Shown here piece after piece: positions 1 to 64,000 of a stretch of 64,000 nt of DNA. The translations under genes and the position numbers were made by a program. Source of the DNA: Ceratodon purpureus (lineage: Eukaryota; Streptophyta; Bryopsida; Pseudoditrichales; Ditrichaceae); the NCBI GenBank assembly GCA_014871385.1, contig CM026432.1, positions 9,044,825 through 9,108,824 of the forward strand. Direction: 5' to 3'. A model generated the notes under the pieces. That model was not told the origin of the DNA. It did no database searches and saw only the letters and a program-made list of their open reading frames with translations. How positions within the stretch are numbered: the stretch's first letter is position 1; each line of letters begins with the position of its first letter.

Positions 1-1733
1 GCTGGGTAGACTAGTCCTCCAACTACTGGGTACACTGGTCCTCCAACTGGTGGGTACACTGGTCCTATACCTGGCCTTCCATCTGGTGGGTATACTGGTG
101 GTATACCTGGCCTTCCAACTGGTGGGTAGACTGGTGGTACCGGCTGGTCTGGATAACTGCTGGCTGCTGTTGCCACTGGTACTCCACCCCCCACTGGTGG
201 TCTAGACCCATATGATGTTCCTCCAACTGCCTCTGCTGGTCTTCGGAATGCTGTCCCTGGATTGGTGGCTCCTGCTCCCATCTCTGCTCCCCCACCTGGC
301 CAGTACACTAACTGGGGTGCCTCTGGCTGGTATAGATCACCAGTCAGGTGGTCCACATAGGTTGATGATGCTCCTCCTCCTCCCGATGGACCTGCTGGTC
401 TTGTCTGGTGGTGGAAGTGGCTCTCTGCTGGCCCCTGGGGTATAGCAGTTGCTGGTACTGGTACCCCCATCACTTCTGCTGATTTTGCTGGACCCGATCT
501 TCCACCTGGTACCTCACAATGTTCATATCCTGGCCACATGTCCTTCTGCTGGGCCTGTAATTTCTGACTTTCCTCCCTCAACACCTCCTGCCACCTATAC
601 ATGGTAGACTGGCGGGTTGCTTCTTGTCTCTCTTCCTCCTTTTTCTTCTGGTCCTCCAGTCTCTGGGCCTCCTGCCATAGGCGCATGGCCTCCTGGCGTA
701 GCAGGTCCTGCTGCATGGCTTCCTGCTTCTCTGCTGCCTGCTTGATTTCTTCCCTCCTTTGAGCCTCCTGCCAGGATCTAAGGGCTTCCTGCCTCTGTCT
801 CTCCTGGTCCTGCTCCTCTATCCTCTTGGTCTCCTGCCATAGCCTCATGGCTTCCTTCATTTGAATTTCCTCCCTGTTCTTCTGCTCCCAAGCCTGCATG
901 GTCTCCTTGAACCTGGTGGCTTGTCCTAGCTCCTCCATCTGGTGTCTGTACACCTCTTCCATGGTCTGCTGGTCCCTTCTGGCCTGCTCTGCCTGCCTCC
1001 TAGCCTGCTGCCTGGCCTTAATCTGCTCCAGCTGTCTCCTATCTTCTTCTTCTTCATCCTGCTCTGGTCCTTGGAACTGGTCCTGGACGAACTGGACTGT
1101 CTGCTTCCTGGTGGTCTGCTGTCCTTGTCTGCTGGTCCTGGTCGGGTCTGAATTGGGTACTGCCTCTCCTGAGGCCCTGTCTTCACTCCTGACCTGGTCC
1201 AGTTTCTTCCTCAGTGTCTCCAGCGTCTCCCCCAAGTCTCCTGGTGTCTGTATTCCTGGTCTTGGTGTATTAGGTCGGCTGGTGTTTCTCCTCTGCTCCT
1301 CTTGAAACTGGTCGTATGCTACTGCTGTCTCCAGTTGAGGATTCCAACTGTGATGGACGTCTCCACCTCCTGGTCTTGGAAACTCCCTTCTGCTGGTCCT
1401 TGGTGATGGCATTGTGCCATCATACTTCCTGATCTCTTCATCCTCCTGCCAGTTCTTGAAACTGGGACCAGGTTCGCCCTTAGCTGATCCGGTCCTCCTG
1501 CTTACTCCAAGCAGTGTCTCCTGGCTTGAATTTTCGCCCACCAGGTCCATGTCAATCAAGTCCCTGGTCTTTCCTTTGGCAATGCTCTCCTCAGAACTGG
1601 GCTGCCCCCCCATGTTCCTGCCTGGTTCAACTGCTGCTCTCTGCTGCTCCCTGAGCTCGTATCTGGCCAGCCTCTCTGCTGCCTGTCTCCTAGCCAACTC
1701 TTCCTTGTCCCATCCTTGGTAGTCGCCTTCCAT
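1..1733 (-). CDS. Gag-like coiled-coil, Pro/Tyr-rich protein (3' end outside window)
   Basis: The minus strand is open from an in-frame stop at 1888-1890 to the window edge. The first ATG is at 1733-1731, giving 577 codons with no stop. The N-terminal 200 residues are polar. A Glu/Gln/Arg-rich stretch follows (about residues 210-430), with repeats of the form RQEAMRLWQEAQR that should form a long coiled coil. The C-terminal part is Pro/Gly/Tyr-rich and ends in imperfect repeats around YPPVGRPGIPPVYPP, encoded by a tandem repeat in the first 150 bases. I see no enzyme motif. The shape (acidic, coiled, then low-complexity) and the long repeat-rich leader upstream resemble a retroelement gag, but no LTR, primer-binding site, zinc knuckle or pol was seen. 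A host coiled-coil protein is the alternative. The open frame is clear; the function is unknown. Confidence 0.55.
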   Translation of the reverse strand, partial: MEGDYQGWDKEELARRQAAERLARYELREQQRAAVEPGRNMGGQPSSEESIAKGKTRDLIDMDLVGENSSQETLLGVSRRTGSAKGEPGPSFKNWQEDEEIRKYDGTMPSPRTSRREFPRPGGGDVHHSWNPQLETAVAYDQFQEEQRRNTSRPNTPRPGIQTPGDLGETLETLRKKLDQVRSEDRASGEAVPNSDPTRTSRQGQQTTRKQTVQFVQDQFQGPEQDEEEEDRRQLEQIKARQQARRQAEQARRDQQTMEEVYRHQMEELGQATRFKETMQAWEQKNREEIQMKEAMRLWQETKRIEEQDQERQRQEALRSWQEAQRREEIKQAAEKQEAMQQDLLRQEAMRLWQEAQRLEDQKKKEEERQEATRQSTMYRWQEVLREESQKLQAQQKDMWPGYEHCEVPGGRSGPAKSAEVMGVPVPATAIPQGPAESHFHHQTRPAGPSGGGGASSTYVDHLTGDLYQPEAPQLVYWPGGGAEMGAGATNPGTAFRRPAEAVGGTSYGSRPPVGGGVPVATAASSYPDQPVPPVYPPVGRPGIPPVYPPDGRPGIGPVYPPVGGPVYPVVGGLVYP

Positions 1734-3838
1734 GATAGGGCAGTTACTGCTCCTCCCTCCTGGTCCTTCCTGCTGGTGGTCTTCTGGTCTGTCTGCTCCT
1801 CCAGTAAGTCGAGTCTGCCCTTCCAGGTGATCTCTTGGGTAGGTACTGTGGATCTCTGTCCCAGTCCTCCTCTGGTCCCTGCCGGTACTAGTCCTCCGTA
1901 CTCCTGGTCCCTGTCAGTACAGCCGTCTGCCACCCCAGTCTGGTCCTTTGTGGGTCTGTCAGTAGCTACTGCTCCTACTTAGGTTGGTCCTAACTGCCTT
2001 TTAGGTTTTCAAGGTTATCCTTAGTCTAGAATTATACCAGATTTCTTAGCAATACAGTTTTACAATGTTTTCCAAAAGGTCTGTCCTGGACCCTCCAGTA
2101 CTGCCTTTACAGTTTTCAGTGAAACTGGTCCAGTTTTTCACTGTCCTGGTCCAGTTTGACTGTTTTTTCCTAGATCTAGTGATTTTTAGGTCCAGTTTCC
2201 TTCCCAGACTCCTATCACTGGTCCGTAGGTTCCTTCCCTTCCTTTTTCCTGGTGTTCATTTTTACTGCCACTTTTTTACTTTAATTTTTTACTGCGTCAT
2301 TTTTACCTTAATTTTTTACTGTGCCATTTTTTACCTCAATTTTTTACTGCATCATTTTTACTGCGATTTTTTGACTGCTCTGTTTTTTTTTTTTTTACCT
2401 CATTTTTTACTGCGTCATTTTTACTGTCTGCCAATTTACGTAGACAGTAGATCTATGACTGTTTTACTGACTGCTCCGTTTTTTACTGCTGGTCATACAT
2501 TCAGCCTACTGTTCCTTGCAATGCAACCTCAAATCAGTGGGAAACAGCAACTTACCTGGTCCTGGCTGACTATCCCCCTTTTGCTGTAGAGCTGCCCTCA
2601 GCTCCAGAGATGCGCCTCCTTTCTAGCTGGCTGTTGACTGGTCCCGACTGATCCTGTCTGCACTGCTCCTGGTGTCACGAATGAAACGCCTCCCATGACT
2701 GCTTCAAAAACTCTTACTGGTCCAGATCTGGTCACAGTAACCTGACTGTCACAGATCTGGTCACTGTGACTGCCACTGGTGCAGATCTGCTCCCTGGAAC
2801 TATCAGATCTGCTCCCTGGAACTATCAGATCTGCTCCCCCCAGACCCTGCATCGCCACTGTACCTGTCACCCCTGGAACAGTACGGATCTGGTACTGTCC
2901 TGGTGTGTGCAGCTAGAGCCACATGGTTCGAACTGTTGCATGGTCGCCAATGTGAAAGGAATATTTTTCTTACTCCTTCAAAAATGAATACTGTCCTAAA
3001 GCTCTCTGAAATCCTGCGAAAAATTCTGTACTCCCCCTGAAACTGCCCTGAAACTGCCCTGAAACTGTCCAAAATCCGGGTCCTAGATCTGAAACTGCCA
3101 ACTTAGATCTACTCAAATCCTGATGGTATTTTTCAAGATCTGATACATTTTTCTACTCTCCTTGGTCTGATCTACAATACCCACTCATTTAAACACCAGA
3201 TCTACTGGACCCACCAGGTGAATCCACTAACCTGGTCCCTCAAGCACTCATAACTGCAATTTCAGACATTTACACCCAATGTAATCAATTCCTTCCCTTT
3301 ACTCACTGTAAATCCGTACATGATTCTGCTCCCTACTGATATCTCTATCTGGACCCCCCAGAGTCCTGAAAACTGCTCTAACAGCATTCTCCTACAGTCC
3401 TACAACATGTCCTACACACAAACTACCATCTGAGAGCTCTGAATTGAGAGGGAGAGAGAGAGTGTGAGCCTCGCAGCCCCCTCTCCCACAACCCCATCCA
3501 AAACCCTAGCCGCCACCCCCAAAACCCTAACTGCCAACAGTTTTCATCCGACCACCAGATTTCATCCAACCACCAGATTTCATCCATCTGACAGTTTTCA
3601 TCCATCTGGCAGTTTTCATCCAAAACAGGCAATTTTCATCCAACAGAGTTACTACAGGGCAGGACAGTAACTTAACAGTTTACTGCCCCCCCAGTAACTG
3701 CAGTTTTACTGCTCCCTCTATTCTACTACCTTAAATCTCCAGTTAACACTCTCCATCTCCACTCTCCCTCGGCTTCCCCCGCCCCTCTCTATCTCCACTC
3801 TCCCTCGGCATCCCCCGCCCCTCTCCATCTCCACTCCC
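1734..3838. other. Repeat-rich non-coding stretch upstream of the gag-like frame
   Basis: No convincing coding frame. It contains T-rich imperfect repeats built on TTTTTACTGCGTCA (about 2260-2420), a 22-bp tandem repeat (2783-2841), short repeats of CTGAAACTGCC (3037-3070), and repeats of CAGTTTTCATCCATCTGG type (3540-3640). Two telo-box-like AAACCCTA motifs lie near 3500 and 3523. Relative to the minus-strand frame at 1-1733 this is the 5' leader. It could be the untranslated leader of a retroelement, but no LTR or primer-binding site was identified. Confidence 0.4.
2783..2841. repeat. 22-bp tandem repeat (about 2.7 copies)
   Basis: The unit AGATCTGCTCCCTGGAACTATC starts at 2783, 2805 and 2827, with the last copy truncated. 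It lies inside the repeat-rich leader. Confidence 0.85.
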
Positions 3839-4549
3839 CTATCCTTCCTCCCTCACCATCTCTCCAATCAGAGCCTCACCTCTCCCCAAATCCCCCTCGC
3901 TTGTGCGCCCTCGCCCCCGGGCGCGTCCTCTCCCTCTCACCCCGCTGCCAGCCACCCCGCCTCTCCCTCTCCCTCTCCCTCTCCCTCTCTCCTCGCTGCC
4001 AGCCACCCCGCCTCGGCCTCTCCCTCTTCCCCTTCCCTGCCCTCTCCCTCCTTCAGGATCTAGTGCCCCGCCCCTCCCCCTCCCTGTCAACGTCACAAGT
4101 AAGCCCCCTCCCTCCCCTCTCCCCATTTTTCCAGCCCATTCATTGCAGTCCTCTCCCATTACGTCCTCATCTAATTCAGTTGCAGAATCCTCATTTGACG
4201 AATTCATATCTTTGCAGATTTTTCTAATGCTTCTGTTCTCTACTTCCTTGTTGGTGTGTATCTTTAGATATCCATGGCCGCAAGGAGTGCATGCGGGCCT
4301 TGCCACCACGGAGTTGGAATCACGCACCTGCGGCAAGAGGCCCCCCTCCATGGCGAGGAGCACGCCCTCTCCCCCGACCTCTCCGTGCACGCGCCCTCGG
4401 CCAGCTGCTGTACCTACGGCTGGTGACTGCATCCAGCTTGGGAGGACTCTTCCTCCATAGTCACTGCCGAAGGTGATGGCACCAACACTCGGTCCCTCGG
4501 CAGGATGCCCTGGTTCCCCCCTTCTCTCCATTTGTGGCCGCGCCGACAT
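3839..4549 (-). CDS. Possible RGG/GR-repeat protein (doubtful ORF)
   Basis: An open frame of 236 codons begins with ATG at 4549-4547. The C-terminal 100 residues are GRGRGRGRGGVAGS-type repeats, encoded by the CT-rich tandem repeats on the opposite strand. An acidic patch precedes them (DSATELDEDVMGEDCNEW). RGG repeats occur in RNA-binding proteins, but GA-rich DNA yields such frames by chance, and several overlapping frames on the other strand are just as long. It reads in the same direction as the gag-like frame. I cannot tell a real protein from a repeat artefact. Confidence 0.2.
   Translation of the reverse strand: MSARPQMERRGEPGHPAEGPSVGAITFGSDYGGRVLPSWMQSPAVGTAAGRGRVHGEVGGEGVLLAMEGGLLPQVRDSNSVVARPACTPCGHGYLKIHTNKEVENRSIRKICKDMNSSNEDSATELDEDVMGEDCNEWAGKMGRGEGGGLLVTLTGRGRGGALDPEGGRGQGRGRGRGRGGVAGSEERGRGRGRGRGGVAGSGVRGRGRARGRGRTSEGDLGRGEALIGEMVREEG
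3905..4045. repeat. CT-rich tandem repeat
   Basis: Copies of GCTGCCAGCCACCCCGCCTC at about 3951 and 3997 are separated by CTCCCT-type hexamer runs. This explains the low-complexity frames on both strands here. Confidence 0.75.
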
Positions 4550-4576
4550 ATAGAAGTCGGAGGTTTCCGCCTCCAA

Positions 4577-6540
4577 TTGCCCGCCGACGCTCTCCCTGCA
4601 TCCAGTTGCTGTCCATCGGCACTCCCCAGGACTCCACCTGCGCTCTCACCTACGCCTGCAAGATCTGCTCCATTGCTTCGCGGCGCTCCTCCTCTGGCGG
4701 CGACTACCGCGCCCACCGCCGAATCTGCTCCAACCTGCTTGCCTTGTGCGGCCTGCAGCTGCCTCCGTCGCTCTCGCCTTGCTGCAGCGGCCCTCCGAAG
4801 TCCTCGCCATCTCCTGGGGCAAAGGATCTCGTCCGTCCTCCCACAAGTGCAAGCGTCCATGGGCGGACTCTCCCCTCTTCATTTCCAAACATGTATTTCC
4901 TTACTAATCTCTTCGTGTGTCAAATCTGCAAATAGCAAAGCAACCCAAATCTGCCCTCTCCGAATGTGCTCCTCTAAAGCCCCGAATCTGCCCTCTTAGA
5001 AATCTCTCCACCTATCCTCCCCTCCCTCCACTCTCTGTTTCTCTCCCAACCTGTTGTTTCTCTCCTCTCTGAATATGTTGATCTCTCCTCTCCGAATCTC
5101 TTTTCAGAATCTCTCTCTCCTTTCCCTGCCCCCTCTCTCCCACCCTCTCCCCTTTTGCACTATCCTCACTGTCCCCCCCTCTTGCTGTATCCCCAAGTTC
5201 CCTCTTCCTCCCCCCCGCCTCAATCACATTCTCTTTCGCCCCTTTTCTCCCCCTTCCCTCTGTCTGCAGTCCCTCTCCCGCTCTGATTGCCGCAAGCTAC
5301 ACCTCCCCGGCCCCTCCCTGTCACTCCCCCCCCCCCCTCGCCCTCCCTTGACGCTTGAGTCACGCTGCTCACACCCCTCACAACACCCGCCAAATTTGCC
5401 CCGACAGTTTCACTCCGCTCCCCTTCTCTCAACCTGCAATCAGCCCGCAATCCCCCTCATCGAAGCCCCGCTCAGTCCCTCGCACATTTCCCCTCACTGC
5501 TCCTCTCTGATTTGCATCCGCTGCCCCTGTCCCTCTCACTATCGCCGTTTGTTCACTTCAATTTGCATTGTTGTTCAGTTGTTGCATTTCTAGAATTGAT
5601 GGCTCCCTTGCTCACTTGCCGGCATAGTTGGAAGTGACGGCCAATTCATTTGTGTAGCACTTGGCATTGTCAGGAAGTAATCACTTCTTAGAATCCTAGC
5701 TTTGTAACTTTGATTGTATAGTGATTTTGGAGGCTACAAGGATCTCCCCCTCTTGCCCCATTATTGCATCAACAAGGTTGGATTCCATTGCTCTTTGAAT
5801 GCTCTAGTAGTTGCTGCCCCTTCTTAGCCTTAGCCAAGCTCCTTGTTTTGAATTTGAGTCAATTTGAATGTGGTTGTGCCATGTGGAGGCTTTGTTTTAG
5901 AGGGAACCCTTCCCCTCCACCACCGTGGGTGCCTACATGGATCACTTTTTCACACTCTTCTCCTCTGCCCCTAAAACTTCCAACTGCCCGCTCAACGAAT
6001 TTTGCACTCCCGCGCGGCTGTAAATTTTTTTTGAAACACAGATTTTACACCCCAAAGCTACTGCCCACACACACACACCAAACTTAAGATTGAAAAAGTG
6101 GACTGCGCGGTATTGAGGTTTTGCACTTTGGAGTGGCTTCAAAAATCACCGACATTGATTTTTACTTCAAAAAAAGGGTTTTGGATAGATTTCACAATGC
6201 TAAAGTCAAAAAAAATTATCCGGATGAAAAAACGTTAACTCAATGATAGCTGCGGGCGGTCAAAGAATGAAATTGACCACTTTTTGGTCGTTTAGGGGTT
6301 AAGCTACAATAAGCAACTCGAGCCAATAACTTCTTTTTTGCGATGTGGAATGACAAAGATTCTACGAGAATCACTGGTTGTGATCCTTGTTTTAAAGTCA
6401 TATTGAAGTTAGTGCTCGTTATTCACTGTGGTTAGTTGCTATGGTGTTGGAAGTATACAAGTACAGAATCTAGATGTATCCCTTTCTCTCTATCTAAATA
6501 GGTCACTGGTGAAAATATTCTAGACTTATAATTGTCTCGA
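4577..6540. other. CT-rich then mixed non-coding stretch
   Basis: 4577-5600 is strongly pyrimidine-rich on the plus strand, so long frames of Pro/Ser/Leu (plus) and Arg/Glu/Gly (minus) are composition-driven. 5600-6540 becomes AT-richer and holds nothing I recognise. No gene is called. Confidence 0.4.
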
Positions 6541-6625
6541 GAAGAGCAGCAGATGAACTGGAAGTGATGAAGAAATGGGCAGAAATCATGTTGGAAGCTC
6601 TGGAAAAGCGGGCAGTTTTTGTGTG
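6541..6625 (+). pseudogene. Fragment resembling plant RabGAP/TBC coiled coil (left piece)
   Basis: A short open stretch reads RAADELEVMKKWAEIMLEALEKRAV. It resembles the coiled coil near the C-terminus of plant RabGAP/TBC-domain proteins, where I recall the motif EKRAVMAESMLEATLQYQSG. A better matching piece lies at 10201-10330, on the other side of the first Tigger-like gene. The stretch is too short to be a gene, and the identification rests on remembered motif similarity. Confidence 0.25.
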
Positions 6626-7073
6626 GTGCTCGAAATCCACCCGGGATCAGGAACCGCACTCTAGAAAACTGCAAGGGGTACCGTGATCCGCACAGAAAGT
6701 TGGGTGGGAGCGGCAAAAATGTGGCCTGACGGTGAATCAGTCAGAGATGGCGCACTTTGAGGACGGTTTTTGAGCACCCACGGACCCGTTCACAGGCTTA
6801 GGGTGTGCGTTACAGGGGCATGGGTGTGGCCACGATTATGGCTGCGTTTGAGTGTAATTGGCGGCAATTTAAGTTGTAAAGATGTTTAATTCTGTTGGTT
6901 AAGCGGCGCTCCTAGAGTGGAGTGGGGTGGTGGCTTGGTTTAATTTCTAGATCAATCTGTGGGATTTGGTGCATGCAATGTGTCGAAACAAGTGTGCATT
7001 GTGTGTAGTTTATGTGCAAGGGATGGACAGTGCAAGGTGTGGGATCGGGTGAATTTTGAGAGTCAGCAGGGGC

Positions 7074-8942
7074 ATGCAGGGGGCGGGATCGACGTGCATG
7101 GAGTCTGCAGGCAGGGAGCGGCGGGGGGCGCTGCAACCCATCGACATCGCAGATGTCGACTTTGATGAGTTCCTGCATGTTGGGGGCCGAGGGGCTGCGA
7201 GGCGGGTGCGAGGTCGGAGACCAAGACCGCGGATCAGGACTGCAAGGGAGGCCGGCAGGGAGCATGCAGGGAGGGCCGAGAGGGAGCCCGAGAGCAGCAG
7301 CCAAGAGTACCCGGTACTCTGCAATCAAGAGGGGGCGGGCCAAGAGGACGACGTCGACGGCCAGGGAGCATGGGGTTGCAGGCGGGATGTGCAAGGGGCT
7401 CCGACGGCGGAGGAGGCCGTGCGGCGAGCTGGTCGCAGGAATGGGAGCTGGTCGGATGCGGCACTACAGGCAGCAATGAACGCCGTGATTGACGATGGGG
7501 TGCGGATCAGAGCTGCGTCACGCATTTTCGGTGTGCCAGTTTCTTCCCTGCGAGATCACCTCCACGGGAGGACAAAGACCAGACAGAGAGGTAAAACCGC
7601 AACTTTGAGAGCAGATGAAGAAAAAAAAATTGTTGATTATGTTTTGAAGATGCAGGAGTTGGGGCACCCACTTACCCCTGCTGAGCTACGTTTGAAGGTT
7701 GCACTTGCAACACAGTCTAGACATACCCCTTGGAGTGCCACAGGTGTCCCTGGCAAAGGCTGGTTGAGGAGGTTTAGGGCTAGACATCCAGAACTTGCTA
7801 CAAGGAGATCTCAAGGATTAGAAGTGGCTAGAGCACGTGCGTTGTGTCCTAGTACTGCTGAAACTCTTTACACTAACCTAGAGTACCTCTATGAAACCTA
7901 CAACTATCCTGCAAGTCACATTTGGAACTGTGACGAATCAGGTGTGCAAGCAGGGAGAAGTGGTGGTGCTACCGTTTTTGCCAAGAGAGGTAGCAGATCT
8001 GTCCATTCCATAGAGCCTGACCAGAAAGAACATTTATCAGTTTTGTCATGTGTAAATGCTAATGGTGGATTGATTCCAAACTTCTACATTCTGAAAGGAA
8101 AGAACTTTCTAAATGACTATGTTGAGAGATGTGAGCCAGATGCACTCATGGGCATGCAGCCAAATGCTTGGATGACCAAGTGGCTGTTTGAGAGTTGGAT
8201 TTCTCACTTCATAAAGTGTCTAAAAGAAAAAGGACCTGGAATAGATGTAACAAATAGACACCTACTGATTCTAGATGGACACAACTCTCATGTGACCCTA
8301 GAAGTGGTGAGGACTGCTATGGAATCAGGGCTGGACATTGTGACCCTACCCTCACACACTAGTCATGCACTGCAGCCTTTAGATGTAGCATGTTTTAAAC
8401 CCTTTAAAACTGCCTTTCAAAAAATCAGGGATGCATGGACCTTGCTAAATAAGAACAAGCAGGTGTCCAAGCAAGAGCTATGCGAATGGACAGCTCAGGC
8501 TTTAAAAATATCTCTAAGCTCCAAGAACATCAAATCCGGCTTCCGGAAAACTAGCATATGGCCACTGCAGAGGGACGCCGCACTGTCTGCGATGACCGCA
8601 GCGGAGGGATTCGAGCAGACAGAGGTGACCGAGGCAGCAGGTCAGTCGGAGGAGGGCGGCGGAGGGGCGACCGGCTATGGGCGGGGGACAGACTCACCTG
8701 CGACCGGCGAGGGCGGGAGGGAGCGGGCTGCGGGCTCCGGCGATGAGAGCTCCGAAGAGGACCAGGACTGTAGCTCCGAAGAGGACGACCAGGACCATGA
8801 AGAGGAAAACCAGGGCACCGTACAGGGGCAGGCAGGGAGCGGCATGCCGGCATTGAGCGAGTCGCAGCTTGCCGACGGTGGATCAGGCTCCCACCCCCCC
8901 TCCCCCCCCACGCCCTGTCCATTACTACGTCTCCGTACCTGA
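7074..8942 (+). CDS. Tigger/pogo-type DDE transposase
   Basis: The frame is open further upstream; ATG codons lie at 7074 and 7098, and I use the first (622 aa). Order of parts: an Arg/Gly-rich N-terminus; a pipsqueak-type helix-turn-helix (about 125-165; WSDAALQAAMNAV then RAASRIFGVPVSSLRDHLHG); a CENP-B-type DNA-binding segment (about 180-255; GKGWLRRFRARHPEL); and a DDE_1 core. The core has D287 in WNCDESG, D401 in LLILDGHNSH and D437 in LQPLDVACFKPF, the DDD arrangement of pogo/Tigger. It should cut and paste its own element. A downstream tail in another frame (8905-9750) matches the C-terminus of the second copy, so the natural protein is probably longer. Terminal inverted repeats were not found. 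Domestication cannot be excluded. Confidence 0.82.
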   Translation: MQGAGSTCMESAGRERRGALQPIDIADVDFDEFLHVGGRGAARRVRGRRPRPRIRTAREAGREHAGRAEREPESSSQEYPVLCNQEGAGQEDDVDGQGAWGCRRDVQGAPTAEEAVRRAGRRNGSWSDAALQAAMNAVIDDGVRIRAASRIFGVPVSSLRDHLHGRTKTRQRGKTATLRADEEKKIVDYVLKMQELGHPLTPAELRLKVALATQSRHTPWSATGVPGKGWLRRFRARHPELATRRSQGLEVARARALCPSTAETLYTNLEYLYETYNYPASHIWNCDESGVQAGRSGGATVFAKRGSRSVHSIEPDQKEHLSVLSCVNANGGLIPNFYILKGKNFLNDYVERCEPDALMGMQPNAWMTKWLFESWISHFIKCLKEKGPGIDVTNRHLLILDGHNSHVTLEVVRTAMESGLDIVTLPSHTSHALQPLDVACFKPFKTAFQKIRDAWTLLNKNKQVSKQELCEWTAQALKISLSSKNIKSGFRKTSIWPLQRDAALSAMTAAEGFEQTEVTEAAGQSEEGGGGATGYGRGTDSPATGEGGRERAAGSGDESSEEDQDCSSEEDDQDHEEENQGTVQGQAGSGMPALSESQLADGGSGSHPPSPPTPCPLLRLRT

Positions 8943-9753
8943 TGCAGATGAATCGACATATGATGTCAGTGAGAAAAACATAGAGATTGATCCAGACTTT
9001 CAAGCACAGCTGCAAGGAGAGCAACGTGAGGACATCAACACATTCCTTGCCCTACCTGAAATCATTCCTGCAAGAAAACGAACGCGACAGCAACCTCTAC
9101 TGGACTTCACTAGATCCAAGATCCTCACATCTACCACATACACAGAGGGCTGCGAGCGGCTTCTAGCACAAAGAGAGGCCCATGCCAATGAAGCAAAACA
9201 AAAAGCAGCAGAGAGAGAGGCAAACAAGGAGGCACGACGAAAAGAGAAGGAGGACCGGGACCTGCAGGTTGCGGAGAGGCGAGCAGCAAGAGAGGCAAAG
9301 CGTCTTGAGAAAGAGCGAGCTCAGGCGGAGCGGCTTGCATCTGGAGGCACACGGCGGAGGAGGGCGGGCTCTGTCGCTGGCAGCGGAGCCATGGCGCAGG
9401 AGCATGGAGGTGCAGGCAGTGGCTCGGCGGTGAGTCTCCCTCCTCTCAGTGGAGCTGGATCCGCAATCTCCGATCTCCCCCCCAACGGCCACCGCCTCCC
9501 GCCATTCTCACCCCCACCGTTCATGCCGCAAGGCATATCTCCGCTATTTTTTTTTAATCCCAGTCTATGGACCTTCCCCCTCCCCTCCCCAACGGTCACG
9601 TCAAACGATGCATGCACCACGTCCCAAACTCCATGGATGCCGAATTTTCATCTGCAGGGAGCAGGGAGCGGCGCGGGAACAAGCACGGGCATGCAGGGGG
9701 CGGTTCACGGTTTCGGTGCAGGCGACCCACGGGGTTGGGCGGAGCGGCATTGA
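8905..9753 (+). pseudogene. Displaced C-terminal tail of the Tigger-like transposase
   Basis: This frame is shifted by one relative to the transposase and overlaps its end. It encodes ARKRTRQQPLLDFTRSKIL followed by a Glu/Lys/Arg/Ala-rich coiled coil and a Pro/Ser-rich end. The second copy has the same element (KRDPLLDFTTSKILTSDEYT and a coiled coil) directly after its core. The switch of frame falls at long C runs (8891-8909), which suggests a homopolymer indel; an unseen intron is the alternative. Confidence 0.55.
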
Positions 9754-10200
9754 CGTGCCTGCAGGCGGTTCATGGGCATGGGCGGGGCGGGCACTGGTGG
9801 CGGGCATGGGCTGCGTCTTAGTCTGCAGGGGGCGGGTTTGGTGATTAGTGGGTGGTTCAGGGTGTAGGAGTCATGCAGTTTGGGTAGGATAGGGTGTGCG
9901 GATCAGGACAAACTCGGTGGATAGCCTCTGGCTCTATTTGTGTACAGTTCATGAGCCTCAAATGTAATTTTCAGCAACCACATTATGGCCAATTCGCAGG
10001 GACTCTATGGCTGTGTCAGGGCCCCCCTATGCCGAAACTTCTTTTATTTATAACTTATTCACCACATGTCCAAAAAAGGAAAAAATTGTTGGACTCGATT
10101 CCTATTCACCTCCCCACTCGCTGAAAATTCGTCTCTCAATTTGCCCTCCTAACAAGGCTGCGTACTGAAATTTGTGCGGTTCCTGAGCACCACACCTTAT
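9754..10200. other. Non-coding stretch downstream of the Tigger-like gene
   Basis: GC-rich up to about 9900, with repeats of GGGCATGCAGGGGGCGG type that also occur near 7071. It then becomes mixed. No gene was seen, and I could not define the element's right end. Confidence 0.35.
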
Positions 10201-10330
10201 GGCAGAGAGCATGCTGCAAGCAGTTGAACAGCAAGCCGCAGATGAACTCAGAGCAATGGGAAAGCGGGCTGTAATGGCAGAAAGCATGCTTGAAGCAACA
10301 CTAGATTACCATTCTGGCTCAGGTCCTTGA
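10201..10330 (+). pseudogene. RabGAP/TBC-like coiled-coil fragment (right piece)
   Basis: An open stretch ending in TGA reads from MAESMLQAVEQQAADELRAM to GKRAVMAESMLEATLDYHSG. The second part closely matches what I recall of plant RabGAP/TBC proteins (EKRAVMAESMLEATLQYQSG). No TBC domain is present, so this is an isolated exon-sized remnant. Its duplicated MAESML suggests internal rearrangement. Confidence 0.4.
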
Positions 10331-10342
10331 ACCAAACGCGGA

Positions 10343-10412
10343 GTGGAGCCTCAATTGGAGCCCAAGTTGGCGGAACCTAAGTTGGAGCGTAAGCTGGAGC
10401 CTAGGTTGAAAG
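10343..10412. repeat. 12-bp imperfect tandem repeat
   Basis: Degenerate units of TTGGAGCCCAAG are repeated about six times just downstream of the TBC-like fragment. Confidence 0.6.
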
Positions 10413-11108
10413 GCGATGAAGCGAATGGCAATCCACGCTTTCATAACCATACATCAAAGCAGATCTAAGGCGAACACAATCCAGGCTTTTATTATGATCC
10501 AATTCTTGGGATCATTTCCAAAGGTTTTGTTCGCCTTGGAATCTCTTAAGGTACAGGCACCCATACCGGTTAATGCCCCCATGACGGTAGGTAGGCTTTC
10601 TCACTTCCGCGCATGGCTGAACCAAAAAGAGATAATTTTATCCGTCAAGAGTGAGGTGCATGATCTCATAGTGGAGGGGAGGTAGCCGAAACTGGTGCAC
10701 CCAAATATGGAAATTGGTAATCTCGGTGACTGCAGCTAACAACTTTTATTATCCGTGATGGCCACCAAATTGTGCTAGATTAGGGTGACAATATATTTGG
10801 ATCTGATTTAGTATGGTAGTGGTTAATGAGCTCCAAGTTAACCGACTTTAGCATGAAGATTAGCGGTTACTGGTGCGGTTTAGGCCGAAATTTCGGATCT
10901 CCTGACTGGAATTGGGGAATAAGAGTGCTTGTTTCGGTGTCTTCTTCACTTCACCATTTCATTGAGCGTACCCAGCGAAGGATAGTCGGGCTGATCTCTT
11001 TGGTTCTCAGAACTGCATTCTCATCACTCTTCATTGACATTCACACATTGACATTGTAGAATTAGAGTTTCGGTTTAGGCCTGAGAGATTTCAGATCGTC
11101 TGTGACTC

Positions 11109-13588
11109 ATGGCGTTCAGTCCACAGCTTAGCAGCGAGGATCTCTTATTAGGAAGTGACGAAAATCCGCAATACAACAATGCCGTGCCTCATGCCGAGAG
11201 AATGTGCTACGGTTCTGATGAGGAGCAATCGAGCGGAGATGAACTTGTGGTGGGCGATCAAGAGCTGGATTACAGCCAGCTTGAGCGGGTAATTGCCGGG
11301 CCGGAGAGGAGGAGTGCAGGCAGAGTGCCGACGCCCAGGACCAGAGCGACTCAGGGGACTACCTTCGGCAGTCGTCATGGAAGGGTCCGATCACTGAACG
11401 GCGTGCGGCTCTTCACCGCACCATCGGAGTGCACAACAGCAGCCCCCAGATTTGGACCAGCAGAGCAGCGGATTCGACGGGGAGTGATGCCGAGTGTGCC
11501 TGCAGGTGGAACAGCAGCTAAGCCCGCCGAAGACATAACTGCAGTCGGTTCGCAGGCACCATCATCAGCATTCCGTAGACCTATGCAGCACTCTTCGACG
11601 CACAGCCCGCCCCCCCTAGTAGACTCGCAGCCGCAAACTCGCAGACCTCGCATGGCACAGAGAACTGGGAAATAGACAAACGCTCAGTTGCGGGATGCAC
11701 AGGCTGCTGTAGACGGAGGTATGAGCATGAAGAAGGCTTTAGAAATGTATCACATACCTTACACATCTTTTCGTGAATGGTGTTATGGCATGAGATGTAG
11801 TAGAAAGAGGGGGCCACCTGCAGTTTTGAGTGAAACTCAGGAAAAACTACTTGTGGACTACTGTATACGCATGTGTGAGATGGGGCAAGGACTAACACCT
11901 ACTTGCTCTCAAACTGGAAGTATATGACATAACAAAGGATAGAGTCACCCCATTCCGCGATGGCATTCCAAGTGGTGGTTGGATGCCGTGGTGGCGGCAT
12001 CGCCACCCAAAGCTTTCACTGCGTGTGTCTCATGCTCTGGAGACCGCACGCGCACGGGGCCTATGTACACTCCCTCGTGCCTGACCAAAGAGAGTGGCTC
12101 AGTGTCTTGGTCTGCATAAATGCAAGTGGAGTGAGTATCCCTTCTTTCTATGTTTTTAAAGGCAGACGGTTCAGACAAAATTACATTGAGAGATGTGAGC
12201 CCGGGGCAACGATGGCAATGCAACCCCGGGCTTGGATGACGACATACCTCTTTAGTGCGTGGTTGTCACACTTTATTGAAAGTGTACGTAGCATAGGTGG
12301 AATTTTAGTTGAGAAGAGGCACCTCATGATACTTGATGGACACGATTCACATTGCACACTAGATGTCGTCCTCGAGGCCCGTGCTGCAGGCTTGGACATG
12401 ATCACACTTCCCGCGCATACGTCTCACGCCCTACAACCACTAGATGTTAGTGTGTTTAAATCATTCAAGCAGAACTTTAGAAGTTACAGAGACTTCTGGA
12501 CATCTCGAAATTTGATGCAGCCGGCAACGAAATCAACATTGGCTCACTGGGTGCATCTTGCTCTGCGAAAAGCGTTGACAAAGGAGAATATATGCAGTGG
12601 ATTCAAAGCGACAGGCATATACCCACTCAACATTGCGGCAGTGAATTCGTACCTTGGTCTTGCCGAAATCTTCCAAACTGCCGAGGCTGCACCAGCCGCT
12701 CCTGACCTGCTAATGGACGACAAGCTCCCGGAACCTGCAGGCAATGACAATCCAAATGTAAGGAAACTCATTAGAGTTGTGCACAGTCAATGTTATAATT
12801 TTTTGGTTCTCTGTGTATGCGAGGAATGAAGTAAGGCATGATCTCACCATCATTTTTTATTTTTTTTTATACAAATTGACATCTGTTCTAAAAGACAGCA
12901 CGTGAGGTTTCTTTTTCGGACTTGATGAATTGCGGATGGTTTGCTTGGAGTGGACTGCATCATGCTCCTTGGTAACGAGCATGCTCTGCTCCAACAGACA
13001 GCACCTGAATCTAACGCGCTTTTTCTCTAACGATCAGGTTGTTCCCTGCGACCTCGTATCTGTTCACACACCGAACGATCAGATCGAAGAAGACGAGCAT
13101 CACAGTACACAGGAGGACGGGAGTGATGAGGGTCTGGGGACAAGCGTACAAGGCGAGGAGGCGCAGCTCGTGATGGAAGGCGAATTCGAGGAGGTGCCCA
13201 ATTCGAGCGCATCCCATTTCTTCGTAGCTCCCGACCCTGCAGACAGGGAGAGGGAGCCCTAGAAATCGGCACGATTGATAACGACGACGGCGAACCTCAC
13301 TCCATTACCAGGTTTCTCACACTCCCAACCATTGCAGCCCGAGCCAGTTCAAAAAAGAGAGATCCCCTCCTAGACTTCACGACATCCAAGATTCTCACGT
13401 CCGACGAGTATACCGCGGCGGTACAGCGACTCAATGAAGCGAAGGAGTTAGCAGCGCGAGAGAAAGAGAGGATACGTACGGAGAAGGAGTCGACACGACA
13501 ACGGAAGGGTGCCGAAAAGGAGGCCCGGGCTGCTGCGCTAGCCGAAGCGCGAGGTCGTCTACGTGAAGAGCGAGAGGAGGCAGCCTAA
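11109..13588 (+). pseudogene. Second Tigger/pogo-type transposase, inactivated
   Basis: The ATG at 11109 opens a Ser/Arg-rich N-terminus, then meets TAG at 11673 just before the pipsqueak helix (TNAQLRDAQAAVDGGMSMKK), where the first copy has Trp. The CENP-B-type segment follows (WMPWWRHRHPKLSLRVSHAL, allowing frame changes near 11905). The reading then jumps from ARGLC straight to VHSLVPDQREWLSV. The intervening 65-70 residues, which in the first copy carry the first catalytic Asp (NCDESG), are gone. The rest of the core is open (LMILDGHDSHCTLDV, LQPLDVSVFKSFKQNF). A GT at 12757 may start an intron before the acidic segment at 13038-13262; another frame change near 13255 leads to the coiled-coil tail ending in TAA at 13586-13588. 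It cannot encode an active transposase. Confidence 0.8.
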
Positions 13589-14613
13589 GCTTAAAGAATT
13601 GGAATGTAAAGCATGTTGGTGACTTGACGATGATATGTGAATTACTAGTCCAGAGGTGTCCTGAATTGTGGAGATTCCACCGTTGTTGGGTTAGGTACTG
13701 AAGACAGTAGAGGAGGCTCTCCAACTTCTTGTCTCCTTCTAAATTCAAGGAATGCAAGAATTGGATATGAATAATTGATACGGTGGAATGTTTTTTCAAA
13801 TCATTTGTTGATTTGAATCAATGTGGATGTAACCTTTTCAAGATAATTCTATTTTGTAACTAGGTTTTGAACTAGGGCTTCGCTACTCTTCGCATTACCA
13901 GTGACGATTGATATTTTATGCTAGATTTGTATATAATAGAATAAGATATTTGGTATTTATTTGTAATATTAAAGTATGATATATAGAGGTGATCAATTTT
14001 CAAGACCTTTGGCCCTAGCCCTTGACATTGAGTGTGAAGCTCCACAGGTCAATTTTTCAATTTTTCAGCTAAAAAATCTAGAACTGAAATTGCTGAAACC
14101 GCTCAGCCTCGGCCTCTAGTTTCGGGCTAGTCTGAAACAACCCTTAAATCAGGAGGATTTATTCCATTTAAAAAATTAAGAATGCAGGGTAGAAAAGCAT
14201 TTAGAAGACAACAGACTTCTAATGAGAAACGTTGATAGAGTTGATTGGGATCTCACCACTTGGTGAATTACACCAGTGCAAAGTGAACAAGACTGGAAAC
14301 GTTTAGAGGAAGAAGTAAATTATCATGATACATGTATTACAGATGCTAGAGTGCAAAATTTTCCAGAAATATTCTGCAATAAATAGGAAGATCCTACCAA
14401 GACCCAAATCTAAGAAAAGGTATGTGATTTTAGTAGCCTACAGTCAACCTATTGCCGAAGACTATGAAATGAGACCATCAAACATTTGGTAAAAGCTGTG
14501 AATCTTGAAACAAATTGCCCAACATTTTCAGGTAGACAATCAAGGTATTTACACAGGACACGATATACATTTCACAAATATTTCACATGAGCTATTGCAG
14601 TGAAAATGAGCTG
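13589..14613. other. AT-rich spacer with a shared 45-bp repeat
   Basis: No gene recognised. A short open run near 14242-14390 (DWKRLEEEVNYHDTCITDARV) could be a relic, but I cannot identify it. 13827-13871 repeats at 20586-20630. Confidence 0.4.
13827..13871. repeat. 45-bp direct repeat, copy 1
   Basis: This stretch, beginning ATGTAACCTTTTCAAGATAA, recurs with the same sequence and orientation at 20586-20630. The two copies bracket the mosaic of host-gene fragments between them. Confidence 0.85.
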
Positions 14614-15153
14614 CTACATTCGTGTCAATAGTTTGCTTACTGCAGCAGCGATGCGCTCTTCAGGTATTTGCCTGTAATTATCGTAGAAGTCTAGAATCTC
14701 CATAGCAATGTTTTTTATCTGAAGGTCACAATTCCAAGCGAGTTGAAAAGGATAAGAAGTGTAAAAATCACATTCACAACCTCATGAACTGAGAATTTGA
14801 CCAACGATTGTCTTACTTACAGATTCCTTGGCAAATCAAGATAAAACACGTCCACAAACTATACTATGTGGCAAGGATGAGAAACTTCTCAGCCTCCTTG
14901 AAGAAACTTCACACCAAGCAGGTTAGAGAAAAACAACCTTGAATATTGAATAATAGCGAAGACTAACATTGACAAGACTTATACTGAGAAGAGCATTTAG
15001 CCATACCACATTCATGTCCACACGTAGCTCTTCAAACCATGCTTTTGTGTCTTTTTCTTTTAGTACACCGCGATATAGATGCATGCTAGAGCAATCATGA
15101 ATGGCGGGTACATCGGAATGAGATCGGTTCTGTACGTGTCATTCACCAGTGGC
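14614..15153 (-). pseudogene. CYCC: Cyclin C, last two exons (broken)
   Basis: Exon 15153-15007 reads PLVNDTYRTDL, then FMIALACIYIA, then KEKDTKAWFEELRVDMNV. Exon 14718-14614 reads IKNIAMEILDFYDNYRQIPE and ends in TAG. This is the C-terminal third of cyclin C, the Mediator kinase-module cyclin that partners CDK8. Splice signals fit (GCAG before and GTATGG after the first, TTCAG before the second). The first exon is 147 bp where codon phase demands 148. One base is missing after ACIYIA, so a stop follows at once. The N-terminal two thirds of the gene are absent. It lies on the same strand as, and directly after, the truncated GT47 gene, so it is a fragment and not a working gene. Confidence 0.8.
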
Positions 15154-15573
15154 CTGCCTCGTACAAAAGCATACCAACTTCACCTGTCAGTTCACCAAAA
15201 CCTTAAGAATCATCTAATCTATTAGGGAACGTAGTGTGTTTATTTGAATTGTTAGTCACATCAACATGGCCCAAACAATGAGGGTCCCACATGATCCATA
15301 GTGAGCAGGGTTGCAGCAACTTTCAATTTCACCATATGGAGCATAGATTATTGAATTTCAATGTACTTTAATCGCTAAATTTATTAAAAACTATATAAAA
15401 ATTTAGCAAAACCTCGAAGTGGCACAGGAGATACGGGTACCAACATAAAGTGTAACTAGAAGCTACTTAACTGAATAGATTAAAAATGATGATGACATCC
15501 CTGAAGTAGCCTCAACTTAGCCTATGCAACATGCAAGGATGATTATAGTCTTTAGTAAGGTAAAGGGATTCAC
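15154..15573. other. Spacer between cyclin C and GT47 fragments
   Basis: AT-rich. I looked on the minus strand for the missing GT47 C-terminal exons and the missing upstream cyclin C exons and saw neither. Confidence 0.5.
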
Positions 15574-16075
15574 CAAGTTAATGTCAAGTTCATCACTGAC
15601 CACAACCGGAATGCAGCCACTCACAATTGCATCAAACAAGCAAGCTGATGATGGGGTATCTCCGGCCGGACTGAGACAGAACACAGACCTGCTATGCCCC
15701 TCCTTTATCACAAGATCAGTTGGATTTCTGTTTGGCATTCCGATTTCTATGGAAAAACCCAAAAAAACCAGCCAACTCTCCGTGCAATTTTGCTTTCAAG
15801 TTGAGTGCACTATTGTGCACAAGCGATAGACACTGAGCTTATAAAGAAAACATATCTAGCTATCAACTTCACACAAACAGTACAAGAGCCAACTCCCCAA
15901 TTTTGGTCGCTGCACGTAGTAATCCAGGATGGTGTGACTCTCTGCACTGGAATTAAATTAAACCACTTTCTACACAGAAAAAGCAAAACAGAAGCTGACT
16001 CTTTGGGAGCTAATTTGCATCTGAGCCAATTACACTAATGGTAGGCGATGAGTTGAAGAAGAAATAAATGAGTAC

Positions 16076-17985
16076 CTGCCATGTCTTCTGAGCAGGTTTA
16101 TTGTAGTTCAAGGTTGTATCAGGATCAGAGAATAGACTAGGAGGAATGCGTTTTGGAATGCCGCACGTGTAGGAACTGTTTACAAGATTGAAGTTAATAG
16201 GGGGGACCAAGTGCAGGGCGTCGATGTTGTAAGGTTGGACCTTGTACACCTGCATGGTGAATGCAGATTTCGATTTGGAGGGGTCAATAATAGCTGGCAG
16301 GATGGTTCCATTCCTGCAGCAGTACTTGACGTTACCCAGAGTGGTGTCGTTCTGTTTTTGGAGAGGAAGGTCGGAGATTTCTGGGGTAACGGAGCAGCTC
16401 AAAGCGCTGTTGATGTCCAAACCTGGTGCGGGCTGATAGCTTTTCGCGGCAAGCCCATTCACACATACCTGCGTGTCTGCAAATTTGGGCCTTGCTCCCT
16501 GCATGCTGTAGATGAATTCGCTCTCTTGCCATGTCCAATTCAGAGCCCAGTTATCCAGCCTTCCAACTGGACTGTTATTGGAAATAGTCACCTGCAAGTT
16601 CGAGAGAGCAACAACCACTCAGATTCCAGATGCATAAAATATCCCATTCGGAATCTTGAGTTACTAACGCTAAAACGGATGAAGGATGAGTTTACCAAAT
16701 TTCTTGCCCAAAGCCACCACATTACATAACATTAGGTCAAGCCCAAAACATCTTTGCCCAAGAATCACCGTATTAGCACAATAGGATAATATGGCCAGGA
16801 CAAAATGTACCTGTGCCTGGTAATTGGTGGCATAGGTCGAAAGCACATCATAAGTGATTGTGAAGTCGCCATATTCAGGTATATGAAAACTGTCGTCGTT
16901 GGTGAGCGTTATGTTGTTATTTGGCTCAAGGCAGCAAGTGTGCATTGTATCATCTGCCGACACAACGCATGCATCAGCTCAATGGATTAATTATTAAATG
17001 GTGGAACACACAATGAATAATTCTTGCTCAATAACAGAGTAATATGGAAGCATAACACATTCGCGCACACAAGCAGATGAGAAACAACTTACAAGGCAGC
17101 TCACTTACTTCCATAAAGTTTGGGGATGCTGCAATTGTAGCCCGGGGTAGTGAAGTTGACGTTGGATGGCATGGGATTCTTTGGATTGCCGAATTCGGTG
17201 CCGACGAGTGTAAAAGATTTCTGAGACTGTGTTATGTCCCCAGCTGTTTCAATCTCATTGTGCAGGGTTATGAGGGAAGCTGGTAGCAGAACGCATCCTT
17301 GAGACACATTCGCTGGGTATGCACTTCCATCCTCCGGCGTCAATGTTCCGGAATCACCGGATGCCGAGACAAGAATCTGTCCAGTCACCAGAGAAGTGGT
17401 TAGTTTTTCAACAAAATAACAAAGGTGGGTGGCTGGTGAAAACACTTCAGCACAAGAATCTTTCATCGAGATCATCAACATCAACAAGATCTTTCTCAAA
17501 ACTTAACGAGTGTTTATGAACTCCCTCTAGAATTCCTACTTTTAAGAACCAGCCTCTCACAAGAAGGGCGTTGGTATTCAAACCACTACTGAGGCAAGGA
17601 CACCCGTTCTCTACAATTAACAAGACCAGGGTATAATTAATCCAAATATCAAAAGAAAATGTAAATAGGAAGGTACACCGAGAAGGTTCAGTGTAAGCAC
17701 ACTCCAATTCAGTGAAATGAACATCCCCTTGGTTCAAAAAAGAAAAACAGGAAAGAAATTGGAATTTATAAAACAGAGTTGCAGAAATCACACCTCTCTG
17801 TTCCTCCAGTTAAGTCAGACGCCCCAGCTGTCCACAGTCGAATAGCCCTTGTTGTTCACAGTCAAATTAGCCTCAAAACGATAGGATTGGTCCACTAATT
17901 TCGATGCATTAGGTGAAATTCTCAAAACTTCCTGCAACTGGTATACTATCTCGACTCCATTGCAAGAAGGATAAACAACAAATGT
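16076..17985 (-). pseudogene. COBRA-like (COBL7/COBL10 group) internal fragment, four exons
   Basis: Exons: 17985-17794 (PSCNGVEIVYQL to SYRFEANLTVNN), 17376-17109 (ILVSASGDSG to IETAGDITQSQKSFTLVGTE), 16953-16811 (TCCLEPNN to FTITYDVLSTYATNYQAQ) and 16591-16076 (VGRLDNWALNWTW, FIYSMQGARP, YCCRNGTILPAIIDPSKS, TCGIPKRIPPS). They match the central part of COBL7/COBL10-type COBRA proteins, extracellular GPI-anchored proteins linked to cellulose deposition. Splice phases agree. An in-frame TGA interrupts the first exon (SWGV-stop-LNWRNRE). The signal peptide, the CCVSF region and the GPI signal are absent. The fragment lies inside an intron of the GT47 gene, on the same strand, about 75 bp after GT47 exon 5. 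This is not a functional gene. Confidence 0.82.
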
Positions 17986-18943
17986 CTACTGCTGTGAACC
18001 ATTGAACTGCAGCAAGTTCAACATTTGGTTTTTTGAAAGGAAAAAAAATGCTGTAAGGTACCTCCGCATTCCAAGTTCTGTGGCAGCGTTACCCTCTACA
18101 CCACTGGACCCCTCCTGAATAACAACTCCTTTCTCGTCTCGTAACACAGCTGCTAGTTTTGCTCGAATCCTTCCACCCTGTCACAACAAGCTCTAGTGAA
18201 AATACATTCTTTTAGTAAGTTTGGCATAACATGCCGAAGCCTTGTGGAAAAGCTGACAGCAGTTACAACGTGTTCACTGAATGCACATATGATCCTATAA
18301 ATATTATCACAGATACAGAAACCCGATACAGCTCCAAACATAGAATTTATCAGAAAACACTCAAGAGCCTCTGTACCGAATTACGAACAATCCTGCCCCG
18401 GAAGAAGAGCAGCGTCTTGCGCAAGGAGGAAGAAATTGCAAGACAAGGTGCATCACAGGCTCGGACGTTTGCGACGTAAGGCATCACCACATCCTTTTCA
18501 AGTGACACCTCTCCTTCTTTGTACCTTGAAGTCAAGTTACCAGATGAACCACCAGTTCAGAAACGTCTGCATAGCTTTTAATGCATGTAAACCAGGGTCA
18601 GAGCTAAGAAGGAACGCACTGTCAAGTATTTCTTTCAAATTCCTCAATGGATACTAAGTTGCATTAAGAGAATTGCCTGCAAGAAAAACTTTGCAGGAAA
18701 TGAACGTTACCAGTTTCCAGAGGAATCGAGATCAGGAAGCAACCAAATGGCAGCTTTTAAGAACCGGCGATGAGATTTCATCGACCAAGGATGATGCACT
18801 GGGAGTACATGGTCCCGTCCACCTGACCTCTGCCATGCTGGTTGCGCTGTTATCCAGTTTACGGCCTCCTGTCCTCAATGCACATTTCTGTAGCTCCATC
18901 AGTACATAGAGCGAAAACAATATTTTTATAATTTAACAAATTC

Positions 18944-19129
18944 TTCTTAACAATATGTTCAAATCCATGTTGTCATTGCCGAGCTCACAATTACCCAAAG
19001 AGGGAAATGACAACATAAATTTGAACATATAAGTTATAACAATACTGTTCGGAAATGACAACAATGAGCTCGGCAATGATAACAATGAGCTCGGCAATGA
19101 CAACATGAATTTGAACATATTGTTAAGAA
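18944..19129. mobile_element. Small foldback (MITE-like) element in GT47 intron 2
   Basis: The ends are inverted repeats of roughly 40 bp: TTCTTAACAATATGTTCAAA at the left is matched by its complement at the right, including the inner TTGTCATTGCCGAGCTC. The middle has further partial copies of the GAGCTCGGCAATGA motif. Total length is about 186 bp with no coding capacity. It lies wholly within the intron between 18869 and 19203. Confidence 0.75.
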
Positions 19130-20288
19130 AATTTCCATAATCCCTTAGATAATAGTGTTCTTCTTATCAACATAAAATATATTCCAAGCTGAGAGTAAGA
19201 TACCTTGTAGAGCAGTTTGCTTTGGGACCTACTCAAGAGAAAGAATGGGATCGTTGTGAAGAATGGAATATAGAACATGTCTGCCTGTGCTTGATTGCTC
19301 ACTCGTCGAACCGATCTCACAAGACGCTTATCCTCTAGCGCCATCAAGTCTGAGTACAACCAAAAGTCCACGGAATGCTGCCGTTTTGATCCCACACCCC
19401 ACATCTGACCATTTTAGAACACAAGGAAGAGCATGGTAGAATATATAATGAAAAACATACATAAAACACCAACCGTGCCTCTTTGCTGTCGGGATTATAT
19501 GCTTCCCTCTTTAGGGTTTAGTTTATAACAAGATCAACGAGTAGGGTTTACGTGGAGCTGAAGTGCAATAGAAATGTGATTTAGCAAAAGGAGCCACATT
19601 TGCTTTCCACTTGAATGAACAGCAACACAAAATATAAGGGCAAACGAAGAGGAACCTGTTGGATAAGCCGATGCACAGGGCTGCCACTTGACGTCAAATT
19701 TACAGTCTGCTCCTGTGAGTTTTGAAATAACCATAACAAATCGGTGGTGCACTTGGCTGGCATTTCGTACACATACACGTTCAGCCTTGCTGGGGCTGCG
19801 GTGTCGCTCATCACAAACCAATTGAACCTCTTGCCATCGTCTGCCTTACTGGCTGGTGAAACCCCAGAATTTATAAATGGAGTTTCAGAATGTTTCATTG
19901 AAAAAGCATGTAGAGATACCAGAAATGAATACTCAGGAGTAGTAGCAGTCCCGTTGGAGCTCAGAATGCGATAATCCGTCGCTCGCCACTTGAACCAAAC
20001 CATGACCAAGACGAACGACAGACTCCATAACCTCAACACTTTTCTTCCAACAGAGCCAGAATATGAAACTCTCCCCAAGGTTACTCCCGCACTCAAAGAC
20101 GACTTCCAGCACTAGCATGTATTAGGACTACATAACCCACAACAATTGCACACCAAAAGACACTCCCTTGGTATATAAGTTCCGCTCCCTCCTCTTCCGT
20201 AACGCAGGTACTGTAACGTACGCAGTGATCCGTTACCAGGAACGCCGGGAACGCGATTACTGGGAACCCAAGAATCGGGAACAATGTT

Positions 20289-20380
20289 GGAACTGTCGTG
20301 GGTGACGAAATGGAACTGTCGTGGGGGCCGAAATGGAACTGTCGTGGGGGCCGAAATGGAACTGTCGTGGGTGACGAAAT
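20289..20380. repeat. 23-bp tandem repeat, four copies
   Basis: Units starting GGAACTGTCGTGGG begin at 20289, 20312, 20335 and 20358, alternating GTGACGAAAT and GGCCGAAAT ends. It lies just upstream of the GT47 start. Confidence 0.9.
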
Positions 20381-20445
20381 AATTGTCATGTTGACGAACG
20401 ACCCTCCCAGCCATGCTAAACCAGATCCGACTTAGGTCGTCACTG

Positions 20446-20771
20446 GAATAATGAACTTTGAATAAGTGGATTTCATCAATTAGTAAATCTTATGCTTTGT
20501 AATTCAGAATGAATTTGAAGAAATCACAGAATATCCATTTTCTTGGAATAGATGTTTATTGACATTCATTCTTGTATCCCCTAAAATGTAACCTTTTCAA
20601 GATAATTCTATTTTGTAACTAGGTTTTGAATAATGAACTTTGAATAAGTGGATTTCATCAATTAGTAAATCTTATGCTTTGTAATTCAGAATGAATTTGA
20701 AGAAATCACAGAATATCCATTTTCTTGGAATAGATGTTTATTGACATTCATTCTTGTATCCCCTAAAATGT
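20446..20771. repeat. Direct duplication of about 143 bp around a 40-bp segment
   Basis: The block starting GAATAATGAACTTTGAATAA at 20446 recurs at 20628 (period 182). Between the two copies lies the 45-bp sequence that also occurs at 13827-13871. Confidence 0.9.
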
Positions 20772-22227
20772 ATAATTGATTCAATTTTTAAAAAAAATAA
20801 TGACTTTAGCAGCATTAATCTTTAAACCTTATTTTTTTTGGATATTTTTGTTTGGATATCTCATAGAATACTTGCAAAAGATTGCATTCTTTATTGTAGT
20901 GGTCATAGGTTGGTTCATCTTACTCTCCTCTATTATCACTAAAATCTAACACACATTTAACTCACACAACTTACTTCAAAACTATTAAAAGTACAAGTTT
21001 TTTAAAATGGAGAAATTGCATTTGGAAAAAAAATGAAAGTTTTCTCAATTGTATGGGCCGTTTAGGTTGCAACACATTGAGAACTTCACTCTCCTTAATC
21101 TCCATGGCAATAAAGCTTGCCTTTTTATAAATGATGCATTGATTAGGCCCTCCCCCGTTCTTAAATTTTGAGGCATTTGACAAGCTATTTAGTAAATTTG
21201 ATTTTTTTGGGAAACTTGAGACCCCAATATGTCTTGGAAAACCCATTGAGTATGTTTACATAATTTATATAAAAATATAAAAACCTCATCTAATAAGTAA
21301 TGATTAATAATAAAATTATTGGAGTGCTTTTTGCCCCATAAACGGACACCAAACTCTTTCATTCAAACCCCATTTCTACAAATCCTAGTCAAAGTTGTGA
21401 TCAACGAGAAAATCCTTTTGCACCTTATTCAAAATGACTCAAAACAATAAGAAAAAATTATTTGTTCTAATAGTAAGTTGGGGGGGTAGAAAGGTAAAGT
21501 CACTCCAGGGTCACTCTATTTTGTAGGTCAAAAGTAGTTTGATTGATACGTGACTAAAAAAAGAAGAGGAGAGAACTACAAGAGAGAGGGTGGATAGGGG
21601 AAGTGCCTAAATCCCACTATCCAATGTGAATTGGAACTCAAGTTTAGGAAGAGTGGAAGGATGGTGGCAAATCTCTGCATCTATTATTATGTTTAAGGAA
21701 GGCCCTTCTCATTTCAAGAGGATCCCCTTAAAAGAAATTGAGACATATAGCCTGAGATTTAGCAAAAATAAAACAAAAACATCCCAAGACCCTAAAACAT
21801 GGAGAGCTACAAAAATAGAATGAACCGAGCGTAGCATCCAAGCCACGCTTATTGGGGAGAAATAATGAGACTTGTAAAGAGGTTTGAAATGAGGAGAGGC
21901 TAAGGTAGAGAAATCAAAAACCGTGAAAATAACGTGATTTGACCAGAAAAGACAAAGATAAAAATTCTTTAATTTTTTTTTGAAACGAAGAATAAGAAAT
22001 GATGAAGTATGTAGCTTGTATCGTATTTTATTCCCCGTAAATAATTGTTTAGAATTTTTGAAAGTGGAAAGTATGTCCAACCTCCTTCTTGCATACTAGA
22101 CTCTTCCTGAATCAAACGTGATGGTGTCCTAAAACCGTTAACTAATATCCTGGAAAATTGAACGTAAGACTACTAAAAAAACCACAACAAACATCATATG
22201 GCAAAACCCAGCTGGTCCACCAAAACT
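20772..22227. other. AT-rich intergenic stretch
   Basis: No coding frame I can support. A short minus-strand frame near 20971-21246 has no recognisable content. Confidence 0.45.
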
Positions 22228-22654
22228 TAAGGTAGAAACACCTTAAACCGTGCGAATAAGAGATTCAGCATGGTTGTGGACCTCGTCTGTACTGTTTGTA
22301 ATTTTTCCTGGATGGGGAAACAGGAGGGAGAGTGAATGCAAAAATTTCCAGAATTAAATAGCAAAAATTGAATTTACTACAAATTTTTGAAGTCAAAAGT
22401 GTACATGACCTTAAAGTGATCAGTAGACTCTCCTTTTGTGGCGCTCACGCATGTAGCTAAAACCGTGCAAATAGAGTTAATGAACCATGAATCTATGAAC
22501 CAACCACCTCCCTACACGTGTCCATATCGAGTCACTATTCATGAACTATTTATGAAATTGCTGTGCACGCAATAAGGTTCATGCCATGGGCGGCACAGGG
22601 GCGGTCTACCCTGCGCTTCTGGGGGGCCGCCCAGTTTAAGGTGTTTCTACCTTA
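22228..22654. mobile_element. Non-autonomous element with 21-bp perfect terminal inverted repeats
   Basis: Positions 22228-22248 (TAAGGTAGAAACACCTTAAA plus C) are exactly inverted at 22634-22654. The 427-bp interval has no coding frame and is GC-rich near its right end. The size and ends suggest a MITE. I see no convincing target-site duplication. Confidence 0.6.
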
Positions 22655-23311
22655 GTTGGTCATGCAGAAATTCCCTATCTCCAGTATACCACCTCCCTGT
22701 TTTACTGCAACTCTAGTACACGCCTGGAGAGCATTTACGGTGTTTAAGTTAGTTTCCCTATCTTATTCTTCTCGCGACAGTGCAGGGACCCTGCCATAGC
22801 CCGTTGGCGCCATTGGGATGCTCTTACAATATGCGGACCCCCGGTGCAAATGGAGAAACTATTCATGCACTAGAGAGATACTGTTCATCCACGCGTCTTT
22901 ACCATTATTCTCTCTCTCCGACTCTGGCAACACGAATTCACGACTCAACATCGGAATGGCGGTCTGCCGCAGCTCATGCACAACGACTGCCACATTTGAT
23001 GTTGCGATCTGGGGGATTGATCCGAGGCCAACTGGGAGTGGCTTAGAGCCTGCCCAGGAGTCCATGCGATCGATCTGCGGCAGTCTGGTGCTTCGTTGCG
23101 GTGGTGATTGAGCGGAGTTCTCCTTGTTGTCGATCGGGTGAAGGGGTGACTGCCTGTACTGCAAGGGTTTTGACCGACGGTTTTGACTGAGCACATGGGC
23201 TGTGGAGTGTGGAGTGTAGAGTTGTTGCACGGCGCTGGGACTAGTGGTCATGTTCGTGGCGGAGGAGATGAGCGCAGCTGCCTAGTGCGCTTCTGATCTG
23301 CTGCCTCATTG
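22655..23311. other. Moderately GC-rich stretch upstream of the NLR
   Basis: Overlapping frames on both strands (22780-23250) have no recognisable domains. It is probably promoter or untranslated leader of the NLR gene, or an unrelated unannotated transcript. Confidence 0.3.
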
Positions 23312-23321
23312 ATGGCTTCTG
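23312..23321 (+). other. Possible tiny first coding exon of the NLR
   Basis: ATGGCTTCTG is followed by the strong donor GTAAGAG. Joined to the acceptor at 24925 (TTTGCAG), it reads M-A-S-G-E-N-T and then continues in frame into the ATG at 24937. The alternative is a purely non-coding leader exon with translation from 24937. Confidence 0.35.
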
Positions 23322-24633
23322 GTAAGAGTTAACTTTGCTCCAAAAGCGGTATCGTTGCGGTGCTGGGACGATTGCCATTCTGGTTTCTGATTGTTTCAGG
23401 GTCGTCGACTGAAGGTTGTAGAGGTTTTGCGCGGATCGTGTACACAGGGTGTGGTGCTATGGAATGATTTGAAGTTGTACCCTTCTTTCCATTCGAAGGG
23501 TGTGGTCGTAGTCGACTTGGTCAGGTTCTGATCCACAATGTTTGTGTGTGGTTGGGCTATGAATTTTAATATGCGACCGTGGTCAACCGCGATGAACTAG
23601 GACATTTTAGGTGCAGATGGTCGAGGCGCCAAAACGTGTGTTTATCACTGCGCTGGCATGTTTTATAGGTCCGATCTGGATTCTGATTGATGTTGAGTAG
23701 ACCGCAGTTTGCCCGCGATTCTTCCAGCCATAGCCACGGGTTTCATGGAGTATCCATGTGTAGATTCTGTTTGCCTTGGAGTCGCTTAACGCTTTGCCCT
23801 GGGTTATCAAATGAACGTCTTGTGTGTGTGACTATCGAGGCTGAACACAGTTGTTCTTTTGAAGAGTGGGCGGGTCATGTGGCTTAGGATTCAGATGCTA
23901 ATAGGATCTGGACTTGCCAGATGCTTACCCTCTCCAGCACAATCTCTTCGCTCTCTTTGCACTTTGTCTGTATTGTAGCCATCAATCTTCTCTCAGTATT
24001 CCTTCATGCGCAGTTGGGCATGTTCAGTTAGAGAAACTACCTTCTGTGTCTGGAGACTAGTTTGGAAGTCACGGACTCTCTTGAGCCACGTCGTTGTTGA
24101 AACATTGTTCGCAACCGTGCCACATCGCGATTCAACAGGGTCGCTTGTTATAATTCGTTTCCACCGACTCCAGAATTTGATCTAGAGTTCTGCGAAGGTA
24201 TGATTGTCCCGAAATTTATAAACAACGCTCACCAGGATCAAGCATCAAATGGAGACTGATCTCAATAGCGCCGCACCAGCCAGTCGAAGGATTTATGGCT
24301 CTAGGTTATATTCGAAAATAGAAACAACCAAATTGCTACACAGAGTTGAGGTTAGCTTATGGTTACATGATTGTTTTACATATATGTCTGCTTAGAGACA
24401 ATATATCCAGACAATTATGCACACTACATTCGGTACTTAGCTCAGCCAGCTCTGGCTGAGAAATCCGAGTTGATGAAGTGTGACTGTCCTTGCTTGACGG
24501 TTGACGTCTACTGTGTGCGGGCACATTGTCAGCTCACTGGATTTTAATTGTTCTTAAGTAGGTCCTAGTTGCTTGTGTTCAGTTCGGCTAAACAGCTTGT
24601 TGATTCCCAAGCAAGTTGCTTCCTTCTGGAGGA

Positions 24634-24652
24634 GTTTAGGGTTTAGGGTTTC
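24634..24652. promoter_or_regulatory. Double telo-box (TTTAGGG repeats)
   Basis: GTTTAGGGTTTAGGGTTTC, two overlapping plant telo-boxes, lies about 300 bp before the NLR ATG. In plants such motifs are common in promoters and leaders; it could also be a trace of telomeric sequence. Confidence 0.5.
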
Positions 24653-24936
24653 AACCTTATCTACTCGCCTGATCCTTGCCAGAAGTACTGTTCATATCAA
24701 TAATGAACAAGGACATTTCACGTACAAATAGCGGAGCCGCCTGACAATTTATCGCTCAATTAAATAGCAACACATTCTTGTTAATTCCTTGGCGTACGGG
24801 CTGGTTTTTAAGTGTCAGGATCTTTTGTCGATACATAGGGAGGTTGATAGCTGAGCTGGTGAGCTGCACAATATCTGTTTCTACATGATCGAATGGTGAT
24901 CTTACGTAGTCTCTCAAATTTGCAGGAGAAAACACC

Positions 24937-27900
24937 ATGAAACAGAGTGGAACTGAAGGAAATCATAACGCTTCAGCAGGTCCATCTCCTAGTCGTGGAA
25001 AAAAGGTACTTATACTTGAGTCCTTCGATCCTTGTCATACATTTGGAACATGACAGTTTCTGCAGACGTTTTCCTCACATGGCTGAGCATATTTTGTGTT
25101 GCTACAGTTGTGTGATGGGGTGTACTCCCTTTACGAACCGGAAGGACAGCCGGAAGTGGAGATAGTCTTTATTCATGGGCTCCAGTCGGATGATCCCAAG
25201 GATGCATGCAACGATGCATATTGGACAACATGGCTGGCCAGAGATGGGTCTCAGGATAATTGTTGGCCACAGACGTGGTTAGCTGCTGTTTACCCAAAGG
25301 CGAGGGTTCTTTCCATATCATATGATGCCAGCCGTGCTTTGAAATCTACCTCATCAGGGGCCATGGATTTAAACCCATTTGGAGAGACTTTGGTTCAGGA
25401 GATGGTGTTTAGTGGCGTTGACATCGGCCAACATGGTTGCCCAGTGGTATTTGTATGCCACTGTCTTGGAGGTCTAATTGCTAAGCAAATTGTAGTTTTG
25501 GGTCATGAACGATTCAAGGGAGACAAGAGGATTGAGAAATTGCTGAAAAATTTGAAGGCATTTGTTTTTTATGCGACACCGCATGGGGGATCAAAATTGG
25601 TGAAGATGAATCCTGATCTCGCACGATTGAACAACACATTTGAAGCCATCCAGCGCAAAGTGTACAACAACAAGTGCAAGTTCCGAGTTGTCGCAGAGGC
25701 TCATGAAACATCCTCTGTAAGTTGGGCTGAACATGGTTATTCTTGGATGCATGAGCACTGATCTGAATGTTAGACCTCAACATTGTATTTTATTGTTTTG
25801 AATACTTACATACTATGTGTGACTGTGTGCAGAAATGGTTCTCTAGCTCGATGATTGTCGAGGAGCATTCTGTCAGATATGCTGGGTTCGATCGCGTCAT
25901 TCATGTAGCAGCCGATCACTTCAATATCTGTAAGCCTGAGACTGACAGGAGCACAAGCTTCTTACATTTGACTGGATGTATTGAGGAGGTTGTGACCGAG
26001 TATCAATCCAACCAAGACAAGATTTGGGGTCTTCCAAGTCTTGTTGTGGGTGTCGATGCCAAGTTGGTAGAGCTGCGAGAGAAGTTGAAGGAAAGGCCTA
26101 TTGTCGGTTTGGTTGGAATGGGGGGTGTGGGCAAGACCACTCTGAGCAAAGCCTTGTTCAACACAGATTGGGGGAATTATGACAAGTGTTGTTGTCTGGA
26201 GGATGTGAAATCTCACAGCAATATAGTTGATTTTCAGAAGCAACTTCTTCGAGAGCTGTGTGATGAGAGATGGAATGAGAATGAAGATCCGAAGGATTAT
26301 CTGCGAAAGATCAGACAATGTATACAGACCAAGAAGGTTCTAGTTGTGATCGATGATGTTGGGACAGAAAAGAATCTGAAGGCCTTGCAGGTGGAAGCAT
26401 TTCAGCATGGATGCAGTGGAAGCAGGCTCATTGTCACATGCCGCAATAAGGCAATCTTATCAGATTATATGTTGGAAGGGGACAAGATTGAGGTGGATGT
26501 GTTGGACAACGACGAATCCATGGAGCTATTTCGGCATTATGCTTTCCATGCATTTAATGCTGCATATGAAATTGGAAGTGAGGAGAGGGAGAAATTTGAA
26601 CATGAAGCTGTGAATATTATTCACGCGTGTGGTGGTTTACCTTTGAGTCTAGAAGTTATTGGACAACATTTACGCAAACGAAATCATCTTCTTGGAGAAG
26701 AGCGTTTGGATGTGTGGAAAGAAGCATTGAAGAGATTGATGGAAGCTATATCTTTGGAGGATGATGATGAGAAGCTTTGGTCAACATTGAAGATTAGCTA
26801 TGATGACTTGAAGCCTTTTGTAAAAGGCTTTTTCCTAGATTTTGCATGCATTTTGTGTGATGCAAAAAACTTAAAATTGACTACTGTTGTAAGAATTTGG
26901 GACAATCGTGGAGGACTTCAGACTCTTATTGATAGTTCACTCATCAAAGTTGCCAAGCTAAATTCAAAACTTTCTATATTCGAAAAAAATGGACTTGTGA
27001 TGCATGATCAACTTCGAGACATGGGGCGGTGGATTGTAAGAGAGTTGGCTCATAAAGATGTGCATAAACATATCAAACACATGTGGGAAAAAGATGTTGT
27101 GAAGAAGTTTTTTGAAGATGAAGAGGTAAGGCATATTTTTCTTTTCACAATGTGTAATTTTTATTTGATTGTTTTAAGAAAATGTTGATTGATGATTGTA
27201 ATTTGAGTTTGATATTTGCCTAATGCTCACAAATTATAAAAATGTGGTGGTTGTAGGAATCAAGTATATTGGAAGGCTTGTCTATGAAGAATATGGAAGG
27301 ACTGAAGGTTCATAAATCACACATATTACAAGTGTTGATGAACATGAATTCTTCAAAGAAACATAGTCATCATTATGCTAATTTGAGGTTGTTAAATTTA
27401 TCTTGTAACAGCATAAATGTTGTGAAAATTGTATTGAGAACATGTGGAATCCACCCCCAAAACTTAAGATGGCTTTCCTTGAATACGACACCAATAAGGA
27501 AGAACCATTTAAGGATATTGAATGCAAACTTCAAGGCATTGTGTGTTTTACACTTGAGAAATTGTGACCAATTGGTTGAACTCCCATCGTCAATTGGTGA
27601 TTTATCCTCTTTGAAGGAACTCGATCTAGCCTGGAGTTGTAGTCTGAGGAGTCTACCAGAATCCATAGGATTGAAGTTGGGAAACCTCCAAGTATTGATC
27701 CTCAGTAAATGTTACAGAATGAGGGAACTTCCAGAGTCAATGTCTAATTTGGTGCAGCTCTTGGAACTTCATCTCGATGGGTGTATGGAACTGAAGAGAT
27801 TGCCATCTGGGTTGGGCAATTTGAAACTTCTCAAAGTGCTCAATCTCGGGATGTGTGAGAGTCTGGAAGTGATTCCTGCGGGAGTGGGGCAGATGCTGAA

Positions 27901-28795
27901 ACTGGAGACTCTTTATCTGAGTGGGTGTCGTAGTTTGCACACCATGTGCGAGTTTGATACTAAAATGCCCCATCTCCACACTCTCGACCTCCATGGCTGT
28001 GAGGAATTGAGAAGCTTCAAGTCGTTGGGCAATTTACATCGCCTTCGATTCCTGGATCTTGGAAAGTGTTCTGAGTTGTACATGCCCGACCTGGCAGAGA
28101 GTGTGGGTCAGCTTCATGATTTACAATTCCTCGATCTCGAGAGATGTGAGAGCTTGGAAGAAGAGGTGGCAGAGGCGCTGAGGGAGGGGCATCTTCACAC
28201 GGATCACCTGGAACGTCTCATGTTTACGATCATCCCCGAGACTGCTCTCCCTTCGTGTCCTCGGCTCAAGTATCTCCGGCTTGGCTATGGTACGTCTGGG
28301 GAGGTGACGAAGGAGCTTTCGAATGCTTTCAGTGAGTCGCTTGGCAATTTGGTGCAATTGCATGAGCTCCATATGAGAGGAGTAGCATCTGTCCCCGAGT
28401 ATGTGGGTAATCTGACTCAGCTGAAAGAGCTCAGTGTGGAGCGGTCGGGGAGGAACCCTCTTTCAGATGCGTTGAGGAATCTAGTGGGATTACAAATTCT
28501 CTGTGTTACAGGGTCGAGGTGCAGAAAATTGCCGGAGTGGCTCGGTCGTCTGTCTCAGCTGCGGACTTTCACTTTGGATGAATGCGAGAAGTTGGAGCGT
28601 CTCCCGGAGTCTCTTGGATTGCTGACTCAACTGCGATCATTGAAATTGGGTTGCAAGAAGCTGGAGGGTATCCCCGACTCTGTTCTTGGGCTGACTCAAC
28701 TAACAATACTGAATATTCGTAAGAGTACCAGATTGACTTTGAAGGAGGAGGTTCGACATGCCTTGACAGAACGTGGTTGCACAATTTTTAGTTGA
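24937..28795 (+). CDS. Alpha/beta-hydrolase-NB-ARC-LRR immune receptor (HNL-type NLR)
   Basis: Exons 24937-25005, 25108-25716, 25833-27125 and 27257-28795 join in phase to 1169 aa. Residues 24-260 form a SERAC1/DUF676-like hydrolase: IVFIHGLQSDD, a nucleophile elbow CHCLGG with Cys142 where Ser is usual, ATPHGGSK, and a likely catalytic His255 in ADHFNICKP. The NB-ARC follows: P-loop GMGGVGKTT (321-329), kinase-2 VLVVIDDVG (395-403), GSRLIVTCRN, GGLPLSLEVIG (493-503), and MHD (616-618). From about residue 690 there are leucine-rich repeats of the form LxxLxxLxLxxCxxLxxLP, to the end. Such receptors bind ADP/ATP and act in pathogen sensing inside the cell. The architecture is known from bryophytes. 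All motifs look intact. A short upstream exon at 23312 may add seven residues. Confidence 0.93.
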
Positions 28796-31579
28796 TGCCA
28801 CTTTATCTGAGTCATTCGTTTGTTAATACTATATCGAGTTCTGCTTGGGACTTCATCCTCGAGTTGTACAATTCTCTTAGTTCCTTTCACGTTTGGCATG
28901 CGAACTGGAAGCGGGAGTTGGAAGTTTGAAGAAATAGGGTTTGGGTGGAGGTGGTGGCGACGATAGCGCGCTCAGCATCGTAGCAGCTCTGCTTCCACAA
29001 TTTCCTGTTGTACCTCAAAAATCTTTTCGGTAAGAGATAATTACATACCTGAAACTCTATTTGAAGTCTCCGATCGTATGTGATTGATGAATGGGCCGTG
29101 TTCCGTATTGGTCATTTTTGCTACAATTTAGTTGTCTGTTTTCAAAACTGGTCTTGAATCCTTCTCATCGTACTGAATCGCTGTACTGTTGGAACCTTGG
29201 AATATGAAAGATTCGCTGTACCCCTTTTGTCTTCTGTGTCTTGCGTGGTCTTTCTTTGTGTATTACTCTTTTTTCCATCGTTATACGCGGTGTGGTTGGG
29301 CAAATTCAAAGGTTTGCAGAACTGGATCGCACTCCAACTTGAAATCGATCTTAGACATCACTTCATACGGCGCGCATCTGCTTTCTTGTGTTAATCGAAA
29401 TTGTGTGGGTGTTGTAATTGTTTTTGTCCTGTAAACAGAATGTAAAAAGACAATTTCATTTATATGGATCACACAGTGCAGGAGTATTGTGTTTTAATAT
29501 TCATATAAAAGATTATAGTATGGCACATGTTGATGTAATATTGTGTTAATATATTAATCCCTCAAGCATCACCTCAACAAAAATGGATTGATTTAGGGTC
29601 AAGTCAGGCTCTAGGATGAAGTTGTAATCTTGGCACATTATAGACAATTTTCATATCTTTTTAACAAGACCATTCATGCTTCAAAACTCCTCATACTTTA
29701 GGAGATATTTGCTCGCAAACTTTAAAAACACTATTAGTGCATACTGAAATCTACATATTGGTTTTTTTGGCTCACGAAAGACTTGAAACCCGGTTCGCAA
29801 CAAAGGGTAATTTTCTTTTTTGAACTTTGAACATTATGATCTCACAAAAGGTAAGGAGTTTGAATCTAAGATTTGAAGTATGTATACATGTAAAAGTAAG
29901 GTACTAGATTCTACAGTTATTTCCTTCCAAAATACATCAAAACTTGAAAACTTTTACCTTGTATTGAAAGAGTCTACTGTAGAGAGTTTATGGCAGTTCT
30001 GAGGCCTTCCAACTTTTGGAGTTAATATGTGCCAATACATTAATATAATAATATTATTGTCGCATTAAGATATTATTATGGCAAAATGTATTATTATGAT
30101 AATGCCATTATAAGCCATGCAAATATTGAAGACCCATATTGTGTAAACAATGAACACATATTTTTAAGAATTATTGTTTTTAACAAAACTTATTTGAAGC
30201 ATCTTCTTAAAATACACTATGAATTTTAAAAATAGACTTTAATTTGAATCTCTTTAAAACATATAAAATGTTCTTTAAATTTTTAAGTTATGTCAATCAT
30301 TTCTAGAGTTCTAATGTTATGTCATTTTTAAATATTTGAGGTCTAACTATACATAGCAAAACAAACACATATTCATAGATCTCACTATAAATGCATTTCA
30401 TTATTAATAATTGTTTTTAAAATCAATCATCATATATTATTTTAATCATTTATTAGATGTTAGTGTGACATTACCATTTTAAATTCCTGAGCATCTTATT
30501 TAAATTTAATTGGTGACAAGTTTTATAATCAATTTGAATACATGATTCCATATAATTGTATTTTCAATTTTAAAATAATATGACCTCATTCAGAATTCAA
30601 TTTCAGTCAAAGTTTTCTTGTTGTAAATCACAAAATGTTGTCAAGATGTAACAGGCATTTTTGTACAAGTAAGACTCGTTTTGAATGTCTTCTTTGTTGT
30701 CCTTTGAATACATTGTCATGCCATTCAACTGTGATGTTATTTAATCTTCCTTTAATTTTGATTTTAATTTTTGTAGAAATGTAATATTCAATGGATTTTT
30801 AACTATTACATGTATTATAAAATTTCTAAAAATAGAATTCAAATTACAAATTTTCTTTAATAAAAATATACCGTTGTTTTTTATATATGAACATCATGAA
30901 GTTTTAATCTATAAGGTTTCAAATCTCCAAATTAAAACATCATGTACAAGAAGTTTGCAATTGAATCAAATGTTTGAAATTTCAATATTTGACTTTTGTT
31001 TCCTTCTATAATGGCATTTTAAAAGCAATGATGTTTTTAGACATGAAAAATATTGGTCTTTAGGGATCAAGTTGTATAATTATTGTATAATATGAAAAGC
31101 TCAATATCATGTACAAACACAAGATTTGATTAGGGAGTGGTCTACAATTAATTGTGACAGTGATTTCATTGTTCAAATGTTTCAATATTAGTAAATATAA
31201 ATAGAAATTATATAGTATAACATAATTTATCCATGTTATTGTAGAGATTGTTATGTATTGCCATATACTCTTTATCTGAAAAAATGGACATTAGAATCAA
31301 TCAATTATAATTGTATAATGCCCTCAGGCTCTAATTCATGATCTCAATTCTTATTATGATGAATAATTAACCATAAACTAGATTGTGTACTAAGCCACTG
31401 CAAATCATTGGTGTCTATAACCATAATGCATGACCATTTCTTTTTAAGGCATTACAAATTTATACAATGAACAAAGACTCATACATCTACTTTTCTAAAG
31501 AAATTTTGCATTTTGAAAATAACTATATCTTCCATATAATTTATATTATAACAAAATCATAATACATATATTCTAAATC

Positions 31580-31581
<2 letters not shown>
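28796..31581. other. NLR 3' flank and AT-rich intergenic stretch
   Basis: 28796-29450 has mixed composition and may hold the NLR 3' untranslated region. Two short plus-strand frames there (29189-29434) lack any known feature. Beyond 29500 the sequence is very AT-rich with no gene seen. Confidence 0.45.

Positions 31582-31628
<47 letters not shown>
31582..31628. repeat. (AT)n microsatellite
   Basis: Uninterrupted alternating T and A, about 23 units. Confidence 0.97.
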
Positions 31629-31630
<2 letters not shown>

Positions 31631-31871
31631 TTATTGGTCTAAAAACGTTTACGTTAAGAAAAGAATAAAAATGCACGTTTCAATATAAATTTTGTGAAAT
31701 ATATTTGTAAATATATAAAATCACTTTATTTTTTTATTTTCAAGATTTTCAAGGTTTAAAGAATAACTTATGAATGCATTTATAATATGTATGTTGTAAG
31801 AGCATACATAAATATAAAGTACATGGATTTACAATGACTACGGGAGCCAGCAGATCATTGGCAACACTTAC

Positions 31872-32100
31872 AATTCTGAGTCTCCGGAAGCTCTTTCTCT
31901 CTTTGCCGTGCCTGGCCTTGCATTTGGGAGGACGCCCAATGCCAAATCAAATGTAAAGAAAGCCTGAGAGATGAGGGATTCAGCTGCTGGGTCATTGGCA
32001 TGAGGAGAAGGGGAAGGGGAGAAGATTGCCTCAGGATTAATAATTGCTTGGGGGTGGAGTGGGGGGTAACCTTCTCTATGGCATTCATGGGGGTTGGATG
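31872..32100 (-). pseudogene. Isolated exon-like GC island
   Basis: In an AT-rich desert, the minus strand has an open run reading NPEAIFSPSPSPHAND, SLISQAFFTFDLALGVLP and GTAKRERASGDSEL. It ends at a strong donor (GAATT then GTAAGTG). Composition and codon use look like an exon. I see no partner exons and do not recognise the protein. It may be a fragment of a host gene carried by a mobile element. Confidence 0.3.

Positions 32101-34251
<2,151 letters not shown>

Positions 34252-34322
<71 letters not shown>
34252..34322. repeat. (AT)n microsatellite
   Basis: Perfect AT alternation, followed by GATA/TAGA-like units up to about 34345. Confidence 0.97.
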
Positions 34323-34325
<3 letters not shown>

Positions 34326-36595
34326 TATAGATAGATAGATATAGCTATAAAATTTTATTCACAAGAATATTCAAAATTAATGCACCACTTTAAATTCCAA
34401 ATGTAAATTTTTGAACATTTTTTAATGTAATAAACACAAAATACATGAATAATTTTAAAAATCATGAAAATTTTATATTTTATGTATATGATGTGACACA
34501 ATGTGAAATTGTTTATTTATTCATAACATTTTAAACAATGCATATCTTATAATGCATTCATGTTTTTTTAATCCCTAAAGGACTATTGTCCATAATTAGG
34601 TCTTTTTGAGATTTTGGGAGATACCTACAATGTTAACTTTGAATGTGATTTTTTAGATTTTATTGTAAACGTAGGGATTTAGGGAATTGCAAGAGCTTTG
34701 CAGATAGGATAAAAACAAAATAAAATTTGCTCAAAATAAAATTTGCTCTTCAAATTCTATAATCTTTTAATAAGTGTCGTGAATTTTGATGTGCATATTC
34801 TTTTAGTAATTCTAGATTGAATCCTTTGGTTAAAAATGCAAAAAAAGATTTTGGTCTAGTTTTTGTCTTTTTTGATTAAGAAATAGCAATTTTGAGATGT
34901 TTTTGGTGAAAAACATACAAAGAATATTAGGGATTAGTCATGGAAATTTTGGAAACTAAAGATCAACTTTGGAATTCATGTGTTTTTAAAATTATGAAAT
35001 TTACAACTCAAAATAGTATGGTCAATTTATAAAGACCACTTCGTAGCTTAAACATCCAAGCTTCTGAAATATATGCGAAGTCTAGGTGGTTTGAGTCCTT
35101 CAAAACTTTCGCATCTTATGAGTTCTCTAGAGAGTTTGACAGATTAGCCAGAGCACGGAAAGCCCTTAAAGCAAAACCCTTGGGTTAGGTGCGCTTCGAG
35201 AGCTAACATAACCTCAGTCTAGGTGGAACAGCTTGGTCAACCCCATTGTCGTGCTCTAACAGTGTCTGGTTAGATGGCTTGTACTTCAGTTATTTATGGA
35301 TTCGGCCTAAGTTTTTGGAGCCCGATTAGGAGAGGTGTAGCGGATGGGTTATGGTGTTGATGTGAAGAGCGCTTCAAAAACGGAACTTCACTTGTGAGGG
35401 GTTTCTCAATAAATTTTCGCTAGTGAAAGTAGGCAGAGTAGGGTACTTTGGCTCAAGGGCTAAGTGCTGGAGAGCCGTTGGATTCATACTCCTGTCACGC
35501 GTGAATGTCAATCAAGCGGTGACATCTGATTCTCGTGAACTGTATATTATCGCAGGAGTATGGCAGGAGTATAATTGCAGGAGTATGGCAGTAGTATCGC
35601 AGGAGTAGCCTTGGTGTCGAGGTTGTTTCACCTGGGCTAGTTGTACTTCGTCGCTTATCCTTCCCACCACAAGCCTGGATTCGTGGATGTTTGCCGTTAT
35701 CAGAAATGCTTCTGGTGTTTGGTACCTTATGGTCGGCAGCCTACTTGGAAGATTCAATCTCAAGTGTACTCCGCAGCTACGAAATCAAGGACATAATGAT
35801 TGGCGTTAGGAACCCAATGTGATCAGCAGAACGCAGATAAACCTGAAGTAATGTTAGCAAATACGTTAAAGAATACGTTAGAGAATACGTTAGAGAATAC
35901 GTTAGAGAATACGCTCACGAACTTTCTACTAATTCCAACATTCTCACTGGCCATTCACATACAGACAATGTTCTGAGAAAAGTTCTGACATATGTAACTC
36001 GTAGGAGAGCTTTGCGGTAGGAAGCATGATTCAGCTTTCACATAAGAGTTAAGAGGCTTGATCTGAAGAAGTCTTGTTGTTTTAAGCCAAATAAGATCGA
36101 AAAAGCCAAGTTCCTTCATCCAAATTTAAGGAATCCTTCTATAGTTTTCTGAGTGACATACCAACAATATACCATTAATTCACAACTAGGATTCCCTGCG
36201 TAACAATCACCAATAACCTTGTGGGGCTCTTACACAGCGCTTTAAGATTCATGAACTTCGAGCTAGTTCAACAAATTAGTTTTTACAAGGGAGATGGGTT
36301 GAACTTTTACCGTTCCTTAAGTATTTTTGACATTCAAGAATGTTGGTGTTCTGAGTCCCTTCGATTAAAAGTTTGGCTACTTAAGTGTTCATATTGTCTC
36401 TGGTTTTCGACTTTATGCATAGGGTGTTGCTCACTTTCCCCTGCCGCGAGCAACTCATCAGATCGTTCCCCTGCTACGAGGATTATAACAAAGAAATAGA
36501 CAGAGGAAGGGACAACATAATCAGTCAATTTGTGTTGGGAGTGAAAAATGATAATAATGACTCAATTTGTACTTAAGTATACTATAACGGAAGGC
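34323..36595. other. Intergenic stretch with short tandem repeats
   Basis: No gene recognised. It includes GCAGGAGTAT-type repeats (about 35552-35608) and a 12-bp tandem repeat GTTAGAGAATAC of about four units (35866-35925). Confidence 0.5.
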
Positions 36596-37612
36596 TCAGA
36601 AGCTCCACAGCCTAGGTTCCCAAGAATTTGACATCGTCCCTTCATCACTATCAATGGCAGAAGAATCAGGAATGGTGTACAATATTGTCTCCCCATCCAG
36701 CAGCATTGGGGACGAACACTCCATTTCAGCATCTGATGTAATGAAATCTGCGGATTCAGATGAATAATTACTAACCCTCTCAAATTGATCCTCACAACTT
36801 GACATTGTCTCCTGGCATGCTCTAATTTGCTGAGGGATATTACTACTGCAGCTGGGCAAATGGCTGGACATCTGTTCCGATGAACCTTGGGAAGAAGACC
36901 TTGGCATCATGGACCTAGACTGGCTTCTCGAATCATGAGTACTGTGCCATTTCCTGTGCCGGGAGAAGGTTTGTGCAGCTTCTATGGCAGCAGCTTGGAT
37001 GCTCTTGTCCGTTAAGTCTACAGGACGAGGGAGCGTACTGACCATATTCGGGAAGTTCAGCTGTGCCTCTGCTCCTCGTAATGCTAAAGCTGCTGCCATG
37101 TTCATCAAACACACACAACTTTGCATTAAACAGAGTGTTCTGCATGATAACAATTTCTAAACAGCGAGTCGAGTAGCTACTACTACACTTCGTATAAAAA
37201 CTGCAGCCGGTGTTGCTGTCGGTGACTGAAGACCCCTTCTAACAACTCTAGAGTTATCAGATCTAGGACAATTTACACAGATCATGTCCTTTCACATAGA
37301 AACAACAGCTTCTGTCTGTGTGTGTCCCTGTCAACGTTTCCAACTGCAACAACCCCTACGGCGGAATCCCAACCACCTTGAACGGAGACTACAAAAAAGT
37401 TTGCCAACACTGACACAAGTTTTCTGTCACATACCAGTGTCATATGCTCTTGCTGCCACTTCTGCAGTGTCAAAAGATCCCAACCAAATCCGAGACTTCG
37501 ACTTGGGCTTCCGAATTTCGGACACCCAGCTTCCCCACGGCCTCCTCCTCACTCCTTTGTATATAGGATGGTTCGTCTCATGCTGCTGCACATGATGTCC
37601 TGCTCCTATCAT
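36596..37612 (-). CDS. AP2/ERF transcription factor
   Basis: Two exons, 37612-37435 and 37092-36596, join in phase (donor GTATGTG, acceptor ATGGCAG) to 224 aa. I chose the ATG at 37612 because the longer frame upstream has no ATG start. The single AP2 domain spans about residues 19-77: [54 protein letters not shown]. It binds DNA through a three-stranded sheet. WVSEIR and KSRIWLG favour the DREB or SHINE side of the family over classical GCC-box ERFs. The intron splits the AP2 domain, which is uncommon in DREB genes. The C-terminal half is Ser/Glu-rich and acidic ([28 protein letters not shown]), a plausible activation region. It is nuclear by family. No neighbour suggests its target. Confidence 0.9.
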
Positions 37613-38949
37613 CTTTCCTAAGGAATTAGAGCTGTGTTCACCCTGCACCTCCTTCCTGAGCAGCTCTCTTCCCCACACCCCCTACGCTACACCTTGCATC
37701 TCCTGCTGCAGCTTTTGATTCTGGTAAACCAAAAAACCGAAAATCTGAATATAGCTAGCCTCGATCATCGATGCCATGGGACATACGTTTCACTTGGAAC
37801 AGATCTGGAAAAAATGATTACCGGTAGCATATACTCACACCTGGTATACTCCAACTGCCAAATCATTACCCACTGAATCTCCTCCATAGGCCCAACATGT
37901 TTCATGCTCCCTCTGTCAGACTTACACATACATTCCATTGGCCCAGTGAACTCCCAAATTGGTTGTAACTGGGGGAACACTCTACAGTGTCCACCAAAAA
38001 GGTAAGACTATTCTAATCCCTCCCCTTGGCCAAGTTTTGTTTGTTTTGAGTCCAGGGACAGGAGATGCTAGATTGCGAATCTTCCGTGCAATCAACCTTG
38101 AGTATCATTCTCATAACAGTTTGGTTCCACTTGCCTAGCCTTGCCAAGAGATGTGTATCATATCAATTAGAGGCACATGAGACACACAGGCACTCTGTTT
38201 ATTGAAAAGCTCTTGCTCAGGGCTCTCCAACATGAAATCATACTTGCCCACGAGTGACATAAGCAGCAGTTTGCTTCCACCGGTGCTGCTGCCCACACAT
38301 GCAAATGGCGTGCTCACTGATTGTATTCTGTGCCTGTCTGAATGTACGACCACAATTAGTGTGCGTTAAAGTCTCCCCCAGCCCCTCCCAAAGATATGCA
38401 ATCATCTGCCTTTTTGGAACTCTGCAGGGTAGTTCCTTTTGTCACTGCCCCCACCTTCTCCCTCTTGGTGAATAATGCACCCTGGTTACTAGATTTCCAT
38501 TGCCGAAAGTTTTTTAAACCTTCATTCTCATATTGTTTCAGTCCCTGTTTCCATGGAAAAAAATTATTTAAAATAAAAAATAAAAATGGCCTTGGTGTGT
38601 CTCAGGTTATTCCGTTGCCACAAAAAAAATTAATCTTCTTCTCATTTCGTTTCAGTCCCTCTTTCCACGGGGAAAAATAAAATAAAATAAAAAGAAAAAA
38701 GAAGAAGAAAAGGAAGTGGCCTTGTTGTGTCCGGGGTAGCTATCAAGGAGATTTTGGACTTAACCCAGCTAATATAATCCTCTCTTCTGTGAAATCATTT
38801 GGTGAAGGTGGATGATACTTGGATGATAGTTTGACAATATTTGGGTAATACCCATGTGGTACTCGTGTGGTACTCGTGTGATACATGGATGATTTTTAGT
38901 TTTTCAACCGGTAAATATCCTAAAACATTCAAATTTTACCGACTGAACG
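37613..38949. other. ERF upstream region and repeats
   Basis: 37613-38400 is the likely promoter and leader of the ERF gene; no other gene seen. From 38535 on there are copies of a TTTCAGTCCCTGTTTCCA motif followed by an A-rich run and TGGCCTTGTTGTGTCC (about 38537, 38651 and again 39419). Confidence 0.45.
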
Positions 38950-39283
38950 TCAATTTCAGTGGGTCTCTTTATTTTCCCCGGACGAGCGGTGGAACCAAAC
39001 CTCAACCGCAGGTTCGGTTGCTAGGCTCGGGGGGCTCCATTTTGCTGCCCCTCCCCGTTTTGGGGTCCTGGGGTCTTTTTTTGGTTTTTTTTTTTTATAA
39101 ATTTGGGGCCGTAGGCCCCAATTTACTCTAGGGAGGTCCTCATGAGATCACTAGGACCCCCACTCAAGGCAAATAATAGGGGCAGAGATTTGCCCCCTCC
39201 CCTCCCCACCCCCGAGCATGGCCTCCGACCCACCCCCCACGCACCGCTCGTCCAGGGGAAATAGACAGATCCAATTTTAGTGG
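38950..39283. repeat. Imperfect inverted-repeat element
   Basis: The left arm around TATTTTCCCCGGACGAGCGG (38969-38988) pairs with CACCGCTCGTCCAGGGGAAATA near 39240-39262, with partial similarity extending outward (CAGTGGG against CCCACTA). The interval has no coding content. It is a MITE-like or foldback candidate. Confidence 0.45.
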
Positions 39284-41434
39284 GCTGATCTGTAACTAGA
39301 TACCGGTTCTCCCCGTGCATTGGTCCATGATGAACTTGATCAGTATTCGTGATTCATCCATTGCAAAAAAAAATTAAAAAAATATTCATTCTCATTTTGC
39401 ACAAGGTAGTAGCAACTGTTTCAGTCCCTGTTTCCAAGAAATAAAATATTATAAAAAAATCAAAAAAATCAAAAATCAAAAGTGGTCTTGTTGTGTCCAG
39501 GGATGAACTTGATCAATGTTTATGGGGTGGAGTGAACTTGACTGATCTGCTTTTTCGGTGGATTGGAGCTTGGAGTGATCGAACTTGACCACTGTTCTTG
39601 GGCGGAGAGAATTTTGGACAATATTTTAAAGCATAAAATGGGTTGAATTTTCCACTCAATAATGAGGCTCTTGGCCATATACGGTACTAAAATATTGTGG
39701 TATAAGGAATGGGAACTATGATATTAGGGAGATGTATATTAGTTAATGGGTAGTGAAGTTTGGTGTGATAGAGTTAATGGCCTTTGGAATGGCATGTTAT
39801 GTGTGGTGTTTTTGAGTGGAGAAGAATTAGTCAAAAGTTGTTGTGGACTTCTTAAATTGAGTCAAATGGAAAGTGTGGGTTTTTATGATTGGAAGGGATT
39901 TTCAAAAAATTGGATATTTGGGTATTAAGGATAATTCGAGACGAAGTGGACAAGGAATGTTAAATTTGTATCCTACAAATTAGAAAATGTAGAAGAATAT
40001 ACTTTTGATATTGTATTTTGAGTTTTTGCAAAGGTCTTTGTATGCCATGTCACTAACCTCACATACTGAAAATTATATCCAAAAATGAAATAAATAGTGT
40101 TTAGTTTTTTAACCCCCAATTGACCATAAGTGTTCGAATAGGTTCTTTGAGATTTTGGCATGTCCTTACAATGTCAAATTTGAATGTGAATTTTTGAATT
40201 TAGGTAGAAATAAGGAATTGTAAGAGCTTAGTAATGATTCAATTTTTCTAAAATAGCATAGGAAAAAGTATTCATGGTGCCCAAAGTTGTTTTTCCACTT
40301 GTTGGATAGTTCCAAATGTTTTACAGTTTTACTACAATCCTCAACTACCTTCATGGTTTTTTATACAAGTAACTAACATGGCCTTGAGATTCTCATAAAA
40401 AAATCATTTATAGCAAAGAAATTTCATTCCATTAAGATTCAAAAGCTTCTTTTCTCTTTTTGGTCAAGATACAAAAATATCATTTTTATTGTCATATAAA
40501 AGACATAGACTTTTTTTTCTTTTTTAATATATATTTTTTTATAATTTTTTATCTACTTCAAGTATAGACATAAAACTTTCTCTTGATCATTTGGGTTTGT
40601 ATTCTAAAAAGATATCAATTATTAAAAACAAAATGATTATTAGCAATAATATGAACCCATGTGTCTTGGGCAATTATTTCCACAATGCTACATCTCTTTG
40701 TTATCTCTAATATTTTGTGTACATGAAAACCAACGTCATTAATGCTATATTAACCCCTAAAGTTCTTTAACTAAGTTTCATCAAAAAACGCTTTGGAATT
40801 GCTATTTCCAGTGTAAAAACCATAAATGACTAAAAATCATTATTTTCTAATTCAAACTATAAGATCTTCAATAAGATTATTGTAGTAAATAACTCAATAA
40901 TACAAATTTTGACCAGGTCAACACACTCTAATTTTTTTTTTCCTTAGGTTTTTTGCATTATGAATTTTGGGGGTTTCTGCATGACAAAGACGACTAAGTT
41001 AGCTAATTGTATTAAAAAAATTACTCACAGAGTCACAAAAGACAAGTATGGCGCATTCAAAATAATATTTTTATTAAATTAAATATAAAAGAATGATAAT
41101 TCATATCTCTTTCCTAGAAATTCCATTATGCTATAAAGTTTCAATCCAAACAGTCAAAGTAAAGATTGATGTTCATCTCTACGTTCATTATCCTTTGTAT
41201 AGTGGCCATTGGATTAGTGAATAGAATGAACCAACACTATATTCACGTAAGCCCCTTCAGACCGAAATTCTTCTTCTTTTTGATGTCCGTCCTTTGAGTG
41301 CAAAAAAGGAAAAAACTAAAAAAAACAAATTTTCTAACTTTTATGAAGGAAAGAAGAAGGTTTTTTAATACATTGCCCAAAACGGTGAGAAAACTTTGAT
41401 ATTTTATGGAGTGAACACTTAGTACCAAAAGAGG
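39284..41434. other. AT-rich intergenic stretch
   Basis: No supported gene; short frames only. Confidence 0.45.
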
Positions 41435-41972
<538 letters not shown>

Positions 41973-41973
<1 letters not shown>

Positions 41974-41986
41974 CTTTTGCAGCTTG
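41973..41986. repeat. Left terminal inverted repeat of the insert
   Basis: CCTTTTGCAGCTTG, the exact complement of 52884-52897. Confidence 0.85.
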
Positions 41987-42976
41987 GTTGCAGCAGGTAG
42001 AGCAGGTCCACTTGCGGTATTTGGGGTACCCAGTGCAGTCTGATCGAGATTTATGTGGGTATACTTGCTCTTCTGACGATGAGAATTTTCCAAGCTGAGG
42101 CCGGCGAGGTCTGTAAGAAATCCACCGAAGTTTGAAGTGAATCGGACTCATTCTGAATTAGTAGTGATTTTTAGAGTGCGAGGGGGTGCACTGCGGTGCA
42201 AGTTTTCGAATACGTAGGGATTCGTGTGGTGGACGGTGTAGGCCGGAGGGTTCGACATAGGATAAATGGTTCCTTCGCGGCAGTCCTGGGTAGTCCTTTG
42301 CGGCGGATGTGACGCGCGCGAGGGAGTGACCCGGTGGCTGCCTTCACCGGGGCAGCCGGTTCCCTTCAGTCACGGAAGGTTTACGGTGCGCAAGTGCTCC
42401 ACCTGCGGCCGCGTGGACGAATGGGGAGCGTGTGCTGACGACGGCCGTGATGAAGGACCCAGTCCCGGGACACGGGACTTGTAACCGTCTCCACATTGTT
42501 TCCAAGTCTGCAGACAAGTTCACTGGACGATGTGAAGGATATGCGCACTTTGTGATTCAAATCGACGGGGTCCATGTGCGCGGCAAAATTCAGGCCCACA
42601 GATAGATGCATACGTCGGAGTATAACTCACATAAAGAAGAAATTGTGTACATATGTGAAGAGAATATGCATTACAAAAAGTGTTGTTCTGAAATTGTTTG
42701 ACAAGTAGTGTAGACAAAATTTCCTGGTAACATCATGTTCCTCTACTGAGCCGGGGCAAATGTTCGCTGCCCTTCTAGGCGGTGCCGGAAATTAGTACTT
42801 CAGACAGCTATTTACAAACTTTACCTTAGAACTACTACCCAGAAACGAAAAGACTAACAGTGGACGAGTAATCGTGCGGTGCTTCGAGGCTGTGACGGGA
42901 AATACTACTTGGGAAACCTATTTACAAAGTAAACCTATTTACAAACTACAGAAGTGAGAAGAACCACATCCCCGAT
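41987..42976. other. Non-coding left part of the insert
   Basis: Mixed GC-rich sequence with no frame I recognise. Relative to the minus-strand genes it is the 3' end of the element. Confidence 0.4.
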
Positions 42977-44265
42977 TCAGGGATCGACGGTCACCACATA
43001 TTCAACGGACCCAAACTTTGTGAATGTCACCTTGTCGCCAACTCGCAGATAGTTAGCATCAACGAAATGTGCCCAACCCTTCGTGAAACAACAGAATGTT
43101 TGCTTCCCGAAAGTGTAGGTGGAGGTCTTCACGCAGGAGGGAGCTACCGGGCCGCTGAGGGTGTACCAGACGTCCTTGAACCCGTCCTCGCCATGGATGC
43201 GCCAGTAGGCAGTGGAGACATCCTGCGGCACACACGTAGAGACATTGTTATGCAGGGTCTAACTTGCGAATCCATGCATTTCCCCTCCCACACCCCGCAG
43301 TCGTTTCACATCAATGATCAGGAATAAGTGAGTAGACAGCAGAAGTGTAAGCGAAAATTGAAACATAGCCGGGTGGGGATGCACTTACGAGTCTGCTGGA
43401 CTCCTGTTTCAGGGTGTGCGTTTTGCGGAGTACCTTCGAGAACCATGGGCGCACACCTGGAGTGACTTCTGGTGCCTTCTGTTGGGACGTCGCAACACGG
43501 TGGCTGTTGTCCACTTCGGGGACTTCCGGGGAGGGGCGCTTGGGTTCAGCGTCCATGCAAGCCTTGGAGTGCTGCTTCAGGTTCATGGGTAAGGGGACGC
43601 TGCGGAGGGGGGTCTTGACGCCGTCGGTGGCACGTGCACCACGGGGAAGCTCCATCGCCGAGTGCGCTGCCTTTCCTTTCTGGAGGACACCATGGTGCAC
43701 ACTTGGGGAGTAGCCGGGGCCGGAGCGGCGGTGGATGTCAACCACGAGACATCGGTCGTCCACCACCTCGAAGGTCAGGAAGGCGCCGACACCGAGGGCC
43801 AGATCCTCCACGAACTTGGACTACCCGGACCCGGTGCTGATGGCGGACACTCCCCCGAAATGGGTTTGGTCGAGAAGCTGGAATTGAACGGGCCATTCCC
43901 TCCGCGTCCAGGACTCCGGAATCACCAGGGAGCAACTCGATTCGCGTGGCCAACCATGCTTCGCCGAGAAGGTCGCAGGGATCTCCTGCATTTGCGACCC
44001 ACGACAATGCATTAGCGGTTGAAGGGTCTCTGCGGATATCCAGCTGCATTCACGGACTACCATGTCTTAGAGGGGCAAGAGGAAACCATACCAAGGGAGA
44101 GTCAACCGCTGTGGAGGTGATGGTCAGGGCAAAGTAACGAGCATGGACCTCGTCCAGCTCGCGCAAAATCGCCATATCGCTAACGGAGTCTACCATTGTG
44201 CCTGTGCGGTTCGAGAGGAGTACCAAATCTGAAGCACCACGGAATCTGACGAAGAAGAGACGGGC
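42977..44265 (-). pseudogene. Two-B3-domain (REM-like) transcription factor gene with an in-frame stop
   Basis: Exons 44265-44092, 43985-43389 and 43222-42977 join in phase with clear GT-AG signals. The first B3 domain runs HARYFALTITSTAVDSPL, EIPATFSAKHGW, LVIPESWTRREWPVQFQLL, SKFVEDLALGVGAFLTFEVV. The second runs RPWFSKVLRKTHTLKQESSR, DVSTAYWRI, GWAHFVDANYLRVGDKVTFT. B3 domains are plant-type DNA-binding domains, so the product should be nuclear. Within the first domain TAG stands just before SKFVEDL, where B3 proteins usually have Trp (GW-x-x-FV), consistent with TGG to TAG. The rest stays open, so the damage is recent or the annotation is missing an event. The exon at 44918-44772 may belong to the same gene; the stretch between is unresolved. 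It lies inside the piggyBac-type insert, downstream of the transposase and on the same strand. Confidence 0.72.
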
Positions 44266-44771
44266 CTGCGTCCACAATTCAGGTGATCAGGAACGCGCTA
44301 CGGGTCTAAGAGCGAGAGCTCCGAACATACACACCGCTGGCCTCTACAGCAGTGCATCCACCAATGAAAGTGAAGACTCCATAACAGACAGCAAGGTTCA
44401 CATACATTGAGGGCTGGCAAGCCCTCCCATGTCACTGGGATTTTCAATGATGAGGACGAGATCTTGGAGGACCAAAATCCAGCCCATCGGGTCAAGTCGA
44501 CCATCATAGCAGACGGAGTTACCCGGCGGAGCATTGATGAGCGAGTGGATATGATTACAGAGCAATCAATGCGTACGGCTGGGGGAGGGGGTCACCATCA
44601 GCCACAAACAGGGTCCAATGGAGATTCATAGATTACAGAATTTGGACAACTAGGGCGGAGAACACCCGTCTGGAGACTTGGAACTCAAGCAACAAAGTTC
44701 TGTCACTCTGAACTGTGGAAGACATCGTTCTATAGGAAACAGTGCCCTACAAGCGGAACAGTGCACGTTAC

Positions 44772-44918
44772 CTGTGTCGGCAGTACAGACCAATGAACCA
44801 GGTAGTGGACGGCAAGCAAAGCACTCCCTTTGCGAATGTAGTCTCCAAGCGCAGGGTAGTACAGCTTGAGCAATTTCTCCTGAACAGGGTCTGAGAGGGA
44901 AGCCAAGTCGCCGCACAT
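44772..44918 (-). CDS. Unassigned coding exon in the insert
   Basis: ATG at 44918 opens 49 codons (CGDLASLSDPVQEKLLKLYY, then LLAVHYLVHWSVLPTQ) ending at a donor CAG-GTAACG; an acceptor (AACAG) lies just upstream. It looks like a real exon but I do not recognise it. Between it and the B3 exons another open run (GRLDPMGWILVLQDLVLIIE, ending at a GTATGTG donor, 44410-44520) also looks coding, though I could not join it in frame. They may be upstream exons of the B3 gene. Confidence 0.35.
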
Positions 44919-45317
44919 CCCCTGTTCCAAAACAACTTCGGAAAGTCAGGTGCAGGAGGGGGCCACCGAAAGCGGACAAAACTTGAACGTCTGACTTCAC
45001 TTACTAAGGTTGGGGCGCGGGAGTGTCTACCTCCCAGTAGACGGCGAACATTGCAGGGGAATGCATGCCTTGGAATTCGGGGCAGCTCAATTCCAGGCTC
45101 GGGGTACAGAATATGTTTAAGTGCAACTACAGATTCTATGAAAGGCTACGTACGGGGAAGAAGTAGTGTAGAGCTTAGTGACGACAAGCTACTGTGATGG
45201 AGCATTACAACACTGTGGATAACTAACTATTTGGGGACGACATGTACTGGTGAGGGGGAACAACGTCTCGAAGAAGCACTTTCTGGACTCGAGAGCAGTG
45301 ACCGCCCCTGCTTGAAG

Positions 45318-45752
45318 TCAATGGCCCAGACAGTTGTCGAGGAAGTCAGCCGTGTCCACCTCGGGAGAGAGAGCGCCTTCGTCATCGACATCTTCTTCGT
45401 CCGATTCGGAGGCAGCGGGTATGACGGATGGGGGCCGCCCTACCGTACCTGGCGATGAACACCGCCCCGTCGATGCCGAGTTCATAGGAGGTGGAGGTGG
45501 CGGTGGAGCACGCTCGGACCCACCGATGTGAACGACGCCGGTCAATGAAGCCACTGCCTCGTATTGGGCCGTGCAGGCTGGGGACCAATCCCAGACAAAA
45601 TCATCGTCAAGCAGATGCGTAACTGCTCCGTAGCATGGCATTTCCACATCCCAATTCACTTGTTCGAACAGCTCCACACGGCGAAGCCAGTCACGAACCT
45701 CTTCTACAGTCCCTGGACGATGCGATGAGATGGTGTCAAAGCGACGCTTCAT
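45318..45752 (-). CDS. Hypothetical acidic protein (144 aa) in the insert
   Basis: ATG at 45752 to TGA at 45318. The N-terminal half looks folded (TVEEVRDWLRRVELFEQVNW, HLLDDDFVWDWSPACTAQYE). A Pro run and an acidic Ser/Glu/Asp-rich tail follow (SESDEEDVDDEGALSPEVD). No family recognised. It lies between the small Cys-rich gene and the B3 gene on the same strand. The tail could be a transcription-activation-like or chaperone-type acidic region, but that is a guess. It may have further exons. Confidence 0.45.
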   Translation of the reverse strand: MKRRFDTISSHRPGTVEEVRDWLRRVELFEQVNWDVEMPCYGAVTHLLDDDFVWDWSPACTAQYEAVASLTGVVHIGGSERAPPPPPPPMNSASTGRCSSPGTVGRPPSVIPAASESDEEDVDDEGALSPEVDTADFLDNCLGH

Positions 45753-46138
45753 TGCACCCGATTAGAGAAGAACGGCAACGGAGAACCAACATTGATATAT
45801 GAAAAAGAACATGCAAGCAGGGGTTTAGAGGGGAGAAGTGAAAGACGCCTCACCTGGTGGTGAGCGGCTACGGGTTGGAGGGGTCATTGTCGTCTATGGT
45901 CTGAGGTACCTAACGACGGAGTGGGGTGTGACAGGGCATTTGTGTTGCAGCTACGGATGCGTCTTACAGTGGGGAGGGGGTGCAGAAGGGTCTCTACGCG
46001 GCTGCAAGAGCCCACTCCAGCGGCAGCAGGGGCCACCCTGCAACAAACCAGTCACCGTCAAGAATGTGAGAACTAGGCGAAGGACATATACGCATTTAAC
46101 AATGGAAGGCTGAATCTCGTGGGGAAAAGGCGGGGAGA

Positions 46139-46740
46139 TCAAAGGGGGATCCACTCCGTATGGAGAGACGCCAGGAGAGAGACTTCGTCCTCGTCCTCGG
46201 AAGTGTTCTCAGAGGGGACAGGCGCAGCAGTCACCATCGGCTGTATAACTCGCTGCAGACCAATCCCAGCACCGTGCATTGTCTTCCGCAGACAGTAGTG
46301 GGCCACGAATTTTCTGGAGACAATGAATTAAAGTGAGAACTAGAAGCATAGAAGTACTTGAACCACATTAAATTACGCTATCAGTATGTACACGAGGGCA
46401 GAGTAGGCTTCATACCCGATAATGACACCCGTACTAAAATGGCACGACTTAGCTACAAGAGGAAAGAGTGTACACGCAGTCTCGGTTTTCAACATATTCA
46501 GTTCATGCACAAAACCGACCTCTCGCAGATTCTGCAGCAACCAGTTGCATGATCTCCTGCAGAGTAAGCCGACCGTGTTGAACCGTTCTTCTCCAGCAGT
46601 GATTCTCCACTCCACAGCAGTTCGGTCGCGGTGAACCTGACGCTCACCTTATCCTGACATGGCCACGCAAACACACACTTCCCCGTCGCCGACATTCTTA
46701 CTTCCATAACCTGTTTTTCCACATTTCCAAAGTGAGGCAT
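46139..46740 (-). CDS. Small two-exon protein with a zinc-finger-like Cys cluster
   Basis: Exons 46740-46520 and 46313-46139 join in phase (donor GAGAG-GTCGGT, acceptor CTCCAG) to 131 aa. The junction reads ATGCCRICER|KFVAHYCLRKTMHG. This has the C-x2-C-x3-F-x5-L spacing of a C2H2 finger but lacks the first canonical His, so it is a degenerate or variant finger. The C-terminus is acidic (SENTSEDEDEV). The N-terminus has VRFTATELLWSGESLLEKNG. I do not recognise the protein. It follows the transposase gene directly on the same strand within the insert, so it may be an accessory protein of the element. Confidence 0.5.
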
Positions 46741-47154
46741 TTACATGGTCCAGCATTTACAAGCATAGGAGTGAGTCGTGTTGGTCCTGACAAAGAAGGT
46801 CTCAATGTTTTCTGGGATCGTCAAGCATGAGTTCAGCAAATAGAAACACAGAGTACAAAATTGTGGCCCAGAAACAGCGTTCTATAGTGCACAATCTCCG
46901 CACGCAGAAGTGCCTTCCGTCATGTGCATGCTCCGTTGTGGTCAAGCTGTCGTGAAATGCACTTCACTTGGACGTCGTCATCCTCTGTGGGGCAGTCTTC
47001 GATTAGAGGGACCGACGACGGAATGTACGCGACACCATCGGCTTCTTCTTCGAGTCCCCACCGTCGTCAAGTCCGGCACTCGCTCCATCCCAGCGCATGC
47101 GTGCGGCAGCACCCTGCGTCACCGTTCAGAGCATGCAGTGGGATTACTATGAAT

Positions 47155-50100
47155 TTAAAGAGCGGTAGCTGTACGCAAGAGTAAACGTTCGTGGTGTGCT
47201 TGATAACACGATTCTTGACACATCCATATACGTCCACAGCTCAGGCAGAACCATTTCTGCACACGCGAACACACTACACAGCGTCGCTTCAACGTAGAAC
47301 GAAAGAGCGTGTGGACAGCGGGGGGGCGACGCGCTCTGGGCTCAGGGGGTGCGCGCTGCCGTCGGCGGGCTTCTATGGCTTCCTGAGCCAGGTGAGTGCC
47401 TACGGCAATCTTGAAGGTCAGATGGGAAGTCAAAGGGAGGCCGAGTTCCTGAACTTCCTTTTTCCAAGTAACGTAGGAGTTCACCATGGTCTGATCCAGA
47501 ATAAGGTGGAATAATTTCACCCACCACTTGTGACAGCGGAGTTGTGAAGAGTAGTTCCGACGGAGCTGGTCAGTCACATCAACGCCGCGCATGAACTCGA
47601 CATATTGTCGGTGCATGGGGCATGATGGTACTATAACCTGTCCACGAAGTCCAGGAATTCTCCTCAGTACTTTACTGTTAGGCTCCCATGGAGAGGATGC
47701 GGTGCTGAGCAAGGTCACGATCTTCTTGTCTTGCCAGGAGACAACGCCCATCTGGCGGTGGACGTGCGTCCAAAGGATCATGGCACCCCGCACATCCTTT
47801 TCCGGTTTCCTATACAGGCCGGCGGGGAGATTTTTACTATACCGGCGTACAGTACCTGTGGCCCAAATCCCCTTACACATTAGCCAGTGGAACAGATTCA
47901 CGGAGACGAAGAAGTTATCAATCACCAGGCAGTGACCACGGTCCTCCAACCCCGCGACCATCCTCTCAATGACATGGTACCCCAAACCCTCCGGACCAGT
48001 CCCTGTCCCTTCTCCGAAGTATACCTCCATTCCAGTGACGAACCTGCTTTTTGAACTTGCAAGCAACCAAACTTTTATTCCGAATCTAATGGGTTTGTTT
48101 TTCATGAATTGTCTGATGAAGCAGTATCGGCCTTTGTAGGGGATCACACATTCATCAACTGTGATCTCTCTTTCAAGGTTATAGATGTCCTTCGAAACAG
48201 TGTTGAACATATCAACTAGCCATCTTGTCTTAGAGATTCTGTCGAACCCATGGGCTTCTACATCCCTGATTATAGTGTTGTTATCTACAAGGTGCAAACA
48301 TCGCAGAATAGCTTCCCACCTCTTCAATGTCATGATCGACGAAATGAGCGAGCAATATAAAAAAGGTTGGCTGCGCATCCAGTAGTGCCTCCTGCTAGGT
48401 AGTCGTTTACAACCCATCAAGATACAAATACCCATCCACCCCTTAATCTCGGCTCTACTCACGTCCTTCCAGTTCGTTCCCCCCTTTGTACGTGGTCCAC
48501 CATTCTCCCGAGGCGGCAATTCTGTTTTTGCGTACCTATTGGTTTCGGTAACTATCCGGTCAAGGCAAGCTTCAGTCCAATACAAATCGAACACGGCGTG
48601 GGGGAGAGGAACAGTCGAGGGTCTGGGAGACTTCAAACCTGGGGTTGGTCCCGTAAAATTATCACGGCTCCTCACGAAGTCGACGCTTGAGCAATTCCAG
48701 GAGCTTCTCCTGTAGTGATGAGCAAGCTGCTTCTTGTCCATGTGCACGGGTGTGAAGGACTGTGGAAGCATGCACCAACTCTCCAGGCCGTGCGTCTTGG
48801 GCGCATCGTCATCTACGATGTCTCCCTTTTCGAAGTCGGAATCCGATGTCTCTATAGTGTCCTCCCACTCTGGGATCCACTCTGCATCGCTGGAGTCCAC
48901 GGACAGGTGCGGCAAGCGAGGTCCGGCGGGAAACTGTCCAAGAATTCTGTTAGGGCAAAGCATATAGTGCGGTAGCCCAGAACTTACCTTTGGGAAAGTG
49001 GCTCGCGCTGTTGAATCTTGCGTGCCGTCGACCCCCTCAATGTCAGAGGGGGTGTCGTAGTCGGCGATTGGGACGCCCTCTGGATGGAGGGGGTGCATGC
49101 CAGTACCGATGTTCTCCGCCACATGCTCGGTTTGCCCTGGCCCGTCCCCACTAGGCCCCCCGCTGCTCCCCGCTCCAGCAGCATGACTTCCCGATGCAGA
49201 TGCCACCCCGAAGGCGCTTCCACTCAAGTGGACGGCTCCACTCCCTACAGCCGCCACCCCGCTTGCCAGAGCACCCAGCAGCGTCGCCGCAACATGTTCC
49301 GAAGATGCCACTCCGACCATAGGCCCCGATCCCGTTTGCTCACTCCCAGGGTACGATTCGAGGTTGTCGGGGAAGACCAGTGCAGGCTTCGGGCTGAAGC
49401 AGTGCTGGCGTTTCCACCATCCGTAACCGTGTCCTCCTTCAGACCCTTGAGCACGCACATGCGGACCATCTGCCACCCGGACGTTCTCTTCGAGCAGATG
49501 GATCTCCGAATGAGAACCTCCTAGGTCGCAGAGAACCATTCTTCTTCCAGAACCCGTATGCGTACCCTCCCCTATGACATCACCTTGTGTCCAAGAAGGC
49601 GTGTCGCCTGTATGAAATGACGCCTCAGAGAGGAACCTATTTGGGACAAGCACCGCCCAGCCAGCCCTCCGGCAACTCCAGTCCACATATGTTCCGATGA
49701 ACCGCTCTGGCATATTCCCCACCGCCACGAATAGGGGCCTCTCCAGAGCTCCGCCGGGATGTGTCGCTACGAATCCACTCCCCCTAATAATGGGCGTGGA
49801 CGTCCTCCACGCATCGTCACGGAAGACAGAGTCCCAGAGATTAATATTGCATGTGTCCATGCTGCCAACGGAGTGCAGCGACTCTGGCGCATGCATGTCG
49901 TCGAATGCGTCATAACCTCCCCCAAAATCCGCGAGCACTTCCGCGATGGCCTCGTCGTTGAGCCTTTGGCGCTCGTACTCTGCAATCTGCGCCGACAAAG
50001 CCCGAGTTGTCACACCTTCAGTGGGGTTCGGGGCCACGTCAGTGGGGGGCTGCCACTTGTGCGGTTTCCTCGCTTTGACCTTGTGAGCCTTCCCTTTCTC

Positions 50101-51418
50101 CTCCCGAGTCGCTCTCTTCGGGCGCTTCGTAAGTACACCTACAGAAATTAACCATTCCAAGACAGTATGTAAACAGTAGATAAAATCAACGCAAAAATAC
50201 ATTCACCATGGAAACGCCACATCGGTGGAATAGAAAGTGGACCCCGTGATTCAAAGGAATTACAGAGTGATTGGTGCATGTATCACTAGATACTCTGCCT
50301 CATATTATCCAGGCTGGGGACGAGTCTTTGCTCGGACTCGAGAACAGTGCGACAAATGCAAGAACAGCGGGTATAACTTCGAAGTGGCCTAGACAGTGGG
50401 GGAGGGTTTCTTACGTTGGGAGGCCGGTGTAATTTCGGGGGGCGGAGGTCCGAGCTCGTTTAGGCCCTCGCTCTCCGGCATGGGCGTCTGCTGCGTGCAG
50501 AAGACGAACCCCTCTGGTGTTGCGGTCGCCTTCTTCGCCCTCGGCTTTCTTTGTGTCGGTGGCTTCCCTCCTCCAACCTCTGCTGGTTGCTTCCGCGCTC
50601 TCGGCTTCCGAGTCCGTTTCATTGATGGGGTCTGGAACTGTGTGAGGTCCAATGACGCTTCCCCTGGCAAACCATCGGCGTTGCCCTCCACTGGGGGAGG
50701 AAGAACCACCTTCACACCGTTTGCAGCACCTCGTAAGTATGTCCCCGAAATCCCAATGAAAAGGAAGGATCTTCAAACAGAAGCAAACTCCCAGCATAAC
50801 ATCCATATTCAAAGGCCAATGGTTTGTAATTACCTTCTTTGCCCTGGACTGCCGCTGCCGCTTGGGTTTCGGAGCGGGGTCTACATTCTCTTTCCCACCC
50901 ACGGGGTCTGTTTCCCCGTTGCCCTCCACTGGGGGAGGAAGAACCACCTTCACACCGTTTGCAGCACCTCGTAAGTATGTCCCCGAAATCCCTATGAAAA
51001 GGAAGGATCTTCAAACAGAAGCAAACTCCCAGCATAACATCCATATTCAAAGGCCAATGGTTTGTAATTACCTTCTTTGCCCTGGACTGCCGCTGCCGCT
51101 TGGGTTTCGGAGCGGGGTCTACATTCTCTTTCCCACCCACGGGGTCTGTTTCCCCTGGCACAACCTTTTCCTGCACCATAGCCAGCACGAGAACGACCGG
51201 TCCCTGCGTTAGTATTGTGCTTCGTTGATTACATCTCCTCATCATCTGTCAAATTCACAGTGGAGAGAAACAAGCGCCACAGTAATGCAGAATTGCTGGG
51301 AGACACTGAATTCTTAAGTTTGTCAGTGCACCTTCCTCTGCCGTGTCCTCCTCTGCTTGGGGGATGGATTTTCGGTCTCGGGCGCTGTGAGGGGGACTGT
51401 TACTTCCGCTCCCGCCAT
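47155..51418 (-). CDS. PiggyBac-type transposase (five exons)
   Basis: Exons 51418-51332, 51203-51072, 50947-50834, 50709-50415 and 50138-47155 join in phase to 1203 aa. The last exon alone is an open frame of 1015 codons from 50202, but its start overlaps a pyrimidine tract and acceptor, so I prefer the spliced start. The N-terminal 210 residues are Lys/Arg-rich (PKPKRQRQSRAKK, KPRAKKATATPEG). The DDE_Tnp_1_7 core follows, with TVDECVIPYKGR, LVIDNFFVSVNLF and RGVDVTDQLRRNY. The aspartates are 683, 762 and 875 of the 1015-codon frame, spaced much like D268/D346/D447 of insect piggyBac. A C-terminal Cys-rich finger (CVVCSRVQKWFCLSCGRIWM) matches the piggyBac end-binding domain. A Gly/Ala/Ser-rich linker lies at 290-355. 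No stop or frameshift was seen, so it may be active. Confidence 0.9.
50680..51155. repeat. 238-bp tandem duplication containing an exon
   Basis: The block from 50680 repeats from 50918 with about one mismatch visible. Each copy includes the splice sites and most of the exon reading GETDPVGGKENVDP and the basic tail. It therefore adds one extra exon (50947-50834) to the transposase N-terminus while keeping the reading frame. Confidence 0.92.
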
Positions 51419-51790
51419 GGTTTCCTACACACGCACGCGAAATGAGTGCACGAGACGAAAATTCCCACGAAAACCATACTTCAAAGAAGGCAGCATTACA
51501 ATGTTACATTTCCGCAGGTAACACAGACAAAGCAAGAGAGTATGGAGGAACTTCACACATTCTCGAAGAAGGAGGAGCTAATTTCAAAGCACTTCATGCA
51601 CAAATCAACATTTTGAATAAGACACCCAATCTACATGAATTGCGCAGAGGACCATGTCACGACCACCTGCGGAGACGAAGATTGCTTCAATCCAGAAATG
51701 CAAGGTACAATACAGTCTACATATGACATCGTCATGGACGAGGACGCGGGATTGAACATCGCACCTAAACCCTACTCTGTAGTTTAAACC

Positions 51791-52240
51791 CTAAAACACT
51801 GCAATGCAGAATTCGGTGCTCGAAGGCTCACCTGGGTTCCAATCGCAGGTTGCGAGTTTTGCTCGACCTGCATTAGGAGCGGGTGCTCCGAGTGCCTCAC
51901 CATCCTCGCGAGCCGTTTCATCCCTTCGAGGCTGCGTCGTCGGGAATATATGATCGCGCAGAATTGATGTCACTATCTCCGGAAACCTCTTCCGTTCGCA
52001 CCACCCAAGGATTCGAGCAGAATGTCTGTACCAAAGATATCGACACCGTTCCTGGACTCCGTATTGGCCTCGGCGATTCCAGCCGCTGGGTCGTGGCTGC
52101 GCGAGTAGTGTCGTCGCGTCGAGCAACTGAACCGCGCGCAAGGCCGCTTCCTTTGAAACCCCCTCCCCTCTGAACCACTTCTCCAAATTCGCCTCCAATG
52201 CAAGGCGCTCCTCACTCTTCGACCCGGAACTGAATCCCAT
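51791..52240 (-). CDS. Hypothetical protein (149 aa) at the 5' end of the insert
   Basis: ATG at 52240 to TAG at 51791. It contains a helical segment (SEERLALEANLEKWFRG, VSKEAALRAVQLLDATTLL) and a basic aromatic part (RCRYLWYRHSARILGWCERK). No family recognised. It lies upstream of the transposase, same strand, near the right end of the insert. It could be an accessory DNA-binding protein or an upstream exon of the transposase transcript. Confidence 0.4.
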   Translation of the reverse strand: MGFSSGSKSEERLALEANLEKWFRGEGVSKEAALRAVQLLDATTLLAQPRPSGWNRRGQYGVQERCRYLWYRHSARILGWCERKRFPEIVTSILRDHIFPTTQPRRDETAREDGEALGAPAPNAGRAKLATCDWNPGEPSSTEFCIAVF

Positions 52241-52883
52241 GTATACTTGCAAAACCACACGCACCCTAAACTTGCAATTCTCAAGACAATTGAACTACAG
52301 AGTGTGCTACGCGGTTGAAATATGTAACCTCCCGAACCCCTGTGTTGCGTCCCGCACTGAAATCCTAAATCCATTTCCCCCCTAAACCGAAATCCAGTAC
52401 TCCAGACGTGGGAGTCACAATCGTCTTTGCCGCCCCCAAACATCCTAATCGCCGCCGCTCAAGCAGTCCGGAACAACATGAACAATAGAAAAAGAACTCC
52501 TTGAAGCTGCAAAACAGGAGTGGAGAAGGTGGAACGCGAAGAATCCAATCGTGCTCCCCATCCTCACACGCGACTGTCCCTCCAACGAGAACGACCTGAC
52601 TAGCCGGTGACCAACGGCCACCGCAAGTTACGCAGCGTCAGTACCAGACGCCGCCCCCGCAGTACGTCGCAACCTACGCTCAGCCCTACCATACAACGGA
52701 ATACCCGGAAACCCAACCATTCTGACTCATAGAAATCCACCGGAGGGTCCAAAAATTAATCTGAAAATTTGGTAATTTGCTCCATGCCAGTGCCCAGATT
52801 TATGTAGTTCCGAGCAAAGTCCAATTCTCACAATCAAAACCGGAAACGCAGGCAATTCATCACCCATAGGCCAAATCGGACTG
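52241..52883. other. Non-coding right end of the insert
   Basis: No frame recognised. Relative to the minus-strand genes this is the likely promoter side of the element. Confidence 0.4.
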
Positions 52884-52897
52884 CAAGCTGCAAAAGG
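52884..52897. repeat. Right terminal inverted repeat of the insert
   Basis: CAAGCTGCAAAAGG, exact complement of the left end at 41973-41986. Confidence 0.85.
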
Positions 52898-53050
52898 TTT
52901 TTTTTTGGAAAATCTCAAAGATGAAAACATTAAGTATTTCTAGAAATAACATCAAAGGTAATAGATGTATTTAGCATGGCTGCCTGAATTGCCCACTGAA
53001 TAGAAAATTTCATTTCAGGTACCATGCCTATTTTTTTGAATGTCTAAATG

Positions 53051-53143
<93 letters not shown>

Positions 53144-53416
53144 ATATTCCCTCAAAGTCTTTGTTACGGCAAATATTTACAAAAAGTTTCAAAAAATACC
53201 AATTTAAATTGAAGTCACAAGTACATGTCCAATTTCTAAAGAAGCCCTTGGAGGGCTATTTGTCCTTTAAGAGGCCAAGTTTGTCGCGGCGCTAACAATT
53301 ACCTACAAACACCCAAGTTCCACACGGTAGTCTAGTCTAAGGTGCGCCTTGCGTATCTTGGGGTGCAACTATCCTGTGGCACTTAGTCACTTAGTAAGAG
53401 TCACTAAGTCTAACCC
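52898..53416. repeat. Right copy of the host direct repeat flanking the insert
   Basis: Same sequence and orientation as 41435-41973 apart from a shorter, slightly interrupted AT tract (about 53056-53148). It continues into sequence (CATGTGACCTCAACC) that is not present after the left copy. Confidence 0.93.
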
Positions 53417-55639
53417 ATGTGACCTCAACCCAAGAGACAAGTCCCGGGTAGGAGCGAGGCACCTTAAGCTTTCCCAAGACAAGCTCCGTGCTTATTTAGT
53501 TCCACAACCACTTGGTTCCACCTTGACTAGTCACCGCTCTCACGCGGCTCCTAGCTTACTTTAGGTCCAAGGCCAAGGTCCGCCCGCCGACTCCAACAAG
53601 AGCCATCCCAATCGGCGTCAACCTAATAAAACACCTAATAAAATTTACACATCACTCTATCAATATATTTTTTCAATTTTATAATCATCTTGTATGGTAA
53701 ACAATAAATTTATACATCCACTCTACCAAAACATTTTGCAACAACAAAGTAATAATAGCTTCCAAATAGTTTACACTGTAACAGGCTAATAGCACTATTT
53801 AATTATTTTTTAAAAACTATTTTTTACTTGGAAATATTCTATGTCTAAAAAGAACATGAATTCACATTAAAGTATAAATCTATAATATTACGTTTGTCAA
53901 TCAACTAGCCAATTTCTATCACTTGAATATTAATGTACCTTTTTAATACAATCCTCTCATTATATGTTTTTGCAAACTTTCACACAATGTGCATTATAAA
54001 ATATAAAATATAAATATTATATCCATTATGACAATTTTATATATTTCTATTTTCATGATATGTACATTTCAATGTGCATTCATGTTTTTCCTTAATCATA
54101 GGATATTTTCAATTTAATAAAGAAAATTTAAAAAAAAAAAAAATCAAATTATGCTATTATAGTATAAACAATTCTTGAAGCTTTTATTACTTTGTTGTCT
54201 TTATTAAAGTGGATGTACAAATTTATTTATTTTACTATAATTTCTTTTTGTATTTGCAAAAATACCTAAATGAAGTGATTTATAAATTTCATTTTTTTTT
54301 AATTTTTAAAATTAATAATTACTTTAAATTGATAATGTTTTGGCATGAAGGACCCAGCAGTATACTGTATAAGCCACCGCATGCGGCATAATCTAGTATC
54401 ATGGAAATATACACAAAATATTTAAAATTGTCATAATAAATTAAATTTATTTTGTATCAAGTATGTTAGTTTTAGATTCAACTCTTACATTTTTTCATAA
54501 ATTCTTTTATAAAAAAACCTATAAATTCATTTTCATAAAGCTTTGTAGAACAATACAATTAGAACTTTAAATGTATACGTTTATTTTATTGGGCTATTTA
54601 TATTATATTAGAGAAACATAAGTTTATGTCTTCTTTAATCTAATATAAAAATTTCTATGGTTAAAAAGAACATAAATGCACGTTAAATGTATATCGTGTG
54701 AAAAATACACATAAACATATGAAGATTTCATAGTGTTTTAAAATATGTTTGAATTGACCATTAGTTCTAAGTTAAAATTTTATATTTTATAATACACAAA
54801 ATATTAGTTGATTTTTTAATTTTTAAGGTTTTAAACATTTTAAAATTTATAATGTGCATTATGTGAAGATATAGAAAATCATGCAATACAAAGATTGTGT
54901 CAGAAGATAGATTGTCTTATAAATGCATTCATCAATCTCCTATAGCAAATACACTAAAATTCTAATGACTGAAGTCTTTTTTTACTATGCATCATCATTG
55001 AAGTAAACATAAAATTGCCTTCTACCTACCAATAAAAAACTTTGTAACCACGTCCAATCTTCAAGGCGAAAAAGTTTGAGTGCCACAATGTAATATTAAT
55101 ATGACATATTTTCTAACTCTTTAAATTCTTAAAGGACTAAGTGGACCAATACGGTCCTCTACAGAACTTGGACAGATTTCTATCCCCTCAATATTCAATT
55201 TTTTTCTAACTTTTTTTTTCTAAGGATAGGTATTTCTAAACCCTTTCAAACAAAACAAAACTTATGAGATTTCAAAGATTCAGTATGATGAATCAGAGTA
55301 GCAAGAGCAGGGCTAAAATAGTTTTTTAATTATTTTTTCAAAAAATCTCAAAAATATAAAAACAATATCATATTGTATAGGTTTTTATGAATATAAAAAG
55401 CTTCAATTCATTCCATTCTCATAAGTCAAGCAAATGATAAAAAAAGCCATGTTTGTGGGCAATTACAAAATTTTCAAACTTAAAAAACTTTGAAGCTTCT
55501 TTTTTAACTCAAATTCAACATTTCATTTTTAAAGGAAAAAAAGGTTACAATTGATTCCTACAACATTTTCACCATTGGGTATATTATTATTGTATTTTAT
55601 ATCAACATATTTAATGTTTTAACTTTAATTATCAATTTA
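53417..55639. other. AT-rich intergenic stretch
   Basis: 53417-53620 is GC-richer without a gene. The rest is very AT-rich with no coding frame I can support. Confidence 0.5.
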
Positions 55640-55750
55640 TAGATAGATAGATAGATAGAAACACCAGTCAATTGAATGACCGGCGTGAATAAAGTGTCCG
55701 TTTGTAAGGCTACTGACCCGGTGCCCACAGGACAGGGGGACAGTAAAACT
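55640..55750 (-). mobile_element. Candidate short retroposon (SINE-like)
   Basis: A GC-richer block of about 110 bp lies between direct repeats of ATCAATTTATA (55631 and 55751). On the minus strand it ends in a TCTATC-type simple repeat (55640-55660). A short body, a simple-repeat tail and a flanking duplication are the marks of a SINE. No RNA polymerase III boxes were identified. Confidence 0.35.
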
Positions 55751-58700
55751 ATCAATTTATACCTTTATCTTAGCACCTTATAATTTTTTGAAAAATGGAT
55801 GTTGGGTTTTTTCTTTTGGATTTTTTTGTGTGAATTCCCAAATCATTTACCTATCACAATATCAATTTCCTCAATTGAGAACATAGAGCTTTACTTTTTG
55901 AAAATCAAAGGCAATTGAATTCTCAGTTTTAGGAAGGATTGAAAAAAGACTTCTTCTTGAAGTTTAGGGGTAAGATATTGCAATCCGTTTTTAATTTAAC
56001 TTTAAATTTTGAAGAGGGAGTCTTTTACTATAAACTATAAGATTCTCCAATTGAATCCGTTGAAAAATGTTACAATGTCAAAAAAATTAGCTTGCTTTAT
56101 CAAGAGGTACTAAATGAGTAGTTTTAAGGAAAAAGAATATTAGTCCTTTAGAGGTTAATGGAAGTGGAGCTATCATCTTTTAATTTTAGAGTGGTCTATA
56201 ACACTATAGTCTATAGTGTTTGTTATACGCCAACAATGATACAAGTTTGAAGTGAAGGCAATGTAATAGCATACCTCAGTTTGTTTTACCTATTTTTGTC
56301 AAAGTTCTTAACAACGTCTATAAATTTCAACTACTACCTAATATAGAATTAATTGTAAAGATCACGAGTTGTAATTATAGATCTAAATAATGTGAAGAAT
56401 TAGGATACAATCAAGATAATTAACAAAGAACCTCAATTGCAAAACCTACATCAAAAACCACAAAATCTAAAAATCAATGCAAGTCGCCGCTCTATAAAAA
56501 CACTCCATCACAAAACCATGGAAATTTCTTTTTTTTTCTTTGTGTACATAGATCTACGACAAAATGTGTGTTTAGTAAAGAAATTTTGAGTTGATGTGTT
56601 GGATGAGAAAACAAAGTAACTCAAGGGCAAAAGATAATGTAGAATTGACAAATGGGGCTCGTCCATAGTTGAACAAGAAGATGTTGAGCGCAATAGAAGG
56701 GGGAAACTTTGAGGAACTTGAATTGCTTTTGAGCATTGGATTAGCTTCTATTTAAGCCTATCTAGAACTGTAAGCTTTAAATCAATGTTATTGAAAGGCT
56801 CCAACCACAATGCCATGGTCATCGTTCCATGTTTAACTTTTAACTCAAGTAGGAATAATGTGAGGTCACTATTTGTATTCAAATACTAAACCCTAAATCT
56901 ATCGAAAAAATGCATTCAAGTATATGTATTGTAACATATCTTTTTAAAGTATTTTAGTGACCTATTCAATTACGTAAACTATAACTTGCATAGTTCAAAA
57001 ATATTTTGTTGTGTATGTACAATGTTGTTGTTCATGGAAAAACATGGCTAGCCAAAGGATTTGACAAAATAAAAAGTGAAAATTTTGGAATTTAATATCT
57101 ATTTATGAATATTGAATTCTAACATAATATAATTGAGTATAATATAAATATTAAATATTTCATTTTTATGAATACTCAAAAAATAATCTTTTAAAATATT
57201 TAATTTACAAAATTCTTTGATACTTACATCATGTTCATATAGATAGAAGAATTCTAAATGGTGCCTACTACAACTTTTGGATTCCACAAATCTTTTAAGA
57301 ACCTAGAAAAGTCACAATTTTTAGTACATTTAGTTGATAGCTAAAACTATTCAGCATTTAGAGTCTGAAAAACTTAAATCTAATAATTGAAAATAAGAAT
57401 TTAATTTTGAAAATTAAAGAAGGAAGATTAATAAAAACTTCAAAATCTAAAAAAAAAATGAACTTAAGTACATGCAATCAAATTCTTAAATAGTATTATA
57501 TCTGTTTCAGAAAGAAAAATTTATTAAATTATTAAAAAGAGGTAAAAAATCCAAAACTTGAATATTAAAATAGATATCCTAATCAAACATCGTGATATTA
57601 AAGCATGGATTTTTTTTAAGGAAATATTAAATTTACAAATAATCAAATCATATAGACTTTATCTAAATTGTATTTAATAAAAAAAATCAATCCAACTTTT
57701 ACACTTCATGTTCTACTTGATGTCAAGACTTTTCCTTATTTAAGTTTTACAAAAATCTAGAATTGAAAAATATGTGTAAATTTTAAATGTGAATAAAGCC
57801 TTTTAATATAAATTTGTAAAGTCAAGATTTAAAAATGGAACATGTAAATTCAAAAAAATTCAAAAAATTCAAAAAATTCATTAATATTAAAACTTTAATC
57901 TAGAGATAGAAAATGTTTTCTAATGTTTTTGATTTCAAAAAAAGCTCAATTAGAATATTCAACTAATCAAACGGGATTATAAACATGAAGAATTTAGTAA
58001 TGATAATTTTAATTCTATCCAACTAAATAAAAGAAATGATTGATTTTTGGATATAATAAACAAATGTGGCAATGAAAGTTTCATACAAGTTATTGTTGGT
58101 TACCTTTCATTGGTTTTCAATTCTTTATTATATGTTTATGTAAAGGTCACTATTATATTAAAAAAGAACACTTAATTTGGAGTTGAAATGCCATTACCAT
58201 TGACCAAATTCTCTCTTAATAATATTTTTTACCAACAAAATTGTTCATCATTATTTAAAAGATACATTGATCCTCAAAAAATCATGAAGGAACATCAATT
58301 TATCCAAAAGTATTATGGCCTTAAAGTGTCATAATCCAATTAGATTTTACAAATCAAAATGAATTTAAAATGATTTTCGAATTTTCACAGAATATTGAAT
58401 TATGATAGAATTCAATCACAAAACTAAGAAATGAATTGGAGGTCAACCAAACAAATTTAATTGAAAATAAACTTTAATACCATACTAAAGAAATGACTTG
58501 TCAAAGTTTGAATAAATCAAGGTTACAAAAATAGCAAGTTGATGACATAAGGATTAGAGGTTGAGTTACAATGATTAATAAATTTTCTAGAAGTTTATAT
58601 TATTGTAAAATGACAAATTTGGTTAATACATAATAAGTAATTTAAAACAACTTTAGCTAGATAAGTTGGCTTGATTCTCTAGATCCGATTGAGTTATATA

Positions 58701-59762
58701 TATATTTTTGTTCAAAATTATTATAATCTCATGATTCTGTAATAAAAAAGAAATTCATATATTTGAATGAAGATGTTTTGATGCAAAGATAAATTGTTGG
58801 ATATGATCTTATTACTTTTGGTAACAAAATTAAAAATGTTGAAACTAACACCTCATATTTTAAAATACATTCTAATACCAAACAAAGCATATCATATATG
58901 ACATGTTCCAACACAATAAAATACATGCTCTCTACTGATGTCTAATGTGTTATAGAGTTGATGTACCTAACAATACCAACTTAAGGATTTTGAGCCTTTT
59001 TTTCCGGGGTTATTTTTAGGTACAATTTTCCCATGTAGAAGAGTTGTTTTCTAACATAATGCAAATTTTTTCAATTTTTTTCCTCCAATACTGAAATAGA
59101 TACAAATTTCTAAACACAAAAGTACTTCGTGATCGAAAACTAATTTGTAGACTTTTCCATTGTCACAACCTAGCTTAGTACTAATTTTCACTCATGATCC
59201 AACCCAAAACCACGAGCTTTTTGAGTGTTTTGATTGGTTAGTTGAATTGAGTGTTCTAACAATGTTAGTTCAGCTTAGTTGCGGTTATGGGGAGACCTAC
59301 AGGCTACACGTTGGTTCTGAGGGTGCTAGTGGTTTTAGATACAAATGCAGACCAAAACTACTAAGCAAGATTCACTGCATGGTGCGCATAGATGGTTTTA
59401 TTTATTTAAAAAAATAAAATATGACGTAGTAATGGTTTCATGTAATTTTTATTTTTATTTTTATTTTTTTCTTTTATTTTTAATTTTTTTTAAAAAAAAA
59501 TTACCCATTGAATCATTGATGTACTCTGTTTAATAACTACATCTTTGATGGAAATGTTTTTTACAAAAAATCATAGAAAATTTAAAATAGATATCATTCA
59601 ATTTATATTTGTGTTTATTATTAATTTTATATAGACATTGATAAGTTATATATTCTAACTTTAACAATATATTCTATTTTTTTTTTTTTTAAACTAATTT
59701 TTATAGTTTTTATTTTTAGAATTGTGTTTTTGCAAATCTACTATGGTACTATATTATTTAAT
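55751..59762. other. AT-rich intergenic stretch
   Basis: No gene, RNA gene or clear element seen. Confidence 0.5.
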
Positions 59763-59975
59763 TCATGAAGCATGTATCATATGATTTAATTTTAAAGAAT
59801 CGTCTTCACTAATTTTGGATCTCTTGATTTCCATTAAAATTGTAGCTGCTGTAACTTCTTCATCCATAATAGGAATTATGGTTTCTTCATCCACAATAGG
59901 AATTATGGTTTCTTCATCCATAATCCAAGCTTTATCCCCTTTATTCACAATGCAAGCTTTCACTTCTGTATCCAT
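59763..59975 (-). CDS. Short ORF with a 27-bp internal repeat (doubtful)
   Basis: Seventy codons from ATG at 59975. The repeat DEETIIPIVDEETIIPIMDEE is encoded by a 27-bp tandem repeat at about 59858-59930. The acidic, codon-like character stands out from the AT-rich surroundings, but there is no family match and no splice partner. It may be a gene remnant. Confidence 0.2.
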   Translation of the reverse strand: MDTEVKACIVNKGDKAWIMDEETIIPIVDEETIIPIMDEEVTAATILMEIKRSKISEDDSLKLNHMIHAS

Positions 59976-61602
59976 AACGGTTTGATAGACTTTAAACAAA
60001 AATTAACTTTTGTAATAACTTCTATAAACTATAAGTCATAACGTGATACATTTACATTATATAAACCTTAGATGTCATCTATGTTCTTAAATAGTTCCAA
60101 AAAATTGAAAAGTTAAAGTTAAAAGCAAAATAAAACAAAATCATTCATTATTTGTAAAGTAAAATAACATACATTAGAATGGTTTCCCTCTAAACAAGTC
60201 ATGGCAGAGGCACAATATGCTAAGGTACAACCAAAAACGGTTAACATCCATAAAGTGTGTTCATTTCAGGTTGATAATGTAGCTCCCTAGTACATGGCTT
60301 ATTTTTTAGGTCACAGAAAATAAGACATGTAATGCAGGACTATATTTTTACCTGCATGTTCTGCATGAAAGGGACATGAAAGACATGTAATGCAAGACAT
60401 GAAAATAAGACATGTAATGCAGGACTACCAATGCGGAACTTCAACTGTCATGATGCCGAGCTAGGAGTCTCAGGCTGCTCATTATTAGACCCTTAATAAG
60501 CGATGTCTAGTATTTTCCCATGGTGTTTTCCCAAAGGCGCCGGTGTTTGGATGCTAAGTCGTCCACTTTGATAGAAAGAAGCGTCACCAAGCAAAACACG
60601 ACGTTTACAAAGAGATTCGGCTGACCATGTTTGCAAAGAGATCAACCTAGAATGGAGCACTTGTGGAACTGTCCACCCGGACCGTGTACTGCACACGAAC
60701 CTCTCGCTAACTCCATCTCGAATCATAAGAGCCCGACAGGTTCTACAAATCTAGTGCTCAAGGATCCCGGGAGCGCTCTCTTCCTTCCTCCACCTTTTAC
60801 AGCCCGTCTAGAGGAACAGGATGCATGCTCCGACACTCTCAAGTACCTCGCAGACAGTAGAAAACGCCCGTCATCATAGGAGAAGCCAATCAGTTGCAAA
60901 CTACCTGTCGAGTTCCAATGACTCTGCAACAAGATCATGTGAAGAAGTAACCGGCCATGGACGACTCGAACGAGGTTTCACACAAAAAGATAGCCAAAAT
61001 GCAGAATTATCATTCGTGAGTAAAACCTATATAGCTTCATACTTGTAGAGTACTCAACTCCATTGTAGCTCTGCAAAACTAACATGACTACATCTGCAGA
61101 ATTGGCATACATCATCAGCACCAAAGGGTAAAGTTGCAATGGTAAACATTTTACGAAGTAGCTTGATGTCAAGTATATACTCCCGACAAGGTTGCAAAAC
61201 CTCATGTCCAAAAAACCCCAACGTGGCAAGTAAATTAAGCCTCTGTTCCAATTCAGACTATTGTACAAAAAGGAGAAAGAATGACTCTCCAGTAAATTTA
61301 CTATTGGTGCTTCCAGGACTATAATTCCAATTGACTACCGTACTTGGTTGCTCATGAATCAGAAACTACAACTCTATGATTTCACAGGCATGGTATCCCA
61401 AGCTACCTTGACGAAAATATCTGTCCACAAGAGAGTGACGGGAATTTGCTACATCTCCAAAACAAGTCGCAGCACCCAAAAAGGTTGCCGTGCATATTTT
61501 CCCCGCTGCTCAGTGACCGCTTCTGAAGTTGCAACTGGGACAACTTGTACGTCGAAAACAGCGGTAATGTAAAAAATTCAGGAAGCCAATCCAGGGGATC
61601 CC
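59976..61602. other. Intergenic stretch with short repeats, then 3' flank of the SNF2 gene
   Basis: 60301-60430 has repeated AGACATGTAATGCAGGAC and related units. 60430-61600 is GC-richer with only short frames; part of it is probably the 3' untranslated region of the SNF2-RING gene. Confidence 0.4.
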
Positions 61603-64000
61603 TCACCCCCGGAAAAGAAAAGTCAGGTCCTCCGTTGTCAACCGAGATCCATTCTCGCCTCCATCAGTCTCCCCAAATGCGGATGCAACAATTTGTCTTT
61701 TCCGTTCCTGCACCGTCCCCGCACACACATCACCATGAGAAACGAATACGAAAAGAAAACACTGAAATTCAGAATGACGATCAAAGACGTTGCTCAACTG
61801 GCCTTGCAGGACACACATGACATAACTCGAAACATGACCACATGATGTCGAAATGGGCTCTGAGCAAACCTGCAATGCTAAAATACGATCCTCGATCGTG
61901 TCCTTCACGGTAAATCGCGACACCCTCACAGTCCGAGTCTGCCCAATGCGATGCGCCCGGTCAATTGCTTGATCTTCGGTAGTCGGGTTCCACCACACAT
62001 CCAGCAGAAGCACATGACTTGCAGCCACCATATTCAGCCCCAGGCTCGCCGCTTTCAGAGACATAATCATCACTGTCACCTGCCACAATCACACCATAAC
62101 CCATAGTAAGATTCCCGTCGTCAGAATCCTTCGACAGTCTGCACATACAACAAAGGATCCGATCAAAGCACAGATACCACGAATCCCTCAGGAGTGACGA
62201 AAGACCATACCTCCGGAAGAGTATTGAAATCGGAGACGGCTCGTTCTCGCGCAGCGACCGACATGGTGCCATCGAGCCTTCGAAAGCAAAATCCCGCCTG
62301 CTTCAATGGTTGTTCTAGAAGGTCCAGCATGCTTGTCCATTGCGAAAACACGATCGCTTTCTCTGTAGAGTCCACCTTCTCCACAGTGCTTCCAGTAGAT
62401 TCTGATGTCACTGGAATGATAGAAGACGCAGCTTCGCCCCCATCCATTTCCGAAGCTTTCCTTTTCAGCAACTTCTCTGCTTTCGGTCCCTTGACAATCT
62501 TCCCGTCCTCCACCAACACACTTATCTTTGGCAAGGCTTGCAATGTATTGATTACAGCGTCGATCTTGGAGGATGTTTTCCAAACAGGTTTAGTCTCTGC
62601 AAGCGGTTCCCCATTCACGACGCTGCCACTTGCTCCATCAACATTTGGATTCTCCAATGCAGCAAGGGTGAACCACAAAGACGAGTTCAGTGCCTTCTTG
62701 CAGTCGGGAAACCGGCAGGTTATGTCGTCACCATTTGCCATTTGTGCGGATATGCACTGTCTGCAGAACACATGTGCGCAAATGCTAACCACAGGTTCTT
62801 CAGGCGCATCCTGATAACAACAAACAACCCAAATGGTTAAGCACACGTATGAAGTCGTCATCCAGATTATGACCCAAGTATCCTACGCACAATCTCAGGT
62901 AGAATCACCCTACAGATCAGAAACAGCCCGACCGACAACAAAGCAAACTCAGACCTCGCTAAAGCCTGAATATTCAGAAACCGATCCACTAACCACCTTC
63001 ACCCACGGACCGTTCAGTGTTCCACATCACAAATTTCCGATTCTTCGTCATATCAAAACCTCCAAACTAAAAGTTTATATAAATCAGCTCCCATTACCTC
63101 CACAAATTAGTATGGTGAAATATCAAGAAAATACCTGACAGATGTGGCAAATTGTCCGACCACCTTCCAAGCACTGGATCAGCTCAGCACGACGTTGAGG
63201 AGGAGGCAGATTACGAATGGCTGAGTCCAGATTCGACTTCGGGAAACTGTCGCTCTTCAGACTCTTCACAAGCATCGGATGATCACATGCTTGCCTTAGC
63301 CGCAGTAACATCCACAGAATGTTTACATAGTTTCTTTTCACAGTTCCTGCTTCTACATACTCCTGCATGTTGCACAGATTGACGTCAATGAGATATGCTC
63401 TCACAAAAACGACAATTTCTTAGTGCCTACTTAGCCTAAGATCACAGGGCCTCACCACCATGTGCTACTGTTTGACTAGGTCCATAACGCCGGAACGTAT
63501 GAAAGCTGTAATCATCATCCCCACGTCATTACAATGACGCGTTCCGGAGTATATCTAAACCTAAATTAGTAGAGCAATCCTGAAGTTAAAAATAGGATGA
63601 TATTGATAATACATACCTTGAACTGCGCTCGTGACTCCGTCTCTAAGTTCCTGTAGAAGGAGCGCTCATCCATGCTAAATTCTGATTGCTGCAGTTTTAC
63701 AATTCTAGGAGGTAGATTGACGATGGGTTTTCCGTCTATGAATGAAGCTGCACAAAAACGTTTCACATTCAGAAACTCAGGAACCGACTTCCCAAACCAA
63801 ATGATGGTGAAACTGCGTCACTAAATCTCAACGGAAACTGCAAACTAATCGATGCTCCCAGCCCATCCTCTCTAAATCTTCACAAGTTCGATATCATGCA
63901 ACCTCAGAGCAAACTCATCGTAGCCACACCTAGTCACACATTGCATCAAGCAAACAAATATGCTTCAGAGGTACGCTTGTCACTTACTTTTGGTACGCCT
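61603..64000 (-). CDS. SNF2-family ATPase with RING finger (FRG/CHR27-CHR28 type), C-terminal half
   Basis: Exons 64000-63988 (partial), 63747-63617, 63362-63135, 62810-62211, 62079-61870 and 61707-61603 join in phase; the 5' part lies outside the window. In order: LRRTK-type motif end and [37 protein letters not shown]; a RING split by an intron ([22 protein letters not shown], then CISAQM and CRFPDC); [38 protein letters not shown]; motif [21 protein letters not shown]; motif [14 protein letters not shown]; and the family C-terminus [22 protein letters not shown]. This is the RAD5/RAD16-like class of chromatin remodeller with a built-in E3 domain. In Arabidopsis the related FRG1/FRG2 act with SUVR2 in silencing. 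All helicase motifs seen are intact. Confidence 0.93.

Follow-up and report, generated by a model that had tools for sequence, protein, structure and literature searches.

In the moss Ceratodon purpureus a piggyBac-type DNA transposon carries a tandem-B3 gene and further conserved genes beside its transposase, and it moved as a whole; CCCCTTTTGCAG inverted ends mark off the unit, with TTAA outside them in other copies. We regard it with good confidence as a multi-gene piggyBac transposon, autonomous-type by its gene content, in which the B3 protein would be an accessory factor. The copy described here lies in a window of 64,000 nucleotides. The first-pass annotation had described a 10.9-kb element whose inverted ends enclose a transposase and other genes, and had proposed that it moves as one unit with the B3 gene. 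The observation was confirmed and turned out larger than first described, and that central proposal is supported. The element is one of a larger population; wherever transposase, MKR and tandem-B3 genes were found in it, they stand in one order and nearly always on one strand.

Ends, flanks and other copies of the element

Both exact 14-bp inverted ends seen at first are present (CCTTTTGCAGCTTG at 41973-41986, its exact reverse complement at 52884-52897) and are the sole exact matches in the window; with up to three mismatches the whole window gives 10 matches versus 8.35 expected. The full inverted end is 16 bp long (CCCCTTTTGCAGCTTG), as in the C4 copy, and the last two G are absent from the right end of the window copy. 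The GC content is 53% inside the window element and 27-29% in the 1-kb flanks.

A 541/521-bp direct repeat, missed in the first-pass annotation, flanks the window element, and the edges of the repeat are the ends of the element. The piggyBac type of target duplication, TTAA on both sides, is found at the C4a, C4b, C10 and C11 elements; no TTAA stands beside the window copy, neither junction of which is TTAA. A reading as an LTR retrotransposon was rejected because the flanking repeat is sequence native to the target, which at other places in the genome runs on unbroken into its neighbours. In the window copy one end may have been joined at CTAA and the other by repair about 541 bp upstream, which would have left the long target duplication. 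Less probably, the repeat does not stem from one such abnormal insertion: it could be an assembly artefact, or the element could have inserted twice, at sites separated by 541 bp, with crossing-over between the two insertions. The two copies of the repeat are identical except in a (TA)n tract, as expected of an artefact or a very recent event, and by reasoning two insertions followed by recombination would give an identical structure. However, an assembly error hardly explains that both repeat edges coincide with the element ends, copies of the surrounding repeats elsewhere run unbroken across both junctions of the ~0.54-kb repeat, and two normal insertions would need the TTAA that is missing from both junctions.

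That the 10.9 kb moved as one unit follows from a second copy, C4 (C4a), which is full-length (10,929 bp, with 65 differences from the window copy over 10,925 aligned bases) and has TTAA on both sides. Three relatives (C4b, C10 and C11) share about 70% identity with the window copy in the conserved parts; they too are bounded by TTAA, have these inverted ends and keep the genes in this order, B3 and MKR at their usual positions. Their TTAA-CCCCTTTTGCAG...CTGCAAAAGGGG-TTAA spans measure 10,495, 10,202 and 6,783 bp, the shortest having lost its 5' third (MGFS and the N-terminal part of the transposase) and kept B3 and MKR. C4b and both C6 copies are decayed.

A genome search for TTAA plus the end gave 62 exact matches, against 1 for the reversed control. 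They yield 16 converging pairs, of which 10 span 6.8-11.5 kb and 6 span 1.56-1.82 kb. B3 is present in 10/10 of the large pairs, and no genes were found among the matches listed inside the 6 short ones. Closer inverted ends around a transposase alone were not seen among the 8 of these 10 large exact-pattern pairs that have a listed transposase; their ends lie 8.7-11.5 kb from each other. The window taken alone could not rule out a chance neighbourhood or nested insertion, with a piggyBac element lying beside B3 genes unrelated to it and inverted ends that arose by accident. That explanation is now extremely improbable, being contradicted by the full C4 copy with its TTAA and by an exact pair of inverted ends and a genome-wide co-occurrence far above random placement.

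Genes of the element

The features of the window copy are collected in the table. Along the element the order is MGFS exon, transposase, MKR (144 aa) and tandem-B3 gene, and, in line with the first description of all genes on one strand, the conserved genes are all on the minus strand.

Table. Features of the window copy and its flanks (positions in the window)
Feature	Position	Strand	Remarks
Left copy of target duplication, 541 bp	41433..41973	.	last CCC common to left end of element
Whole element, window copy	41971..52897	.	10,927 bp; C4 copy end to end 10,929 bp
Left terminal inverted repeat CCCCTTTTGCAGCTTG	41971..41986	+	
Terminal stretch	42266..42481	.	~67-70% DNA identity in relatives; probably non-coding
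Tandem-B3 gene region	42977..44918	-	upstream exons uncertain; conserved stretch near 44111-44220
Second B3 domain	42977-43222	-	
B3 gene intron	43223-43388	-	
First B3 domain	about 43720-43988	-	
MKR gene	45318..45752	-	144 aa; conserved in relatives
Cys-rich two-exon gene of the first-pass annotation	46142..46740	-	only in two near-identical copies
piggyBac transposase open frame, 1015 codons	47155..50202	-	PF13843 match
Three catalytic-aspartate stretches	48127-48165, 47902-47931, 47563-47589	-	within transposase frame
Exons with basic repeats (PKPKRQRQSRAKK type)	50411..51418	-	conserved in relatives; exon limits inferred
MGFS exon, coding, ~136 aa	51832..52240	-	near right end; conserved; separate gene or first exon of transposase gene
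Right terminal inverted repeat	52884..52897	-	two terminal G of full 16-bp end missing
Right copy of target duplication, 521 bp	52896..53416	.	first GG common to right end of element

The transposase, called intact-looking at first, is indeed an open frame that matches PF13843 (DDE_Tnp_1_7) with E 5.8e-69, and in a PDB search it aligns with the solved structures of piggyBat (6.9e-32) and of piggyBac (4.1e-22). When it is aligned to the 6x67 chain, its ITVDE, LVIDN and GVDVTDQ motifs fall opposite the piggyBac D268, D346 and D447 stretches, at what we take to be their place in that chain. These residues are the catalytic aspartates of piggyBac (PMC7351741, in excerpt). The protein has a long N-terminal extension and, as read from the translation alone, a Cys/His-rich C-terminus (47191-47280). 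Relatives of the transposase in viral contigs were not confirmed. Inside the region of exons with basic repeats there is a perfect 238-bp tandem duplication at 50679-51154.

The two B3 domains first read in the neighbouring gene are borne out by Pfam: with the exons joined and X placed at one stop, two B3 stretches are found (E 2.5e-13, 50.2 bits versus a cut-off of 30.1). The window copy of this gene is interrupted by an in-frame TAG at 43821-43823, within the first domain, and C4, C10 and C11 are open at this position. MKR and MGFS are conserved genes beyond the transposase and B3, and no Pfam family was found for either. MKR has a conserved domain of ~75 aa, a low-complexity acidic tail and a GRPPSV motif.

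Two other candidates were dropped. For the small Cys-rich two-exon gene the frames are there, but across the genome they matched solely in the window copy and in a twin 99% identical to it, and in that twin they contain a stop; on this distribution 46142-46740 is probably not a gene. The stretch 42266-42481 had been considered as a plus-strand gene; its DNA is conserved, but dN/dS of this frame between the window copy and relatives is ~0.54-0.64.

For the element genes the dN/dS ratios between the window copy and C11 are 0.10 for MKR, 0.11 for the N part of the transposase, 0.15 for MGFS, 0.28 for the first and 0.40 for the second B3 domain, with synonymous sites near saturation in such distant pairs. 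In close pairs, with few changes, the first B3 domain gives 0.97 (window/C4) and 0.83 (C11/C4b), and MKR gives 0.81 (C11/C4b). These comparisons show purifying selection on the element genes in distant copies and little apparent constraint in close pairs.

Recurrence of the gene set and the possible role of B3

Protein queries were used to collect the 45 scored loci nearest to the transposase of the window. Within 8 kb, MKR and B3 occur at 12 of these, MKR only at 9, B3 only at 19 and neither at 5; two of the last five contain a B3 pair on direct reading, which brings B3 to 33/45. B3 is downstream on the same strand in 29/31 loci, or 31/33 with the two directly read loci added, and on the opposite strand in 2/31. 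MKR, found at 21/45 loci, is downstream on the same strand in 21/21 and closer than B3 to the transposase in 12/12 loci with both; random placement of 45 loci gives a mean of 0.27 and a maximum of 3 for MKR. B3 also lies within 20 kb downstream, on the same strand, of 68/150 MGFS loci and upstream of 1/150 (random mean 0.93). As to cargo occurring without the transposase, raised in the first-pass annotation, of 124 listed B3 loci at least 68 are accompanied by a further part of the element on the side where it should lie, wrong-side parts number 0 for transposase and MKR and 1 for MGFS, and for 56/124 no other element part is among the matches listed. Among the best 116 Pfam piggyBac matches, mostly of another clade, a B3 locus lies within 15 kb in 10; between these 116 and the best 150 Pfam B3 matches there is no pair within 12 kb, both lists largely missing the clade of the window. 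Calling B3 and MKR cargo says too little, since both turn up repeatedly across a clade. A strictly joint descent of MKR and B3 was not shown, as their distances correlate weakly among 9 elements (Mantel r 0.28, p 0.07).

Element-type B3 domains from 14 loci, 5 of which have no other element part among the matches listed, form one clade each for the first and the second domain (support 100/99) against 11 other B3 loci. The B3 gene could still be a host gene that the window element picked up by chance and now carries along, in the manner of Pack-type elements: the B3 domain belongs to plant transcription factors, B3 matches are numerous in the genome (726 candidates, of which the best 150 were scored with Pfam), the window copy has a stop, and close copies appear to be under little constraint. 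Such capture is very improbable in view of the recurrence at transposase loci and in all large pairs, the two separate clades, the low dN/dS of B3 in distant pairs and the divergence of the transposases, which among the listed elements, the 99% copy left out, are 55-73% identical to that of the window (27-45% different). Because of the recurrence, the two tight clades and the purifying selection in distant pairs, B3 is better seen as a standing accessory gene than as a one-off capture. A plant regulator-type domain thus seems to have been taken permanently into the working machinery of a transposon.

For the unit as a whole we propose that the DDD transposase cuts and pastes it at TTAA, and that the B3 protein would be an element-encoded DNA-binding accessory factor acting on the element's own DNA, with MKR as a possible small acidic-tailed partner. 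By analogy with VANC of VANDAL elements, the B3 protein would most likely keep the element expressed against host silencing. Arrays of target motifs like those of VANC were not seen, since in a crude test no 8-mer was present 4 or more times in every one of three elements, and known B3 motifs showed no concentration at the element ends. Several 7-mers recur in all four elements. CATGCA stands at roughly twice its expected count in three of the four (observed/expected 16/6.3 in the window element, 10/5.2 in C11, 9/5.0 in C4b and 3/3.0 in C10), and CACCTG counts are 9/8.2, 13/8.2, 13/7.8 and 6/4.8; we take these motif counts as no clear signal.

A less likely role, though one to be reckoned with, is that of a transposition co-factor comparable to En/Spm TnpA or Harbinger ORF1, which would bind terminal or subterminal DNA together with the transposase. 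Accessory DNA-binding proteins are known from other plant DNA transposons, and in the 10 large pairs the second B3 match ends ~0.9-1.3 kb from one end. Against this, piggyBac transposases are known to work without a second protein, and no B3-type motif cluster common to the elements was found in their terminal 700-800 bp, CATGCA being absent there from all four.

Beyond the anti-silencing role, we give about even chances to a broader reading, in which a plant piggyBac lineage acquired a tandem-B3 regulator gene a single time in the distant past and recast it as a DNA-binding protein specific to the element, governing the chromatin and expression of the element itself. With the new MKR and MGFS families this would define a multi-gene piggyBac class, and a sizeable share of the B3 loci in moss genomes of this kind would be transposon genes and not host transcription factors. 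A moss piggyBac population whose shared multi-gene layout combines a plant B3 DNA-binding gene with two conserved protein families that have no Pfam name offers a concrete case for testing what use a transposon makes of a host-type regulator domain, whether VANC-like anti-silencing was here invented independently a second time, and how far transposons inflate B3 gene counts in such genomes.

Relation to known transposons

Elements of the piggyBac family are usually described as transposase-only and a few kb long, and short inverted ends starting with CC or CCC are a family trait, to which CCCCTTTTGCAGCTTG conforms. Unlike them, the moss elements span 8.7-11.5 kb in 9/10 large pairs and add the long N-terminal extension, the MGFS exon and the MKR and tandem-B3 genes. 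The PF13843 transposase, the aligned D268/D346/D447, the ends starting with CCCC and the TTAA of other copies are likenesses to the piggyBac superfamily (PMC7351741, in excerpt). A description of a piggyBac element with a B3 gene was not found in the literature covered, judged mostly from titles and abstract openings, with subscription papers mostly outside it.

Accessory proteins are also known from other plant transposons, namely TnpA of En/Spm, MURB of MuDR and ORF1 of PIF/Harbinger; these proteins and their transposases are unrelated to those of the moss element, and we know of no B3 domain in them. The VANDAL transposase is MuDR-type, whereas that of the moss element is PF13843, and its accessory B3 protein is from another family than VANC. 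The likeness to VANDAL/VANC of Arabidopsis is that there, too, related DNA transposons of a plant carry an additional gene whose protein binds DNA sequence-specifically (PMC5735166, in part). KolobokP and the fungal TET/JBP transposons likewise carry an additional enzyme gene but belong to other superfamilies and have other accessory genes, according to the available portions of PMC9587614 and PMC12730594. Teratorn is an enlarged piggyBac-type element with many added genes, of 41-182 kb, with herpesvirus genes and from fish (PMC6431247, partial text); the moss element measures 10.9 kb, and those of its frames that were run against Pfam matched no viral family, herpesvirus genes included. Pack-type elements are non-autonomous, have no transposase of their own and contain varying captured pieces, whereas the moss element has its transposase and recurring B3 and MKR genes.

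Structure of the element and its movement as a unit

The element (window 41971-52897, 10,927 bp) has a defined structure, has moved in the past as a unit and recurs in the genome. Unit movement, a conjecture of the first-pass annotation, is borne out by a full TTAA-bounded copy on contig C4 and by three relatives bounded by TTAA and terminal inverted ends (TIRs). The inverted ends lie where that annotation had placed them, with only two exact matches in the window; with up to three mismatches there are 10 matches, and 8.35 would be expected. Searching the assembly with each end led to the C4 copy, which spans 10,929 bp, shows 65 differences from the window copy over 10,925/10,925 aligned bases, and has both CCCCTTTTGCAGCTTG ends directly bordered outside by TTAA. 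In the relatives, on contigs C11, C4 (C4b) and C10, one end reads TTAA-CCCCTTTTGCAG and the opposite end CTGCAAAAGGGG-TTAA, and DNA identity in the conserved parts is 67-74%. The C11 element measures 10,495 bp, C4b measures 10,202 bp and has stops in several genes, and the C10 element, of 6,783 bp, has lost both the MGFS exon and the transposase's N-terminal part and has kept B3 and MKR.

Read leftwards from the right end, the genes, all on the minus strand, are MGFS, exons with basic repeats, transposase, MKR and tandem-B3 gene. The frame annotated as a piggyBac transposase is indeed one according to Pfam and comparison with the solved piggyBat and piggyBac, and all three catalytic-aspartate stretches were found in it (D268, D346 and D447 in piggyBac; PMC7351741). 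The B3 gene does carry the proposed two-domain pair (Pfam, exons joined with X at the stop), but it is not intact in the window copy: a TAG interrupts the first domain at a position where the C4, C10 and C11 copies have an open frame. The small Cys-rich gene, also proposed as cargo, is probably not a gene: its frames are confined to the window copy and its near-identical C4 counterpart, where a stop interrupts them.

Features of the element in the window copy
Feature	Position	Strand	Remark
MGFS exon	51832-52240	-	
Exons with basic repeats	about 50411-51418	-	
Transposase	47155-50202	-	Pfam and solved structures
MKR	45318-45752	-	
Tandem-B3 gene	42977 to about 44918	-	upstream exons uncertain
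Perfect 238-bp tandem duplication	50679-51154		

MKR is a protein family of its own. The match begins at residue 1 with MK in all 20 further loci, and a tail stop is present in five of these 20. In the alignment of 23 MKR rows the best Pfam match of any row reached only E 0.14, and none of three MGFS rows matched Pfam. The 238-bp duplication inside the element is common to the window and C4 copies and therefore probably predates their split.

Recurrence in the genome

The assembly searched comprises 362.5 Mb in 151 contigs, the largest contig among the loci being 110.5 Mb. A review puts the genome of the moss Ceratodon purpureus at 360 Mb and each of its U and V chromosomes above 100 Mb (PMC8000587). 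The co-occurrence counts are lower bounds, obtained with 150 of 193 B3 matches and the best 116 of 999 piggyBac candidates. Among the best 45 of 1,205 transposase candidates, which were scored, 12 have both MKR and B3 within 8 kb, nine MKR only, 19 B3 only and five neither; random placement of 45 loci gave a mean of 0.27 MKR neighbours (maximum 3). MKR lies downstream on the same strand in 21/21 transposase loci having it, at 1.2-2.4 kb, and is closer to the transposase than B3 in 12/12 loci with both. The arrangement of B3 is similar, downstream on the same strand in 29 of 31 loci and downstream on the opposite strand in the remaining two, both on contig C1. Direct reading of two of the five loci with neither part listed revealed a B3 pair on the transposase's strand, which brings B3 to 33 of the 45 loci; in the one on C12, the second B3 domain is split across two frames.

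The search with MGFS gave 298 candidates, of which 150 were scored and all 150 matched. At least 68 of the 150 loci have B3 on their own strand no more than 20 kb downstream (median 8.4 kb), and one has it upstream; random placement gives 0.93. The pattern TTAACCCCTTTTGC was matched exactly 62 times, its reversed control once. Converging matches no more than 20 kb apart make up 16 pairs, ten of 6.8-11.5 kb and six of 1.56-1.82 kb. B3 is present inside all ten large pairs, in eight among the matches listed and in two by direct reading. Among the matches listed, a transposase match occurs in eight of the ten, with a partial one recognized by DNA in C10, and an MKR match in four. The six small units (e.g. 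G000 C1:24896001-24897684) have no element gene among the matches listed and are probably non-autonomous relatives with common ends. Two counts speak against the association: 56 of 124 B3 loci have no other element part nearby among the matches listed, and only 10 of the best 116 Pfam piggyBac matches have a B3 locus within 15 kb.

Origin, constraint and possible role of the B3 gene

In a tree with 11 other loci from the genome's Pfam B3 list, assumed to be host genes, 14 element-type loci have their first B3 domains in one clade and their second domains in another (100/99), both on long stems. One of the 11, L096, joins the second-domain clade weakly (88/76). Another listed element part accompanies nine of the 14 element-type loci and none is listed for five. 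The two-clade sequence tree would suit a single old acquisition of the tandem-B3 gene. Among nine elements the correlation between B3 and MKR distances is weak (r 0.28, p 0.07), so exchange of modules between elements is possible. The nearest solved structures to B3 are weak matches, RAV1 (E 0.12) and TEM1 (E 0.45).

Between the window copy and C11, dN/dS is 0.10 for MKR, 0.11 for the N part of the transposase, 0.15 for MGFS, 0.28 for the basic-repeat exons, and 0.28 and 0.40 for the first and second B3 domains, with synonymous sites near saturation in several genes and saturated in the catalytic part of the transposase. Close pairs, by contrast, show little constraint on few changes: 0.97 (window/C4) and 0.83 (C11/C4b) for the first B3 domain and 0.81 for MKR (C11/C4b). 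Across the 14 loci, pairs with dS below 1.5 have a median dN/dS of 0.33 for the first domain (8/91 pairs, maximum 0.70) and 0.35 for the second (6/91 pairs, maximum 0.42).

The B3 protein would bind the element's own DNA. The closest model for its function is VANC, a protein of VANDAL transposons that recognizes short motifs and causes its target elements to lose methylation (PMC5735166). Motif arrays of the VANDAL type were not found in the elements searched, so the VANC-like role that we infer is carried by analogy. In three of four elements CATGCA is roughly twice as frequent as expected, at positions distant from the ends. The main rival explanation is that the B3 protein acts as a co-factor of transposition. 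Teratorn, a piggyBac element with herpesvirus genes (PMC6431247), is enlarged like the moss element but differs in those genes. Titles and abstract openings from an incomplete part of the literature yielded no piggyBac element with a B3 gene, and we regard the B3-carrying multi-gene element as a variant of piggyBac.

Flanks of the window copy and other features

The window copy sits between two copies of a direct repeat, the left one of 541 bp and the right one of 521 bp, whose edges coincide with the element ends. The repeat copies agree fully in the 158 and 269 bases that lie on either side of a (TA)n tract. When the flanks were joined round one repeat copy, the left junction was spanned in the 11 loci compared and also in L043, and the right junction in 3/3 loci matching there; both junctions are thus continuous elsewhere in the genome, which identifies the repeat as duplicated target DNA. 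The left end adjoins CTAA, and the right end is without its two terminal G, the joint having GG in common. Probably the transposase joined one end at a near-TTAA site and repair joined the other some 541 bp upstream of it. The same flanking repeat could also have come from crossing-over between two insertions or from an assembly error. The target site (window 41332-41900) lies in dispersed repeats, the left repeat having up to 970 candidate places genome-wide.

Loci L052-L055 (G000 C6:106150000-106185000) belong to two inverted copies, 99.92% identical and about 17 kb apart, each of at least 8,768 bp (one runs past the edge of the stretch analysed) and containing a decayed B3/MKR element, on a 110-Mb contig. 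They form a palindrome, perhaps on a sex chromosome. Elsewhere in the window, a frame for a Pogo/Tigger-like transposase, in which Pfam recognizes DDE_1, Tc5-type HTH and Psq domains, lies at 7053-8942 (+), with a similar-looking second frame downstream at 11933-12829 (+). At 25087-28795 (+) an alpha/beta-hydrolase-like (DUF676) frame is followed by an NB-ARC frame (Pfam) and a leucine-rich-looking frame, a series that resembles the hydrolase-NBS-LRR class of bryophytes.
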